A stretch of DNA of 64,000 nt from Elusimicrobiota bacterium (GTDB taxonomy: Bacteria > Elusimicrobiota > Elusimicrobia > Elusimicrobiales > UBA9959). Every line of letters starts with the position of its first letter. Position 1 is the first letter of the stretch. Positions 1 to 64,000 of the stretch are shown piece after piece. The position numbers and the translations under genes are program-made. The notes below the pieces were generated by a model. It worked only from the letters and a program-made list of their open reading frames with translations, was not told the DNA's origin and searched no databases. The stretch is from contig JAAYVG010000012.1 of the NCBI GenBank assembly GCA_012517285.1, positions 1-64,000 on the forward strand. The letters run 5' to 3'.

Positions 1-1
1 A

Positions 2-1255
2 ATCGACTATAATACAGGTATAACACTATCAACAGGGACATATCAGGTAATAGTTCAGCGTGAAATAAACGGCTCGGTAGTTAACTCAACGCCATTAGAA
101 TTCAGCATAACATATCCTGATATATATAATATAACCCCATCATCAGGGCCAATAGGCGTGCCGTTTACAATAACCGGCGAGGGTTTTGGCAATTATATAA
201 GCGGGAAGACAAATGTGCTGTTTGGTGATACGACGGCATATTTAACATTGTGGACGGATACACAGATAAAAGGGACAGTGCCCGGAACACTATTACCTGG
301 TGAATACACGATAAAAGTTAAAAGGGCAATAAACGGTGGCGAGCAAACATCATTATTTACTGAATTATTTGAAATAACGGTTCCTGTTATAGAAAGCATA
401 ACGCCATCGACACATGCTGTCTTTGGAGAATACACAATAACCGGGCAGAATTTCGGCAATTATGTAATCAATAAAACAAAAGTCCTTGTTAATGACACAA
501 CAAGCTATTTAACCCTCTGGACAGATAATCAGATAAAAGGCAAACTGCCGTATTTAACTGCTGGCAGTTATCCATTAACAGTAGAAAGGGATATAAATGA
601 CGGAGCAATCAGAAGCAACATTATATACATAAACATAATAGAACCTTATATAAACTCAATTAATCCGACAGGCGGTAATCCTGGGACAGAATTCATAATA
701 GGCGGGACAGGATTTGGCAATTATATAAGCGGGAAGACAAATGTGCTGTTTGGTGATACGACGGCATATTTGACATTATGGAGAGATACACAGATAAAAG
801 GCAAGGTTCCACAAATACCAGATGGGACATATTCAATCAAAGCCGAGAGAACAGGAACAGATAACCAGAAAATTCATTCGAATACCATCGAATACACAAT
901 AACTGGAGGTATAGGGACACAAAGCTTTAGAAGTAATATAGGTAGTGAGTTTATTTTAAGGGAGGTATATGTATTTCCAAATCCTGCTAAAAGGAATGAT
1001 AAACCGACATTTCATATAGAATGTGGGATAGCTAACGAAGTAAACATAAAGATATACACGGTATCAGGCAGGATAGCATATGAACACACAATTAGCGGTC
1101 TGCCTCAAATAATAGATGACGGCAATGGCGCAGATTATGCATATGAATGGACGGTAATGGAGAATCTGCCGAGCGGAGTATATTATTACATGGTGGAAGC
1201 CGCTAAGGGCGAAAACAAATTAAAATCTAATGGTAAATTTGCGGTACTGCGGTAG
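2..1255 (+). CDS. IPT/TIG-repeat surface/secreted protein with C-terminal T9SS-like sorting domain (5' partial)
   Basis: Frame open to the window edge (IDYNTGITLSTGTYQVIVQREING... precedes the listed ORF). ~88-aa IPT/TIG-like repeats (ITPSxG..G..FTITGxGFGNYISGKTNVLFGDTTAYLTLWTDTQIKGxVP). C-terminus VYVFPNPAKRNDKPTFHIECG...VNIKIYTVSGRIAYEH...YAYEWTVMENLPSGVYYYMVEA resembles a Por_Secre_tail/type A CTD. Confidence 0.8.
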   Translation: MDYNTGITLSTGTYQVIVQREINGSVVNSTPLEFSITYPDIYNITPSSGPIGVPFTITGEGFGNYISGKTNVLFGDTTAYLTLWTDTQIKGTVPGTLLPGEYTIKVKRAINGGEQTSLFTELFEITVPVIESITPSTHAVFGEYTITGQNFGNYVINKTKVLVNDTTSYLTLWTDNQIKGKLPYLTAGSYPLTVERDINDGAIRSNIIYINIIEPYINSINPTGGNPGTEFIIGGTGFGNYISGKTNVLFGDTTAYLTLWRDTQIKGKVPQIPDGTYSIKAERTGTDNQKIHSNTIEYTITGGIGTQSFRSNIGSEFILREVYVFPNPAKRNDKPTFHIECGIANEVNIKIYTVSGRIAYEHTISGLPQIIDDGNGADYAYEWTVMENLPSGVYYYMVEAAKGENKLKSNGKFAVLR

Positions 1256-1265
1256 CGGAGGGATT

Positions 1266-2168
1266 ATGGTGAAGCGAGCGCTAATAGTATCTTCCATACT
1301 TACTCTGATCTCCGGGCTTCAAGCAGAATATAACATAAACACGACGGCAGACTTCTTAAACATAGGCGTTAGCGCTAGATCATTTGGTATGGGCAATGCA
1401 TCTGTAGCCAATTCAAATGATATAGATGGCATCTGGACAAATCCGGTAAGCATATCCATGTTAGATTCGCCGCAGATAGGAATAATGCACAGCGAATTGT
1501 ATATTGGAACTGACCATAATTTTATAGGTATGGCTTTTCCATTGAAAGCGATAGGAAGCATAGGACTATCGTTGACAAGAATCAGTTATGGCGATATAGA
1601 AGGCAGGGATAAAAGCCGGCAGTCACTCAATAATTACAGCGCGTATGACCAATCCATAAACCTGACATTAACAAGAGCGATAACATCAAAGACAAAGGCA
1701 GGCATAAACTTGAAATCAGTAACAAGTCATATATCTGATGAGGAAGCAAAGTCATTAGTTGTGGATTTAGGGATGAGTTATGGATTTGGTAAAAATTTTA
1801 AAATAGGAATGACAGCTAGAAATATAGGCAGCGGGCTGAGGTATATAGACAGGAGCGAAAAACTTCCTTTTTCGATAACATTGGGTATGATGTATAATAT
1901 TATTAGCGGTTTTGAATTAGCGATGGATATAACCAGATTAATATATGACAGAGAAAACATCATAAATATAGGCAGTGAATACAGATTGATGGACGGATTT
2001 TATCTGAGAGCAGGATATATGAATAGCGCTTATATGGATGGCAAGATGGGTAGTATTATAACGAGTGGCGTAGGCATTAAGTTTATAGGGATCGAGATAG
2101 ACTGGGCGATGAGTCCTCAGAGTGAATTAGGCAGGATGCAGAGGTTGTCAATAAAAAAGAAGTTTTAG
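1266..2168 (+). CDS. PorV/PorQ-like (UPF0164-type) outer membrane beta-barrel protein
   Basis: Signal peptide then DFLNIGVSARSFGMGNASVANSNDIDGIWTNPVSISML, matching the PorV/UPF0164 N-terminal pattern (GxxARxxGMGxAxVAxxxDxxxxxxNPAxL). ATG at 1266 has an upstream GGAGGG; the ORF-track start at 1230 overlaps the previous gene. Confidence 0.75.
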   Translation: MVKRALIVSSILTLISGLQAEYNINTTADFLNIGVSARSFGMGNASVANSNDIDGIWTNPVSISMLDSPQIGIMHSELYIGTDHNFIGMAFPLKAIGSIGLSLTRISYGDIEGRDKSRQSLNNYSAYDQSINLTLTRAITSKTKAGINLKSVTSHISDEEAKSLVVDLGMSYGFGKNFKIGMTARNIGSGLRYIDRSEKLPFSITLGMMYNIISGFELAMDITRLIYDRENIINIGSEYRLMDGFYLRAGYMNSAYMDGKMGSIITSGVGIKFIGIEIDWAMSPQSELGRMQRLSIKKKF

Positions 2169-2297
2169 ATAGAGGGCAGTGAAAAAGTCTGTCTGCAATA
2201 GAAAAACAAAAGTGAGAAGTGTATTATTTACCATAACGGTATAACGCCAGAAACAGACCGACGCAGTTCGAATATAAAGTATTAGAGAGTTATAGTT

Positions 2298-2585
2298 ATG
2301 AATAAAGATAATTTCGTTTATGACGGTAATGGCGAGAGACTTGATATCTATTCTCAATTCTCAAGAGAGTTCATAAAGAAATATATAAACAGTGGCAGCG
2401 TGATGGTTAACGGAAAAAAGCCGAGCAATCGCTAATTCTAAAATCCCAAGATAAAATAAATATTATTTTGAATGATAGAGCCGATGATTTAAAATTCAAC
2501 CTTTCAGATATTAAGATCTATGAAGATAAGGATATTTTTGAAAGCCCGCAAAGCCAATGTAGTGCCCATGAAAAAGCGGCATTTT
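2298..2585 (+). pseudogene. Degraded RluD-like pseudouridine synthase N-terminal (S4) fragment
   Basis: MNKDNFVYDGNGERLDIYSQFSREFIKKYINSGSVMVNGKKPSNR* then, after a stop, KSQDKINIILNDRADDLKFNLSDIKIYEDKDIF and a shifted K-ANVV-like remnant. Resembles RluD RLDxFL..SR..IqklIkxGxVxVNGK...L...DIxIxYEDxDxxVVNKPAnVVVH; no catalytic domain follows. Confidence 0.5.
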
Positions 2586-2696
2586 AAAATTCCCCTATGA
2601 AAAAAGTTTTTTTATCTTAAAAAATGCGCAAGTCTGGTGTTTGTTGTATAAAACTTTTTCCTGGCTGTGTCTCAATACATATATCAAAAAAATAAG

Positions 2697-3737
2697 CTAT
2701 ATCATTCTTTTCTTATACATTATACCTGCGCATAGTGATATGAATATCGTATGAGGGATTATCAGTATCATTGGGGATGAGACAAGTTCAAGATCACCGA
2801 GCCTTTTTGACACTATCAAAACTGACCACATAAGAAGTGATGCAATGAGAGCCAGAGATATGGAAATGCTTTTGTTTCTGATCATGGATGTTTGAGCTAT
2901 TATAAAGGCAGCGAGAACAACTGTAATGTTTAAAAAGATCATTGCTAATTTAAAATATATGTAGTTAAATTCATACACTGGATTGAGGGAAAGCCTCCTG
3001 AGTTTTAGTGCTCTAATGAGAAGATCATATATGCTGTATGAGTTCGCATCGTTTAATTTTTCAATGAATATATCATCAGTGCCCGGGAGTGATGACACCT
3101 CCAAGGATTCAAAAGTTGATATCTTTATATCATACTCAAGATTCTTATCCTTTATGATAACCCCGTGTTTCACATCCCATATATTCTTATCATCATTCCA
3201 TGTCATGGAGCTAGCCTTTATTATAAATTTTTTTGACTCATCCTCAATATATACATCACTCATCTGATATTTGTTTTTAACATCAGATGCCATAAAATAT
3301 ACTCCATTAACCTTTATGTATGAGCTTAATATCTCGTTTTTCCTATTCTCGGCTCTTTTGTAAAGAGTGGCCACAAAAGGGTCAATAAAAAATATTGAAA
3401 GCAGTATGATCATCAGTGATGAGATGATAAGTGGTGATAAAAATACTGTCCTTCTGTATCCTGAGGCATAGACTGCCCTGTCCTCATTGTTTGCTGATAT
3501 GCTTGAAAAAAACATTATTGTAGCTATCAGTGTTATAAATGGAAGGACAAGATATATAAAGTATGGCGTTTGAAGGATTGCGGTTTTTAATGATGTTGAA
3601 AAATCTATGTTCTTTTTTGCAAGCTGGTTGGCTGTCTCAAAGAGATTTATTATAAAAACAAATATTGATACAACAGTAAACGATGATAGAAAGTAGCTTA
3701 AAAATTTTTTGATAATATATTTTGTAAGTATTTTCAT
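2697..3737 (-). CDS. LptF/LptG (YjgP/YjgQ) family LPS export permease
   Basis: MKILTKYIIKKFLSYFLSSFTVVSIFVFIINLFETANQLAKKN, TM topology and paired arrangement with the next gene. Confidence 0.85.
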   Translation of the reverse strand: MKILTKYIIKKFLSYFLSSFTVVSIFVFIINLFETANQLAKKNIDFSTSLKTAILQTPYFIYLVLPFITLIATIMFFSSISANNEDRAVYASGYRRTVFLSPLIISSLMIILLSIFFIDPFVATLYKRAENRKNEILSSYIKVNGVYFMASDVKNKYQMSDVYIEDESKKFIIKASSMTWNDDKNIWDVKHGVIIKDKNLEYDIKISTFESLEVSSLPGTDDIFIEKLNDANSYSIYDLLIRALKLRRLSLNPVYEFNYIYFKLAMIFLNITVVLAAFIIAQTSMIRNKSISISLALIASLLMWSVLIVSKRLGDLELVSSPMILIIPHTIFISLCAGIMYKKRMI

Positions 3738-4834
3738 TTGTGTTCAAGCTTCCCAAACCATATATAAAAAAAACATAAAGACATTATAATTAGAGGCAAA
3801 AAGTTTATGTAAGGAAAAAGACTATGATTCTTTCTTATCATCAGAGAGCATAATATATCTCCAAGATAGTAGAATATTATTATACCAACACTTATGATAA
3901 AACTGAAGTATTTGCTTTCCTTTTCATAATAGAAGGCAAAGGCTAATGAAAGAAGTGCCAGTATTAATATGGATAGATCTGTAGTAAAACGAGAGACAAG
4001 CTCTTCTCTCATACCAAAGATCTGATCTCTATCACCGATATGTTTTATCTGGTTCAGGATATCATTGGTTCGAAGGTATTTGGGTGGTATAGAGTATGTT
4101 TTCTCGTTGACTTCAAATGGAATAAAGGTCATATATTCTTTAAACATACCTGCATTATAAATGCTGTAATTATTTCTATCTATGGCTGATATCCTGCCAT
4201 CAATAAGATTTATCTTTATTCCCTGCTCCTTTAGAATTTCAAAGTATCCCTTTTGAGCAGATATTTTTACAAAGGATTTTAAACTGTTATTATTATCCAT
4301 ATCTCTATAAAGTATTACATTGCTCATCTCATTATCTGTTATTGAGGATGCATATATTGTAAAAGATGATATGGAGTCAAATGAGTTTGGCTTGATGTTT
4401 ATGTTTGTTATCCTGTTTGTCATTGTCCTTAATGATTCCCTTGACTTGAGGCTATAAACAGGGGAGATTGAGTTGTTGAGTATTGAAAAAAATATAAAAA
4501 GAAAGAATGAGAATATAAAGAAAAGTCTTGATATATCACGGTAGGAAAATCCTCCAACCCTTATGGCTATTATCTCTCCCCTTGCAGATAGCTCTCCAAC
4601 AGAAAAAAAGATTGAAAATATAAAAGAGAATGGTATGGATGTTTCAAGTATGGATGGTATGAGGTAGAACAACATCCTTGCAAGATAGTAAAGCGATATC
4701 CCCTGCATTATTCCCTTTTTGCTTATTGTCTGTATAAATGAGAATATAAAAAAGATACCTGTAAAGGCGAGCAATGAAATAAAAAAAAACCTTATAAAAT
4801 ACCTAAAAAATAATTTTTCTATCTTGAGCAGCAT
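3734..4834 (-). CDS. LptF/LptG (YjgP/YjgQ) family permease
   Basis: N-terminal TM, GELSARGEIIAIRVGGFSYRDISR (LptFG-type motif), 4-nt overlap with the downstream permease. Confidence 0.85.
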   Translation of the reverse strand: MLLKIEKLFFRYFIRFFFISLLAFTGIFFIFSFIQTISKKGIMQGISLYYLARMLFYLIPSILETSIPFSFIFSIFFSVGELSARGEIIAIRVGGFSYRDISRLFFIFSFFLFIFFSILNNSISPVYSLKSRESLRTMTNRITNINIKPNSFDSISSFTIYASSITDNEMSNVILYRDMDNNNSLKSFVKISAQKGYFEILKEQGIKINLIDGRISAIDRNNYSIYNAGMFKEYMTFIPFEVNEKTYSIPPKYLRTNDILNQIKHIGDRDQIFGMREELVSRFTTDLSILILALLSLAFAFYYEKESKYFSFIISVGIIIFYYLGDILCSLMIRKNHSLFPYINFLPLIIMSLCFFYIWFGKLEHK

Positions 4835-4995
4835 ATTTATTTAATAAACTTAATAACTATTATATATAATTTATTTATATATAAGAGGCTCGCTCGGTTA
4901 GGATTTTATTAAATTTCCTGATGAAATCTAATAACAGAGAGGAGGTTCGTATCAATTTTATTATTTAATTGCTGAGTTGTGATTACAGTTAATTT

Positions 4996-7900
4996 ATGCC
5001 TAAATTGTTGTTTATATGGTTTTTTTTTATATTCAATTCTAATCTCTTTTCATTTGATTTCAATGATTTTTTGAACAGCGTATCTGATTATGATGATCTC
5101 AATGCTAAAACAAGTGATTATATAAAGATAGACGATGTTATAAAGAGTGATAACAAAGAAATTAATACTGAAAAAGATTATAATGATTATGATGACTGGG
5201 ATTATGCACCTGATAAATGGAATAGCTTTGTTAACAGGCTTGAAAATGGTGAGATAAATTTTAATGATAAGGAGAGTGTTTCAGTCTCTACTGTTACACT
5301 TTCAACAGCACCGGTTTCACTGCCACCTCAGGTTGAGTTCCTTGATAGCGGAACATCGCTTAATGTTACAGGAAGAAAGGTTATCGGAATCAACTATTCA
5401 GGCAAAAAATATATCAATCCTCAAACCAATGTTACAAGAGAGAAGTCAACAAGCCTTTTTGATATAACACAGGAGCTTCAGATAAGGATGCAGGGGAAGG
5501 TTGGTGATAAGATAAATGTTAATGTTGATTATGATGACACAAAAAGCGATAAACAGGATATATCAATAACCTATCAGGGCGATCCTCAGGAGGTGGTCCA
5601 GAACATATCATTTGGTGATATAGATCTATCTCTTCCTGCCACAGAGTTCGTATCATATAACAAACAGCTTTTTGGAATAAGGGCTGATATAAAAACTGGT
5701 GGTTTTAAAAGCACATTCATAGGCTCAAGAACCAAGGGCGAGACCAAGACAAAGCAGTTTATTGGCAACACTCAGTTCCAGTCGACAAATCTTTCAGACA
5801 CATCATATATAAGGCGAAAATACTATGACATAACATTCGGTGATATAACAAGACTTCCTATTAAGGCTGGCAGTGAAAAGATTTATATAGATCAGCAGAC
5901 TAATCAGGTTGTTGACAACATAATCATATCATCAATAACTGCTTATGACCTTGTCTCTGGTGCTTCATACTCTGGGAGATTTAAGCTTTTGACCCGTGGT
6001 ATAGATTATACAATAGATTATAATAAAGGACTTGTTACATTAGCACAGACTCTTAACTCTGTTGATGTTCTGATAGTTGATTATCAGAACTACAGCGGTA
6101 GCTGGCTCCATGATGAGGGAACTTTCGGCTACAAACTTTTAAAAACATATAATGACATATATATAACTGGTTCTGGAGAAAAGGGCTGGAACAACGAAGT
6201 AAAGACATATTATTATATTGGTCAAACAAACATAGTAAGGGATGATGGCCATGGGAATTTTACTTTAAAGGTTCAGAATCTAAACAAACAGGATATAGGT
6301 GCTTCATTAAATCCTCCACAGAAATATCCTGATAATATAGAGGTGGACTTTGAGCAGGGAATAGTTCACCTTTTAAGTCCTTTTGGTTCTGAGGCAGATC
6401 CAACTATACCTGATCCTTTAACATATTCTCAAAGCCCTGTTTCAAACAGGATTATTCATATTGAGTACTATTATAAATTAAAGACTTTTATGATTGAATC
6501 AGGCATAGTTTTAAACTCTGAAATCATAAAGGTGGATGGGGTCAAGCTTACTAAGAATGTTGATTACTATATAGACTATGACTCAGGTTTTATAACCTTT
6601 TATAACACAGATAAGATAGGCCAGACAAGCGTTATAGATATGGTTTATGAGGTTTCACCATTTGGAAACTCATCACAGACACTTGCAGGTGGAAGGGTTT
6701 CATACGATATATCAAACAGTGTGAGCCTTGGGGCCACCGCCATATATCAGGGATCAAGTAAGTCAAAGAGTGCTCCAATGATAACAGATCTTGCATCAAG
6801 CCTCTTGGTTTATGATGGTGATATGCAGATAAAAAACCTTAATATCTTTGGTATGAGGACATCCCTCTCTGGTGAGATGGCTCAGTCAAAGTTAAATCCA
6901 AATATAAACGATTATGCAATCATAGACAATATGGAGGGGGTAAAGCAGGAGGACAGTGCATCAATGGATAAAAATTATTGGTATATAGCATCAAATCCTT
7001 CAAACATACCATCTCATACTGATTCTATAAACTGGGATACTGAGGAGATAAACTCAAGGGATATAAATCCAAATTCACCAACTGATTCAAAACAGAGTGT
7101 CCTTGTCATAAACTATGATTTCAGTGTATCAACGGAGGTTTCACTTACTTATGTTTTCTCAAAAACAGGGCTTGACTTCACTCAGAAAAACTCATTTGAA
7201 ATGACGGTTGTAGGCGATAACAATACTGCTGGGCCTGATGTAAACCTTCATTTTGGAGATGTTAATGAAGACTCAGATCAGTCAGGAGGAATGACTCTCG
7301 TATGTTCCGGTGGCAATATACTCTATGGTGCACCTAAAACTGAGGATATAAACTGTGATAACATCCTATCCCCTTCAGAGGATAATGGCTGGGAGTATTA
7401 TTATAACTACTCAGGCAGTGTTTCTACCAGAAGATTCGGTTCCAAGAATGGTATTATAGACACTCAGGACCTTGATGGCAATGGAAGGATGGATGCTCAA
7501 AACCCTTGGGTTGGTGGTGATTATGGTTATCTAACAAATACGAAGTTTATTGATATAACAGCTGGTGGCGGCACTTACACAAACAATATAAACTTTTCAA
7601 ATTGGCATAACCTTGTATATCCTGTTGTTATAGCATCAAGCGATTCATATAAGTGGTCCAATATAAAAGAAGTGAGGATATCACTCAAAAAATCATCACT
7701 CACTCCAGTAAGGGGAAGAATAAAAATAGCAAGGATTGCAGCTGTTGGAAATACATGGAATGTCTTTTTATCGACCTATACATCTGAGAATATAAAGGTT
7801 CTTGCTGTTAACAACATAGATAATACAGATTACACGCCGATATATAATGTTGGTGGTGAGATATCAGGTATATATGAAGACCTTTATGGTAGTGTCTCGA

Positions 7901-10293
7901 GCCAGAAGAGTGATACTGGTGATAAAACTATATCAGAACAGTCAATATCAATAAACTTTTCAAGTGTTACCAAGGATTCAAGAAACTATATATACCGAAA
8001 ATTTTCTAATTCAATAGATATATCTCAGCATAAAAGATTGAGGTTTATGGTTTACAATGGTAAGGACAATGGCTCTCTAAGATTTTATTTAAAGTTAGGT
8101 GATGAAAACAATTATTATAAGGTCTCAGTTCCACTTGACAACACAACGATTGGCTGGAGGGTATATAACATAGATCAAAACGATGAGAACAATGATGGGG
8201 TTGCTGAGACATGGTCAGCAGGCTTTCCTGTTAAGATATCTACCTCAGGAACAGTGTCACTCCAACAGATACCACAGATAATAGCCGGTGTGGAGGTAAG
8301 CGACAACGACACCAATTCTTATAGTGGGATGATCTACCTCAATGAGATACATCTTTCAAATCCTATAACAAGAACAGGAAGTGCAAGGAAGGTTTCTGGT
8401 GATTTTGAGATACCTGGATTTATGACATTTGGTGGGAAGCACAGATATGTTGACAGGGCATTTATGACCCCGGTAAGTGCTGTAACAAATCAGGACAATG
8501 AACAGAACACTGGATATCTGAATCTTTTAAAACCAGCATTTTTCCCAACAAGTTATACATATTCAAGACAGAACACAAACACACCAAATGTATATCTAAC
8601 TGGGAATAACAATCTTGTCAATATGCTTCAGAACGGTAAAGTAAAAAAACAGGATATAACTGCTCAGGGATTGCTTAGCCTGTGGATATTTCCAAAGACC
8701 AATCTCAACTATACAAACAATAACGTTAAATATGATCTTATAAACAGAGAGGATAACAAAAACACATACACAGCCTCCACAAACTATCAGCCTCCTTTGA
8801 ATCTTTTTATCATTCCAAAGAACATAAATTTTTCATACACCTACATAGATAACAAGGTGGAATATCTTCCGCCTTACATATCTACTTCCGACTACTATGA
8901 TACCTATGAAAAGACATACAGTTATTCCACAAGATTTGATCTGGAGCCGGTAAGTTTCTGGAAGATAACACCATCCTATTCGTTGAGCAAGGTTAATGAA
9001 ACAAGAATTAATCTTTATGATACATCAAATCCTTTTGGATATCCAAAATCAATGCAGCAGAGTGCTGGCTTTGATTCAAGCTTGAAGCTCTTTAAATGGT
9101 TCAATCCGTCGTTTAATTATTCAGTGACAACCAATGAAAACAACAATCTTAGCATAACAACAGTGACATTGGCACAACAGAGCACAACATATAATCCCGG
9201 TGATATAAAAACAGTGAACAGAAATGCTCAGGGCTCTGTTAATCTTTCAATAAATATAAATGATCTTTTGCCTAAATCAAAGCTTTTGAGATCTATGATA
9301 ATAACATCAAACTATCAGCTTCAGGATGGAGATGTATGGCAGAATGTCGAAAAGGATTATAATTCAAAGAACAAACTCTGGATAAGGACACCATTAAAAC
9401 CAAAAAATCCTTTTGCTCAAAGGACATCTGCAACAATCAGAGACAGCTATAACTCGACATTGCGATGGCAACCTTTTGAGTCGTTTGTCTTTAACACAAG
9501 ATGGAAATCACTTTCAACCATACTAATAACAAATAATTATAACTACTCTGTTCAGAAAAACTATACAAACGATGTCTATACTGAAACTGTTAATAAAACC
9601 CTACCAGATCTGGTATTTACGGTATCTCAGTTAGAGTATCTAACAGGTTTAAAGAGATGGGCATCGGATATAACAATGAACATAAAATATTCATACAACA
9701 CAAATGAGGTTATAAAAACGAGTCTTGATAAAACAAACTCTTTTGGCACGGACCTGAGGTTCAATCTGTTGAATTATATCAACACATATATGACTTACAA
9801 TAATAAGACGACAGAGAAGAGGGATCTAACTATCAACCAGATAACAGGATATACAAAAAATCAAACATTTTCAGTTCAGGGGACATTTGATGTGAAACAA
9901 TATAGATTTACACCCAAGCTTGATTACTCAAACGATTATGCGGAATCAACATTAAAAACAGTTACATCAAATACAACAATTATAACACCATCAGTCCTCA
10001 TCAAAACAGATTTTAGACTGCCCAAAAAGTTTAAACTACCATTTTTAAATGAGATGATGCTTGATAACAGAATAATATGGACAAACAGTATAAGCTATTC
10101 AATTAAAAAATCACCAGTGTCTGTCAGTGACAATAACAGATTGTTTTCTATTAACTCAACCGCTGATATAGAACCGAGCCAGAATCTAAGAATAAGCTTT
10201 AACCTTCTTATTCAGAGATATTGGAGCAAATACCTTAAAGAAGATGATTACCTCTCATATCAGATAGGAACTAATATGATACTTCAGTTCTAA
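4996..10293 (+). CDS. sprA: SprA-like T9SS outer-membrane translocon / cell surface protein
   Basis: 1765 aa with signal peptide. SprA-type segments: FDITQELQIRMQGKVGDKINVNVDYDDTKSDKQDISITYQGDPQEVVQNISFGDIDLSLP..FVSYNKQLFGIRADIKTG, YAIIDNMEGVKQ, and APKTEDINCDNILSPSEDNGWEYYYNYSG (cf. TEDINxDNTLxExE). C-terminal beta-strand-rich barrel. Confidence 0.85.
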   Translation: MPKLLFIWFFFIFNSNLFSFDFNDFLNSVSDYDDLNAKTSDYIKIDDVIKSDNKEINTEKDYNDYDDWDYAPDKWNSFVNRLENGEINFNDKESVSVSTVTLSTAPVSLPPQVEFLDSGTSLNVTGRKVIGINYSGKKYINPQTNVTREKSTSLFDITQELQIRMQGKVGDKINVNVDYDDTKSDKQDISITYQGDPQEVVQNISFGDIDLSLPATEFVSYNKQLFGIRADIKTGGFKSTFIGSRTKGETKTKQFIGNTQFQSTNLSDTSYIRRKYYDITFGDITRLPIKAGSEKIYIDQQTNQVVDNIIISSITAYDLVSGASYSGRFKLLTRGIDYTIDYNKGLVTLAQTLNSVDVLIVDYQNYSGSWLHDEGTFGYKLLKTYNDIYITGSGEKGWNNEVKTYYYIGQTNIVRDDGHGNFTLKVQNLNKQDIGASLNPPQKYPDNIEVDFEQGIVHLLSPFGSEADPTIPDPLTYSQSPVSNRIIHIEYYYKLKTFMIESGIVLNSEIIKVDGVKLTKNVDYYIDYDSGFITFYNTDKIGQTSVIDMVYEVSPFGNSSQTLAGGRVSYDISNSVSLGATAIYQGSSKSKSAPMITDLASSLLVYDGDMQIKNLNIFGMRTSLSGEMAQSKLNPNINDYAIIDNMEGVKQEDSASMDKNYWYIASNPSNIPSHTDSINWDTEEINSRDINPNSPTDSKQSVLVINYDFSVSTEVSLTYVFSKTGLDFTQKNSFEMTVVGDNNTAGPDVNLHFGDVNEDSDQSGGMTLVCSGGNILYGAPKTEDINCDNILSPSEDNGWEYYYNYSGSVSTRRFGSKNGIIDTQDLDGNGRMDAQNPWVGGDYGYLTNTKFIDITAGGGTYTNNINFSNWHNLVYPVVIASSDSYKWSNIKEVRISLKKSSLTPVRGRIKIARIAAVGNTWNVFLSTYTSENIKVLAVNNIDNTDYTPIYNVGGEISGIYEDLYGSVSSQKSDTGDKTISEQSISINFSSVTKDSRNYIYRKFSNSIDISQHKRLRFMVYNGKDNGSLRFYLKLGDENNYYKVSVPLDNTTIGWRVYNIDQNDENNDGVAETWSAGFPVKISTSGTVSLQQIPQIIAGVEVSDNDTNSYSGMIYLNEIHLSNPITRTGSARKVSGDFEIPGFMTFGGKHRYVDRAFMTPVSAVTNQDNEQNTGYLNLLKPAFFPTSYTYSRQNTNTPNVYLTGNNNLVNMLQNGKVKKQDITAQGLLSLWIFPKTNLNYTNNNVKYDLINREDNKNTYTASTNYQPPLNLFIIPKNINFSYTYIDNKVEYLPPYISTSDYYDTYEKTYSYSTRFDLEPVSFWKITPSYSLSKVNETRINLYDTSNPFGYPKSMQQSAGFDSSLKLFKWFNPSFNYSVTTNENNNLSITTVTLAQQSTTYNPGDIKTVNRNAQGSVNLSININDLLPKSKLLRSMIITSNYQLQDGDVWQNVEKDYNSKNKLWIRTPLKPKNPFAQRTSATIRDSYNSTLRWQPFESFVFNTRWKSLSTILITNNYNYSVQKNYTNDVYTETVNKTLPDLVFTVSQLEYLTGLKRWASDITMNIKYSYNTNEVIKTSLDKTNSFGTDLRFNLLNYINTYMTYNNKTTEKRDLTINQITGYTKNQTFSVQGTFDVKQYRFTPKLDYSNDYAESTLKTVTSNTTIITPSVLIKTDFRLPKKFKLPFLNEMMLDNRIIWTNSISYSIKKSPVSVSDNNRLFSINSTADIEPSQNLRISFNLLIQRYWSKYLKEDDYLSYQIGTNMILQF

Positions 10294-10311
10294 AATGTTA
10301 AAATATAATAT

Positions 10312-10968
10312 ATGGATTTTTTAATAAAAGCTGTTGATATAGCACTCCATTTGGATAAGTACCTTGAAATAATTATATTGTCATACTCCAGCTGGGTTTA
10401 TATAATGGTTTTTTTCATTATATTTATGGAAACAGGTTTTGTTGTAACACCATTTTTCCCCGGTGATTCCCTGCTTTTTACATGTGGGGCTTTTGCTGCT
10501 ATGGGAATGCTTGGTTTCTACAAGACATTTTTTATTATACTTATAGCAGCTGTGTTAGGTGATACAGCAAACTATCATATAGGAAAATTTTTTGGTGATA
10601 AGCTCTTTGAAAAATATCCAAGAATTTTTAAAAAGGAGTATATAGAAAAGACTCACAGGTTTTATGAAAAATATGGTGCAAAGACCATAGTTATAGCAAG
10701 GTTTGTTCCGATAGTGAGAACCTTTGCCCCTTTCTTGGCCGGGGTTGGCTATATGAGCTATAAAAAATTTATAACATACAATATAACTGGGGCAGTGTTG
10801 TGGTGTCTTATAGTCTACCTTGGTGGATATTTTTTTGGTAACATACCGGTTGTTAAAAACAATTTTTCGTTTGTTGTGATATCAATAATAGTTATATCGG
10901 TTCTTCCTATGGTGGTGGAGTACTTAAGAAATATGAAGAAAACCAGAGTAGGCCCAATGTCCTATTAA
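10312..10968 (+). CDS. DedA family membrane protein
   Basis: FMETGFVVTPFFPGDSLLFTCGAFAAMG...GDTANYHIGKFFG...FYEKYGAKTIVIARFVPIVRTFAPFLAGVGYMSY is diagnostic of DedA. Confidence 0.92.
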   Translation: MDFLIKAVDIALHLDKYLEIIILSYSSWVYIMVFFIIFMETGFVVTPFFPGDSLLFTCGAFAAMGMLGFYKTFFIILIAAVLGDTANYHIGKFFGDKLFEKYPRIFKKEYIEKTHRFYEKYGAKTIVIARFVPIVRTFAPFLAGVGYMSYKKFITYNITGAVLWCLIVYLGGYFFGNIPVVKNNFSFVVISIIVISVLPMVVEYLRNMKKTRVGPMSY

Positions 10969-11030
10969 GATAATGGGCGTAAAGACTTGACAGGAAAATA
11001 TCAATCTGTTAAAACATATGTGGAGGCGAT

Positions 11031-11855
11031 ATGAAGAAAGCAATGATAGCTCTGAGTGTGCTGGTGTTCTCAGGATTTAATATTTATTGCCAGACGCCTG
11101 AAGAAATAGTAAATGATACTGTAAAAAAATTAAACTCATCCAAGTTTTCATCAGATATGAATAAATCTGCGGAGATAGATCCTAAGTTTTATACATTAAA
11201 GGAAAGTGTAAGGGTTGATATAAATGAGCTTCAAGAAACCAATGCTCCTGATTACTCAAAGATTTTTGTTGATCCTAAAAAAGGTCTTGTGGATGATACG
11301 CTTGTTGCGGTTGAAAAGATTGTTAATATAGCTGATAAGGTATGGCAGATGGTAAAGGATAACAAGCCTGTTGTGAATATAGATTCAAGATATGCTGTAG
11401 CACTGCCGAAGGGTGTAACTGCCGCAAGCGATTTAAGCAATTGGAGCAAGCCAAAGAGTTATTTGATCTCCTTTTATTTTGAGAATTTATACGGTATGGA
11501 TGTGGTGAATGTGTCTTACAAGGTGACGTATGTTTATGGCGGAAGCTATAATGGAACTGGAAAATATCTTGCAGCCGTGTGGGCTATACCTGTATCTGTT
11601 GATGTGATGTGGGGCTTTTCTTTTACCATGTCAGCACTTGTCCCTGATGCAACTGTTGTAAATATTGGAACTGATTCAAAGCCTGTTGCAGCCCTTCAAT
11701 TAAAGGTATCATGGGCAGCATCAAGTGCGTTAAAAGAAATGGATGGCACTGCTGTCTATTACATTCAGGGAGATGGATACTTTGAAGAATTGGCAAGCCC
11801 TTTCAGATCAAGAAAGACCAATATTAGCAGTTTGAACAATATAAGTTTAGATTAA
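11031..11855 (+). CDS. Secreted protein of unknown function, paralog of the following gene
   Basis: Signal peptide (MKKAMIALSVLVFSGFNIYCQ). Shares DVVNVSYKVTYVYGGSYNGTGKYLAAV..PVSVDVMWGF...VPDATVVNIGTDSKPVAALQ...YYIQGDGYFEELASPF with 11866..12702. Confidence 0.8.
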   Translation: MKKAMIALSVLVFSGFNIYCQTPEEIVNDTVKKLNSSKFSSDMNKSAEIDPKFYTLKESVRVDINELQETNAPDYSKIFVDPKKGLVDDTLVAVEKIVNIADKVWQMVKDNKPVVNIDSRYAVALPKGVTAASDLSNWSKPKSYLISFYFENLYGMDVVNVSYKVTYVYGGSYNGTGKYLAAVWAIPVSVDVMWGFSFTMSALVPDATVVNIGTDSKPVAALQLKVSWAASSALKEMDGTAVYYIQGDGYFEELASPFRSRKTNISSLNNISLD

Positions 11856-11865
11856 GGAGGAATAG

Positions 11866-12702
11866 ATGAAAAAAACATTATTAACTGTTGCGATGCTTTC
11901 AATCTGCGCTGCTGGGGTAATGGCGCAGGGAAGCGGTGATTATTCTATAGATGAGTCAAGCATAAGGATAGAGGTTATAAATGATAATGCTGCTGTAAAG
12001 AAGGGTGGAATTCCGTTAAATCCGGTTCCAGCACCCGCTGACCTACCAAAACCACCTGAGGTAACTCCTCCACCTCCACCTTCAAGCCCTTCAATAGGCA
12101 CTGGTAGTTATGCAGATGGTTTGAATAATGTCAATGCTACGCTTGATACAATAGATAAAATAATCAATCTGGCTCAAAAGGTATGGGATATAATAAAAGA
12201 GAATCAGCCTGTGGTTGATATAAGTGTCAACTATGCAAATGCTGTTCCATATGGACTATCGCACTGGACACAGCTTCAGGGATGGTCAAGGCCTGCCACA
12301 AAGAAGTATTCATTTTTTGCAAAAAACAAGATGGGAACAGATGTGGTTAAGGTTACATATCAGGTAACATATACATATGGTGGAAACTTGAATGGTAAGG
12401 GAAAGTTTTTAACAGGTGTTGCAATAGAACCTATAAATGTTGAAACAGCTTGGGGATACAAGGTAAACCTCAAGGCAGAGGTTCCTGATTCAACAATAGC
12501 AAACGTTGGCACAAGCGATGACCCAATTGCTGCTATGCAGGTTCAGCTTAAATGGATCATCCACACTCCTTTACAGGATACCCAGCAGAAAGCTATATAC
12601 TATGTTCAGGGAGATGGCTTGATACAGGAGATAGGAACTCCTTTTAAGGGAGAGGATGGAGCTAAGAAAGCGATTGATAGAATGAGTTCTGAGAAGTTTT
12701 AA
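11866..12702 (+). CDS. Secreted protein of unknown function, paralog of the preceding gene, Pro-rich linker
   Basis: Signal peptide, PVPAPADLPKPPEVTPPPPPSSPS linker, then the same C-terminal domain as 11031..11855; RBS AGGAGG. Confidence 0.8.
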   Translation: MKKTLLTVAMLSICAAGVMAQGSGDYSIDESSIRIEVINDNAAVKKGGIPLNPVPAPADLPKPPEVTPPPPPSSPSIGTGSYADGLNNVNATLDTIDKIINLAQKVWDIIKENQPVVDISVNYANAVPYGLSHWTQLQGWSRPATKKYSFFAKNKMGTDVVKVTYQVTYTYGGNLNGKGKFLTGVAIEPINVETAWGYKVNLKAEVPDSTIANVGTSDDPIAAMQVQLKWIIHTPLQDTQQKAIYYVQGDGLIQEIGTPFKGEDGAKKAIDRMSSEKF

Positions 12703-12727
12703 TCGCTGTCAGCGAATTGTAAAAATT

Positions 12728-12758
12728 AGCAGGGGCTTTTAATAGCCCCTGCTTTTTT
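12728..12758 (+). terminator. Rho-independent terminator
   Basis: AGCAGGGGCT-tttaat-AGCCCCTGCT followed by TTTTTT. Confidence 0.9.
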
Positions 12759-12882
12759 GTTAGTCTTTTGTTATCAAACTCTGGATTAAAAGGCCCTTGA
12801 CAATTTTTAAATATGTAATAGAATATATTCATATAGTATTGATATTAGAAGAATGTTTTTTGTTATGAAATCAGGAGGAAAG

Positions 12883-13749
12883 ATGATAAAGATAATTTTA
12901 GGATTATTTATGCTGCAGTCATCGCTCTTTTCAGCAGAGCTTGATGGGGATCTCTCAAGCTTCAAGAAAAGCTCTGTTAATCTTCCAACTCCAAGTGTTT
13001 CTTCAGATGAGAATTACTCATCAAAGGATGTGGAGATATTTATGGAACAACTTTCAAATCTCTTTGGCCACAGAGAGAAAGCGGTTGAAAAAACTTTTAC
13101 CAAATCAAAGGCACCATCATCTCTTATTTATAAAATAGATTTAAAGCCTGTAAAGGACAAATATCTTTACAACGGATTGACATTTAAAACAACAAAGGGT
13201 TCCGTTGTTTATTTGAGCATAACAATGTCTTCAAACTGTCCAGGCAACAAATCAAGCTGTAAGGATAGCGATAAATTTCTTTTATCTTTTATATCAAATG
13301 GCAATGCAAGCTTTGTTCCTATAATGGATATAATAAATGTGAGCATATTTATGCATGGTTCAAAGACATTAAAAATAGATGGTGATAGCTATACAGCAAA
13401 GGTTTATGGCAATGTGAGCAATATAAATAAAAGCTCTATAGAGGTTACAGGTCCACAGGGTAAGGTTATAAATAAAACGCTTGGTGATGTTATGGGCATG
13501 TTTTCAAATTTTGGTGTTAGTATGACACTTTCAAAGAAATATAATGTTATTTATGGTAAAAAGGTAGTATGCAACAGTTCCTGCAGTTTCAGCTCTGATA
13601 ATATGGCTCTTATGGTTGAGGAACCTTTGACAGCTGACTCATCATACTACGTTATGGAAGAAAACAAGTTAGGAAGCTTTACATACGAAAGTATAGGGAA
13701 TCAGTATGTCTTTTCATTAAACGATGGAATATTTACTGTAAAAAAATAA
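12883..13749 (+). CDS. Secreted hypothetical protein
   Basis: Start at ATG 12883 after AGGAGG; signal peptide MIKIILGLFMLQSSLFSA. Confidence 0.75.
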   Translation: MIKIILGLFMLQSSLFSAELDGDLSSFKKSSVNLPTPSVSSDENYSSKDVEIFMEQLSNLFGHREKAVEKTFTKSKAPSSLIYKIDLKPVKDKYLYNGLTFKTTKGSVVYLSITMSSNCPGNKSSCKDSDKFLLSFISNGNASFVPIMDIINVSIFMHGSKTLKIDGDSYTAKVYGNVSNINKSSIEVTGPQGKVINKTLGDVMGMFSNFGVSMTLSKKYNVIYGKKVVCNSSCSFSSDNMALMVEEPLTADSSYYVMEENKLGSFTYESIGNQYVFSLNDGIFTVKK

Positions 13750-13770
13750 TATTGTTTCTTTGCTATATTT

Positions 13771-14030
13771 AGGTGGCATCGAAAAAGCCTAACGGTAAAG
13801 GTTTAGGACAATGTAACTGCAGGTTAAGGTTAAGATTAAGTCTAAGATTAAGATTGAGGTTAAGAAGAAAACGACAAATCCCCACAAACCAACCACGGTT
13901 ACAGTTTTTTTGTTCTTCCTAAACAACGAGATAACGAGATGACTAAATAACTAATTTGCTTTTCTGCTTTCTGTTTTCTGTCATCTGACTTCTGACATCT
14001 GTTTCCATTAAACAACCAAATAACTAAATT
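13771..14030. repeat. TIR-type non-coding element, copy B (inverted relative to copy D); right end decayed
   Basis: Starts AGGTGGCATCGAAAAAGCCTAACGG; the interior is near-identical to the reverse complement of 28134..28389, including (GGTTAA)n-like DNA and TTCTGCTTTCTGTTTTCTGTCATCTGACTTCTGACATCTG. Confidence 0.8.
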
Positions 14031-14107
14031 TCCTTTATCAAGATTTTGCGTAATTATGTTATAACATATCTTTGTTTTAAATAGATAAAATAAGTAAAAT
14101 ATTTATT

Positions 14108-14638
14108 ATGCATAAAAATCTGAGTGAAATATTAATTACAAAGGAACAGATTGATAAAAGGGTTAAAGAGCTTGCTGCTGAGATATCTTTGGACTATCAA
14201 GGCAAGGATATTGTTTTTATCGGTGTGCTAAAGGGCTGCTTCTTGTTTCTTTCAGATCTCGTAAAAAATGTCAGACTAAACACCAATATAGATTTTATGA
14301 TGATATCTTCATATGAGGGCAAACAGTCAACTGGTATTGTGAGGATACTTCTTGATCTAAAAAATTCTATAGATGGTAGAGATGTGATTGTGGTTGAGGA
14401 TATAGTTGACACAGGTCTTACTATAAATTATCTCTTAAAGGCACTTAAAACGAGAAAGCCTAAATCTATTGAGGTTTGTTCTCTATTAAACAAACCAACA
14501 TGTAGAAAGGTTAATGTTAACATTAAATACAGAGGTTTTGATATACCCGATAAATTTGTTGTCGGTTATGGACTTGACTACAATGAGTATTACAGAAATC
14601 TTCCCTATGTGGGAGTCCTAAAAGATGAGGTGATATGA
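14108..14638 (+). CDS. hpt: Hypoxanthine phosphoribosyltransferase
   Basis: VIVVEDIVDTGLTINYLL PRPP-binding motif; KGCFLFLSDL; VVGYGLDYNEYYRNLPYVGVL. Confidence 0.95.
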   Translation: MHKNLSEILITKEQIDKRVKELAAEISLDYQGKDIVFIGVLKGCFLFLSDLVKNVRLNTNIDFMMISSYEGKQSTGIVRILLDLKNSIDGRDVIVVEDIVDTGLTINYLLKALKTRKPKSIEVCSLLNKPTCRKVNVNIKYRGFDIPDKFVVGYGLDYNEYYRNLPYVGVLKDEVI

Positions 14639-16440
14639 AGAAGAAAAATGGATTGAAACAGGTAATTCTATGGTTGTTGGTTTTCATTTTTATAGCAGGT
14701 ATATATAACAGTCTTAGTGTTATGAACACAGAAAAGGATATACCTTACTCCTATTTTAAAGCAAAGCTAAAAAATAAGGAGGTTAAAAAGGTCTCTATAG
14801 CTCCTGATATGATAAGGGGTGAGATGATAGAGAACAACAAGACGGTCAGGTTTAAAACCATACCCCTTAGTGATCCTGATCTGATAAAGGATATGGAGCA
14901 AGCCTCCGTTGATAATTTTTCAGGTGTTCCAGACAGAAGCTGGGTAACGACACTGCTTTTTAACATTGGCTGGATTCTCATCTTTATACTTGCATGGTGG
15001 TTTATATTTTACAGACAGGCAAATATGGCAGGCAAACAGGCTATGAGTTTTGCAAAATCGAAGGCAAGGCAGATTGATAACAAGAAGAAAAAGATTACTT
15101 TTAAAGACGTTGCAGGCTGCGAAGAGGCTAAGGAAGAACTGATTGATATAGTTGATTATCTTAAAAATCCTGATAAGTATAAAACCCTCGGTGGGACACT
15201 GCCAAAGGGGGTGTTGCTCTACGGTGCACCTGGCACAGGCAAAACACTTCTTGCAAAGGCCGTTGCAGGTGAAGCCGGGGTGGAGTTCTTTAGCTCGAGT
15301 GGATCTGAATTTGTTGAGATGTTTGTTGGTGTTGGTGCGGCAAGGGTAAGGGATCTCTTTGAAAGAGCGAAAAAAAGTGCCCCTGCCATAATATTTGTTG
15401 ATGAGCTTGATGCTGTTGGAAGACACAGATTTTCTGGTATTGGTGGTGGGCATGATGAGAGAGAACAAACATTAAATCAGCTCCTTATAGAGTTAGATGG
15501 CTTTGAAACGAAGGAGGGCATAATATTAATAGCGGCAACAAACAGACCTGATGTTCTTGATCCTGCGCTGTTGAGGCCTGGAAGATTTGATAGAAGGGTT
15601 AATGTTCCTGTTCCAGATATAAAGGGAAGGCTTGAAATATTGAAGGTCCATTCATCAAAGATAAAGATGGATGAGAGTGTTGACCTTAATATAATAGCTC
15701 AGAGAACCCCAGGCTTTGTTGGAGCTGACCTTGCAAATGTTGTCAATGAGGCAGCAATAATAGCAGCTAAAAATAACAAGGAAAAGACAGAGTTTATAGA
15801 TTTTGAGGAAGCAATAGAGAAAACTATAGCCGGTCCTCAGAGAAAGAGCAGGGTTATATCAGAAAAGGAAAAAAGAATTGTTGCATATCATGAGGCAGGC
15901 CATGCGCTTGTAGCTAAACTGCTTAAGGACGTTGATCCTGTTCATAAAATATCAATAATTCCAAGGGGCCCCGCTCTCGGTTATACATTGCAGCTTCCCT
16001 TAGAGGATAAGTATCTTACTTCTAAATCTGAGATAATATCAAAGCTTTCAATATTTCTTGCTGGAAGGGCAAGTGAGGAGGTGGTCTTTGGTGAGATAAC
16101 AACAGGTGCTGGTGATGATCTTTCAAAGGCTACAAACTATGCCCAGAAGATGGTTATGGAGTTCGGAATGAGTGAAAAGATAGGTCCTGTATCTTTAAAA
16201 AAGGATGATAATGAAGTCTTTCTTGGCAGGGATATAGTAAAACAGCACACATATTCAGATGAAACTGCAAAGAGCATAGACGATGAGATAAAAAGAATAA
16301 TCAACGATTGCTATTACAAAGCTAAAAACATACTTATTGAGAACAAACAGATCTTGGATAAAGTTGTTGCTGTTTTAATGGATAAGGAGACAATAAGTGG
16401 GGAAGAGCTTGATCTGATAATAAATAATGCAAATAGTTAA
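14635..16440 (+). CDS. ftsH: ATP-dependent zinc metalloprotease FtsH
   Basis: Walker [23 protein letters not shown] zinc site; ATGA overlap with hpt. Confidence 0.98.
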
Positions 16441-16449
16441 GTAAGGGGG

Positions 16450-17238
16450 ATGATGGTAAGGACAGCAGCCTTTTATTTCAAAGAAGCAATAGATATATTT
16501 ATTGTATATTATATAATATACAGGCTTATTCTTATTCTTAAAGGGACAAAGGCTCTTCATATACTTGGTGGTGTGTTCCTTTTAGCATTTATAACCTTTC
16601 TTTCAAAGCTTGCAGGGCTTGATGCAACATTCTGGCTACTCCAGCAGTTCTGGCTGGCAGGAATATTTTTGCTCATAGTTGTTTTTCAGCCCGAGATAAG
16701 AAACACTCTTGCAAATTTAGGGACAAATCCTCTCGGAAGAATAATTGTTCCTTCAGAGTTTAGATTCATATCAGAGGTAATGGATGCTGTAAGAGTTGCA
16801 ATGACTGAGAAGATGGGGATGCTAATTGTTCTTGAACAGGATATGGGGTTGAGAGAATATATAGAGAGTGGTGTGGTCTTAAATGCTGAGGTATCAAAGG
16901 AGCTTCTTCTCACAGTTTTTCATCACAACACACCATTGCACGATGGTGCTGTGATCATATCAGGGAGCAGACTCATCGCAGCAGCATGCCAGCTACCGCT
17001 TACTGAAAGACAGGATATGTCAAAGATACTCGGTATGAGACATCGTTCTGCTGTCGGTATAACAGAGATAACAGATTCTATTGCCATAGTTGTTTCTGAG
17101 GAAACAGGAAACCTTTCAGTGGCAAGGAATGGAAGTCTTATGATGAAGGCAAACTGTGATGATATTGAAAAGGAGTTGATAAGCCTCTATAAATCAAAGG
17201 CACAGAAAACTGTGTTCAGGAAAACAAACAGGGTATGA
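16450..17238 (+). CDS. cdaA: Diadenylate cyclase, CdaA type (c-di-AMP synthase)
   Basis: TM N-terminus plus DisA_N domain: HDGAVIISGSRLIAAACQLPLT and MRHRSAVGITEITDSIAIVVSEETGNLSVARNG. Confidence 0.95.
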   Translation: MMVRTAAFYFKEAIDIFIVYYIIYRLILILKGTKALHILGGVFLLAFITFLSKLAGLDATFWLLQQFWLAGIFLLIVVFQPEIRNTLANLGTNPLGRIIVPSEFRFISEVMDAVRVAMTEKMGMLIVLEQDMGLREYIESGVVLNAEVSKELLLTVFHHNTPLHDGAVIISGSRLIAAACQLPLTERQDMSKILGMRHRSAVGITEITDSIAIVVSEETGNLSVARNGSLMMKANCDDIEKELISLYKSKAQKTVFRKTNRV

Positions 17239-17321
17239 AAAAGATTTTTACTGACAACTGGCAGATAAAGCTTATTTCAATAGCAATAGCTCTTATAATA
17301 TGGTATCTTTCAAAAAAATGA
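17235..17321 (+). CDS. 28-aa single-TM ORF resembling the N-terminus of CdaR/YbbR
   Basis: MKKIFTDNWQIKLISIAIALIIWYLSKK*; ATG overlaps the cdaA TGA (ATGA) and the next gene's ATG follows its TGA by 1 nt. Not in the supplied ORF list. Confidence 0.6.
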   Translation: MKKIFTDNWQIKLISIAIALIIWYLSKK

Positions 17322-17322
17322 T

Positions 17323-17982
17323 ATGAAGTATTTTTTGATATTTCTCACAATTATAACAATGTGGCTCGTGGCCATAAATTCACCTTATTTTTTTATAAAT
17401 AAAAAATATTCTTGTGAAAATTTTATAATCCATTATTCTAATGAAAGGGACCTTAAAAATTTATGTTCTGCTCTTTCTTATGTGGCTGAAAAAACAGGTA
17501 TGATTGATAGGGATGATAAGCTTGATATATATCTCACCAACTCTAAGAGAGTCTATTATGTTCTTTCTTATTTTGGCAGAAAAAATTTTTATGTTAACTT
17601 TATAAACAACTACATACTTCTTTCTCCTGTTGATTTCAACAATCCCAATTTTTTGAATAACGGCGATTTGAATTTTAATGAGGAAATAGCAAAGGCTATT
17701 ATTTCATTAAAGCTGCTCAAAACTCATCAGAAGCTTGATTACCTTGGGATAAGCAGGTGGAAGATTGATGGCTATGCAAAATACAGACTCTCTGAAATTC
17801 AGGAGTTCAGTGAGCGTGATATATGCGAGAAAAGATCAGGTGATAAATATATTGGTTATGAGAATATGATTGTAACAAGATATATATTTGATGATAAGAG
17901 ATACAGCAAATCTGATTTTTTTGACAGCAATATATCCTATGATTTTTATCTTGATGAGGTTAAGAGTAAATACTGTAGATGA
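17323..17982 (+). CDS. Hypothetical membrane-anchored/secreted protein
   Basis: ORF with N-terminal TM, tightly packed in the cdaA operon. Confidence 0.7.
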   Translation: MKYFLIFLTIITMWLVAINSPYFFINKKYSCENFIIHYSNERDLKNLCSALSYVAEKTGMIDRDDKLDIYLTNSKRVYYVLSYFGRKNFYVNFINNYILLSPVDFNNPNFLNNGDLNFNEEIAKAIISLKLLKTHQKLDYLGISRWKIDGYAKYRLSEIQEFSERDICEKRSGDKYIGYENMIVTRYIFDDKRYSKSDFFDSNISYDFYLDEVKSKYCR

Positions 17983-17992
17983 GGAGGATTGT

Positions 17993-19186
17993 ATGAATAA
18001 AAAACAGATAGAAAACTATGCAGATGTTTTGATATGGGGACTTAAAACCGCTCATAAAAAACTTAAGAAGTATGACTCTGTGCTTGTGAGATGTGACCTC
18101 AATGGCCTTGCGCTTGGAGAGGTGGTTTATAGGAAATTGATTCAGCAAAGATATAATGTCATATTCAGAATGATGTCCACGCCGACTATGGAAAGAGATT
18201 TCTATATGTTCAGTGATTTGAATCAAAGAAAATTTGTTCAATCAGGAGAAAAGGAATTTTATGAGAGTCTTAATGGCAATATTTATATAAATGCTCCAGA
18301 ATCACTCACTCATTTAAAAGACATAGATCCAAAAAAGCAGACTGAGGTTGCAGTGGCCAGAAAGTTTTTAAGAGAGATAACAAACAGAAGGGAGTCATCC
18401 GGTGTTTATGGATGGACACTCTGCACATATCCAACAGAGGAGTTAGCAAAACAGGCCAAGCTTTCTTTTAAGGATTATGAAAATCAGATAATAAAAGCCT
18501 GTTTTTTAAACGATGCATCACCTGTTAAGAGATGGAGTGAGGTTTTTAAAAGTATTGAAAAAATAAAGAGATGGCTTAATTCATTAAAAATAGATGAGAT
18601 TTATATAACCTCAAAGAATATGGATCTTACGGTGAAATTGGGTGAGAAGAGAAAATTCATGGGGGGTAGCGGTCATAATATCCCTTCATTTGAAATATTT
18701 ACATCACCTGATTGTCGCTATACAAAGGGTATATACTTTGCTAACCTTCCAACATATAGGGGTGGTAATTATATAGAAAATATAAGACTTGAATTTAAAG
18801 ATGGTAAGGCTGTTAAAATAATTGCAGGGAAGGGAATGGATTACCTTGTAAAAACTATGAACACTGATGATGGAGCAAAAAGAATCGGTGAGTTCTCACT
18901 TACAGATGTAAGGTTTTCAAGGATTGATAGATTTATGGCTGATATACTCTTTGATGAAAATTACGGTGGTAGGTATGGAAACTGTCATATAGCGATAGGT
19001 TCGTCATATGATGATACCTATGATGGAGAGCCATCAAAACTTACAGCAGATATAAGAAAAAATTTGGGGTTTAATGATTCTGCCATACACTGGGACCTGA
19101 TAAACTCAGAGGACAAGATTGTTAAGGCAAAACTTCTCAATGGAAAATTAGTAACAATTTATGAGAATGGGATGTTTAAATATTGA
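17993..19186 (+). CDS. Aminopeptidase, M29 family
   Basis: Real start at ATG 17993 (GAGGAGG upstream); GSGHNIPSFEIFTSPD..TKGIYFANLPTYRGG and GNCHIAIGSSYDDTYDGEPS, M29-type. Confidence 0.8.
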   Translation: MNKKQIENYADVLIWGLKTAHKKLKKYDSVLVRCDLNGLALGEVVYRKLIQQRYNVIFRMMSTPTMERDFYMFSDLNQRKFVQSGEKEFYESLNGNIYINAPESLTHLKDIDPKKQTEVAVARKFLREITNRRESSGVYGWTLCTYPTEELAKQAKLSFKDYENQIIKACFLNDASPVKRWSEVFKSIEKIKRWLNSLKIDEIYITSKNMDLTVKLGEKRKFMGGSGHNIPSFEIFTSPDCRYTKGIYFANLPTYRGGNYIENIRLEFKDGKAVKIIAGKGMDYLVKTMNTDDGAKRIGEFSLTDVRFSRIDRFMADILFDENYGGRYGNCHIAIGSSYDDTYDGEPSKLTADIRKNLGFNDSAIHWDLINSEDKIVKAKLLNGKLVTIYENGMFKY

Positions 19187-19332
19187 TTGCTTCTCTCATA
19201 GATTAATGTTTCAAAAAATGTAAAATGTTATTAGATGAGTTTTTATAAGCTGTAATCCTTAAATATTATGAGTCAAAACAATTAAAATATTTAAGACAGA
19301 TAAAAACTTAATATTTGTTTTATGGAGGTTTT

Positions 19333-20442
19333 ATGAAAAAAATTATAAGAATATTTGCTTTTGGAGGCAATGAGGTGTCACCAGTTGGTCTGAAGGATAA
19401 GAATGGTAAGCAGGTAAACCCTGATATCCCTATGCAGTGGCAGAGAACTGCTGAAACTGTTAAGAATGTTGCAAATATATTTGAAAGACATCCTGAGGAT
19501 TATTATGTTTTAACACATGGCAATGGGCCTCAGGTTGGCAATGTTCTTTTGAGATCAGAGTATGCAAGGAATTTTTTATTTCCTCTACCACTTGATGTTT
19601 GTGTTTCTGATACTCAGGGCTCTATGGCTTATATGATAGCTCAGGTCAACAATGAGCTAAATATAAGAGGAATAGATAATATTGTTGCTGGCTTGGTCAC
19701 TCAGGTTGTTGTAAAACAGGATGATCCTGATTTTAAAAATCCATCCAAATACATCGGTCCATCATACACGAGAGAAGAGGCTGAGGAGAGAATGATAAAG
19801 GAAGGATGGATAATGAAGTGTTATAAAAAGGATAGCAGTGGTGCTGAGATATGGAGAAGGGTTGTTCCATCACCAAAGCCAATAGATATTGTTGAGATAG
19901 ATGCTATTGAAGCAATGATTGAAAAGAGAATAATACCGATAACCGTTGGTGGTGGTGGAATACCTGTAAAAGAGGTACAGCCTGAGATAATAGATGGCTT
20001 TGAAGTTTATAAGTGCAACTATGGAGTTGAATACAAAAGGGCATACAAAAGCGGTGAAAAGCCATTGAAGATGTATACAGGTGTTGAGGCTGTAATAGAC
20101 AAGGACCTTGCAAGTGCACTTTTAGGAAATATGCTTTACAACAGAGCAAAGTCAAGGGGAGAAGATGTAGAGGTTACTCTAACAATTTTTACTGGTGAGG
20201 ATGGAATAAAGATAAACTATCAAAAACCTGACCAGAAGGATATAAGAGTTATAAAAGTGGGAGAGTTAGAAAAACTATATAATGATATGCCTTCTGAGTT
20301 TCCAGCTGGAAGTATGGGACCAAAGGTTAAGGCTGTTATAGAATTTATGAAGAATGGTGGTTCGAAGGCTTATATATCAAAGACTGAGTTATTTGAGGAA
20401 ACACTGCTCGGTAAAGCCGGCACCACTGTTATACCTAATTAA
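19333..20442 (+). CDS. arcC: Carbamate kinase-like amino acid kinase
   Basis: IFAFGGNEVSP, VLTHGNGPQVGNVLLR, PIDIVEIDAIEAMIEKRIIPITVGGGGIPV, AVIDKDLASALLG, GSMGPKVKAVIEF. Confidence 0.88.
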   Translation: MKKIIRIFAFGGNEVSPVGLKDKNGKQVNPDIPMQWQRTAETVKNVANIFERHPEDYYVLTHGNGPQVGNVLLRSEYARNFLFPLPLDVCVSDTQGSMAYMIAQVNNELNIRGIDNIVAGLVTQVVVKQDDPDFKNPSKYIGPSYTREEAEERMIKEGWIMKCYKKDSSGAEIWRRVVPSPKPIDIVEIDAIEAMIEKRIIPITVGGGGIPVKEVQPEIIDGFEVYKCNYGVEYKRAYKSGEKPLKMYTGVEAVIDKDLASALLGNMLYNRAKSRGEDVEVTLTIFTGEDGIKINYQKPDQKDIRVIKVGELEKLYNDMPSEFPAGSMGPKVKAVIEFMKNGGSKAYISKTELFEETLLGKAGTTVIPN

Positions 20443-20477
20443 AAAATGGTATTGGTTTTTAAGTGGAGTAAATTTAT

Positions 20478-21734
20478 ATGAAAAAGATTAAAACATTGAA
20501 ATGTATAAGCTGTGGAAAGGAACATTCACTTGATGAGGTTAAATATGTTTGCAGTGCATGTGGTGGTAATCTTGAAGTTATATACGATTACAATCTCATA
20601 AAAAAAAGGTTCACTCAGGATGAGTTAAAAGAAAATTCTTACCTTGATATGTGGCGTTACGCTGATATACTTCCTGTTGATGATCTGAAGGATGTATCTC
20701 CGCTAAGGATAGGATATACTCCGCTTTATAGAAATAAGAGGTTAGCTGATGAGATAGGTGTGGGAGAAATATATATAAAGGATGATACAACCAATCCAAG
20801 CTCATCATTTAAGGACAGGGCAAGTGCCGTTGTTGTAAAAAGATTATTAGAAACATATGATGATGACAAAAGAATTATAGCAACTGCTTCAACAGGCAAT
20901 GCTGCATCATCGCTTTCATGTATATCTGCCTCACTCGGGATAAAAAATATTATATTTGTTCCTGAAACTGCTCCGATTCCAAAGATCACTCAGCTTCTTG
21001 TCTTTGGTGCTAATGTGATAATGGTAAAGGGTAGTTATGATGATGCCTTTGACCTCTGTGTCAAAGCTTGTGATGAGTTTGGCTGGTATAACAGAAATAC
21101 AGGATACAACCCATTTACGAGGGAGGGGAAAAAGACTGCAGCTTTTGAGATCTGTGAACAGTTAGAATGGGAAGTTCCTGATAAGGTTTTTGTTCCTGTT
21201 GGTGATGGAAATATCATAAGTGGTATCTGGAAGGGATTTTTAGAGTTTAAAAAAATAGGTTTTATAGACAAGCTACCAAAACTTGTTGCTGTTCAGTCAG
21301 AAAATTCCAATGCAGTTTACAATGCATTTATAAAAAACACAACGACTATTGAGCCTGTAAGCGGCGAGACAATATGTGATAGCATCTCTGTGAAAATTCC
21401 AAGAGATGGACTTGCAGCTTTAATAGCTTTAAAGGAATCAGGTGGCTTTGCTGTTAATGTCAGTGATAAAGAGGTTCTTGTAGCAGTGAAGGAGTTTGCA
21501 TCAAAAACGGGTGTTTTTGCTGAACCATCGGCAGCAGCAGTTTATGCAGGATTAAAAAAAGCTGTGAATGAAGATAAGGTTGATAGAGGAGATAGTGTCC
21601 TTCTTCTTATAACAGGAAGTGGGCTTAAGGATATAGATTCTGCAAGGAAAGCAATATCAAAGGCATATAGGATAGAGCCTGATATGAATGAGCTCAAAAA
21701 AATAATCTCTTCAATATTAAACAGGGGGCACTGA
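20478..21734 (+). CDS. thrC: Threonine synthase
   Basis: Zinc-ribbon-like N-terminus CISCGKEH..YVCSACGGNLEV; PLP site NPSSSFKDRASAVVVKRL; IIATASTGNAASSLSC. Confidence 0.93.
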   Translation: MKKIKTLKCISCGKEHSLDEVKYVCSACGGNLEVIYDYNLIKKRFTQDELKENSYLDMWRYADILPVDDLKDVSPLRIGYTPLYRNKRLADEIGVGEIYIKDDTTNPSSSFKDRASAVVVKRLLETYDDDKRIIATASTGNAASSLSCISASLGIKNIIFVPETAPIPKITQLLVFGANVIMVKGSYDDAFDLCVKACDEFGWYNRNTGYNPFTREGKKTAAFEICEQLEWEVPDKVFVPVGDGNIISGIWKGFLEFKKIGFIDKLPKLVAVQSENSNAVYNAFIKNTTTIEPVSGETICDSISVKIPRDGLAALIALKESGGFAVNVSDKEVLVAVKEFASKTGVFAEPSAAAVYAGLKKAVNEDKVDRGDSVLLLITGSGLKDIDSARKAISKAYRIEPDMNELKKIISSILNRGH

Positions 21735-21973
21735 AAAAGTCTAACGGTGGAGATTTTATAAATGAAAAACTGCATAAAAGATTTAAAAACTTATATCAAA
21801 ACTGCAAGTTTTTTTCTATCTAATATTAAAAAAGCGTGTAGTTTTTACCACCTTTTTGGTTACCCCGATTTATCGGGGCTTGTTACCCCATCAACCGACC
21901 GCGGTTACAGAACCAAACCACGTCGGTTTATTCGGCTAATTTATATCACAAATAGACTTCTTCAGTGCCCCCT
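21723..21973. repeat. TIR-type non-coding element, copy C (251 bp)
   Basis: Left TIR AGGGGGCACTGAAAAAGTCT (21723..21742), right TIR AGACTTCTTCAGTGCCCCCT (21954..21973), 19/20 complementary; internal CCCCGATTTATCGGGG hairpin. Confidence 0.9.
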
Positions 21974-21979
21974 AAAATA

Positions 21980-24055
21980 ATGCTTAAATCAGATATACAG
22001 TATGTAAAGGGAGTTGGTCCTAAAAGGGCTCTGATACTTGGAAAAATTGATATACATAGTATATATGATCTTCTGTTTTATTTCCCGAGGGGATATGAGG
22101 ATAGAAGGACTCAGACTGAAAAAAATGAATTTGAGTTTATTGAGACTGATATCCTTTCTGGCAGTGTCGTTGATTATTTTGAAATTTACACATCCAGCTC
22201 GCTTAGAATATTTAAGATTATAGTATCATCCTCTGGCAGAGAGTTTGAATGCCTTATATTTAGGAAGGCAAGTCGCAAATATGATGTCTTTGAACCTCTG
22301 AAGAAAAAGATAAAAAAGGGTGATGAAATATTTCTTGTTGGCAGTGTGGAAAATGATTTTTTTAAACCAAAGTTTAATGTTGAAGAAATATACTTTAAAA
22401 GCGACGATGAATTAAAGATAAACTTTAACAGAATAGTTCCGGTCTATCTGCTTACCTCAAATATTGATAACAAAACATTTAGAAAGATAGTTTTTTCTGC
22501 TTTAAATGATAATGTGGATTATATCAATGAGATATTTCCATATGATTTAACAATAAAAAGGAATTTACTGCCAAGAAAGATTGCTGTAGAACAAATACAT
22601 TTCCCAAAAGATGTCTCAATGCTTTTGAGAGCAAGACACAGGTTCATATATGAAGAGCTTTTGCTTATGGCATTAGCTTGGAATTTTAAAAAAAGGGAAA
22701 CCAAAAGGATCAAAAAAAATCATTCATATACAGTTAACAGAAATCTTTTAACCCCCTTTAAAAAAAATATGGGCTTTGAGTTCACAGGATCACAAAAAAA
22801 GGCTATCAATGAGATATTCAGGGATATGCAGAGTTCTCATCCTATGACAAGGCTTTTGGCGGGTGATGTTGGGAGTGGAAAAACCGTTGTTGCGATAAGT
22901 GCATGTCTTTTAGCTGTTGAAAATTCTCATCAGTGCTGTTTCATGGCTCCAACTGAAATACTTGCAGAGCAGCATTACATAACATTTAAAAAATTTCTTT
23001 CAAACCTTGATATCAGATATGAGCTTTTAACATCATCTACCCCTAAATCAAAGAAGAGGGATATAGAAAAGAGACTTGAAAACGGAGATATAGATATTCT
23101 AATAGGAACACACTCAGTCATAGGAGATAATATCAAATTTAAGGATCTAACTCTGATTGTTGTTGATGAGCAGCATAGATTTGGTGTCAGACAGCGAGCG
23201 ACGCTCAGACAGAAGGGTGAAAACATTGATATGCTTGTTATGACAGCCACTCCAATACCGAGAACACTTTTTCTTGCTCTTTATGGTGATTTAGAACTTT
23301 CAACGCTATCTGATATGCCTCGTGATAGAAAACCAGTAAAAACGTTTCATCTTCTTGAAGAGGATGCTTTTAAAAAAACTAAGGAATATCTTAAAAAGGG
23401 GGTTCAGGCTTATATAGTCTTTCCTCTTATAGATGAGTCTGATAAGGTTGAGGTTAAATCACTCCTTGTTGAGGTTGAAAGAATAAAGAAAGAGTTTTAT
23501 GATTACAGAGTAGGTATAATTTATGGGAGAATGAAATCATCTGACAAGCAGAAAGTGATGCAAGATTTTCTTGACAAAAAAATTGATATACTCTGTGCAA
23601 CTCAGGTTATAGAGGTTGGCATAGATGTGGCAAATGCCTGTGTTATGATAATAGAAAGCGCTGAGAGATTTGGTATAGCAAGTCTTCATCAGCTAAGAGG
23701 AAGGGTTGGAAGGGGGGCAAGAGAATCATTCTGTTTTCTTGTAAGCAATGTAAAGAGCGGTGATGCATATGAAAGGATAAAGGCTATATGTGAGACAACA
23801 AATGGCTTTGAACTTGCTCAAAAGGATGCATATCTCAGGGGTGTTGGAGAGGTTTTGGGTGTTAGACAGCATGGTGATATGGAGCTTAAAATAGCATCTG
23901 TAGCGAGGGATAAAGAGATATTTGAACAGGCTATGGTGGACGCAGAGGAAGTTACAAAGGATGATCCCTTACTCTCAAAGAAGGAGCATCAATCTCTTAG
24001 AAATGTGCTTAATGAAATCTATGGGAAGAGCTTGAAACTTATAGATCTAAACTGA
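21980..24055 (+). CDS. recG: ATP-dependent DNA helicase RecG
   Basis: LLAGDVGSGKTVVA, DEQHRFGVRQR, TATPIPRTL, RLRGRVGRG-like motifs. ATG at 21980 preferred over the GTG at 21965, which lies in the element TIR. Confidence 0.96.
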   Translation: MLKSDIQYVKGVGPKRALILGKIDIHSIYDLLFYFPRGYEDRRTQTEKNEFEFIETDILSGSVVDYFEIYTSSSLRIFKIIVSSSGREFECLIFRKASRKYDVFEPLKKKIKKGDEIFLVGSVENDFFKPKFNVEEIYFKSDDELKINFNRIVPVYLLTSNIDNKTFRKIVFSALNDNVDYINEIFPYDLTIKRNLLPRKIAVEQIHFPKDVSMLLRARHRFIYEELLLMALAWNFKKRETKRIKKNHSYTVNRNLLTPFKKNMGFEFTGSQKKAINEIFRDMQSSHPMTRLLAGDVGSGKTVVAISACLLAVENSHQCCFMAPTEILAEQHYITFKKFLSNLDIRYELLTSSTPKSKKRDIEKRLENGDIDILIGTHSVIGDNIKFKDLTLIVVDEQHRFGVRQRATLRQKGENIDMLVMTATPIPRTLFLALYGDLELSTLSDMPRDRKPVKTFHLLEEDAFKKTKEYLKKGVQAYIVFPLIDESDKVEVKSLLVEVERIKKEFYDYRVGIIYGRMKSSDKQKVMQDFLDKKIDILCATQVIEVGIDVANACVMIIESAERFGIASLHQLRGRVGRGARESFCFLVSNVKSGDAYERIKAICETTNGFELAQKDAYLRGVGEVLGVRQHGDMELKIASVARDKEIFEQAMVDAEEVTKDDPLLSKKEHQSLRNVLNEIYGKSLKLIDLN

Positions 24056-24120
24056 TATGATATAGCTAAATAATTTTTATGAGATATAATTATTTAATAT
24101 AATTTAAATTGGAGTAAATT

Positions 24121-24753
24121 ATGAAAATTGTAAAGGATGGTTTTCTGGTTTTGATGATAAGCATAGTTGGGCTTTTGCTTTCAATTTATGCATTGAGATT
24201 TTCTAAGCTGTATATTATACTTGCTTTTATCTTTTTTGTCTTTTTTCTTTTCTCACTTTATTTTTTCAGAGACCCGAAAAGAGATTATAGCTTTGCTGAT
24301 TATGAGATAGCATCACCGGCTGATGGAACAGTGCTTTCAATCAAAAAAGAGTCATCTGATGATGTGGTCGTGATGAGAATTTTTCTTTCAATATTTAATG
24401 TTCATCTACAGAGGTCCCCTATATCAGGTACTGTGAAAAATACAAAATTTACATATGGTAAGTTCCATGTCGCTTATAAGCCTGAGGCAAAGGACAACCA
24501 GAGAAATATTATAGAGATAGATGGAGGCAATGGTCGGTGGGCTAATGTTGAGCAGATCACTGGTGCAATAGCGAGACGAATTGCATGCTATGTTAAACCT
24601 TCGGATAATGTCAAAACTGGTCAGAAGATAGGAATGATATACTTTGGCTCTCAGGTTGCATTGTATCTTCCAAAGGACGTAGAGATAAAGGTCAAGATTG
24701 GTGATAAGGTTGAGGCTGGAAAAACTGTTGTGGCTCTATGGAAGAAGAAATAA
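24121..24753 (+). CDS. psd: Phosphatidylserine decarboxylase, short (archaeal/Psd-II-like) type
   Basis: ASPADGTV, FLSIFNVHLQRSPISGTV, YFGSQVALYLP (autoprocessing GS). Confidence 0.93.
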   Translation: MKIVKDGFLVLMISIVGLLLSIYALRFSKLYIILAFIFFVFFLFSLYFFRDPKRDYSFADYEIASPADGTVLSIKKESSDDVVVMRIFLSIFNVHLQRSPISGTVKNTKFTYGKFHVAYKPEAKDNQRNIIEIDGGNGRWANVEQITGAIARRIACYVKPSDNVKTGQKIGMIYFGSQVALYLPKDVEIKVKIGDKVEAGKTVVALWKKK

Positions 24754-25526
24754 AAAAAATTGATTCAATAAAAAACAAGACAAAAAACGCAATCCCATCC
24801 ATATTCACACTCTCAAATATGGCCTGTGGCCTTATGTCAATACTTAGTGTTTCCAACAATCAGTATATAACAGCATGTTACTTTATAATAGGTTCATATA
24901 TAATGGATATACTTGATGGAAGGGTTGCAAGATTTATAGGTGCCGAGACTGATATCGGAGTTGAGCTGGATTCTTTTTCTGATTGGATTTCTTTTGGAAT
25001 AGCTCCTGCATATATGATGTATGAGTTTGCACTTAAAGCATATGGTATTGTTGCTTATCCTGTTGTTTTGATATATGTGATATGTGGTGCTTTGAGACTT
25101 GCAAGGTTTAATCTTAAATCGCTTTCAGGTCAGAGCTCAAAAACATTTTTTCAGGGTTTGCCAATACCTGCTGCTGCTGGAATACTTATATTTTTTGTGC
25201 TTTCATATTCAATAATAGAGGGTGATACATCATCCAAAGCAATAAGCCTTCTTTCAGCTCAGATGCCGTTTCTCTATTCAATAATTCCTTTCATAATAAT
25301 AGGTATATCATTGCTTATGGTTTCCACAGTCCCTTATGTTGCTATGAAGTCTAATACGATGTTTAGAGTCAGATCTCCGCTTGGAATAATCATATCAGTG
25401 TCTCTTATATTCCTTATATTTTTCTATCCTCAGAATGCTCTTTTTGTTTTTTTTCTGTTATATGCTATATCTGGTATAGTATATTTTTTTTATAGGCTTT
25501 TTTCGTCAAAAAATTCAAGTTTTTAA
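24738..25526 (+). CDS. pssA: CDP-diacylglycerol-serine O-phosphatidyltransferase
   Basis: DILDGRVARFIGAETDIGVELDSFSDWISFGIAPA = CDP-alcohol phosphatidyltransferase motif; adjacent to psd. Confidence 0.95.
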   Translation: MEEEIKKIDSIKNKTKNAIPSIFTLSNMACGLMSILSVSNNQYITACYFIIGSYIMDILDGRVARFIGAETDIGVELDSFSDWISFGIAPAYMMYEFALKAYGIVAYPVVLIYVICGALRLARFNLKSLSGQSSKTFFQGLPIPAAAGILIFFVLSYSIIEGDTSSKAISLLSAQMPFLYSIIPFIIIGISLLMVSTVPYVAMKSNTMFRVRSPLGIIISVSLIFLIFFYPQNALFVFFLLYAISGIVYFFYRLFSSKNSSF

Positions 25527-25549
25527 AACAATTATGTTAAAATATTATA

Positions 25550-25750
25550 ATGGAAAATAAAAAATTTTATCTATCAAACAATAAAAAAATAGCTGGTGTG
25601 TGTGCTGGCATTTCAGAGTATTTTAATATTGATGTAGTTTTTGTAAGAGTTTTATTCATTGCTGGAGTTGTTTCAGGAGTTCTTTCCTCGCTTTTTATTT
25701 TAACTTATATAGCCTTTTGGATTGTAGCTCCAAGAAAAGAGAATGTTTGA
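25550..25750 (+). CDS. PspC domain protein
   Basis: KIAGVCAGISEYFNIDVVFVRVLFIAGVVSGVLSSLFILTYIAFWIVAP. Confidence 0.92.
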   Translation: MENKKFYLSNNKKIAGVCAGISEYFNIDVVFVRVLFIAGVVSGVLSSLFILTYIAFWIVAPRKENV

Positions 25751-25757
25751 TTAAAAG

Positions 25758-25848
25758 ATTTTGTGTGGGGGAAATTGGGTTTGATTCCCGTGCTGCCCCG
25801 CAACGGTAAAGCTCCTTTAAGGAGATGAGCCCGGACTATCACACAAAA
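25758..25848 (+). promoter_or_regulatory. Cobalamin riboswitch
   Basis: TTGTGTGGGGGAAATTGGGTTTGATTCCCGTGCTGCCCCGCAACGGTAAAGC...GAGCCCGGACTATCACACAA: B12-box-like core closed by TTGTGTG/CACACAA. Confidence 0.88.
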
Positions 25849-25928
25849 AAATATCCTTCGTGGGAGGGTTGTGCGTTTATATACAGTGCCTTTCCGTGAA
25901 GCATTGGATAACCTCGCGGGAGGCACTT

Positions 25929-27743
25929 GTGGAAAAGATATTCTTGTTGTTAGTGTTTTGTTTACTCTTTGTATCCTCTCTAAAATCTGGAGATACAGAG
26001 ATATTTTTATCACTTAAAAGAGATAGCACATCCTACCAGTTGCCATATTCTTACGGCAGTTCTGTTGAACATTACAAAGTTAAGGAAGATAAAATTACTG
26101 ATTCATTAAAACTATCACCATCAGTTTTTGTGAAAGAAAATTCAGAGGATTATGGAGTTTCGCTTATTTCAATAAGGGGTTTTACATCAAATCAAACTTC
26201 TGTTGTTTATGATGGTTTCAAGTTTCCAAAGGATCTTACTCAAACATATGATCTTTCCATACTTCCACCTGCATCGTCATCTGAGGTATATCTTTTAAAA
26301 GGTGGGTGGTCATCGGTTTATGGCTCTGACTCTGAGGGAGGTGTGGTTGCAATAAAAACTCAGGATTTAAAACCAAACACTCAAACCGCTGTATTAAATG
26401 TAGAAAGGGGAAGCTATAACTCCGATAGATACTATATAAAATCAGGATTTTCAAAGGATAAATTTTTCATAATAACTGAGGCTGAAAATTATTCTTCAAA
26501 TGGTTTTCAAGAAAATTCTTCCGCAAACAAAAATTCTCTTATTATGAAATTGGGTTATGATTTTGATGATTATGGGAAGCTTACTCTAAGCGGTTTTGGA
26601 GTGAAGCTTAAAACCGATCTGCCATCAGGTACACCTGTTGATGTATCCCAATTCAACGGTAAGAGAGAAAAAAAAGCAAACACCCCTTATGACTGGCAGG
26701 ATAATGAAAATATTTTTTTGAGTTTTAAACATCAGTTAGAGATAGATGACACAAAATTAACAATTTCATACGCAAGAAACAATATAACTAAAAATGCATA
26801 TCAGTGGTCAGCTCTTACAAATATAAAGACATACTCAGATGATTTTATGCTCAATATGAGCTTTAATCAGCTCAATCTTGGTTTTGAGCTGGATAAAAAC
26901 TATTTAAGATCAGATGATTATGGGAATCACTCCATAGAAAACTATGGATATTTTATAAACTCAAATAAGAATATCGGAAGTGACTTAAAAGTTTACTGGT
27001 ATTTAAGATATGATAATAACAAAAATTATTCTGATGTTTTAAGTCACAGGTTTGCGACTGAATATTTCCTTACAGAGGACATAAGCCTCTCATATGCTGT
27101 TTCAAAATCATGGAGGAGTCCATCATTTGCTGATATATACGGTAGTCAGATCTACTGGATTCCACCAAATCCTTATATAAAGCCTGAAAAATCGCTTGGG
27201 AATGAACTCTCAATGAAGCTATCTCTGAACAATTTTGAACTGACAGTTTCAGGCTATTATTACGATATAACTGATAAGATCAGCTATGATCCACTTACAT
27301 ATAGGGCTGTGAATTTAGCTGAAGGATATAATAAGGGTATTGAGGGCCTATCATCATATAATATAGATCTATTCAAATTTTCAATCGGTGGGAATATTAT
27401 GAGGGTTATGGGCAGGGAAAGCGGCGGATATAAAACTCTTCCATACATACCCGAGTATAAGTTTGTTTTTATAACACAGTATCAGAATATAAAACTTTTT
27501 GATATAGTATTTAAAACAGAAAGATATGGCAAATATTTTACTATGCCAGAAAAAAAAGGGAAAGAAGTTCCTTCATATACCATTTCATCAATAAGTATTA
27601 CAAGAAAGATATCTGATTTAAAGATATTTTTATCAGTTGATAATATATTTAATGAAAGGTATGCTACAAATGCCGATAGCTTTAATGGATACTTCCCAGG
27701 AAAACCAAGAAACATCAATGCTGGGGCAAGCATAAACTTCTGA
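25929..27743 (+). CDS. TonB-dependent outer membrane receptor (BtuB-like)
   Basis: Plug domain (VSLISIRGFTSNQTSVVYDGF..LLKGGWSSVYGSDSEGGVVAIKT) and C-terminal barrel ending in aromatic SINF; downstream of the cobalamin riboswitch; GTG 25929 followed by signal peptide EKIFLLLVFCLLFVSSLKS. Confidence 0.9.
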   Translation: MEKIFLLLVFCLLFVSSLKSGDTEIFLSLKRDSTSYQLPYSYGSSVEHYKVKEDKITDSLKLSPSVFVKENSEDYGVSLISIRGFTSNQTSVVYDGFKFPKDLTQTYDLSILPPASSSEVYLLKGGWSSVYGSDSEGGVVAIKTQDLKPNTQTAVLNVERGSYNSDRYYIKSGFSKDKFFIITEAENYSSNGFQENSSANKNSLIMKLGYDFDDYGKLTLSGFGVKLKTDLPSGTPVDVSQFNGKREKKANTPYDWQDNENIFLSFKHQLEIDDTKLTISYARNNITKNAYQWSALTNIKTYSDDFMLNMSFNQLNLGFELDKNYLRSDDYGNHSIENYGYFINSNKNIGSDLKVYWYLRYDNNKNYSDVLSHRFATEYFLTEDISLSYAVSKSWRSPSFADIYGSQIYWIPPNPYIKPEKSLGNELSMKLSLNNFELTVSGYYYDITDKISYDPLTYRAVNLAEGYNKGIEGLSSYNIDLFKFSIGGNIMRVMGRESGGYKTLPYIPEYKFVFITQYQNIKLFDIVFKTERYGKYFTMPEKKGKEVPSYTISSISITRKISDLKIFLSVDNIFNERYATNADSFNGYFPGKPRNINAGASINF

Positions 27744-27799
27744 TTTAATATTCAAAAATTTTGTCTGAAATTATAAAGTTGTTATAATATAATTATACT

Positions 27800-27871
<72 letters not shown>

Positions 27872-27881
27872 TTTTTTATTT

Positions 27882-28061
27882 TTAGTGATTGTGGCAGCCG
27901 CATCCATGACAGCATCCCCCAGATCCACAATCATCATCAACTGCTGAATTGTTCTTTCTTAACCCAACTATTTCATCTGAAACCTTTATAACCTTTTTAA
28001 GCTTTTTATCATATATGTACTTTCCTGTTTTAACCTCTTTTTTTTCTTCCTTATTTATCAT
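27882..28061 (-). CDS. 59-aa Cys/His-rich small protein (putative metal binding)
   Basis: MINKEEKKEVKTGKYIYDKKLKKVIKVSDEIVGLRKNNSAVDDDCGSGGCCHGCGCHNH*, below the size cut of the supplied ORF track. Confidence 0.6.
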   Translation of the reverse strand: MINKEEKKEVKTGKYIYDKKLKKVIKVSDEIVGLRKNNSAVDDDCGSGGCCHGCGCHNH

Positions 28062-28133
28062 AAAACCTCATACTGATTCTTTTATATTTATTAAACTAAT
28101 ATATTTTATAATTTTTATCAATATTATTATATT

Positions 28134-28389
28134 AGGAGGCACTAAAAAAGTTGTTTGGTTATTTAATGGAAACAGATGTCAGAAGTCAGATGACAGAAAA
28201 CAGAAAGCAGAACTTAAAGGAACTCCTTATTTATCTGATATCTGATTTCTGACTTCTGACCCCTGTTTTGATGGGGATTTGTCGTTTTCTTCTTAACCTC
28301 AATCTTAATCTTAGACTTAATCTTAACCTTAACCTTAACCTGCAGTTACATTGTCCTAAACCTTCACCGTTAGACTTTTTCAGTACCCT
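28134..28389. repeat. TIR-type non-coding element, copy D (256 bp)
   Basis: AGGAGGCACTAAAAAAGT at left, AGACTTTTTCAGTACCCT at right (28372..28389); interior is the inverse of copy B. Confidence 0.85.
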
Positions 28390-28731
28390 GTAATATCTGT
28401 CAAAAGGATTATGGATATTTTAAATCTCCTCAAGAAATTATTTTGTTCCATCTTCAGAGATGATCAAAGAGATTTCAGAAAAAAATTTTTCAAGTGAATC
28501 ATCTCTGAGAATAAAAATGCTAAACTTGTTTTGAAAGACTTTGAGTATTACAGAATGATGATAGAGTTTGATGATGAACTTTTAAAATTAACAGAGCCAA
28601 TATAAAATGAGAGAATTTATAACACCATTTGGAATATAACCAGTAGCATCAATTTTGAAAAGAAGCTTGAAAAAGCTTGGAAAAATATTAAAAAAATGAT
28701 ATTTATATTAATAGCTAATTAAGGAGGTAAT

Positions 28732-29226
28732 ATGGCAGATTTTAGTTTTGATATCGTTTCAAAGGTTGATATGACTCTCGTGGATGAGTCTGTCTCTATA
28801 GCTTTGAAAGAGATAACCAATAGATATGATTTCAAGGATACGAATTCGGAAATAAGCATTGATAAAAAAGAAAATAAAATTTTTCTTACATCAAGCGATG
28901 AGTACAGAGTTAAAACACTTTATGATATACTGCTGACGAGGATGAGCAAGAGAGGATTACCGCTTAAAAATTTTACAGTTGAAAAAATTGAGAATGCTCT
29001 TGGCTCAAGAGCAAGGATGGTTGTTAAGATTCAGCAGGGGATACCATCAGAAAAGGCAAAGGAGATCACAAAGCTGATAAAGGATTTAAAGCTTAAAGTC
29101 AATGCTCAAATACAGGGAGATTCTATAAGAATTTCTTCCAGATCAAAGGATGAGCTTCAATCTCTAATTGCTACTCTTAAGTCAAAGGATTTTGGGATAA
29201 CACTGTCCTTTACAAATTACAGATAG
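28732..29226 (+). CDS. yajQ: YajQ family nucleotide-binding protein
   Basis: MADFSFDIVSKVDMTLVDESVSIALKEITNRYDFKDTNSEI...DSIRISSRSKDELQSLIATLKSKDFGITLSFTNYR. Confidence 0.96.
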   Translation: MADFSFDIVSKVDMTLVDESVSIALKEITNRYDFKDTNSEISIDKKENKIFLTSSDEYRVKTLYDILLTRMSKRGLPLKNFTVEKIENALGSRARMVVKIQQGIPSEKAKEITKLIKDLKLKVNAQIQGDSIRISSRSKDELQSLIATLKSKDFGITLSFTNYR

Positions 29227-29289
29227 AGTTCTCTAAATTTTTATTTTTTATTTTTAAAATTTATTTTTTTTCATAGGGGAAAAATATAC

Positions 29290-29319
29290 TTGACAATGTT
29301 TTAGAAATTATGCTAAAAT
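29290..29319 (+). promoter_or_regulatory. rrn promoter P1 (sigma70-like)
   Basis: TTGACA (29290) - 18 nt - TAAAAT (29314). Confidence 0.6.
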
Positions 29320-29397
29320 AATTTTATTGTTAAAGTTCTCTACTCAAAAGAAGTAAAAAAAGTTTTTCAAAAAAAATGTAATATTAAAAAAAAAGAC

Positions 29398-29427
29398 TTG
29401 ACAAAGTCTTTAGAAAAATAATAAAAT
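29398..29427 (+). promoter_or_regulatory. rrn promoter P2 (sigma70-like)
   Basis: TTGACA (29398) - 18 nt - TAAAAT (29422). Confidence 0.55.
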
Positions 29428-29637
29428 AAATTTATAGTTGTAAGAACCTGTTGTAAAAAGACAGGAAGTTTTTGTTCTCTTAAATTTTAGTGTATGAGCA
29501 GGCACCCTTCAATCCTGAGTGATCAGGAAAAAGAATGGGTGTATGTCAACCTTGAATTACAAGTTAAGTTAAAGTAACCGAAGTAAATTATACGGTGTTT
29601 ATTATATAGAGTCTCATTTCAAATTCTCCAGATTTTT

Positions 29638-31147
<1,510 letters not shown>

Positions 31148-31237
31148 AATAACTTCAGATCTTTGGATCTGTTGTTATAGGCCGATCCCATTCTTTTTGT
31201 GTTTCGGCACAGTTGGAGGGTGGCTGCTCATACATAT

Positions 31238-31392
31238 TAGTGGTCAGTGTCCAGTGGTTAGTGATCAGCAAAACCAAAACAGTGATCAGTGGACAGTGGT
31301 CAGAAAAGACAAAAAGCAATAGTGATTAGTGCCCAGTTAAAATAAGGGATTTCCTTAATTGCTGACTACTGATAACTGATCACTGACAACTG
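31238..31392. repeat. CAGT-rich inverted-repeat element in the 16S-tRNAIle spacer
   Basis: TAGTGGTCAGTGTCCAGTGGTTAGTGATCAG ... CTGACTACTGATAACTGATCACTGACAACTG. Confidence 0.6.
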
Positions 31393-31432
31393 TTTTTAAG
31401 TCCCACTCTTTGTTCCTTTAAAAGGACAAGAG

Positions 31433-31506
31433 GGGCTCATAGCTCAGATGGCTAGAGCGTACCCCTGATAAGGGTAAGGTCGGTGGTTCGATTCCACCTG
31501 GGCCCA
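31433..31506 (+). tRNA. tRNA-Ile (GAT)
   Basis: GGGCTCA/TGGGCCC acceptor, anticodon loop tGATaag, GGTTCGATTCC T-arm. Confidence 0.96.
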
Positions 31507-31510
31507 TAAG

Positions 31511-31583
31511 GGGGCAGTAGCTCAGTTGGGAGAGCGCCTGCTTTGCAAGCAGGAGGTCGCCGGTTCGAACCCGGTCTGCTCCA
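31511..31583 (+). tRNA. tRNA-Ala (TGC)
   Basis: GGGGCAG/CTGCTCC acceptor, CCTGC-tttgcaa-GCAGG anticodon arm, GGTTCGAACCC. Confidence 0.96.
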
Positions 31584-31711
31584 AAGAAAATAAAGATTTT
31601 ATGTTGTTCTGTTCTCTAATATATTAAGCGTCAATAAGTGTCTTCAAAAGAGATTTTGAAAAATCTCTTTATTTAAGATAATAGTAGATAAGACTTAGTA
31701 GAATCGTAGAA

Positions 31712-34730
<3,019 letters not shown>

Positions 34731-34779
34731 TTTTTCGATTCTATGCAAATATTTGTTGATTGCTTAATATAAATTTTAA

Positions 34780-34899
<120 letters not shown>

Positions 34900-34940
34900 T
34901 TGTAGATTTTTAGTAAAATATTGTTTTTTGAGGTAAAATA

Positions 34941-35477
34941 ATGGCTAATCTGACCAAATCAAAAAAAGTTGAAATATCAAAGAAAGTGCAGGAAGATCTG
35001 ATAAAGAATGATGTTATTTTTATAACCTTTGATGGTTTGAATTTTGGTCAGTTGCAGCAGCTTAGGGATAAGCTTAAAGAGTATAAGTCGTCTTTTAAGA
35101 TAATGAGAAATTCTGTTCTTTTTTATGCCTCCAAAGATGGTGGGATGATTAAAGATGATAAGAGGCCTGATTTTTTTAAAGGACCGACTGCTGCTATACT
35201 TCTTTCTGATCCAGATGAGATTTCAAACGTTTCAAAATTGCTGGTTGACTTTTCAAAATCAAATCCATCCCTTAGAATTAAGGGTGGGTTCATGTCCAAG
35301 GATGTTATAACTGCTGATGTCGTTAAACAGATTTCCAGAGTTGGTTCAAAGAAAGACGTTATGGCTAAACTTGCTGGCTCTCTATATGCTTCACTTTCAA
35401 ACATAAGAAATGTGATAGAGGCACCTATAAGAGATCTGGCCTATGTTGTTGATGCGTTGAAGGATCAGAAAAAGTAA
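34941..35477 (+). CDS. rplJ: 50S ribosomal protein L10
   Basis: L10 architecture (TFDGLNFGQLQQLRDKLKEYKSSFKIMRNSVLFYA..FKGPTAAILLSD), followed by rplL. Confidence 0.93.
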   Translation: MANLTKSKKVEISKKVQEDLIKNDVIFITFDGLNFGQLQQLRDKLKEYKSSFKIMRNSVLFYASKDGGMIKDDKRPDFFKGPTAAILLSDPDEISNVSKLLVDFSKSNPSLRIKGGFMSKDVITADVVKQISRVGSKKDVMAKLAGSLYASLSNIRNVIEAPIRDLAYVVDALKDQKK

Positions 35478-35567
35478 TACTCTGGGAAATCCGGTAGTCC
35501 CTTTGTGGGTAAACCATCTATCGATGGGCTATTCAAAAAATCCTGGTATCAGGAATAAGGAGATAAA

Positions 35568-35963
35568 ATGGCTGAAAAACTTACAAAAGATCAAATTGTT
35601 GATGCAATAGCTAACTTAACTGTAATGGAATTAAGTGAGCTTGTAAAATCTATAGAGGATAAATTTGGAGTGAAAGCTGCACCTGCTGTTGGTGTTGCTG
35701 TAGCTCAGGCTCCTGCAGGTGGTGCTCAGTCAGCAGCAGAGGAAAAGACAGAGTTTACTGTTGTCCTTAAAGCAGTTCCAGATGCGACAAAAAAGATATC
35801 TGTTATTAAAGTTGTAAGAGAGATAACAGGTCTTGGACTTGCTGAGTCAAAGACATTGGTTGAGAGTGCTCCAAAGGATGTGAAGGCTAATGTTGATAAG
35901 AAAACAGCTGATGAGCTTAAGAAAAAGCTTGAGGATGCAGGAGCACAGGTAGAGTTGAAATAA
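35568..35963 (+). CDS. rplL: 50S ribosomal protein L7/L12
   Basis: [72 protein letters not shown]. Confidence 0.98.
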
Positions 35964-35999
35964 AAAAGTGTACTATATTCTTCAGATATTTTAAAGAAT

Positions 36000-36029
36000 G
36001 ATATCTTCCTCCGACAGGAGGGAGATATC
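36000..36029 (+). terminator. Hairpin between rplL and rpoB (attenuator/terminator or RNase III site)
   Basis: GATATCTTCCTCC-gaca-GGAGGGAGATATC, 13-bp stem with one G-U, followed by ATCTTTT. Confidence 0.7.
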
Positions 36030-36120
36030 ATCTTTTCTCGGTGTGTCAAGTCTTTTTATTTATTTTCTCTAAAAAGATCGTGTTTTAGAAATAATTATAG
36101 TTTATAAACCAGAGGTCAAT

Positions 36121-39100
36121 ATGAAAAAATTCAACGAACAGTTTAATTTTTCAAAAATAGGTAATGTTCTTGAGATGCCTGATCTCCTTGATATGCAAAA
36201 AAAATCATTTAGGGACTTTTTACAGATTGATGTTGAGCCGGAAAAAAGAGAGATAAAGGGACTTCAAGCATCCTTCGTTGACGTATTCCCTATAGAATCT
36301 AACAATGGTCAGGTCGTTCTTGATTTTGTGAAGTATGAGCTTGGAAAACCAACGTATCTTGGGCCTGAGGAAGCTATATTGAGGGATGGAACATATGCGG
36401 CACCGCTCAAAGCAACTTTTAAACTGATAACAAAAAATAAAAATGGAGAATTGAAAAAAGCCTTTGAAGAGGATGTCACTCTTTGTGAAATACCTATGAT
36501 GACTGATAATGCATCTTTTGTTTTTAATGGAGCTGAAAGGGTTATAGTTAGTCAGCTTCACAGATCTCCTGGAATAATATTTGAAGATGATGAAGAAAAG
36601 AAACAGTCAACTATGGGAAGACCTCTTTATTATGGAAGGATAATACCATACAGAGGAGCATGGATCGAGTTTGAATTTGATCAGGAAAATGTTTTATGGG
36701 CAAGACTGGACAGAAAGAAGAAGGTTCTGGCTACTGTTTTGTTAAGGGCAAGTGGAATAGAAACCAATGCTCAGATGATTGATCTTTTTTATGAGATTGA
36801 GGAGATGGATGTTAATGATTCCACAAGGGAGTCTTTGACTGGTAAATATGTTGCAAGCGATATCATTGATACAAAAACTGGTGAGGTTCTCTGGAATCTT
36901 GAGGATAAATTCGGCAAAAATTTGACAGGAAAGGATATAGATAATTTTATATCCAAGAACGTAAAAACTATTAAGGTGATAAAGGGTAATCCTGATAAGG
37001 ACAATCCAACAATAATTCAAACACTTCTTAAGAATCAGCCCAAGAATTCATTTGAAGCCAAGAATGAAATATATAAGAAGATGAGATCTCAAGAGTATGA
37101 GCCTCCAAAGGAATATATTGAAAACTTTCTTAATGAAATATTTTATAAGAGCATAAGAAGGTATGACTTCTCAGTTGTTGGAAGATACAAGGCTCTAAGA
37201 AAATTAGGACCACTTTATCAGAAGCTTAATGATAAAAATAAGGGATACAAAATACCTGATGAGAAGAATAGACATCTTACTGTTGAAGATCTTATTGTAA
37301 CTATACAATATCTTTTAAATCTTAACAATGAGATAGAAAAAGAAGAATTCAGGCTTGATGATAAAATAAACAAAAAGATAAAAGAGCTTGCAGAAAAGAA
37401 CACAAGAGATTATGATAAAGAAAAAAAGATTTTAAACTATAAGTATGAGATAGATGATATAGATCATCTTGGCAATAGAAGAATAAGATCAGTTGGAGAG
37501 TTGCTTGAAAATCAGATAAGGCTTGGCTTCGTTCAGATGTCAAGATATATAAAGGACAAGATGGCAAAGAGTGAAGGTTCTTTACATCCTAAAAATCTTA
37601 TTAACTCTGCTCCGCTTATTGCAATAATAAGGAAATTTTTTGGGACATCACAGCTTTCACAGTTTATGGATCAGATAAATCCTTTAGCTGAGATGACCCA
37701 TAAGAGAAGGTTGTCAGCATTGGGTCCTGGTGGATTGAACAGAAAGAGAGCTGGATTTGAGGTTAGAGATGTTCATTATACTCATTATGGTAGGGTATGT
37801 CCTATAGAAACTCCTGAGGGTGCAAACATAGGTCTTATTGTTTCTCTTTCTGCATATGCTAAGGTTAATGATTACGGATTGATAGAGACTCCATACAGGG
37901 TTGTTAACAAAAGAAAGATTACTGATGAGATAAATTATATGGATGCAAATGCTGAGGAAGGGATATTTGTTGGACAGGCAAACACAATGATAGAGAATGG
38001 TAGGATAGCTGCGGATCAGGTTTATGGAAGATTGGGAGATGGTTATGTTTATGTCTCATCTGATAAGGTGGAGTATATGGACATATCTCCACTTCAGGTG
38101 TTTTCAGTATCAGCTGCATTGATACCATTCCTTGAAAATGATGATGCAAACAGAGCTCTGATGGGTTCAAACATGCAGAGGCAGGCTGTTCCACTTCTTG
38201 AAACTGAAGCCCCTCTTGTAGCTACCGGCATGGAACCATATGTTGCAAAGGACTCTATGGCGTGTATATCTGCTAAGAGGAGTGGAAAGGTTATTTATGT
38301 GTCATCAAATATGATAGCTGTAAAGCCTGATGAAGGCAATGAGCCTGATATTTATCATCTTACAAAGTTTAGAAGAACAAATCAGGACACATGTATAACT
38401 CAGAATCCTATAGTGATAAGTGGTGACAGGATTAAGAAGGGTCAGATAATAGCCGATGGTCATGCGACTTCTGATGGTCAGTTGGCCCTCGGTAAGAATT
38501 TGCTTGTTACTTTTATGAGCTGGGAAGGTTATAACTTTGAGGATGCTATATTAGTTTCAGAAAGGTTGATAGAGGATGATGTCTTGACGTCAATATTTAT
38601 TCAGGAGTATGAGATAGAGTCAAGGGATACAAAATTAGGGCCTGAGGAAATAACAAGGGATATACCGAATGTAAGCTCCGAGATGCTTTCACATTTGGAT
38701 GAGGATGGAATAGTTGTTCCTTCAACTATGGTAAAACCTGGTGATATACTTGTGGGAAAGGTTTCACCGAGGGGTGAGCAGGCAATGACGCCAGAGGAAA
38801 GGTTGTTAAAGGTTATATTTGGCAAGAAGGCTGAAGAGGTTCAGGACACATCATTAAGGGTTCCACCTGGAGTTTATGGAAAGGTTATAGGAACAAGAGT
38901 TTTTGTGAGGAGAGAAAAACTTTCAAAACCTGAGGAAAAGAAAAGGATAGATGAACTCAAAGCGGAGATGGAAAAGAACATGGATGTTTTAAGGGAGTTC
39001 AGAAAGGAATCCTTGAAGAATGGAGAAAAAGATTCGGATATAGAAAACTTTTATAAATTGATGGAGAAAAAGATAAAGGATAAATACACAAGGGAGATTG

Positions 39101-39972
39101 ATCTTATAAGAAAAAGTGGTGATCTTTCCGTTACGGTTAACAAGGTCGTTAAAGTTTATATTGCTCTTAAGAGAAGGCTTCAGGTTGGTGATAAGCTTTC
39201 AGGAAGACACGGCAACAAGGGTGTTGTCTCAAAGATAATGAAGAAAGAGGATATGCCATTCCTTCCTGATGGTACCCCTGTCGATGTCGTACTTTCACCT
39301 CTGGGTGTTCCTTCAAGAATGAACATCGGTCAGATACTTGAAACAATGTTAGGCTGGGCAGCTTATAATTTGAAGACTCAGATGATCTGCCCTGTCTTTG
39401 ATGGACCGAAGGAAAAGGATGTTATAGAACAGATAAGAAAGGCCAAAGAGAAACTCAAGGCAGAGGGTGTCCCTGAGGAATATTTACCTGATGATTACTG
39501 TAGAATCACGCTTTATGATGGGAGAACCGGTGAGCCATTTTCGGAGAAGGCTACCATAGGATATATGTATATATTAAAGCTTATACACCTTGTTGAGGAT
39601 AAGTTCCATGCAAGATCCATTGGACCGTACAGTCTTATAACAAGGCAGCCATTAGGTGGTAAGGCATTGTTTGGTGGCCAGAGATTTGGTGAGATGGAAG
39701 TATGGGCTCTTGAAGGTTATGGTGCAAGCTATACGCTTCAGGAGATGCTAACTGTTAAGTCTGATGACTTTACCGGTAGAAACAAGCTCTATGAGAGCAT
39801 AATCAAGGGAGAGTTCCCTCAGACGCCTGGTGTTCCTGAATCGTTCAAGGTTTTAACAAAGGAATTACAGGGACTTGCACTTGATGTACAACTTGTGAAA
39901 GATCCTCAGAGAGAAAAAGAGGAACTGAAGCAGAGAGAAAAAAAGTCAAAAAGGACAAGAGTTAATAAATAA
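36121..39972 (+). CDS. rpoB: RNA polymerase beta subunit
   Basis: GTSQLSQFMDQINPLAEMTHKRRLSALGPGG rif region; GRHGNKGVVSKI. Confidence 0.99.
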   Translation: MKKFNEQFNFSKIGNVLEMPDLLDMQKKSFRDFLQIDVEPEKREIKGLQASFVDVFPIESNNGQVVLDFVKYELGKPTYLGPEEAILRDGTYAAPLKATFKLITKNKNGELKKAFEEDVTLCEIPMMTDNASFVFNGAERVIVSQLHRSPGIIFEDDEEKKQSTMGRPLYYGRIIPYRGAWIEFEFDQENVLWARLDRKKKVLATVLLRASGIETNAQMIDLFYEIEEMDVNDSTRESLTGKYVASDIIDTKTGEVLWNLEDKFGKNLTGKDIDNFISKNVKTIKVIKGNPDKDNPTIIQTLLKNQPKNSFEAKNEIYKKMRSQEYEPPKEYIENFLNEIFYKSIRRYDFSVVGRYKALRKLGPLYQKLNDKNKGYKIPDEKNRHLTVEDLIVTIQYLLNLNNEIEKEEFRLDDKINKKIKELAEKNTRDYDKEKKILNYKYEIDDIDHLGNRRIRSVGELLENQIRLGFVQMSRYIKDKMAKSEGSLHPKNLINSAPLIAIIRKFFGTSQLSQFMDQINPLAEMTHKRRLSALGPGGLNRKRAGFEVRDVHYTHYGRVCPIETPEGANIGLIVSLSAYAKVNDYGLIETPYRVVNKRKITDEINYMDANAEEGIFVGQANTMIENGRIAADQVYGRLGDGYVYVSSDKVEYMDISPLQVFSVSAALIPFLENDDANRALMGSNMQRQAVPLLETEAPLVATGMEPYVAKDSMACISAKRSGKVIYVSSNMIAVKPDEGNEPDIYHLTKFRRTNQDTCITQNPIVISGDRIKKGQIIADGHATSDGQLALGKNLLVTFMSWEGYNFEDAILVSERLIEDDVLTSIFIQEYEIESRDTKLGPEEITRDIPNVSSEMLSHLDEDGIVVPSTMVKPGDILVGKVSPRGEQAMTPEERLLKVIFGKKAEEVQDTSLRVPPGVYGKVIGTRVFVRREKLSKPEEKKRIDELKAEMEKNMDVLREFRKESLKNGEKDSDIENFYKLMEKKIKDKYTREIDLIRKSGDLSVTVNKVVKVYIALKRRLQVGDKLSGRHGNKGVVSKIMKKEDMPFLPDGTPVDVVLSPLGVPSRMNIGQILETMLGWAAYNLKTQMICPVFDGPKEKDVIEQIRKAKEKLKAEGVPEEYLPDDYCRITLYDGRTGEPFSEKATIGYMYILKLIHLVEDKFHARSIGPYSLITRQPLGGKALFGGQRFGEMEVWALEGYGASYTLQEMLTVKSDDFTGRNKLYESIIKGEFPQTPGVPESFKVLTKELQGLALDVQLVKDPQREKEELKQREKKSKRTRVNK

Positions 39973-39989
39973 TTTAACAAGGAGTTTAT

Positions 39990-42900
39990 ATGAAAGATAA
40001 TGATATAGAAACATTAAAAGCAAGCAACTTCCTTGGTATAAATAAGAAAAAGACAACAAATGATAAGACTATAGATTATGATGACTTTGACTGGTTTAAA
40101 ATAGGAATAGCAAGTCCACAGAAGATAAAAAACTGGTCATATGGAGAAGTAAAGAAATCTGAAACAATAAATTACAGAACATTAAAGCCTGAAAAAGATG
40201 GGCTTCTCTGCCAGAGGATATTTGGGCCTATAAAGGATTATGAGTGTGAATGTGGAAAGTATAGATGGATAAAATACAAGAATGTTATATGTGATAGATG
40301 CGGTGTCGAAGTAACAGAGTCAAAGGTAAGAAGGGAGAGGATGGGACATATAGAGTTAGCTGCCCCTGTGGTTCATATATGGTATTTAAGAAAATCTCCA
40401 TCAAAGATAGGTCTTCTCCTTGATATGAAGCCGTCAGATCTGGAAAAAATAGTTTATTATGCGGCCTATGTCATAATGGAGGATGTCGTTGATCCTGTAA
40501 CAAATAAAATTGAATTTAAAAAGGGAGATATAATACTTGAGGAACAGCTTAATAACCTCAGAAAAAATTTTCCTAAGGTTAAGGCAGGAATAGGTGCTGG
40601 TGCCATAAAGGATCTCCTTTCTGATGTGGATCTTGAAAAAGAAATAAATCTTCTTGTGGAAAATCTTAAAAATGAGAAAAATTTTGAGGAAAAAAACAAG
40701 CTTGTTAAAAGACTTCAGGCTCTTGATAGCTTTTATGAAAATCAGGTAAGACCTGAGTGGATGGTGATGACAGTGCTTCCTGTTATTCCACCTGATTTAA
40801 GACCGCTTGTTCCACTTGATGGTGGAAGGTTTGCAAGCTCTGATTTAAATGATTTATACAGAAGAATAATAAACAGAAATAACAGATTAAAGCATATAGA
40901 GGCATTAAGAGCTCCACAGGTGATGATATTCAATGAGAAGAGACTTTTGCAGGAAGCAGTGGATGCATTGATTGAAAATGGTGCGAGGGGAAAATCAGTA
41001 ACATCTTCGACAGGAAGACCATTGAAATCATTGTCTGATGTTTTAAAGGGTAAGCAGGGAAGGTTTAGACAGAATCTTTTGGGTAAAAGGGTGGATTATT
41101 CAGGAAGATCTGTTATTGTTATAGGTCCTAACCTTAAATTAAATCAGTGCGGAATCCCAAAGGATATGGCTCTTGAACTTTTTAAACCATTTGTGCTTTC
41201 AGAGCTTATAAAGAAGAATGACATAACTCTTAAGGTTGCAAGAAAAAAGATTGAAACCCCTGATGATGAGGTTTGGGATATACTTGAAAAGGTTACAAAA
41301 AGGCATCTTGTGCTTTTAAACCGAGCACCAACCCTTCACAGAGTCAGCATTCAGGCCTTTGAACCAGTTCTCATAGAAGGTTTAGCCATACAGCTACACC
41401 CGCTTGTCTGTGCGGCTTTTAACGCAGATTTTGATGGTGATCAGATGGCCGTTCATGTCCCTCTTTCTCCTAATGCTCAGATAGAGGCAAGGGCTCTGAT
41501 GATGTCAACCAACAATATCCTATCACCTGCGAGTGGTAAGCCACTGGCTTCCCCGTCTCATGATATGATACTTGGTGCAAACTACCTTACAAAAGTAAAA
41601 TATGGAGAAAATGGTAGTGGAAAATTCTTTTCTGATTTTGATGATGCTCTTGCAGCTTATGAAAGGAAAATACTTGATATCCATGCACCAATAAAAGTAA
41701 AGGGTTTTAATGAGTTTATAGAAAAGGATAATGAAAAGTTTAATATAAAGGATTGTAAAACATGGAAGGATTATACAACCGTTGGAAGAATAATATTTTT
41801 CCATGTTCTTCCAAAAGAAATAAACATAAAGGATTACAATAAGCCTGTTGGTAAAAAGGATATAGTAAATCTTATAGACTACTGCTATAAGAGTGATAAG
41901 ATAGGACCTTATAAAACAATTCAACTGCTTGATAATCTTGTTGAGATGGGATTCCATTACTCAACATTGAGTGGTCTTTCTATATCCATAGCTGATATGA
42001 AGATCCCACCTGAAAAGGGGAAGCTTATAAAAGAAGCCGAAGAAGAGGTCAGAAAGATAAACGGGCTTGCTGAGGAAGGAATAATAACAGATGCAGAGAG
42101 ATACAATCAGGTCATAAACAAATGGACAGAGGTGAGTGAAAAGGTTTCAAACCTTCTCTTTGCTCAGATGGCAAATGATGAAAAATCTGATTATGATCCC
42201 GGGAAATCAAGGTTTAACAGTGTTTTTATGATGGCAGACTCTGGTGCAAGAGGCTCAAGGCAGCAGGTAAGACAGCTCTGTGGTATGAGAGGCCTTATGG
42301 CAAAACCACAGAAGAGGCTTACTGGTGGTATAGGTGAGATCATAGAAAACCCTATAACATCAAATTTCAGAGAAGGTCTTACTGTGCTTGAGTATTTTAT
42401 ATCCACACATGGTGGAAGAAAGGGTCTCTCTGACACAGCCTTAAAAACTGCTGATGCAGGATATTTGACAAGAAGGCTTGTCGATGTCGCACACAATGTC
42501 GTTGTTACAATAGATGATTGTGGGACGTCAAATGGTGTTTATGTTGATGAGATAAAAATAGGTGATGATATCATAGAACCTCTTGAGGATAGGGTCGTTG
42601 GAAGAATTGCTCAGGAAGATGTAAAAACTGATGATGGTGAGGTCATAGTTAAAGCTGGTGAGTATATAAACAGTGACAAGGCAAAACAGATAAAAGAAGC
42701 AGGGATAGAGAAGGTTTTTGTTAGAAGCGTGTTAACCTGTGAGGCTGAGGATGGAGTCTGTTCTAAATGTTTTGGAATAAACTTAGCGACCAATAAAGAG
42801 GTTGCTATAGGTGAGGCTGTTGGCATAATAGCAGCTCAGTCAATAGGTGAACCTGGAACCCAGCTTACCTTGAGAACATTCCATATAGGTGGAACAGCAT

Positions 42901-44165
42901 CAGCTGAGGCTTCAAGGTCAGAGATAAAGGCTGACAGGGATGGAGATCTTGAATTTAAAAATATGGATATAATTGAGGATAGAAATGGCGAAAGGATATG
43001 CGTTTCAAGAAGCGCTATTGCTATAATAAAGAGTAACGATAAAAAATCTGAGATAAAAATTCCATATGGTTCGAGGATAGAGATAAATGCAAAGAAGGTA
43101 AAAAAGGGTGACGTTATTGGTAGAACAGATCCTCATACAATGCCAATAATCACAAGAAAGTCAGGTAAGGTCAGATATGCTGATATAGATGAGGGAAAGA
43201 CACTTCATATGGAGAGAAACAAGGTTACAGGTATAATAGAAAAGAGGGTAATTGAACACAGGGGTAAGAATGTAAATCCGAGGATAGAGATATTAGAAAA
43301 TGGTAAGGTTGTAGATTCTTATCTCCTGCCTGTCAACTGTATTATTGTTGTTGATGATGGAGAGAATTTGGAAAAGGGTGATATAATAGCCAAGATGGAG
43401 AAGAGCTCTATAAAAACAAAGGATATAACTGGAGGACTTCCAAGGGTTGCTGAGCTTTTTGAGGTCAGAAAACCTCAAAATCCTGCTATAATAACAAAGA
43501 TAGAAGGTATTGTTAAACTAAGTCAGAATCAGAAAGGACAGGTTGTTGTTGAAGTAAGGAATGAAGAAACAGGTCAGGTTGAGTCGTATGACATACCTTT
43601 TGGTAAGCACCTTATGGTTTATGATGGAGACAGAGTGATTGTTGGAGAGTCACTCACTGATGGAGCTGTTGACATATATGATCTTCTGGATGTCAAAGGT
43701 ATAGGTGAGGTTCAGTCATATCTTGTAAACGCAATACAAGAAGTTTATAGAAGTCAAGGTGTCAATATCAACGATAAATACATAGAGGTGATAGTGAGAC
43801 AAATGCTTTCAAATGTAAGGATAACAAGCAGTGGAGCATCTTCTTTTATAGCTGGCGAGGTTGTCTCAAAAGCAATTATAAAAGAGGAGAACAAAAAATT
43901 AAAAGAAAAGGGATTGGAAGAAGCATCATATGAGCCTGTGCTGCTTGGAATAAGCAAGGCATCGCTATCAAGTGAGTCCTTTATATCTGCTGCAAGCTTC
44001 CAAGAAACTACAAAAATTCTTACTGAATCAGCCGTGCTTAATAAGATGGACTATTTGAAAGGTCTTAAAGAAAATGTTATAATAGGTCGTTTGGTGCCAT
44101 GTGGAACAGGTCTTGCCACAAGGAATCAAAATTTAAAAAATAATAAGGATAAAAAGGAGGAGTAA
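39990..44165 (+). CDS. rpoC: RNA polymerase beta' subunit
   Basis: NADFDGDQMAVHVPLS catalytic motif; zinc ribbon CECGKYRWIKYKNVICDRCGVEV. Confidence 0.99.
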   Translation: MKDNDIETLKASNFLGINKKKTTNDKTIDYDDFDWFKIGIASPQKIKNWSYGEVKKSETINYRTLKPEKDGLLCQRIFGPIKDYECECGKYRWIKYKNVICDRCGVEVTESKVRRERMGHIELAAPVVHIWYLRKSPSKIGLLLDMKPSDLEKIVYYAAYVIMEDVVDPVTNKIEFKKGDIILEEQLNNLRKNFPKVKAGIGAGAIKDLLSDVDLEKEINLLVENLKNEKNFEEKNKLVKRLQALDSFYENQVRPEWMVMTVLPVIPPDLRPLVPLDGGRFASSDLNDLYRRIINRNNRLKHIEALRAPQVMIFNEKRLLQEAVDALIENGARGKSVTSSTGRPLKSLSDVLKGKQGRFRQNLLGKRVDYSGRSVIVIGPNLKLNQCGIPKDMALELFKPFVLSELIKKNDITLKVARKKIETPDDEVWDILEKVTKRHLVLLNRAPTLHRVSIQAFEPVLIEGLAIQLHPLVCAAFNADFDGDQMAVHVPLSPNAQIEARALMMSTNNILSPASGKPLASPSHDMILGANYLTKVKYGENGSGKFFSDFDDALAAYERKILDIHAPIKVKGFNEFIEKDNEKFNIKDCKTWKDYTTVGRIIFFHVLPKEINIKDYNKPVGKKDIVNLIDYCYKSDKIGPYKTIQLLDNLVEMGFHYSTLSGLSISIADMKIPPEKGKLIKEAEEEVRKINGLAEEGIITDAERYNQVINKWTEVSEKVSNLLFAQMANDEKSDYDPGKSRFNSVFMMADSGARGSRQQVRQLCGMRGLMAKPQKRLTGGIGEIIENPITSNFREGLTVLEYFISTHGGRKGLSDTALKTADAGYLTRRLVDVAHNVVVTIDDCGTSNGVYVDEIKIGDDIIEPLEDRVVGRIAQEDVKTDDGEVIVKAGEYINSDKAKQIKEAGIEKVFVRSVLTCEAEDGVCSKCFGINLATNKEVAIGEAVGIIAAQSIGEPGTQLTLRTFHIGGTASAEASRSEIKADRDGDLEFKNMDIIEDRNGERICVSRSAIAIIKSNDKKSEIKIPYGSRIEINAKKVKKGDVIGRTDPHTMPIITRKSGKVRYADIDEGKTLHMERNKVTGIIEKRVIEHRGKNVNPRIEILENGKVVDSYLLPVNCIIVVDDGENLEKGDIIAKMEKSSIKTKDITGGLPRVAELFEVRKPQNPAIITKIEGIVKLSQNQKGQVVVEVRNEETGQVESYDIPFGKHLMVYDGDRVIVGESLTDGAVDIYDLLDVKGIGEVQSYLVNAIQEVYRSQGVNINDKYIEVIVRQMLSNVRITSSGASSFIAGEVVSKAIIKEENKKLKEKGLEEASYEPVLLGISKASLSSESFISAASFQETTKILTESAVLNKMDYLKGLKENVIIGRLVPCGTGLATRNQNLKNNKDKKEE

Positions 44166-44186
44166 GAGTTTATCTCTTAAATTAAT

Positions 44187-44570
44187 ATGGCAACAGTAAA
44201 TCAACTTATAAGATTGGGAAGGTCAAAAAAGATAAGGAAGAGTAAATCACCAGCTCTTGTCAGCTGTCCTCAGAGAAGAGGGGTATGCACAAGGGTTTAT
44301 ACAACAACACCTAAAAAACCTAATTCAGCATTAAGAAAGGTTGCTCGTGTAAAGCTGAGCTCAAAGATGGAGATCACAGCTTACATAGGTGGAGAGGGAC
44401 ATAATCTACAGGAACACTCAATAGTTCTTGTTAGAGGTGGAAGGGTAAAAGATTTGCCTGGTGTTAGATATCATATAATAAGAGGTGCTCTTGATTGTTC
44501 TGGCGTGGAAAACAGAAAACAGAGCAGATCTTTGTATGGTGCTAAGAGAGCAAAGCAGGCAAAGAAATAA
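44187..44570 (+). CDS. rpsL: 30S ribosomal protein S12
   Basis: [19 protein letters not shown]...[35 protein letters not shown]. Confidence 0.98.
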
Positions 44571-44580
44571 GGAGTGAAAT

Positions 44581-45060
44581 ATGCCAAGAAAAGCTTTAAA
44601 ACCGAATGAAAGAAGATCGTTACCTTCACCTGATAACAGATATAATTCTATTCTGGTATCAAGGTTTATAAATAAGATCAATTACAAGGGGCAGAAATCA
44701 ATGGCAGAAAGAACAGTTTATAAGGCCTTTGAGCTTATAAAGGAAAAAACTGGAGAGGATCCTGTTAAAGTTTTTAACCAAGCTATTGAAAATGCAAGGC
44801 CGCTTCTCGAGGTTAAGCCGAGAAGAGTTGGTGGTGCAACATATCAGGTTCCTGTGGAAGTCCCAAATATGAGAAGCACATCTGTTGCTATGCGTTGGAT
44901 TATAGATGCTGCAAAGAACAGAGGCAGCAAGAATTTTTATGAGAGGCTCAGCGAAGAACTTATCTCTGCATACAAGAAAGAGGGTGGTGTTATAAAGAAG
45001 AGAGAGGATATGCACAAGATGGCTGAGTCCAACAGAGCTTTTGCCCATTACAGATGGTAA
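44581..45060 (+). CDS. rpsG: 30S ribosomal protein S7
   Basis: PRKALKP...KPRRVGGATYQVPVEV...KREDMHKMAESNRAFAHYRW. Confidence 0.98.
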   Translation: MPRKALKPNERRSLPSPDNRYNSILVSRFINKINYKGQKSMAERTVYKAFELIKEKTGEDPVKVFNQAIENARPLLEVKPRRVGGATYQVPVEVPNMRSTSVAMRWIIDAAKNRGSKNFYERLSEELISAYKKEGGVIKKREDMHKMAESNRAFAHYRW

Positions 45061-45104
45061 TCAAAATTCGTATTTTTAAATCAAGATTGTAAAAGGAGAA
45101 AGAA

Positions 45105-47198
45105 ATGGCAGACATTGATCTAAAGAAATTAAGAAATATAGGAATAATAGCGCACATAGATGCTGGTAAAACAACAACAAGTGAAAGAATACTTTTTTAT
45201 ACAGGTAAGATACACAAGATAGGCGAAGTCCATGAGGGAGATACAACGACGGACTGGATGCCTCAGGAAAGGGAGAGAGGTATAACAATAACAGCTGCTG
45301 CCATTTCTACTGAGTGGAAGGGATATCCTATAAATATCATAGACACTCCGGGACATGTTGATTTCACAGCTGAGGTTGAGAGAAGTCTAAGAGTCCTTGA
45401 TGGTGCTGTTGTTGTATTTGATGGTGTTCAGGGTGTTGAGCCTCAGTCAGAGACAGTCTGGAGACAGGCTGATAAATATAGCGTTCCGAGATTCGCTTAT
45501 GTGAATAAAATGGATAGAACAGGTGCAGATTTCTATATGTCTTATAAATCAATAATTGAAAAGTTGGGTGCAAATGCCTGGCCTATACAGCTTCCTGTTG
45601 GAAGAGAGGATAAATTTGTTGGTCTCGTAGATCTTATTGATATGAAAGCCAGAATATGGCAGGGTGATGAGTTAGGTGCACATTTTGATATAGTTGATAT
45701 TCCTGCTAATCTTGTTGATGAGGCAAAGGAATACAGAGAAAAGCTGCTCGAAAAAATTTGTGATTTTGATGAAAAACTTATGGAGAGATTTTTAAATGGT
45801 GATACAAATTTTACTGAGAACGAGATAAAATCTGCTATAAGAAAAGGGACAATTGAGTGTAAATTTTTTCCTGTTTTATGTGGTTCATCATATAAGAACA
45901 AGGGTGTTCAGCCAATGCTCGATGCCGTAACAGAGTATCTGCCTTCACCTCTTGATATCCCACCTGTTAAGGGAAAGGATCCTACAACAGGTGAGGAGAT
46001 AGTAAGGGAGACAAGCAATAAAGCTCCTTTTGCCGCACTTATGTTTAAGATTCAGACTGATCCATTTGTTGGTAAACTTACATTTGTGAGGGTCTATTCA
46101 GGTATTTTAAGAACTGGAGACAGTATCTATTTTGTTAAGAAAAGAACACAGGAAAGGATAGGAAGAATGGTAAGAATGTTTGCTGATAAGAGAGAGGAAA
46201 TAAAAGAGATTCAGGCAGGCGATATTGCCGCTGTGGTCGGTGTAAAGAATGCAAGTGTTGGTGAGACTATCTCTGATCCAAATGCTCCTATAGAGCTTGA
46301 GGGAATGAACTTCCCAGAGCCTGTTATATCGATAGCTGTTGAGCCAAAGAGCAAGGAAGAAGAAGAAAAACTTTCTTTAGCTCTTTCAAGGCTTGCTGAA
46401 GAGGATCAGACCTTTAGAGTTAGAACTGATGAGGAAACCGATCAGACCGTAATATCAGGCATGGGTGAACTTCACCTTGATATTCTTGTTGATAGACTTA
46501 AGAGAGAGTTTAAGGTTAATGTTAATGTTGGCCAGCCTCAGGTTGCATACAGAGAGTCAATAAAGTCAGTTGTTGAGGAAGAAGGAAAGTTTATAAGGCA
46601 GTCTGGCGGTAGGGGTCAGTATGGCCATGTATGGCTTAAAATTGAACCTCTTGAGAAGGGCGATGGTTTTGAGTTTGTAAATGGCATAACTCAGGGAAGA
46701 ATTCCTAAGGAGTACATCCCGGCTGTTGAAAAGGGCTGCAGAGAAGCACTTCCAAGTGGGGTGTTAGCAGGATATCCGCTTGTTGGTATAAAGGTTACTC
46801 TTTTTGATGGTTCATACCATGAGGTTGATTCATCAGAGATAGCATTCAAGATAGCGGGTGCTATGGCTTTAAGAAGCGGTTGTAAAAAAGCATCACCATA
46901 TATACTTGAGCCAATAATGAAGTTTGAGGTTGTAAGCCCTGAAGAAAATGTCGGTGATGTCATCGGAGATCTTAATTCAAGAAGAGCCAAGATATCTGAG
47001 ATGGGAAATCGTGGTAATGTAAGGTTTGTTAGAGGCACGGTTCCACTCTCCGAGATGTTTGGATATGCGACAGTTGTAAGATCACTATCTCAGGGAAGAG
47101 CATCCTTTAACCTTGAGCCTTCACACTATGAAGAGGTCCCAGCAAATATTGCAAGGGCAATTATAGAGAAGAAGTCTGTGCCTTCAACTAAGGCTTGA
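45105..47198 (+). CDS. fusA: Elongation factor G
   Basis: [42 protein letters not shown], full length. Confidence 0.98.
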
Positions 47199-47355
47199 TT
47201 TTAAGGTTATTGGTTAACTTAGTTACTGACGATTTCTTTACCATTGGTGCTCTTTTTTCACATATTTTACAGTGGTACGGGGTATTAATTCTATTTTAAA
47301 AATACTATAATTTATTGTGTAGCTGGATAATCTTGATTAATTTTGTGGAGGCATT

Positions 47356-47652
47356 ATGAAGCTTGAGATAAAGAAGTTGGATATATCATCGGTGATATTT
47401 TCCGGGTTTACAATATCACTCTTGTTCATCTCCTTTTTTGTTGCAGTTATTGCAATATTTATAACCCCAAGCCCGTTATGGATCGGTGAGGCTTTCAAGG
47501 CAAAGTTCCTTGGTGCATTTTTTTATACACTTGTGTTTTTTATAATTACACTTGCTTATATAACATTTTTAGTTTTTATATATAATTTTTTTGTTGGAGT
47601 GGTAGGGCTTCGTGGACTTAAGGTTGAGATAGATGAGGAAACAGAAGAATAG
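47356..47652 (+). CDS. Small membrane protein of unknown function
   Basis: 98 aa, two predicted TMs, ATG preceded by GGAGG. Confidence 0.7.
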   Translation: MKLEIKKLDISSVIFSGFTISLLFISFFVAVIAIFITPSPLWIGEAFKAKFLGAFFYTLVFFIITLAYITFLVFIYNFFVGVVGLRGLKVEIDEETEE

Positions 47653-47667
47653 TTTTTGGAGTTCTTG

Positions 47668-48435
47668 ATGATAAAGACAAACATTCTGTTTGTTGCTGAT
47701 AATTTTGTAAGATTTTCCCTGATTATAGATATGTTGAAGAGAAACAATTTTTCTGTTTTGACAGCAACCACATCAAGAGAGGTTAACTCCATAATTGCCG
47801 AAAGAAAAATAGATATGCTTATTATCTCACAGAATATCGGAGATATGAGCGGACTTGTATTATTAAAGGAAATAAGAAATTCAAATCATAAGGATATACC
47901 TGTTGTTGGAGTAGTGGAATCATCAGAACTATTGCTGAATATGATACCAGATGAGATACGCAAAGATCTGATCTTTTCATCTGCTTCCACCCCAAGGAGT
48001 AAGAAGAGTTTTTCATCCATAACATATAAATTAGCATTCTTTCAGCTTGGGGCTGATGAGTGTTTGACATGTGATCAGGATCTCCATGAAAGCATTGCAA
48101 GGATAAAAGCTGTTATGAGAAGAGTAGGTTCAAGTGAAGCTGATAGTGTAGTGAAAATAAATGAGATTGAACTGAACATGTCCAGCTACACCGTAAGGAT
48201 TGGGACAAGGGAGATAAAAGTAACTGCAAAAGAGTTTGATCTTCTGTATGTTTTTTTAAGTTCACCAGAAAGGGTGCTTTCAAGGCCATACCTGCTTGAA
48301 AGAATATGGGGATTCAATTATTTTGGATCTCCAAGAACTGTTGATGTCCACATAAGGAGATTGAGAGCCAAGATGGGAAGTGCTTCAAAGTATATACATA
48401 CTGTTCCCTGTGTGGGTTATAAGTTTATTCCTTAG
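47668..48435 (+). CDS. OmpR/PhoB-type response regulator with degenerate (pseudo-)receiver
   Basis: C-terminal winged helix (KEFDLLYVFLSSPERVLSRPYLLERIWGFNYFGSPRTVDVHIRRLRAKMG..IHTVPCVGYKF); receiver IDMLIISQNIGDMSG lacks the phospho-acceptor Asp. Confidence 0.88.
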   Translation: MIKTNILFVADNFVRFSLIIDMLKRNNFSVLTATTSREVNSIIAERKIDMLIISQNIGDMSGLVLLKEIRNSNHKDIPVVGVVESSELLLNMIPDEIRKDLIFSSASTPRSKKSFSSITYKLAFFQLGADECLTCDQDLHESIARIKAVMRRVGSSEADSVVKINEIELNMSSYTVRIGTREIKVTAKEFDLLYVFLSSPERVLSRPYLLERIWGFNYFGSPRTVDVHIRRLRAKMGSASKYIHTVPCVGYKFIP

Positions 48436-48709
48436 GGTTCACTGAAAAAGTCTATTTGAGCAATAAAGCAATGATTTTCGTTATGAGGCGAGGAAGAATG
48501 AGCGAGCCCCGATATATCGGGGTAAGCGAATTCTGACGAAGCCGTAGTAGAAAAGCATTGAGTTTATTGCCAAAAGAAAGACAAAAAAAGTGCAAGGTTT
48601 TTGCAACATTACCCCAAAAATCGTGCACTTTTAAAGCAATAATACGCTATAATAGAGACAACTATTCATTTGGAAAATTATCTTTCGTTAGACTTTTTCA
48701 GTGAACCCT
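48434..48709. repeat. TIR-type non-coding element, copy E (276 bp)
   Basis: Perfect 20-bp TIRs AGGGTTCACTGAAAAAGTCT (48434..48453) / AGACTTTTTCAGTGAACCCT (48690..48709); long imperfect internal palindrome centred on CCCCGATATATCGGGG. Confidence 0.92.
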
Positions 48710-48726
48710 GCTTAGATGGAGGGCAT

Positions 48727-49101
48727 ATGCTTGGAAAGGTTTTGATAGTTGATGATGATATGAATCTGAGAGAGAGTTTGAGTGCATCGCTTGAGCTTGA
48801 GGATTTTGAATGCTTTGAGGCAAAGAATGCGAAAGAAGGACTTGATATGGCAAAAAAGATTATGCCAGATGTTGTAATAATGGATATACAGTTGCCAGAT
48901 TCAATAGGGTTTCAGCTGTGTCAGGAGGTTAGAAAGATATCAAAGAAAATAGTTATAATAATGATGAGTGGAAGATTTCTTTCATCGGATGAAAAGACTC
49001 AGGGATTTACGCTTGGAGCTGATGAATATCTCACAAAGCCTTTTGATATACAGGAACTTTCTATAAGAATAAAACAGTTGATTTCAAGAAAATCTAAATG
49101 A
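48727..49101 (+). CDS. Single-domain (CheY-like) response regulator
   Basis: KVLIVDDDMNLRESL...PDVVIMDIQLPDSIGF...GADEYLTKPFDIQEL; ATG 48727 after GGAGGG (the upstream ORF start lies in the element TIR). Confidence 0.92.
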   Translation: MLGKVLIVDDDMNLRESLSASLELEDFECFEAKNAKEGLDMAKKIMPDVVIMDIQLPDSIGFQLCQEVRKISKKIVIIMMSGRFLSSDEKTQGFTLGADEYLTKPFDIQELSIRIKQLISRKSK

Positions 49102-49117
49102 TTTTTAAGGAGAGTAT

Positions 49118-50566
49118 ATGAAAAAAATATTTAATATGGCGTTTATGGTTCAGTTTCTTTTCCTTTCCATAAATACTATTGCTGTTGAGCCGGATAAAAG
49201 CAAAACTAAAAATATAGTTGTGGATATGTATTTTGAGCCATTTGATGCCAAGGCATGGCAGAATTATTTAAACTTTGATCTGATAAGAAGAAAGAATCGT
49301 TCTGTTAAACTAAATCCATATCCAATCATTATGAAGGATAAGAATAATTGGATAAGTTCGCATGGTGAAATAGAGGTTAAAGAGGTAGCAAGGATTGAGG
49401 GGATAATAAAGAAATATCCATCAAAGCTCAATGATTATATGATAGCAAGATCTCTTTATATGTCTGTTGAGGGCTGGAAGGATGCTTTATTATATGCTCA
49501 GATAAATCCATTGGAGTTTGAAAATTATATTAATCAGAACAAAAATATGCTTTTAAACGAGGCTTATTCAAGGCTTGATAAAAACAAGATTTCAAGCATG
49601 TCAGTATTTATAAATGGTTCACCCTATAAAGGTTCCAATGGAATATCTGAGGCAATGGCAACCATCAACTCATTGCTGCCAGCCGGTGAAAGATTTAATC
49701 TTTACAGTGATGAGTTTGCAAAGTTTAAGAAGCCTAAATTTATTGTTCTTTCTGATAGCAATACAAAGGACTGGATAAATCCTAATGTGGAGATGATATT
49801 TAAGAGATTTTTTACATCTATGGATGTAAGCACTGCTGATATATCAGGTATTGATATAAGTGATAAATCCAAGATAAAGATGTTGCCTGCGTATATGCTT
49901 GAAAAGAATGATCTTGTTGATGAGGCTCTCGCTGGTGCTATTGCACAAAATGTGTTTGATGTCATTGATAATTATTACGTATATTATGATCAGAATTCCA
50001 GAGCTATTCTTAATGGTAAAAAGAAGGAGCCAAACAAGTTAGAGCTTTTTGTTATGTCTCACTGTCCGTTTGGTGTTATGGCTGAGAATTCTATAATTGA
50101 TGCTGTGGATAAGGGGCTTATATCAAAGAAAATTCATATAAATATTCATTACATAGGTGATGTGTCAAAGACTTCTGATGGTACTATGAGCTTTCGTTCT
50201 CTCCATGGTGATGATGAATGGCAGGAGGATGCAAGACAGTTGCTCATTAAAAAGTTTTATCCAGATAAGTTGTTTGCTTATCTTAAAGAAAGGAACAAGG
50301 ACTATACATCATCAAATTGGAAAGATGTTGCCTATAAGGTTGGAATAGATACCAAAACCATAGAGGATAACTTTGAAACAGTTGGTAAAAAAATGCTTGA
50401 GGATGATTTCAATTACACAAACACATTAAGAATTGCAACATCACCAACGTTTATAGTTGATGGCAATGCTGTTGTTGTTGGGTTGGGACAGCTAAAGGCC
50501 TTTGATGATTATAAAAACTTAAATATTTCAAACCAGCCTAACTCCAATGCGGGTTGTGGTCAGTAA
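49118..50566 (+). CDS. Secreted protein with C-terminal thioredoxin/DsbA-like domain
   Basis: Signal peptide; LELFVMSHCPFGVMAENSIIDAV...ATSPTFIVDGNAVVVGLGQL; N-terminal half has a similar FINGSPYKGSNGISEAM segment. Confidence 0.75.
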   Translation: MKKIFNMAFMVQFLFLSINTIAVEPDKSKTKNIVVDMYFEPFDAKAWQNYLNFDLIRRKNRSVKLNPYPIIMKDKNNWISSHGEIEVKEVARIEGIIKKYPSKLNDYMIARSLYMSVEGWKDALLYAQINPLEFENYINQNKNMLLNEAYSRLDKNKISSMSVFINGSPYKGSNGISEAMATINSLLPAGERFNLYSDEFAKFKKPKFIVLSDSNTKDWINPNVEMIFKRFFTSMDVSTADISGIDISDKSKIKMLPAYMLEKNDLVDEALAGAIAQNVFDVIDNYYVYYDQNSRAILNGKKKEPNKLELFVMSHCPFGVMAENSIIDAVDKGLISKKIHINIHYIGDVSKTSDGTMSFRSLHGDDEWQEDARQLLIKKFYPDKLFAYLKERNKDYTSSNWKDVAYKVGIDTKTIEDNFETVGKKMLEDDFNYTNTLRIATSPTFIVDGNAVVVGLGQLKAFDDYKNLNISNQPNSNAGCGQ

Positions 50567-50620
50567 AATATTTTAATAATTTGAAATAATTATTTAACAA
50601 AAGAGTTTTAAGATATATTT

Positions 50621-52507
50621 ATGAAAAGAAAAAAACGTGGTAAGCTTTTTTATAAACTTCTTTTTATATTCCTTATTGTTTCACTGCTACCGCTTGGAAT
50701 AGTCAGCTATTATCTTGTAAATCTAACACAGACCACACTGAACAGGTCTATAATAAGAGATCAGGAAGCTCTTTCCCTTGCTTTTGCTGATACTGTTACA
50801 AACTATGTCATATCATTTCGAAATATACTTTATGACTCATCAAGGTTAGAGGATTTTTATACAATGAAAACTGATAAGATAAAACCTCTTGTCAGCAATA
50901 TGATGCAGATACACTCAGCATTTTTAGAGATGTCTGTTCTCAATCCTTTAGGCCAGGAGGTTGTGAGGGTTTCAAGGTTTGGCGAGGATAACAGCCTCAG
51001 AGATTTTTTGAACTCATCCGTTTATCAGAAGACTGTTAAGGATGGCGAATTTATAGGCAATTTTGAGAGATACAATGGGACATACCCATCAATAACAATA
51101 GCTGTGAGCATAGTAAACCCTAAAAATCCATCATATACGAGTGGTGTGATCATGGCAAAGTTAAGTCTTGCCACATTATCAGGGCTTTTAAAAGCAAGCT
51201 TTCCTGATCCACAGCATACAAAGGTTGCTGTAATTGATAACAATGGTTATATCATAGCAAGCTCTGTTCCAGGTGAGGCTGAAAAACCAAAGGCAAAGCT
51301 CAATGATGAGGTGCTTAAGATACTTTTGAACAACGATGCCAAGAGTGGCGGTGGTGAGATATCTTATTCCAACGGTCACAAGGTTCTGGGTGCTTTCAGT
51401 GAGGTGAGTGAGCTTGGCTGGCTTGTTTATATAGAAAGATCAATAAACATAGCCTATCAGGCATCAAATGAGATGTTATCAAAGACTTGGAAGGTTATGA
51501 TCTTTGTCACAGTTTTTGTTCTGTTTCTCGGATATGCAGTCTCTGTGGTCATAACCCAGCCTGTTCAGGCACTGAAGGAAGCAGCAATAAAAATTGCTGA
51601 GGGGAACTTTGATTTTGAACCTGATCTCATTGTTCCAAATGATGAGATAGGGGATCTTGCTCATACCTTTATGGAGATGAGCGAGGCATTAAAACTCAAG
51701 ACTTCTGAGATACTTTTGGCAAAAGAACAGCTTGAAAAATTAAATAAAACTCTTGAAAACAGGGTTGATGCAAGAACAAGGGAGTTAAAATCTGCTCAGG
51801 AAGAATTGATTAAAAAAGAAAGGCTTGCTGCTATGGGACAGATGGCTTCTGTTGTCAGTCATGAGATAAGAAATCCACTTGCTGTTATGAATAATTCCAT
51901 ATATTTCATAAAGGTCAAACTCGGTAATCAGGTCGATCCAAAGATTATAAAACACATATCCATAATAGAATCTGAGATAAGGCAGGCAAATGGAATAATA
52001 GATGAGATATTGAGCTTTGCAAGGACGAGGGAGCTTAGGCCAAAGCTTACAGAGTTAAACTCATATCTTGATGATCTAATTTCAACATATCCTGTGCCTG
52101 AGCATATAGAGCTTGTCAAAAAGTTTTACTCATCAAAAATAAATGTTAACATAGATCAGGACGAGATGAATCAGGTTATAAGAAATCTTATAAAGAATGC
52201 GATAGAGGTCATGACTGAGAAGGGGCGTATCTGTATAAGAACTGATGTCACTGCTGAAAATATGGCGAGGATAGATGTTGAAGATACTGGTCCTGGAATA
52301 CCTAAAGATGTCCTTGACAAGCTTTTTACGCCATTCTTCACAACCAAGGCAAGGGGAACAGGTCTTGGGCTTGCTGTTACAAAAAAGGTTATAGAAAGGC
52401 ACAAGGGAAAAGTTGAGATAATAAGCGAGGTTAACAAAGGGACATGCTTTAGGCTCTATTTACCATTGGCTGATAATAATTTAAATGTAGAGAAGCCTGC
52501 TGCTTGA
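50621..52507 (+). CDS. Sensor histidine kinase (extracellular sensor, HAMP, HisKA, HATPase)
   Basis: Two TMs, [21 protein letters not shown]-box, [11 protein letters not shown]-box, [42 protein letters not shown]. Confidence 0.96.
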
Positions 52508-52541
52508 TTTTTACAATTTCATTATTTCTTTAAATTTGAGA

Positions 52542-53105
52542 TCAAAGAAGGGAACAGAGGTAGTTTATTTTAAAAAAGTTTTCAAGCTCTTCTGTTATTA
52601 TCATTGCATTTTTTAGTGTATCTGATGTACAGACTATCCCATGGTTTTTTAACACAATAGCATTAGAGTACTTGGATTTTTTTCCAGCATCAACTGCAAG
52701 CTCATAGCTTGATGGTTTGAGATATTTGCATATACCAATTTTCTTTATTACCATATTAAATTCTGCTGTGATATTATAATTTATTTTTTTCTTGCTGAGC
52801 GTATAGGCTATGGAATATGGTGGATGAGAGTGAATTATAGCTGATATATCCTTCCTTGTTTTATATATCTCAAGATGCATTTTATACTCAGATGATGGAG
52901 TTATGCCATTCAAAGTATTCCCGTTTATATCAATCTCAGATATATCTTTTATTTTTAATTCATCCTTGCTTACTGAGGTAGGTGTTATTAATATGATATT
53001 ACCACTTTTAACACTAAGGTTGCCACTTGCTCCCGGCATAAAGCCAAGATTCTTAAGCTTTATACATATTTTTATTATTTCTTTTTTTATTCCATCTTTT
53101 TTCAT
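52542..53105 (-). CDS. Class II aldolase/adducin family protein
   Basis: GNLSVKSGNIILITPTSVSKDEL...EYKMHLEIYKTRKDISAIIHSHPPYSIAYTL...LKNHGIVCTSDTLKNA. Confidence 0.9.
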   Translation of the reverse strand: MKKDGIKKEIIKICIKLKNLGFMPGASGNLSVKSGNIILITPTSVSKDELKIKDISEIDINGNTLNGITPSSEYKMHLEIYKTRKDISAIIHSHPPYSIAYTLSKKKINYNITAEFNMVIKKIGICKYLKPSSYELAVDAGKKSKYSNAIVLKNHGIVCTSDTLKNAMIITEELENFFKINYLCSLL

Positions 53106-53947
53106 ATCAATTTTATATTTTCAATTATTTTTTTAGTCCCAAGTGCTCTGTTGAATGTAAAAAAATGTATACCTTCAATATCATTTTTTATTAATTCCTT
53201 CACCTGATTGATTGAAAAATCTATGCTGTGTTTAAAAAACTCATCTCTTTTATCACGATATTTTAGAGCTATATCTCTGAGTTTTTCTGGAATGGTTATG
53301 CAGGATATTTTCTTACAGATGTTTGAAAGCATATTATAATTTGTTACAGGCATTATTCCACATATTATCGGTATATTTGGATAAGCTTTTTTAACCCTGT
53401 CCCTAAACCTAAAAAAAGAACTGTTATCAAAAAATAGCTGTGTTATACCAAACTCTGCTCCGGCTTCAATCTTTTTTTTAATATAATAAATATCTCTTTC
53501 AAGAGATCCTCTATGATGTCCTTCCGGATGCATTGCTATGCCTATTGAAAAAAGATTTTTATCAATTCTTTTAATAAGATCTGTGGAGTGAATAAATGAC
53601 TTTGTAGTCCTTGTGAAATTCCTCTTATCACCTCTTAGAGCAAGTATGTTATCAAGCCCTATCTTCTTTATAGCTCTTAGTGAGTATTCAATCTCTTTCT
53701 CTGTATTGTTTACGCATGTGAGATGAATGAGGACATTAAGTTTCAGTTTCTCTTTGAGTATCCTTGATAGAGCTATATGCTTTGTCTTACCGCATATATC
53801 TGAGTCTGTTATGGAAACAAAATCGGGTTTAAATTTTTTTAATTCCTTAAGCGTGGAAATAAAAACTGTGAAATCCTCTCTCGTTTTTGGTGGAAAAAAT
53901 TCAAAGGATAGACTCCTTTTTTTTTTCAATATGTTAGAAATTTTCAT
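53102..53947 (-). CDS. metF: Methylenetetrahydrofolate reductase
   Basis: SFEFFPPKT, VLIHLTCVNNTEKEIEYSLRAIKKIGLDNILALRGD, MHPEGHH, QLFFDN, GIMPVTNYN. Confidence 0.95.
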   Translation of the reverse strand: MKISNILKKKRSLSFEFFPPKTREDFTVFISTLKELKKFKPDFVSITDSDICGKTKHIALSRILKEKLKLNVLIHLTCVNNTEKEIEYSLRAIKKIGLDNILALRGDKRNFTRTTKSFIHSTDLIKRIDKNLFSIGIAMHPEGHHRGSLERDIYYIKKKIEAGAEFGITQLFFDNSSFFRFRDRVKKAYPNIPIICGIMPVTNYNMLSNICKKISCITIPEKLRDIALKYRDKRDEFFKHSIDFSINQVKELIKNDIEGIHFFTFNRALGTKKIIENIKLI

Positions 53948-54945
53948 TTTGGAAAGCCAGCCCTTGATGGTGGCCAGTATATAAAAAGTGGGCTGCCCTT
54001 TATATATTTTTCTTGTACCGGACCCCAGTATCTTGAGTCACAGGATCTATCCCTGTTATCTCCCATAACAAAGTATGATCCCGCAGGTACTGTGATCGGT
54101 CCAAAGTTATCCCTCACATAGTCTGAAAAATATTTACCACTTTTTCTCTTTTCCCATAAATCTTGAAAAACATTTCTATCTATCTGAGAATCCATCTTTG
54201 GCAGTCTCTTTGCTTCCATATAATTTGCGTATGGTTCCACTCCAATTGGCACATCGTTTATGAAGGGAATACCGTTTCTTATCTCAATCTTTTCACCAGG
54301 GAGTCCTATAACCCTTTTAACAAAGTCCTTGCCATATTGGTTACCACCGCATTGAAATTCATCAGGGTTTTCGCTTGGAAACTTAAACACAACGATGTCT
54401 CCTCTTTTTATATCCTTTAAATTTAATATCTTTTGGTCTGTAAAAGGAATTCTTATACCGTAAACCATCTTATTAACAAAGAGGTGATCCCCTTCAATCA
54501 GTGTATTTCTCATAGAACCGCTTGGGATTTTAAAAGCCTGAAGGAAACAATACATAACTATCGATGCTAAAAGAAATGCTACAAAGAATGTATCACCCCA
54601 CTCCCTGTCTGTTTTTATATATTTTGGGAGATTTGTTTTAGTATCCCTTTCCTTTTTAGGCAGGAAGAATGGTGTGTTTGGATAAAACCAGCCTATTACT
54701 GCAAAAAGCATAGCAAACAGAAACTGTTTTAAGGTTATAAAAGATGCTGTAACAATTTCACCAATGCGATTATCTATTATAACCATAAGAAGAAATCCAA
54801 CTATGAAGCCTGTCATAGCTAAAAAAATCCTGTGCCATAAAATAGAAAACCTTTCTGATTCAAACTTGTTTTTGTCCTTAAAATATTCAGTCAAAAAAAG
54901 GTATATACCTGAGACTATTCCTACAACAAAAAGCTTTTCTTCCAT
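53944..54945 (-). CDS. lepB: Signal peptidase I with extended multi-TM N-terminus
   Basis: IPSGSMRNTLIEGDHLFVNKMVYGIR, FVKRVIGLPGEKIEI, MGDNRDRSCDSRYWGPV. Confidence 0.96.
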   Translation of the reverse strand: MEEKLFVVGIVSGIYLFLTEYFKDKNKFESERFSILWHRIFLAMTGFIVGFLLMVIIDNRIGEIVTASFITLKQFLFAMLFAVIGWFYPNTPFFLPKKERDTKTNLPKYIKTDREWGDTFFVAFLLASIVMYCFLQAFKIPSGSMRNTLIEGDHLFVNKMVYGIRIPFTDQKILNLKDIKRGDIVVFKFPSENPDEFQCGGNQYGKDFVKRVIGLPGEKIEIRNGIPFINDVPIGVEPYANYMEAKRLPKMDSQIDRNVFQDLWEKRKSGKYFSDYVRDNFGPITVPAGSYFVMGDNRDRSCDSRYWGPVQEKYIKGSPLFIYWPPSRAGFPK

Positions 54946-55024
54946 ATTTTCCTCTCATTAAGTTTATTATAAAAAAATATCACTACAAAATTATCTTTAT
55001 AAAATATATGATAGCAAATTAAAA

Positions 55025-55044
55025 GGCCCCGATAAATCGGGGCC
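55025..55044 (-). terminator. Rho-independent terminator for the upstream minus-strand gene
   Basis: GGCCCCGATAAATCGGGGCC with flanking A/T tracts, downstream of 55079..55933(-). Confidence 0.8.
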
Positions 55045-55078
55045 CTTTTTAAAAGTATCAGTTCTTTTTTTTAGATGT

Positions 55079-55933
55079 TCACTGAAAGAAGTAAATATTT
55101 AAAAGTACATTGTATGTTACACTGCCTGATGTGAATGGCTCATCAAGAGGCTTTATTTTGTAGTTTATAAAGTCCTTTTTGTTGTCCTTTAAAAACTTTT
55201 TATACTCATCAAGCTTTTGTTTTGCTGATGCATCGTCAGCTGCTAACTTTGATACAAAGCCCAATTCTTTTCCTATATATAGCATTTTAAAGGAAGAGTC
55301 TTTTCTTATTATATTAACTGAATTTTCTATAAGTTCATAATCTATATCCTCACCTTTGTTAAGCAATCTGAGCCTTATCTCATTCTCTTGAGCATCTTTT
55401 ACATCAGTAAGATAGTAGATCATAAATGTTGGTCTGAGCTCTTCAACCTTTACAAGATACTTTCCTATTACCTTCATACCGTTTGATTCCAAGCTTGCAG
55501 CTGTTTCATTCATCAATTTTGTGATTTCGGCATCGTCCTTTCCGTTGTAGGTAAGGGCATCACCGATAAATCTTCTTACCCCTTTTTCATCATGGGCAAG
55601 ATACGTGATCATAATCATTTCACCATCTTTCTTTACCTCAGATATCTTAAAGCCATTATCCTTTAAAAGCTTTGTATACATATCAGTAAACTCTTTATAC
55701 TCAGTATCAGTTTTTGCATAACCTATGATAATCTTTTTGCTTGTGTTGGCTATAAGATGAGATTTGGTTATGGTAGGTATTTCAGTTTTTGTTGGTTGTA
55801 TAACCTTTGGCTCAGTTACAGCAGGTGTGTTGATCTCACTCTTCACGTTGTTGAAATCAACAAGACCAAGTTCATTTTCGGCTGCAAAAGCAGTTGACGA
55901 AACGAAAACTACAGATAATAACAACTTTTTCAT
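55079..55933 (-). CDS. Secreted hypothetical protein
   Basis: Start at MKKLLLSVVFVSSTAFAAENELGL (signal peptide); upstream in-frame start lacks an RBS. Confidence 0.75.
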   Translation of the reverse strand: MKKLLLSVVFVSSTAFAAENELGLVDFNNVKSEINTPAVTEPKVIQPTKTEIPTITKSHLIANTSKKIIIGYAKTDTEYKEFTDMYTKLLKDNGFKISEVKKDGEMIMITYLAHDEKGVRRFIGDALTYNGKDDAEITKLMNETAASLESNGMKVIGKYLVKVEELRPTFMIYYLTDVKDAQENEIRLRLLNKGEDIDYELIENSVNIIRKDSSFKMLYIGKELGFVSKLAADDASAKQKLDEYKKFLKDNKKDFINYKIKPLDEPFTSGSVTYNVLLNIYFFQ

Positions 55934-56040
55934 TCTTTCCCTCCAGATAAATTGATTTTTTCTATCCACAAAAATATTTTATCATAAAAACAAAAAAAAG
56001 CAAATAGCTTTGGTCCTATTCTCTTGTGGGTCTTTTGTTG

Positions 56041-57861
56041 TCAGATAAATTCCTTATCACCCCTTTTCCTTGTAGAGTGATCCAGTACTTTTTTTCTCAT
56101 TCTTACATTGAGCGGGGTCACCTCAACAAACTCATCCTCTTCAATGTATTCTATTGCTTCTTCAAGAGGCATTCGCCTTGGTGGTGTTAAAACAACAGAT
56201 TCATCAGATGTTGATGACCTCATATTTGTCTGCCTCTTCTCCTTTATAGGATTAACAATGAGATCATTGTCATGATCGTTTTCTCCAACAATCTGGCCCA
56301 TATAAACATCTTCGCCGGGTCCTACAAACATAATACCATGGTCCTGAAGACCGTTTAAGGCATATGCTGCTGTTTTGCCAGTTTCCTTTGCTATAAAGAC
56401 TCCCCTTCTGTTTTTTATATCAATATTTTTTAATGGTAAAAATCCATAAAAGCTCTGGTGCATTATACCGTTTCCTCTGGTATAATTTATATAATTACTT
56501 TTAAATCCTATCAGTCCTCTTTCAGATATTATGTATTCATATCTTATTATGTTACCTTCTAAAACCTGCATATTCTTCATCTCAGCACCTCGTCTTGCCA
56601 TATCGCTCATCACAGCACCCTGAAACTCTTGCGGTGCTTCAAGTATTAGATACTCTTGAGGTTCAACCTCAACCCCATTTTCTATGTGAGTTATTATCTT
56701 CATCTTTGAGACGCAGAACTCATATCCCTCCCTTCTCATGGTTTCTATAAGTATGGCGAGGTGAAGCTCTCCTCTGCCGGAAACCTTAAATCCGCTCTGT
56801 CCCTCAATCTCTTCCACTTTAAGACCGACATTTGTCTGTGCCTCTCTTAAAAGCCTGTCCCTTATCTGTGTTATGTTAACAAGCTTTCCATCCTTTTGGG
56901 CAAATGGGCCGTCATTAACATAAAACTCCATAGAAACGGTTGGCTCATCTATCTTTATTCCCTCTAACACACCCGGCTCATCAGCTGATGATATAGTATC
57001 TCCAACATCTATCCCCTCTATACCGTAGAGTGCAACTATCTGTTGCGAATAGGCTTCTTCCATCTCTATCTTTTCAAGACCTCTGTATCCCATTATCTTT
57101 ATAACCTTTCTATCAAGATTTTTTCCAGAAGGGGATAGAACCTTAACCGTCTCATTCCTTTTTACCTTCCCTTGAAATATCCTTCCTATTGCTATCCTTC
57201 CCGTATAGCTGTTATAATCAATCATAGTCACAAGCATTCTTAACGGTAGTTCATCAGTGTCATTAGGAGCAGGAATGTTTTCAATTATTGAGTCAAAAAG
57301 TGGATCAAGATTCGTTCCATTTTCTATATAATTTTTACTCGCCCAGCCACTCCTTGCTGAACAGTAAACTATCGGAAAATCCAGCTGTTCATCCGTGGCG
57401 TTAAGATCTAAAAAAAGTGAAAACACCCTGTCAATTACTTCTTCAGGTTTCCTGTTTTCCTTGTCCATTTTGTTTACAACCACTATTATTTTTAGCTTCT
57501 GTTCAAGTGCTTTCTTTAAAACAAATCTTGTCTGAGGCATAGGCCCATCAACCGCATCAACAAGAAGCAATGCCCCATCAACCATCTTCATAACCCTTTC
57601 AACCTCACTCCCAAAATCAGCATGTCCTGGTGTGTCAACTATATGTATTATATTATCCTTATATTTTATTGAAGTATTTTTTGATAGTATTGTTATCCCT
57701 CTTTCCCTTTCAAGCTCATTTGAGTCAAGCACACACTCTGTCTGTCCGTCATTTTTTATCTCAAAGTATCCCGTCTGTTTTAACATTGAATCAACGAGTG
57801 TGGTCTTACCATGATCTACATGTGCTATAATAGCAATGTTTCTTAAATTGTTTTTTTTCAT
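56041..57861 (-). CDS. typA: Ribosome-associated GTPase TypA/BipA
   Basis: AHVDHGKTTLVDSMLKQTG, VDTPGHADFGSEVERV, full-length C-terminal TypA domain. Confidence 0.97.
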   Translation of the reverse strand: MKKNNLRNIAIIAHVDHGKTTLVDSMLKQTGYFEIKNDGQTECVLDSNELERERGITILSKNTSIKYKDNIIHIVDTPGHADFGSEVERVMKMVDGALLLVDAVDGPMPQTRFVLKKALEQKLKIIVVVNKMDKENRKPEEVIDRVFSLFLDLNATDEQLDFPIVYCSARSGWASKNYIENGTNLDPLFDSIIENIPAPNDTDELPLRMLVTMIDYNSYTGRIAIGRIFQGKVKRNETVKVLSPSGKNLDRKVIKIMGYRGLEKIEMEEAYSQQIVALYGIEGIDVGDTISSADEPGVLEGIKIDEPTVSMEFYVNDGPFAQKDGKLVNITQIRDRLLREAQTNVGLKVEEIEGQSGFKVSGRGELHLAILIETMRREGYEFCVSKMKIITHIENGVEVEPQEYLILEAPQEFQGAVMSDMARRGAEMKNMQVLEGNIIRYEYIISERGLIGFKSNYINYTRGNGIMHQSFYGFLPLKNIDIKNRRGVFIAKETGKTAAYALNGLQDHGIMFVGPGEDVYMGQIVGENDHDNDLIVNPIKEKRQTNMRSSTSDESVVLTPPRRMPLEEAIEYIEEDEFVEVTPLNVRMRKKVLDHSTRKRGDKEFI

Positions 57862-58035
57862 AAATTTCCTCGGGGAATTTCTAAAAAAGAAATCTCACTG
57901 TCTTAAAATCATTTTTAACTGAGCTAAAGAATAAACTTCTCTAACAGGGTTTAACTGAACTCACTTATATATAATTTTAGCATTTTTTATGCAGGTTATA
58001 AAAAAATTAGTAATAAATTGTTATATAATTTAATT

Positions 58036-58329
58036 ATGGACACAATTCTTATAGAATGCCCTGAGTGCGGGCTTAGGATAGAGGTTGACAGAAAAACAGG
58101 AAAGATAGTCAACAAGTTTAAAAAACCTGATATCTCAAATTCGAAGGATCCTCTTTCTGATATGATCAAAAAAACAAAGGAAAATCAGTCAAAGCTTGAT
58201 GATTACTTTGGTAACGCCAGAAAGGAAATGGAAAAAAAGAAGCTTGATCTTGAAAAACAGTTTGAAGAGAACAAAAAGAAGGCTAAGGATGATCATACAA
58301 AGCCGATAAACCCAATGGATCTTGATTGA
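58036..58329 (+). CDS. Small zinc-ribbon/coiled-coil protein
   Basis: ILIECPECGLRIEVDRKTGKIV N-terminal CxxC, then a charged coiled coil. Confidence 0.75.
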   Translation: MDTILIECPECGLRIEVDRKTGKIVNKFKKPDISNSKDPLSDMIKKTKENQSKLDDYFGNARKEMEKKKLDLEKQFEENKKKAKDDHTKPINPMDLD

Positions 58330-58393
58330 GTTATAAAGGATTAGGACTTTTGTCCTTGACATTTGGTGTTTTCTACTATATAATACAATTGCT

Positions 58394-59179
58394 ATGAAGA
58401 AAAACATACTTGCATTGGTTTTAGTATCATTTAGTTTTAGTGTCGTTTATGCTTTTGATTTTGAAAATGATTTGGAGTTTAATAATGGTTCGTCAGCTTT
58501 AAATATTCCTTCACCCAATCGTTTGATAGATAAGTCAGTTTCATCAAAGGTTTCATCATCTTCTGTTACTGATGGCGAGGGGTTTGATTCCTCTTTACCT
58601 AAGACCCCTCCACCCGATACTGTTCTTTACAGGGTTATGAGTGATGAAGAGAATGTGAGCAAGGGTGGGATTGCTGATGCAGATGATTTTGATATAGCTT
58701 CTATAGATGATATAAAATATTTCGATATAGTAACAAAGGCCGCAGAGGAACAAGGCTTTGACAGAGAGCTTGTGCTTGCAATAATTATGAAAGAATCTCG
58801 CTTCAATGCAAGAGCTAAAAGTAGTGTTGGTGCTGTTGGCCTTATGCAGCTTATGCCTGATACTGCAAGGTGGCTCGGGTTAAAAAACACCTCAAAACTC
58901 ACTGATCCTGAGACCAATGTAAGGTATGGTATAAAGTATATGAGATATCTGTTTTCAGAAATTTCTCCTGATGTGGATTATTCAAATCTTTCAAAAGAAG
59001 ATGTGAGCAGGCAGGAGATAATAAAATCAATAGCTGCCTATAACTGTGGACCTGGGAATGTTAAAAAATATGATAAACATCCTTACGATGGGATTCCTCC
59101 GTTTAAAGAAACCAAGAACTATGTAAAAAAAGTTCCTTTGTATTTTATTCATTTTGAAGATCTTCTCTCATCTAAATAA
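58394..59179 (+). CDS. Lytic transglycosylase (SLT domain)
   Basis: LVLAIIMKESRFNARAKSSVGAVGLMQLMPDTARWLG..NVRYGIKYMRYL..AAYNCGPGNVKKY. Confidence 0.95.
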   Translation: MKKNILALVLVSFSFSVVYAFDFENDLEFNNGSSALNIPSPNRLIDKSVSSKVSSSSVTDGEGFDSSLPKTPPPDTVLYRVMSDEENVSKGGIADADDFDIASIDDIKYFDIVTKAAEEQGFDRELVLAIIMKESRFNARAKSSVGAVGLMQLMPDTARWLGLKNTSKLTDPETNVRYGIKYMRYLFSEISPDVDYSNLSKEDVSRQEIIKSIAAYNCGPGNVKKYDKHPYDGIPPFKETKNYVKKVPLYFIHFEDLLSSK

Positions 59180-59238
59180 TCTTGTTAGTATGTTTTATGT
59201 TTCCTCTAAGACTCTTTAATCGCTTATATATAGATTAG

Positions 59239-59410
59239 TGTTCACTGAAAAAGCCTAACAGTGGAGGTGGGGGTATAAACGAAAAACTGTATAAAAAGTT
59301 TAAAAATTTATATCCAAACTGCAAGGTTTTTGATTATTGTTAATAAATCTAAAAGTGACATACGAGATTACTTCCAGTTTTTCTTCCCAGACAACTAAAC
59401 AACCAGATAA
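59239..59410. repeat. Partial copy of the TIR-type element family, copy F
   Basis: TGTTCACTGAAAAAGCCTAACAGTGGAGG...GAAAAACTGTATAAAAAGTTTAAAAATTTATATCCAAACTGCAAGG aligns with copy C; tail CAACTAAACAACCAGATAACTAAATTT resembles copy B. Confidence 0.75.
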
Positions 59411-59431
59411 CTAAATTTGTATAATTTTATA

Positions 59432-60682
59432 ATGGAAGACTTTGATAGAATAGAGTATTATACCAGAATAATTGATGAGCTTTCATCAAAAAATGATGAT
59501 AATGAGGAGCTTTTTTGGGCTTACATTGAAAGGGGAATAGCTTATTTTAATAATGTGGAATATGATCTTGCAGCAAGGGATTTTGAGGCTGCTATAGATA
59601 TAAATCCTGATGAGGCTGTCAGTTATTATAATCTGGGGATAATAGCAAAGCAGAGAAATAATTTTGATAGGGCTGTGGATTACTTCAAAAAGGTTATAGA
59701 GCTTGATGTCAATAACAACAATGCTTATTATGAGCTCGGGCTTGTTATGAATGAGATAAAAAATTATGAGTCTGCTTTGGATTATTTTTCAAAGGCGATC
59801 TCATATGGAAGAAAAACTGCTGATGTCTTTTATAACAGGGCAATTTCATTTGTAGCTCTTAACAGGCTGGATGAGGCACTTAAAAGCATTAATGCAGCGA
59901 TTAAGTTGAAACAGTCAAATCCTCTTTATTATATTGTACGATCAAATATTTATCTTTCCAATCACAATTATTTTAATTCTATAGCTGATTTAACTTCTGC
60001 TATAAGGCTCAAACCAGAGTTCCCAAGCTACAGATTTAACAGAGCAATTACATATGCAACAGTTGCATCTTGCATAAAGTTTTCAACTGATTCTTCTAAT
60101 AGTATTTTGATTGAAAAGGCTCGTGAGATATCAAATGATTTTAAAGGTGAAAACTTTAATCTTTATTATACGCTTGCAGAGTATGATATAAACAAGGCTA
60201 TAGATAAAGAGGTTAGCCTGTATCGAAATCCTGAGAATATAACTCCATCGTATTATCTTACAAGGGGTGCTATATATCTTTCATGGGGAAAGGAGATAGA
60301 TGCTGTTTATAATTTTGTTATGGCTAAAAGGTCAATAAAAATGCTTGATAGAGAAATATCGGATGATCTCAGATCAGAGTATTTGCCATCAAAATTTTAT
60401 CTTATGAAGGCATTGATACACCTCTATCTTGATGACTATGATGAGGCAAAAAAAAATCTTGATGTAATGCTTAACAATGACGCAATGTCTGAAAGGCTTG
60501 ATTTGCTCTATGCTTGCTACTGGTGGTCAAGGGAAAAGGATTTTGAGAAAACTAATTTCTGGTTTCAGAGAGCATTTAAAAAAGGGTTTGATATTTACAA
60601 TCTTGTTGATGACCTCTTTGAAGGGCGTTTCCTCAGAAGCTTTTTCTTTGAGTTAGAAAAGCGAAATCTTATAAACTTCTAA
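59432..60682 (+). CDS. TPR repeat protein
   Basis: Tandem TPRs (AVSYYNLGIIAKQRNNFDRAVDYFKKVIELDVNNNNAYYELGLVMNEIKNYESALDYFSKAI). Confidence 0.9.
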   Translation: MEDFDRIEYYTRIIDELSSKNDDNEELFWAYIERGIAYFNNVEYDLAARDFEAAIDINPDEAVSYYNLGIIAKQRNNFDRAVDYFKKVIELDVNNNNAYYELGLVMNEIKNYESALDYFSKAISYGRKTADVFYNRAISFVALNRLDEALKSINAAIKLKQSNPLYYIVRSNIYLSNHNYFNSIADLTSAIRLKPEFPSYRFNRAITYATVASCIKFSTDSSNSILIEKAREISNDFKGENFNLYYTLAEYDINKAIDKEVSLYRNPENITPSYYLTRGAIYLSWGKEIDAVYNFVMAKRSIKMLDREISDDLRSEYLPSKFYLMKALIHLYLDDYDEAKKNLDVMLNNDAMSERLDLLYACYWWSREKDFEKTNFWFQRAFKKGFDIYNLVDDLFEGRFLRSFFFELEKRNLINF

Positions 60683-61998
60683 ACCATTATCCTGTCGATA
60701 AATTCTATGTAGTGCATAACCTCTGTATGATATGATGTCTTTGAACCGTATCCTATTTGCATCAGGCAGCTTGTTGCTGATACAAGTGTTATATCTGCTT
60801 GAGTTATTGATATGTTTGTCATCTTCCTTGATAGTATTGCAGCTGAAAACTCTGGTTCTGAAAATGCATAGGCACCTGCACCACCGCAGCATAGGTTTGA
60901 TTCATTCATTTCTATAAGATTTTCTTTTAAAACTGGCTTTAACACATCATCCTCATTAGTTTTTAAGTCTTGATTATTATAAGCCTTGCAGGAATGATGT
61001 ATGGTTACCTTCTTATCCTTTATATAGTCAAAGTTTATATTTTTTATATGCTCTGGTTTTACAACCTCTATTATATCCCTGACATTTGATGAAAAATCAA
61101 CAGCTCTTTTATACATATTTTCATCATCCATGAACATTTGCGGATATGTCTTCATAAATGCTATGCAGCTTGAACAGTCTCCGACAATAAATGCATCAGG
61201 ATTTGCTGCTTTTATTTTTTCATAAAGCTCTATGTTTTTTGTAGCAAGCTTTCTGGCATCATCAAGTGAACCGTAGTTGTATGATATCAGCCCGCAGCAT
61301 TCATTGTTCATAAACACACCATTGCCATATATTTTTTTGAGGACATTTATGCTTGATCTCCCAACATTAGTAAAAAGATAATCCGTTCCACAGGTGGCAA
61401 AGTAAATCCATTTTATATCAGTCTCATCGGTAAGATGCTTTATCTCAGTGTGAAGAAATTTTTTAGGGGTTTTTATAAGTTTTTTATAACCCTTTGATAG
61501 CGATGGATATCCTAAAAGATAGAAAAGGCCTAATTTGTCAGCGAGATATGACAGTTTTATCCGGTGAAGAAAAAATAAAAATTTAAGGCATATATCAAAA
61601 AGTTTTTTTTCACCCTTTAAATAGATTATTATTTTATATATCAGAGAATTGTTGTGTCCCTGTTCTTCCCTTCTTGCCTCAAGAACTATATCCTCTGTCT
61701 GAACCTTTCCGTAGCACACATCTGTGCATGCGCCACAGAGAAGGCAGGTATCAATAGTATATTTTGCAGTGTTGACGTCAGTGTATTTCCCTTCTATTAA
61801 CATCCTTACTATTTGGTTTCTTCCACGAGGGGAAAGTGTTTCCTTTTTCCCAACCAGATATGTTGGACAGTTCTCAAGACAGTATCCGCATCTCGTACAC
61901 TGTGAAACTGCATCATATATATCCTTAACTCCATTTTTTGTTATCAGTTCTTTCAGATGTAAATTATGGGTGTATAATTCATTCCTATAGTTTCTCAT
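60679..61998 (-). CDS. glcF: Glycolate oxidase iron-sulfur subunit / CCG-domain Fe-S oxidoreductase
   Basis: Two Fe-S clusters CTRCGYCLENCPTYL and CLLCGACTDVCYG; CCG domains ATCGTDYLF..NNECCGLISY and HHSCKAYN..ESNLCCGGAGAYAF. Confidence 0.88.
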   Translation of the reverse strand: MRNYRNELYTHNLHLKELITKNGVKDIYDAVSQCTRCGYCLENCPTYLVGKKETLSPRGRNQIVRMLIEGKYTDVNTAKYTIDTCLLCGACTDVCYGKVQTEDIVLEARREEQGHNNSLIYKIIIYLKGEKKLFDICLKFLFFLHRIKLSYLADKLGLFYLLGYPSLSKGYKKLIKTPKKFLHTEIKHLTDETDIKWIYFATCGTDYLFTNVGRSSINVLKKIYGNGVFMNNECCGLISYNYGSLDDARKLATKNIELYEKIKAANPDAFIVGDCSSCIAFMKTYPQMFMDDENMYKRAVDFSSNVRDIIEVVKPEHIKNINFDYIKDKKVTIHHSCKAYNNQDLKTNEDDVLKPVLKENLIEMNESNLCCGGAGAYAFSEPEFSAAILSRKMTNISITQADITLVSATSCLMQIGYGSKTSYHTEVMHYIEFIDRIMV

Positions 61999-64000
61999 AT
62001 TTCATATCTTCCATAAACCTTTTCAGTTAAAAATGCATTGAAAAGATTTTCTCTATCAAAAGCATTCTTTATTCTTATACCAATAGAAGTATAATTTGTT
62101 ATATTAGCTGGTTTAGTAAATTTATTATCTGGGATCTTTTTTGAAATTTTGAATGTTGCTGATGTTATAAATCCAAGTGTCCCGAGGCTTCCTATCATAA
62201 GCTTTGTTATATCATATCCGCTTGTATCCTTTATGTTCTTACCGCCAAGCCTTATAAAACTTCCATCAGATAGTATTAGATCCATAGATAAGATTAGGTC
62301 TCTTATCCCAACAAATCGTTTTTCTGCTATCATTCCACCAACTGTGCCATTATCATCTGGAAGTGATATATAAAATTCTTCATTTATTAAAAAATCTTTA
62401 AGCTTTTTTATTTCAATTCCTGACTCAACAGTTATCGTTAGATTTTCTCTATCAAAATCAAGAATTTTTTGTATTGGTGCCGATGATAGTATGGAATGAT
62501 CCGCTGGTAATGTCTTGATGGATGTTTGTTTCCCACATATTAATGATCTGATCTTTTTAGAGTGTCTGGTTTTTATCTCCTCAATCATAGCTTTTACATT
62601 GTCTGAAATCTCAAACTCTTTTCTCTTCAATTTTTTCAAATCATTAGTTATAGGTATTTTTTTATAGGGATTTGATATCTCCTTCTTATCAATTGCCTTT
62701 TTTATTCTTCTAAAAAGATCTATTGTTTTTTTATCATACTGCCATAGCATAAAAGCTCTCTTCTCTACACCAACACCATGTTCGGCGCTTATTGTACCGC
62801 CGCTATAAATATACTCCTTCAAAATATCCTTTGCCACTCGCCTTATCCTGTTTGTTTCCTTGACATCCCTTTCATCAAAGACAATCTGTGGATGAATGTT
62901 TCCATCACCTGCGTGAAAAACAAGATTTGCTTTAAGTCTATGGTCATCTATTATTTTCTTTATCTTTTTAACTGTGTTTACAAGCTCTGATCTCGGAACA
63001 CAGCCATCTTCAACCAATATGTTGTTTGCTATCTTTGCCAATGATGGATATGTCTCCTTCCTAAGTTTCCATAATTTTTCTGATTCTTTTTTGTCATCAG
63101 AAAATTTAATATTAAAGGCAGAGTTATTATTAAAGATTTTTAATATCTCATTTTGTTCTTTATCAATTTCTCTTTTGTCATCTGAATCTATCTCTGTTAT
63201 TAAAACTGCCTGAGTCTCATCTGATATTTCAATATCCTTTGTCTTTGTCAGCTCTATAGCAAGCCTGTCAAGTGCCTCCAAAGATTTTGGAACTATTCCC
63301 TGTTTGATTATATCAGCAACGGCCTGCATAGCATCATCAAGCGATTTAAACTCTGAATATATGGTCAAAAAATATTTAGGTATTGGAAGAATTTTTAGAT
63401 ATGCTTTCTTTACTATTCCAAGTGTTCCCTCGCTTGCGATAAAAAGGCTCATAATATCAGGACCATAGTCCTCAATACTATATGTTGCCTCTGTCCCATC
63501 AGGAAGTATAACATCTAATTTAACAACATTGTTTGATGTAACACCATATTTCAGACACTGTGGCCCACCAGCATTTTCTCCAATATTTCCACCTATTGTT
63601 GAAACCTTCTGACTTGATGGATCTGGTGGATAAAAATATCCAAATTTTTCTAACTCCTCCTGTAGCTTTATGTTAACAACTCCAGGTTCAACAACTGCTA
63701 TATTGTTTGTTGTGTCTATTTGAATTATTCTGTTAAGAGCACTTAGGTTTATAACAAATCCGCCCTTCTGGTTTGTTGCGCCACCACTTAGGTTTGTTCC
63801 AGCCAGCCTCGGTGTAAAAGATACTGAATGGTTGTATAAAATCTTTAAGACTGGCTGGATATCAGAAGCTTTTTTTATGTGTATAACACCACATGGCTTT
63901 GCCCTTATCATTGAGGCATCATATGAATACAACGATCTGTTTAAGTCATCAATACTTATATTTTCAACTCCAACAACTTCTCCTATTTCCTGTGTTATAC
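61995..64000 (-). CDS. GlcD-type FAD-linked oxidase fused to a second, GlcE-like FAD-binding domain (5' partial)
   Basis: First PCMH: TPRLAGTNLSGGAT..VEPGVV..GGNIGENAGGPQCLKYGVT; FAD-oxidase C FHAGDGNIHPQIVFDE..GGTISAEHGVGVEKR; second PCMH: LTITVESGIEIKKLKDFL..LPDDNGTVGGMIAEKRFVGIRDLIL..KDTSGYDITKLMIGSLGTLGFIT. Frame open to the window edge (ITQEIGEVVGVENISIDDLNRS). Confidence 0.88.
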   Translation of the reverse strand, partial: ITQEIGEVVGVENISIDDLNRSLYSYDASMIRAKPCGVIHIKKASDIQPVLKILYNHSVSFTPRLAGTNLSGGATNQKGGFVINLSALNRIIQIDTTNNIAVVEPGVVNIKLQEELEKFGYFYPPDPSSQKVSTIGGNIGENAGGPQCLKYGVTSNNVVKLDVILPDGTEATYSIEDYGPDIMSLFIASEGTLGIVKKAYLKILPIPKYFLTIYSEFKSLDDAMQAVADIIKQGIVPKSLEALDRLAIELTKTKDIEISDETQAVLITEIDSDDKREIDKEQNEILKIFNNNSAFNIKFSDDKKESEKLWKLRKETYPSLAKIANNILVEDGCVPRSELVNTVKKIKKIIDDHRLKANLVFHAGDGNIHPQIVFDERDVKETNRIRRVAKDILKEYIYSGGTISAEHGVGVEKRAFMLWQYDKKTIDLFRRIKKAIDKKEISNPYKKIPITNDLKKLKRKEFEISDNVKAMIEEIKTRHSKKIRSLICGKQTSIKTLPADHSILSSAPIQKILDFDRENLTITVESGIEIKKLKDFLINEEFYISLPDDNGTVGGMIAEKRFVGIRDLILSMDLILSDGSFIRLGGKNIKDTSGYDITKLMIGSLGTLGFITSATFKISKKIPDNKFTKPANITNYTSIGIRIKNAFDRENLFNAFLTEKVYGRYEI

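What the first reader, a model, noticed from the sequence alone, without database searches (positions are those of the whole stretch)
2..10293. Apparent type IX secretion set: Por-type CTD cargo, PorV-like shuttle and SprA-like translocon within 10 kb
Seen: a TIG-repeat protein ending in a Por_Secre_tail-like domain (VYVFPNPAKRND..VNIKIYTVSGR..YEWTVMENLPSGVYYYMVEA), immediately followed by a PorV/UPF0164-like barrel, and 2.8 kb later a 1765-aa SprA-like protein on the same strand. Established: SprA (Sov) is the T9SS outer-membrane translocon, PorV its partner/shuttle, and type A CTDs the signal; T9SS is best described in Bacteroidota. Inference: this lineage has a T9SS-like pathway. Its SprA is shorter than the >2000-aa Bacteroidota versions, so it may be a minimal or divergent variant. 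No porL/M/N/K/P/U is visible here.
Basis: partly seen in the sequence, partly recalled or inferred. Interest (0 to 1): 0.85.

Follow-up and report, generated by a model that had tools for sequence, protein, structure and literature searches.

The report
Elusimicrobial type IX-like secretion without motor

Summary
The window belongs to an Elusimicrobiota MAG. ORF 4996-10293 is a real, shortened SprA/Sov translocon: profile and predicted fold both pick out only the solved F. johnsoniae SprA structures at high significance. 1266-2168 is a PorV/PorQ-family barrel and 2-1255 ends in a type-A-like C-terminal sorting domain (CTD). Full-length SprA occurs in 130 of 150 genomes sampled across the phylum, usually beside lptFG and comF. 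The own genome has about 10 CTD proteins and 11-12 PorV matches; nine of ten CTD genes lie directly upstream of a PorV gene, and the pairing recurs across the phylum. CTD and PorV sequence distances correlate. SprA, PorV and CTDs are lost together in reduced Endomicrobia. Models for the GldL/GldM motor, GldN ring and PorU sortase found no credible member apart from one C25 genome, although no Bacteroidota genome was available as positive control for the motor models. I therefore do not file it as a T9SS proper, but as a T9SS-like SprA pathway with dedicated shuttles, no recognisable motor or sortase, and CTDs probably kept as anchors. Function is inferred, not shown. Held papers describe T9SS as limited to the Fibrobacteres-Bacteroidetes-Chlorobi group.

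The parts
2..1255 (+). Cargo: TIG/IPT-repeat surface protein, truncated at 5' by the contig end
   Evidence: Pfam TIG 2.8e-31, three domains; contig C32 begins at window base 1
968..1252 (+). Type-A-like C-terminal sorting domain of the cargo (PNP motif, GxY motif, terminal basic residue)
   Evidence: Alignment A2 with 27 relatives; A2 profile hits PorZ CTD 5m11 2.1e-15 and the SprA-bound substrate CTDs 8glk_D, 8glj_D; TIGR04183 6.4e-4
1266..2168 (+). Dedicated PorV/PorQ-family outer-membrane barrel, directly downstream of its cargo
   Evidence: NF033709 149.8 bits over cut-off; PorQ model scores above PorV model; family profile A4 hits PorV of the SprA complex 6h3i_F, 1.9e-37
2697..3737 (-). 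LptF/LptG-type LPS export permease (closer to LptG), conserved divergent neighbour of sprA
   Evidence: PF03739 1.5e-34, TIGR04408 2.5e-21; conserved next to sprA
3734..4834 (-). LptF/LptG-type LPS export permease (closer to LptF), conserved divergent neighbour of sprA
   Evidence: PF03739 1.2e-45, TIGR04407 2.1e-34
4996..10293 (+). SprA/Sov-family outer-membrane translocon, 1765 aa, hydrophobic N-terminal signal-peptide-like stretch, C-terminal Phe
   Evidence: TIGR04189 2.6e-36; profile vs PDB SprA 6h3j/6h3i 2.8e-35; AlphaFold fragments 600-1765 (pLDDT 87) and 100-1240 (pLDDT 81) match 8gl8/8gl6/6h3i/6h3j; 130/150 genomes of the phylum
10312..10968 (+). DedA-family protein; sits where comF lies in most other families of the phylum; neighbour, probably not part
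   Evidence: NF008102 2e-73

Best explanation
Elusimicrobiota use a SprA-based, T9SS-like outer-membrane export pathway. Cargos (adhesin-like TIG, fn3, Kelch and carboxypeptidase-regulatory repeat proteins, and subtilase-, M4- and M6-type proteases) cross the inner membrane by Sec, dock their C-terminal Ig-like CTD at SprA, and are collected at its lateral opening by a PorV/PorQ-type barrel. Unlike the known system, where one PorV serves all type A CTDs, each cargo here usually has its own PorV/PorQ-type barrel encoded directly downstream. With no PorU sortase found, the CTD is most likely kept, and the cargo-barrel pair stays in the outer membrane as a non-covalent anchor, as PorZ does with PorQ and type B cargos with SprF. 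No GldLM-type motor is recognisable. Energy for barrel exchange must come from an unrecognised motor, from the ExbBD-TonB or TolQR-type complexes, or from replacement of the shuttle alone. Shown here: gene content, homology, gene pairing, co-loss and sequence co-variation of CTD and PorV. Inferred: secretion, specificity, anchoring and energetics.
For: SprA. PorV. CTD: including matches to the substrate CTDs captured inside the SprA translocon (8glk_D, 8glj_D). Pairing: in the own genome 9 of 10 CTD genes lie directly upstream of a PorV gene on the same strand; in one top PorV per genome from 40 other genomes, 25 have a CTD gene one to three genes upstream on the same strand, against 6 CTD genes among 1089 background genes; in two hit lists, 31 of 34 CTD/PorV neighbours are in the order CTD then PorV, none on opposite strands, median gap 152 bp. 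CTD and PorV distances correlate (own 9 pairs r=0.41, p=0.019; 32 pairs r=0.61, p=0.0002). Co-loss: all 11 genomes without PorV lack SprA; CTDs absent in 16 of 20 SprA-negative genomes. No sortase or motor found. Anchoring model: PorQ models outscore PorV models for most of these barrels, the best CTD match is PorZ, and PorZ keeps its CTD on PorQ (PMC10202324).
Against: No secretion has been shown in any Elusimicrobiota. The motor and sortase models come from Bacteroidota and no T9SS-positive genome was available as a control for GldL, GldM or GldN, so diverged versions could be missed. GldK/PorK, SprE, PorD, Plug and SprT were not tested. Fifteen of the 40 top PorV genes had no CTD gene in the 1.8 kb upstream; in gut-type f2 genomes CTDs are few or undetected although SprA is kept. 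Co-loss is clustered in one family and not corrected for phylogeny. Correlated CTD and PorV distances could reflect co-inheritance of an operon without physical specificity.
Confidence: 0.72

Rival explanations
1. It is a complete T9SS whose motor, ring and sortase have diverged beyond the Bacteroidota models. Energy comes from a GldLM-like motor that these searches missed.
For: TIGR04189 itself scores the Elusimicrobiota SprA below its cut-off and Pfam SprA_N misses it, so family models lose sensitivity across this distance. GldM and GldN searches rang in no control genome. One sub-cut-off GldL hit exists in G033.
Against: Models of the same kind do detect SprA, PorV and CTD across the same distance, while GldL, GldM and GldN find nothing credible in 60-100 genomes. 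The C25 search can ring in this phylum (G006, 1.2e-31) but does so in only 1 of 100. No GldLM-like pair is conserved beside sprA.
Confidence: 0.25
2. SprA here has been turned to another job, for example LPS or lipid surface assembly together with the neighbouring LptF/LptG, and the CTD-PorV pairs work without SprA as self-contained surface modules.
For: sprA is conserved next to lptF-lptG (at least 51 of 73 loci with a divergent copy). In f2 genomes SprA persists with few or no detectable CTDs.
Against: SprA, PorV and CTD go missing together. The CTD profile matches domains solved inside the SprA pore and the PorV profile matches the SprA-bound PorV. f2 genomes still keep PorV genes. LptD-type barrels match the SprA model far more weakly than SprA does (1.3e-5 against 3.9e-37).
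Confidence: 0.08
3. Chance or contamination: Bacteroidota DNA in a metagenome bin.
For: The genome is a 52-contig assembly.
Against: The window holds an rRNA operon on the same contig. Orthologous SprA with shared synteny is found in 130 of 150 genomes of the phylum, including single-contig genomes, and named relatives are labelled Elusimicrobia or unnamed bacterium.
Confidence: 0.01

Closest known systems
Type IX secretion system of Bacteroidota, SprA/Sov translocon with PorV (F. johnsoniae, P. gingivalis)
   Same: SprA-family translocon, PorV-family barrel, type-A-like CTD with PNP and GxY motifs, signal-peptide cargos.
   Different: SprA about 1765 aa against about 2400; no GldL, GldM, GldN or C25 sortase found; many PorV paralogues each beside a cargo gene, whereas type A CTDs all rely on one PorV in F. 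johnsoniae (PMC12618676); outside the Fibrobacteres-Bacteroidetes-Chlorobi group (PMC11205867).
Type B CTD cargos with dedicated PorP/SprF shuttles
   Same: One cargo, one barrel encoded directly downstream; large adhesin-like cargos (PMC12618676, PMC9143113).
   Different: Here the CTD is type-A-like and the barrel is PorV/PorQ-family; PorP-family models ring only below their cut-off, in 25 of 60 genomes and not in the own genome.
PorZ-PorQ pair of the P. gingivalis attachment complex
   Same: CTD closest to PorZ (5m11, 2.1e-15); most barrels score higher with PorQ than with PorV models; a retained CTD held by its own barrel (PMC10202324).
   Different: PorZ-PorQ serves the PorU sortase, which was not found here; in Elusimicrobiota the arrangement is multiplied over many cargos.
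CTD proteins in Poribacteria
   Same: TIGR04183-like domains on repeat proteins outside Bacteroidota.
   Different: There no structural genes of the Por system were found (PMC3909097); here SprA and PorV are present.

Membership tests
SprA/Sov translocon family | Sequence match to SprA and its fold over the length | tested here: met
   TIGR04189 2.6e-36 (below curated cut-off), PDB profile hit 2.8e-35, fold hits 3.9e-37 and 7.3e-51
PorV/PorQ family | NF033709 above cut-off | tested here: met
   149.8 bits against 90 for the window protein; 7 own-genome genes over cut-off
Type IX secretion system | SprA translocon plus PorV | tested here: met
Type IX secretion system | Several cargos with conserved CTD in the genome | tested here: met
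   7 of 10 own hits over the TIGR04183 cut-off; 121 of 150 genomes with the A2 profile
Type IX secretion system | GldL/GldM (PorL/PorM) proton-driven motor | tested here: not met
   GldM 0 of 60, GldL 1 of 100 sub-cut-off; no Bacteroidota positive control available
Type IX secretion system | GldN (PorN) of the periplasmic ring | tested here: not met
   0 of 60; no control rang
Type IX secretion system | GldK (PorK), SprE (PorW), PorD, Plug, SprT | not tested
Type IX secretion system | PorU C25 sortase | tested here: not met
   1 of 100 genomes; own genome none
Type IX secretion system, type B branch | PorP/SprF shuttle | tested here: inconclusive
   25 of 60 genomes below cut-off, none in own genome; at least one hit overlaps a PorV match
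Type IX secretion system | SprA-dependent secretion of CTD proteins | not testable with these tools
   needs an experiment

The most novel reading that the evidence does not exclude
A SprA translocon that works without any GldLM-type motor or PorU sortase: loading of a dedicated, co-made PorV/PorQ barrel pulls each cargo out of the pore and leaves as a one-use anchor, so barrel replacement does the work the motor does in Bacteroidota. This could be a simpler and possibly older form of type IX secretion.
Probability: 0.3. Interest if true: 0.92.

Novelty: new variant of a known kind. Interest (0 to 1): 0.8.

Why it matters
The T9SS is described as restricted to Bacteroidetes (PMC4793230) or to the Fibrobacteres-Bacteroidetes-Chlorobi group (PMC11205867). 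A translocon found throughout Elusimicrobiota extends the known range and gives this little-studied phylum a route for adhesins and proteases to the cell surface. If no motor is used, it separates the pore-and-shuttle core from the energy chain and makes the question of what the motor does directly testable. One-cargo-one-PorV pairing also offers a large natural set for learning what determines CTD-shuttle specificity.

Tried and rejected
Pfam SprA_N (PF14349) in the own genome: no hit and no control rang, so uninformative. phmmer of the single SprA sequence against PDB: only a chance hit; the profile was needed. The idea that the cargo-PorV-SprA closeness is itself a conserved T9SS locus was rejected: across families sprA sits with lptFG and comF, and PorV adjacency is not conserved. 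The orphan PorV-like genes at C3 and C50 and the 174-aa CTD protein at C47:79 kb have no partner. PorP-family hits were not counted as evidence for type B secretion. The ExbBD-TonB cluster near one cargo pair was kept only as a lead. Wider search for SprA in other phyla was not possible: the one named scan returned only the 80 closest loci.
Full report
WHAT IS THERE. The window is contig C32:1-64000 of a 1.96-Mb, 52-contig genome, 97% complete. The phylum is Elusimicrobiota: the best 80 relatives of SprA with record titles are labelled Elusimicrobia, Elusimicrobium, Elusimicrobiales and the like, or unnamed bacterium. Reading from the start: a 5'-truncated TIG-repeat protein with a C-terminal sorting domain (2-1255), a PorV/PorQ-family barrel (1266-2168), two LptF/LptG-type permeases on the minus strand (2697-4834), and a 1765-aa SprA (4996-10293) followed by a DedA gene.

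SprA IS REAL. TIGR04189 matches at 2.6e-36 but below its curated cut-off, and Pfam SprA_N does not ring. A profile of 17 Elusimicrobiota homologues (A1) finds one thing in the PDB, F. johnsoniae SprA (6h3j 2.8e-35, 6h3i 4.5e-35). AlphaFold models built only from window and named-locus sequences reached mean pLDDT 87 (residues 600-1765, 49 sequences) and 81 (100-1240, 44 sequences). Foldseek ranks the four SprA structures first for both (3.9e-37 to 2.9e-31, and 7.3e-51 to 1.1e-37). The next matches are at 3e-6 and 1e-7. TM-scores are only about 0.5; each model is only part of the protein, which would limit a global superposition. The homologue is present in 130 of 150 genomes spread over the phylum, mostly as a full-length open frame; the 20 without it are all in one family (f10), mostly small genomes.

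SYNTENY. In 73 SprA loci with enough flank, at least 51 have a divergent lptF/lptG gene within three genes, a few more have it on the same strand, and 50 have comF downstream (a simple gene caller, so lower bounds). One single-contig genome (G034, 1,643,562 bp) shows the same comF-sprA / lptF-lptG order. From memory that length is that of Elusimicrobium minutum, and 1,588,979 bp (G023) that of Endomicrobium proavitum. These identities are my recollection, not a tool result.

PorV AND CARGO. The own genome has 12 PorV-family matches (11 genes, 7 over cut-off) and 10 CTD hits with TIGR04183 (7 over cut-off), or 11 with the sharper profile. Nine of the ten CTD genes lie directly upstream of a PorV gene on the same strand. 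The nine cargos include TIG, fn3, Kelch and carboxypeptidase-regulatory repeat proteins, a subtilase and an M4-type protease. The CTD profile hits the PorZ CTD (2.1e-15), PorU (3.2e-7) and the substrate domains solved inside the SprA pore (8glk_D 1.6e-5, 8glj_D 5.1e-5), and also the related Ig domain of FlgD. The PorV profile hits PorV of the SprA complex (6h3i_F, 1.9e-37).

PAIRING ACROSS THE PHYLUM. For one top-scoring PorV from each of 40 other genomes, 25 have a CTD-bearing gene one to three genes upstream on the same strand; among 1089 genes around SprA only 6 carry a C-terminal CTD. In the hit lists CTD/PorV pairs lie within 3 kb: 31 in the order CTD then PorV, three reversed at about 2.5 kb, none on opposite strands, median gap 152 bp. 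Distances between CTDs and between their PorVs correlate. This fits cognate pairs, but also simple co-inheritance of two-gene units.

CO-LOSS. All 11 genomes without a PorV match also lack SprA. Of 20 SprA-negative genomes, 16 have no CTD, two have a single marginal hit, and two (G118 in 280 contigs, G144 78% complete) have real CTDs and probably incomplete assemblies. Fisher p is 1.1e-11 for PorV and 1.6e-10 for CTD, without phylogenetic correction and with all SprA losses in one family. In gut-type f2 genomes SprA is kept while CTDs are few or undetected.

WHAT IS MISSING. GldM 0 of 60, GldN 0 of 60, GldL one sub-cut-off hit in 100, C25 sortase domain in 1 of 100, PorP/SprF only below cut-off in 25 of 60 and none in the own genome. 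No Bacteroidota genome with a T9SS was among the controls, so absence of the motor is likely but not proven. Only two ExbB/TolQ-type genes exist in the genome: one beside a small ExbD/TolR-like gene (C44), the other in an ExbB-ExbD-ExbD-TonB run about 1.8 kb from one CTD/PorV pair.

HOW IT PROBABLY WORKS. Sec export, CTD docking at SprA and collection by a PorV-type barrel follow from homology with the solved system (PMC10994853). In F. johnsoniae all type A CTDs use one PorV, whereas type B cargos each use a SprF barrel, often encoded directly downstream (PMC12618676). Here type-A-like CTDs show the type B arrangement. PorQ models outscore PorV models for most of these barrels, the nearest CTD is PorZ, and PorZ keeps its CTD on PorQ (PMC10202324). 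With no PorU found, the simplest reading is that cargos keep their CTD and stay attached to their own barrel. In F. johnsoniae, removing the motor traps substrates on the translocon (PMC10994853), so a motor-free system needs another way to release the loaded barrel; this is the main open point.

NOVELTY. No held paper links Elusimicrobiota with SprA, PorV or a T9SS in this sense (several hits are word-start or reference-list matches, and not every listed paper was opened). A survey with 13 profiles found T9SS only in Bacteroidetes (PMC4793230). Poribacteria were reported to have CTDs but no Por structural genes (PMC3909097). The library holds only open-licence papers, so an earlier report elsewhere is possible.

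Noticed in passing
window 25745-27743: An AdoCbl (B12) riboswitch (50.4 bits, just over its gathering score) runs into the start of a gene for a TonB-dependent receptor (Plug and barrel domains), probably a B12 outer-membrane transporter.
   Followed up: partly
window 11031-12702: Two neighbouring, similar secreted-looking proteins (274 and 278 aa) with no significant Pfam or NCBIfam match; similar genes lie beside sprA in the same-genus genome (L053 1309-3048).
   Followed up: no
L065:14992-16635, L067:2444-4144, L068:1389-3083, L070:14288-16015: In four families a 547-575-aa M6-type peptidase with a C-terminal CTD lies next to the lptFG-sprA block.
   Followed up: partly
L215 and L074 (G000:C47:37128-39731): ExbB-ExbD-ExbD-TonB run about 1.8 kb from a CTD cargo whose PorV carries a C-terminal TPR extension; one of only two ExbB/TolQ-type loci in the genome and a candidate energy source.
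   Followed up: partly
G006, G012, G024, G041, G078: Some Elusimicrobiota show very large PorV and CTD expansions (up to about 60 PorV and over 100 CTD first-look candidates per genome), suggesting large cargo repertoires.
   Followed up: no
window 14920-15468, 41523-41957 and other minus-strand ORFs: Long antisense ORFs over ftsH and over what looks from ORF size and order like rpoC are mechanical and show no sign of being genes.
   Followed up: no
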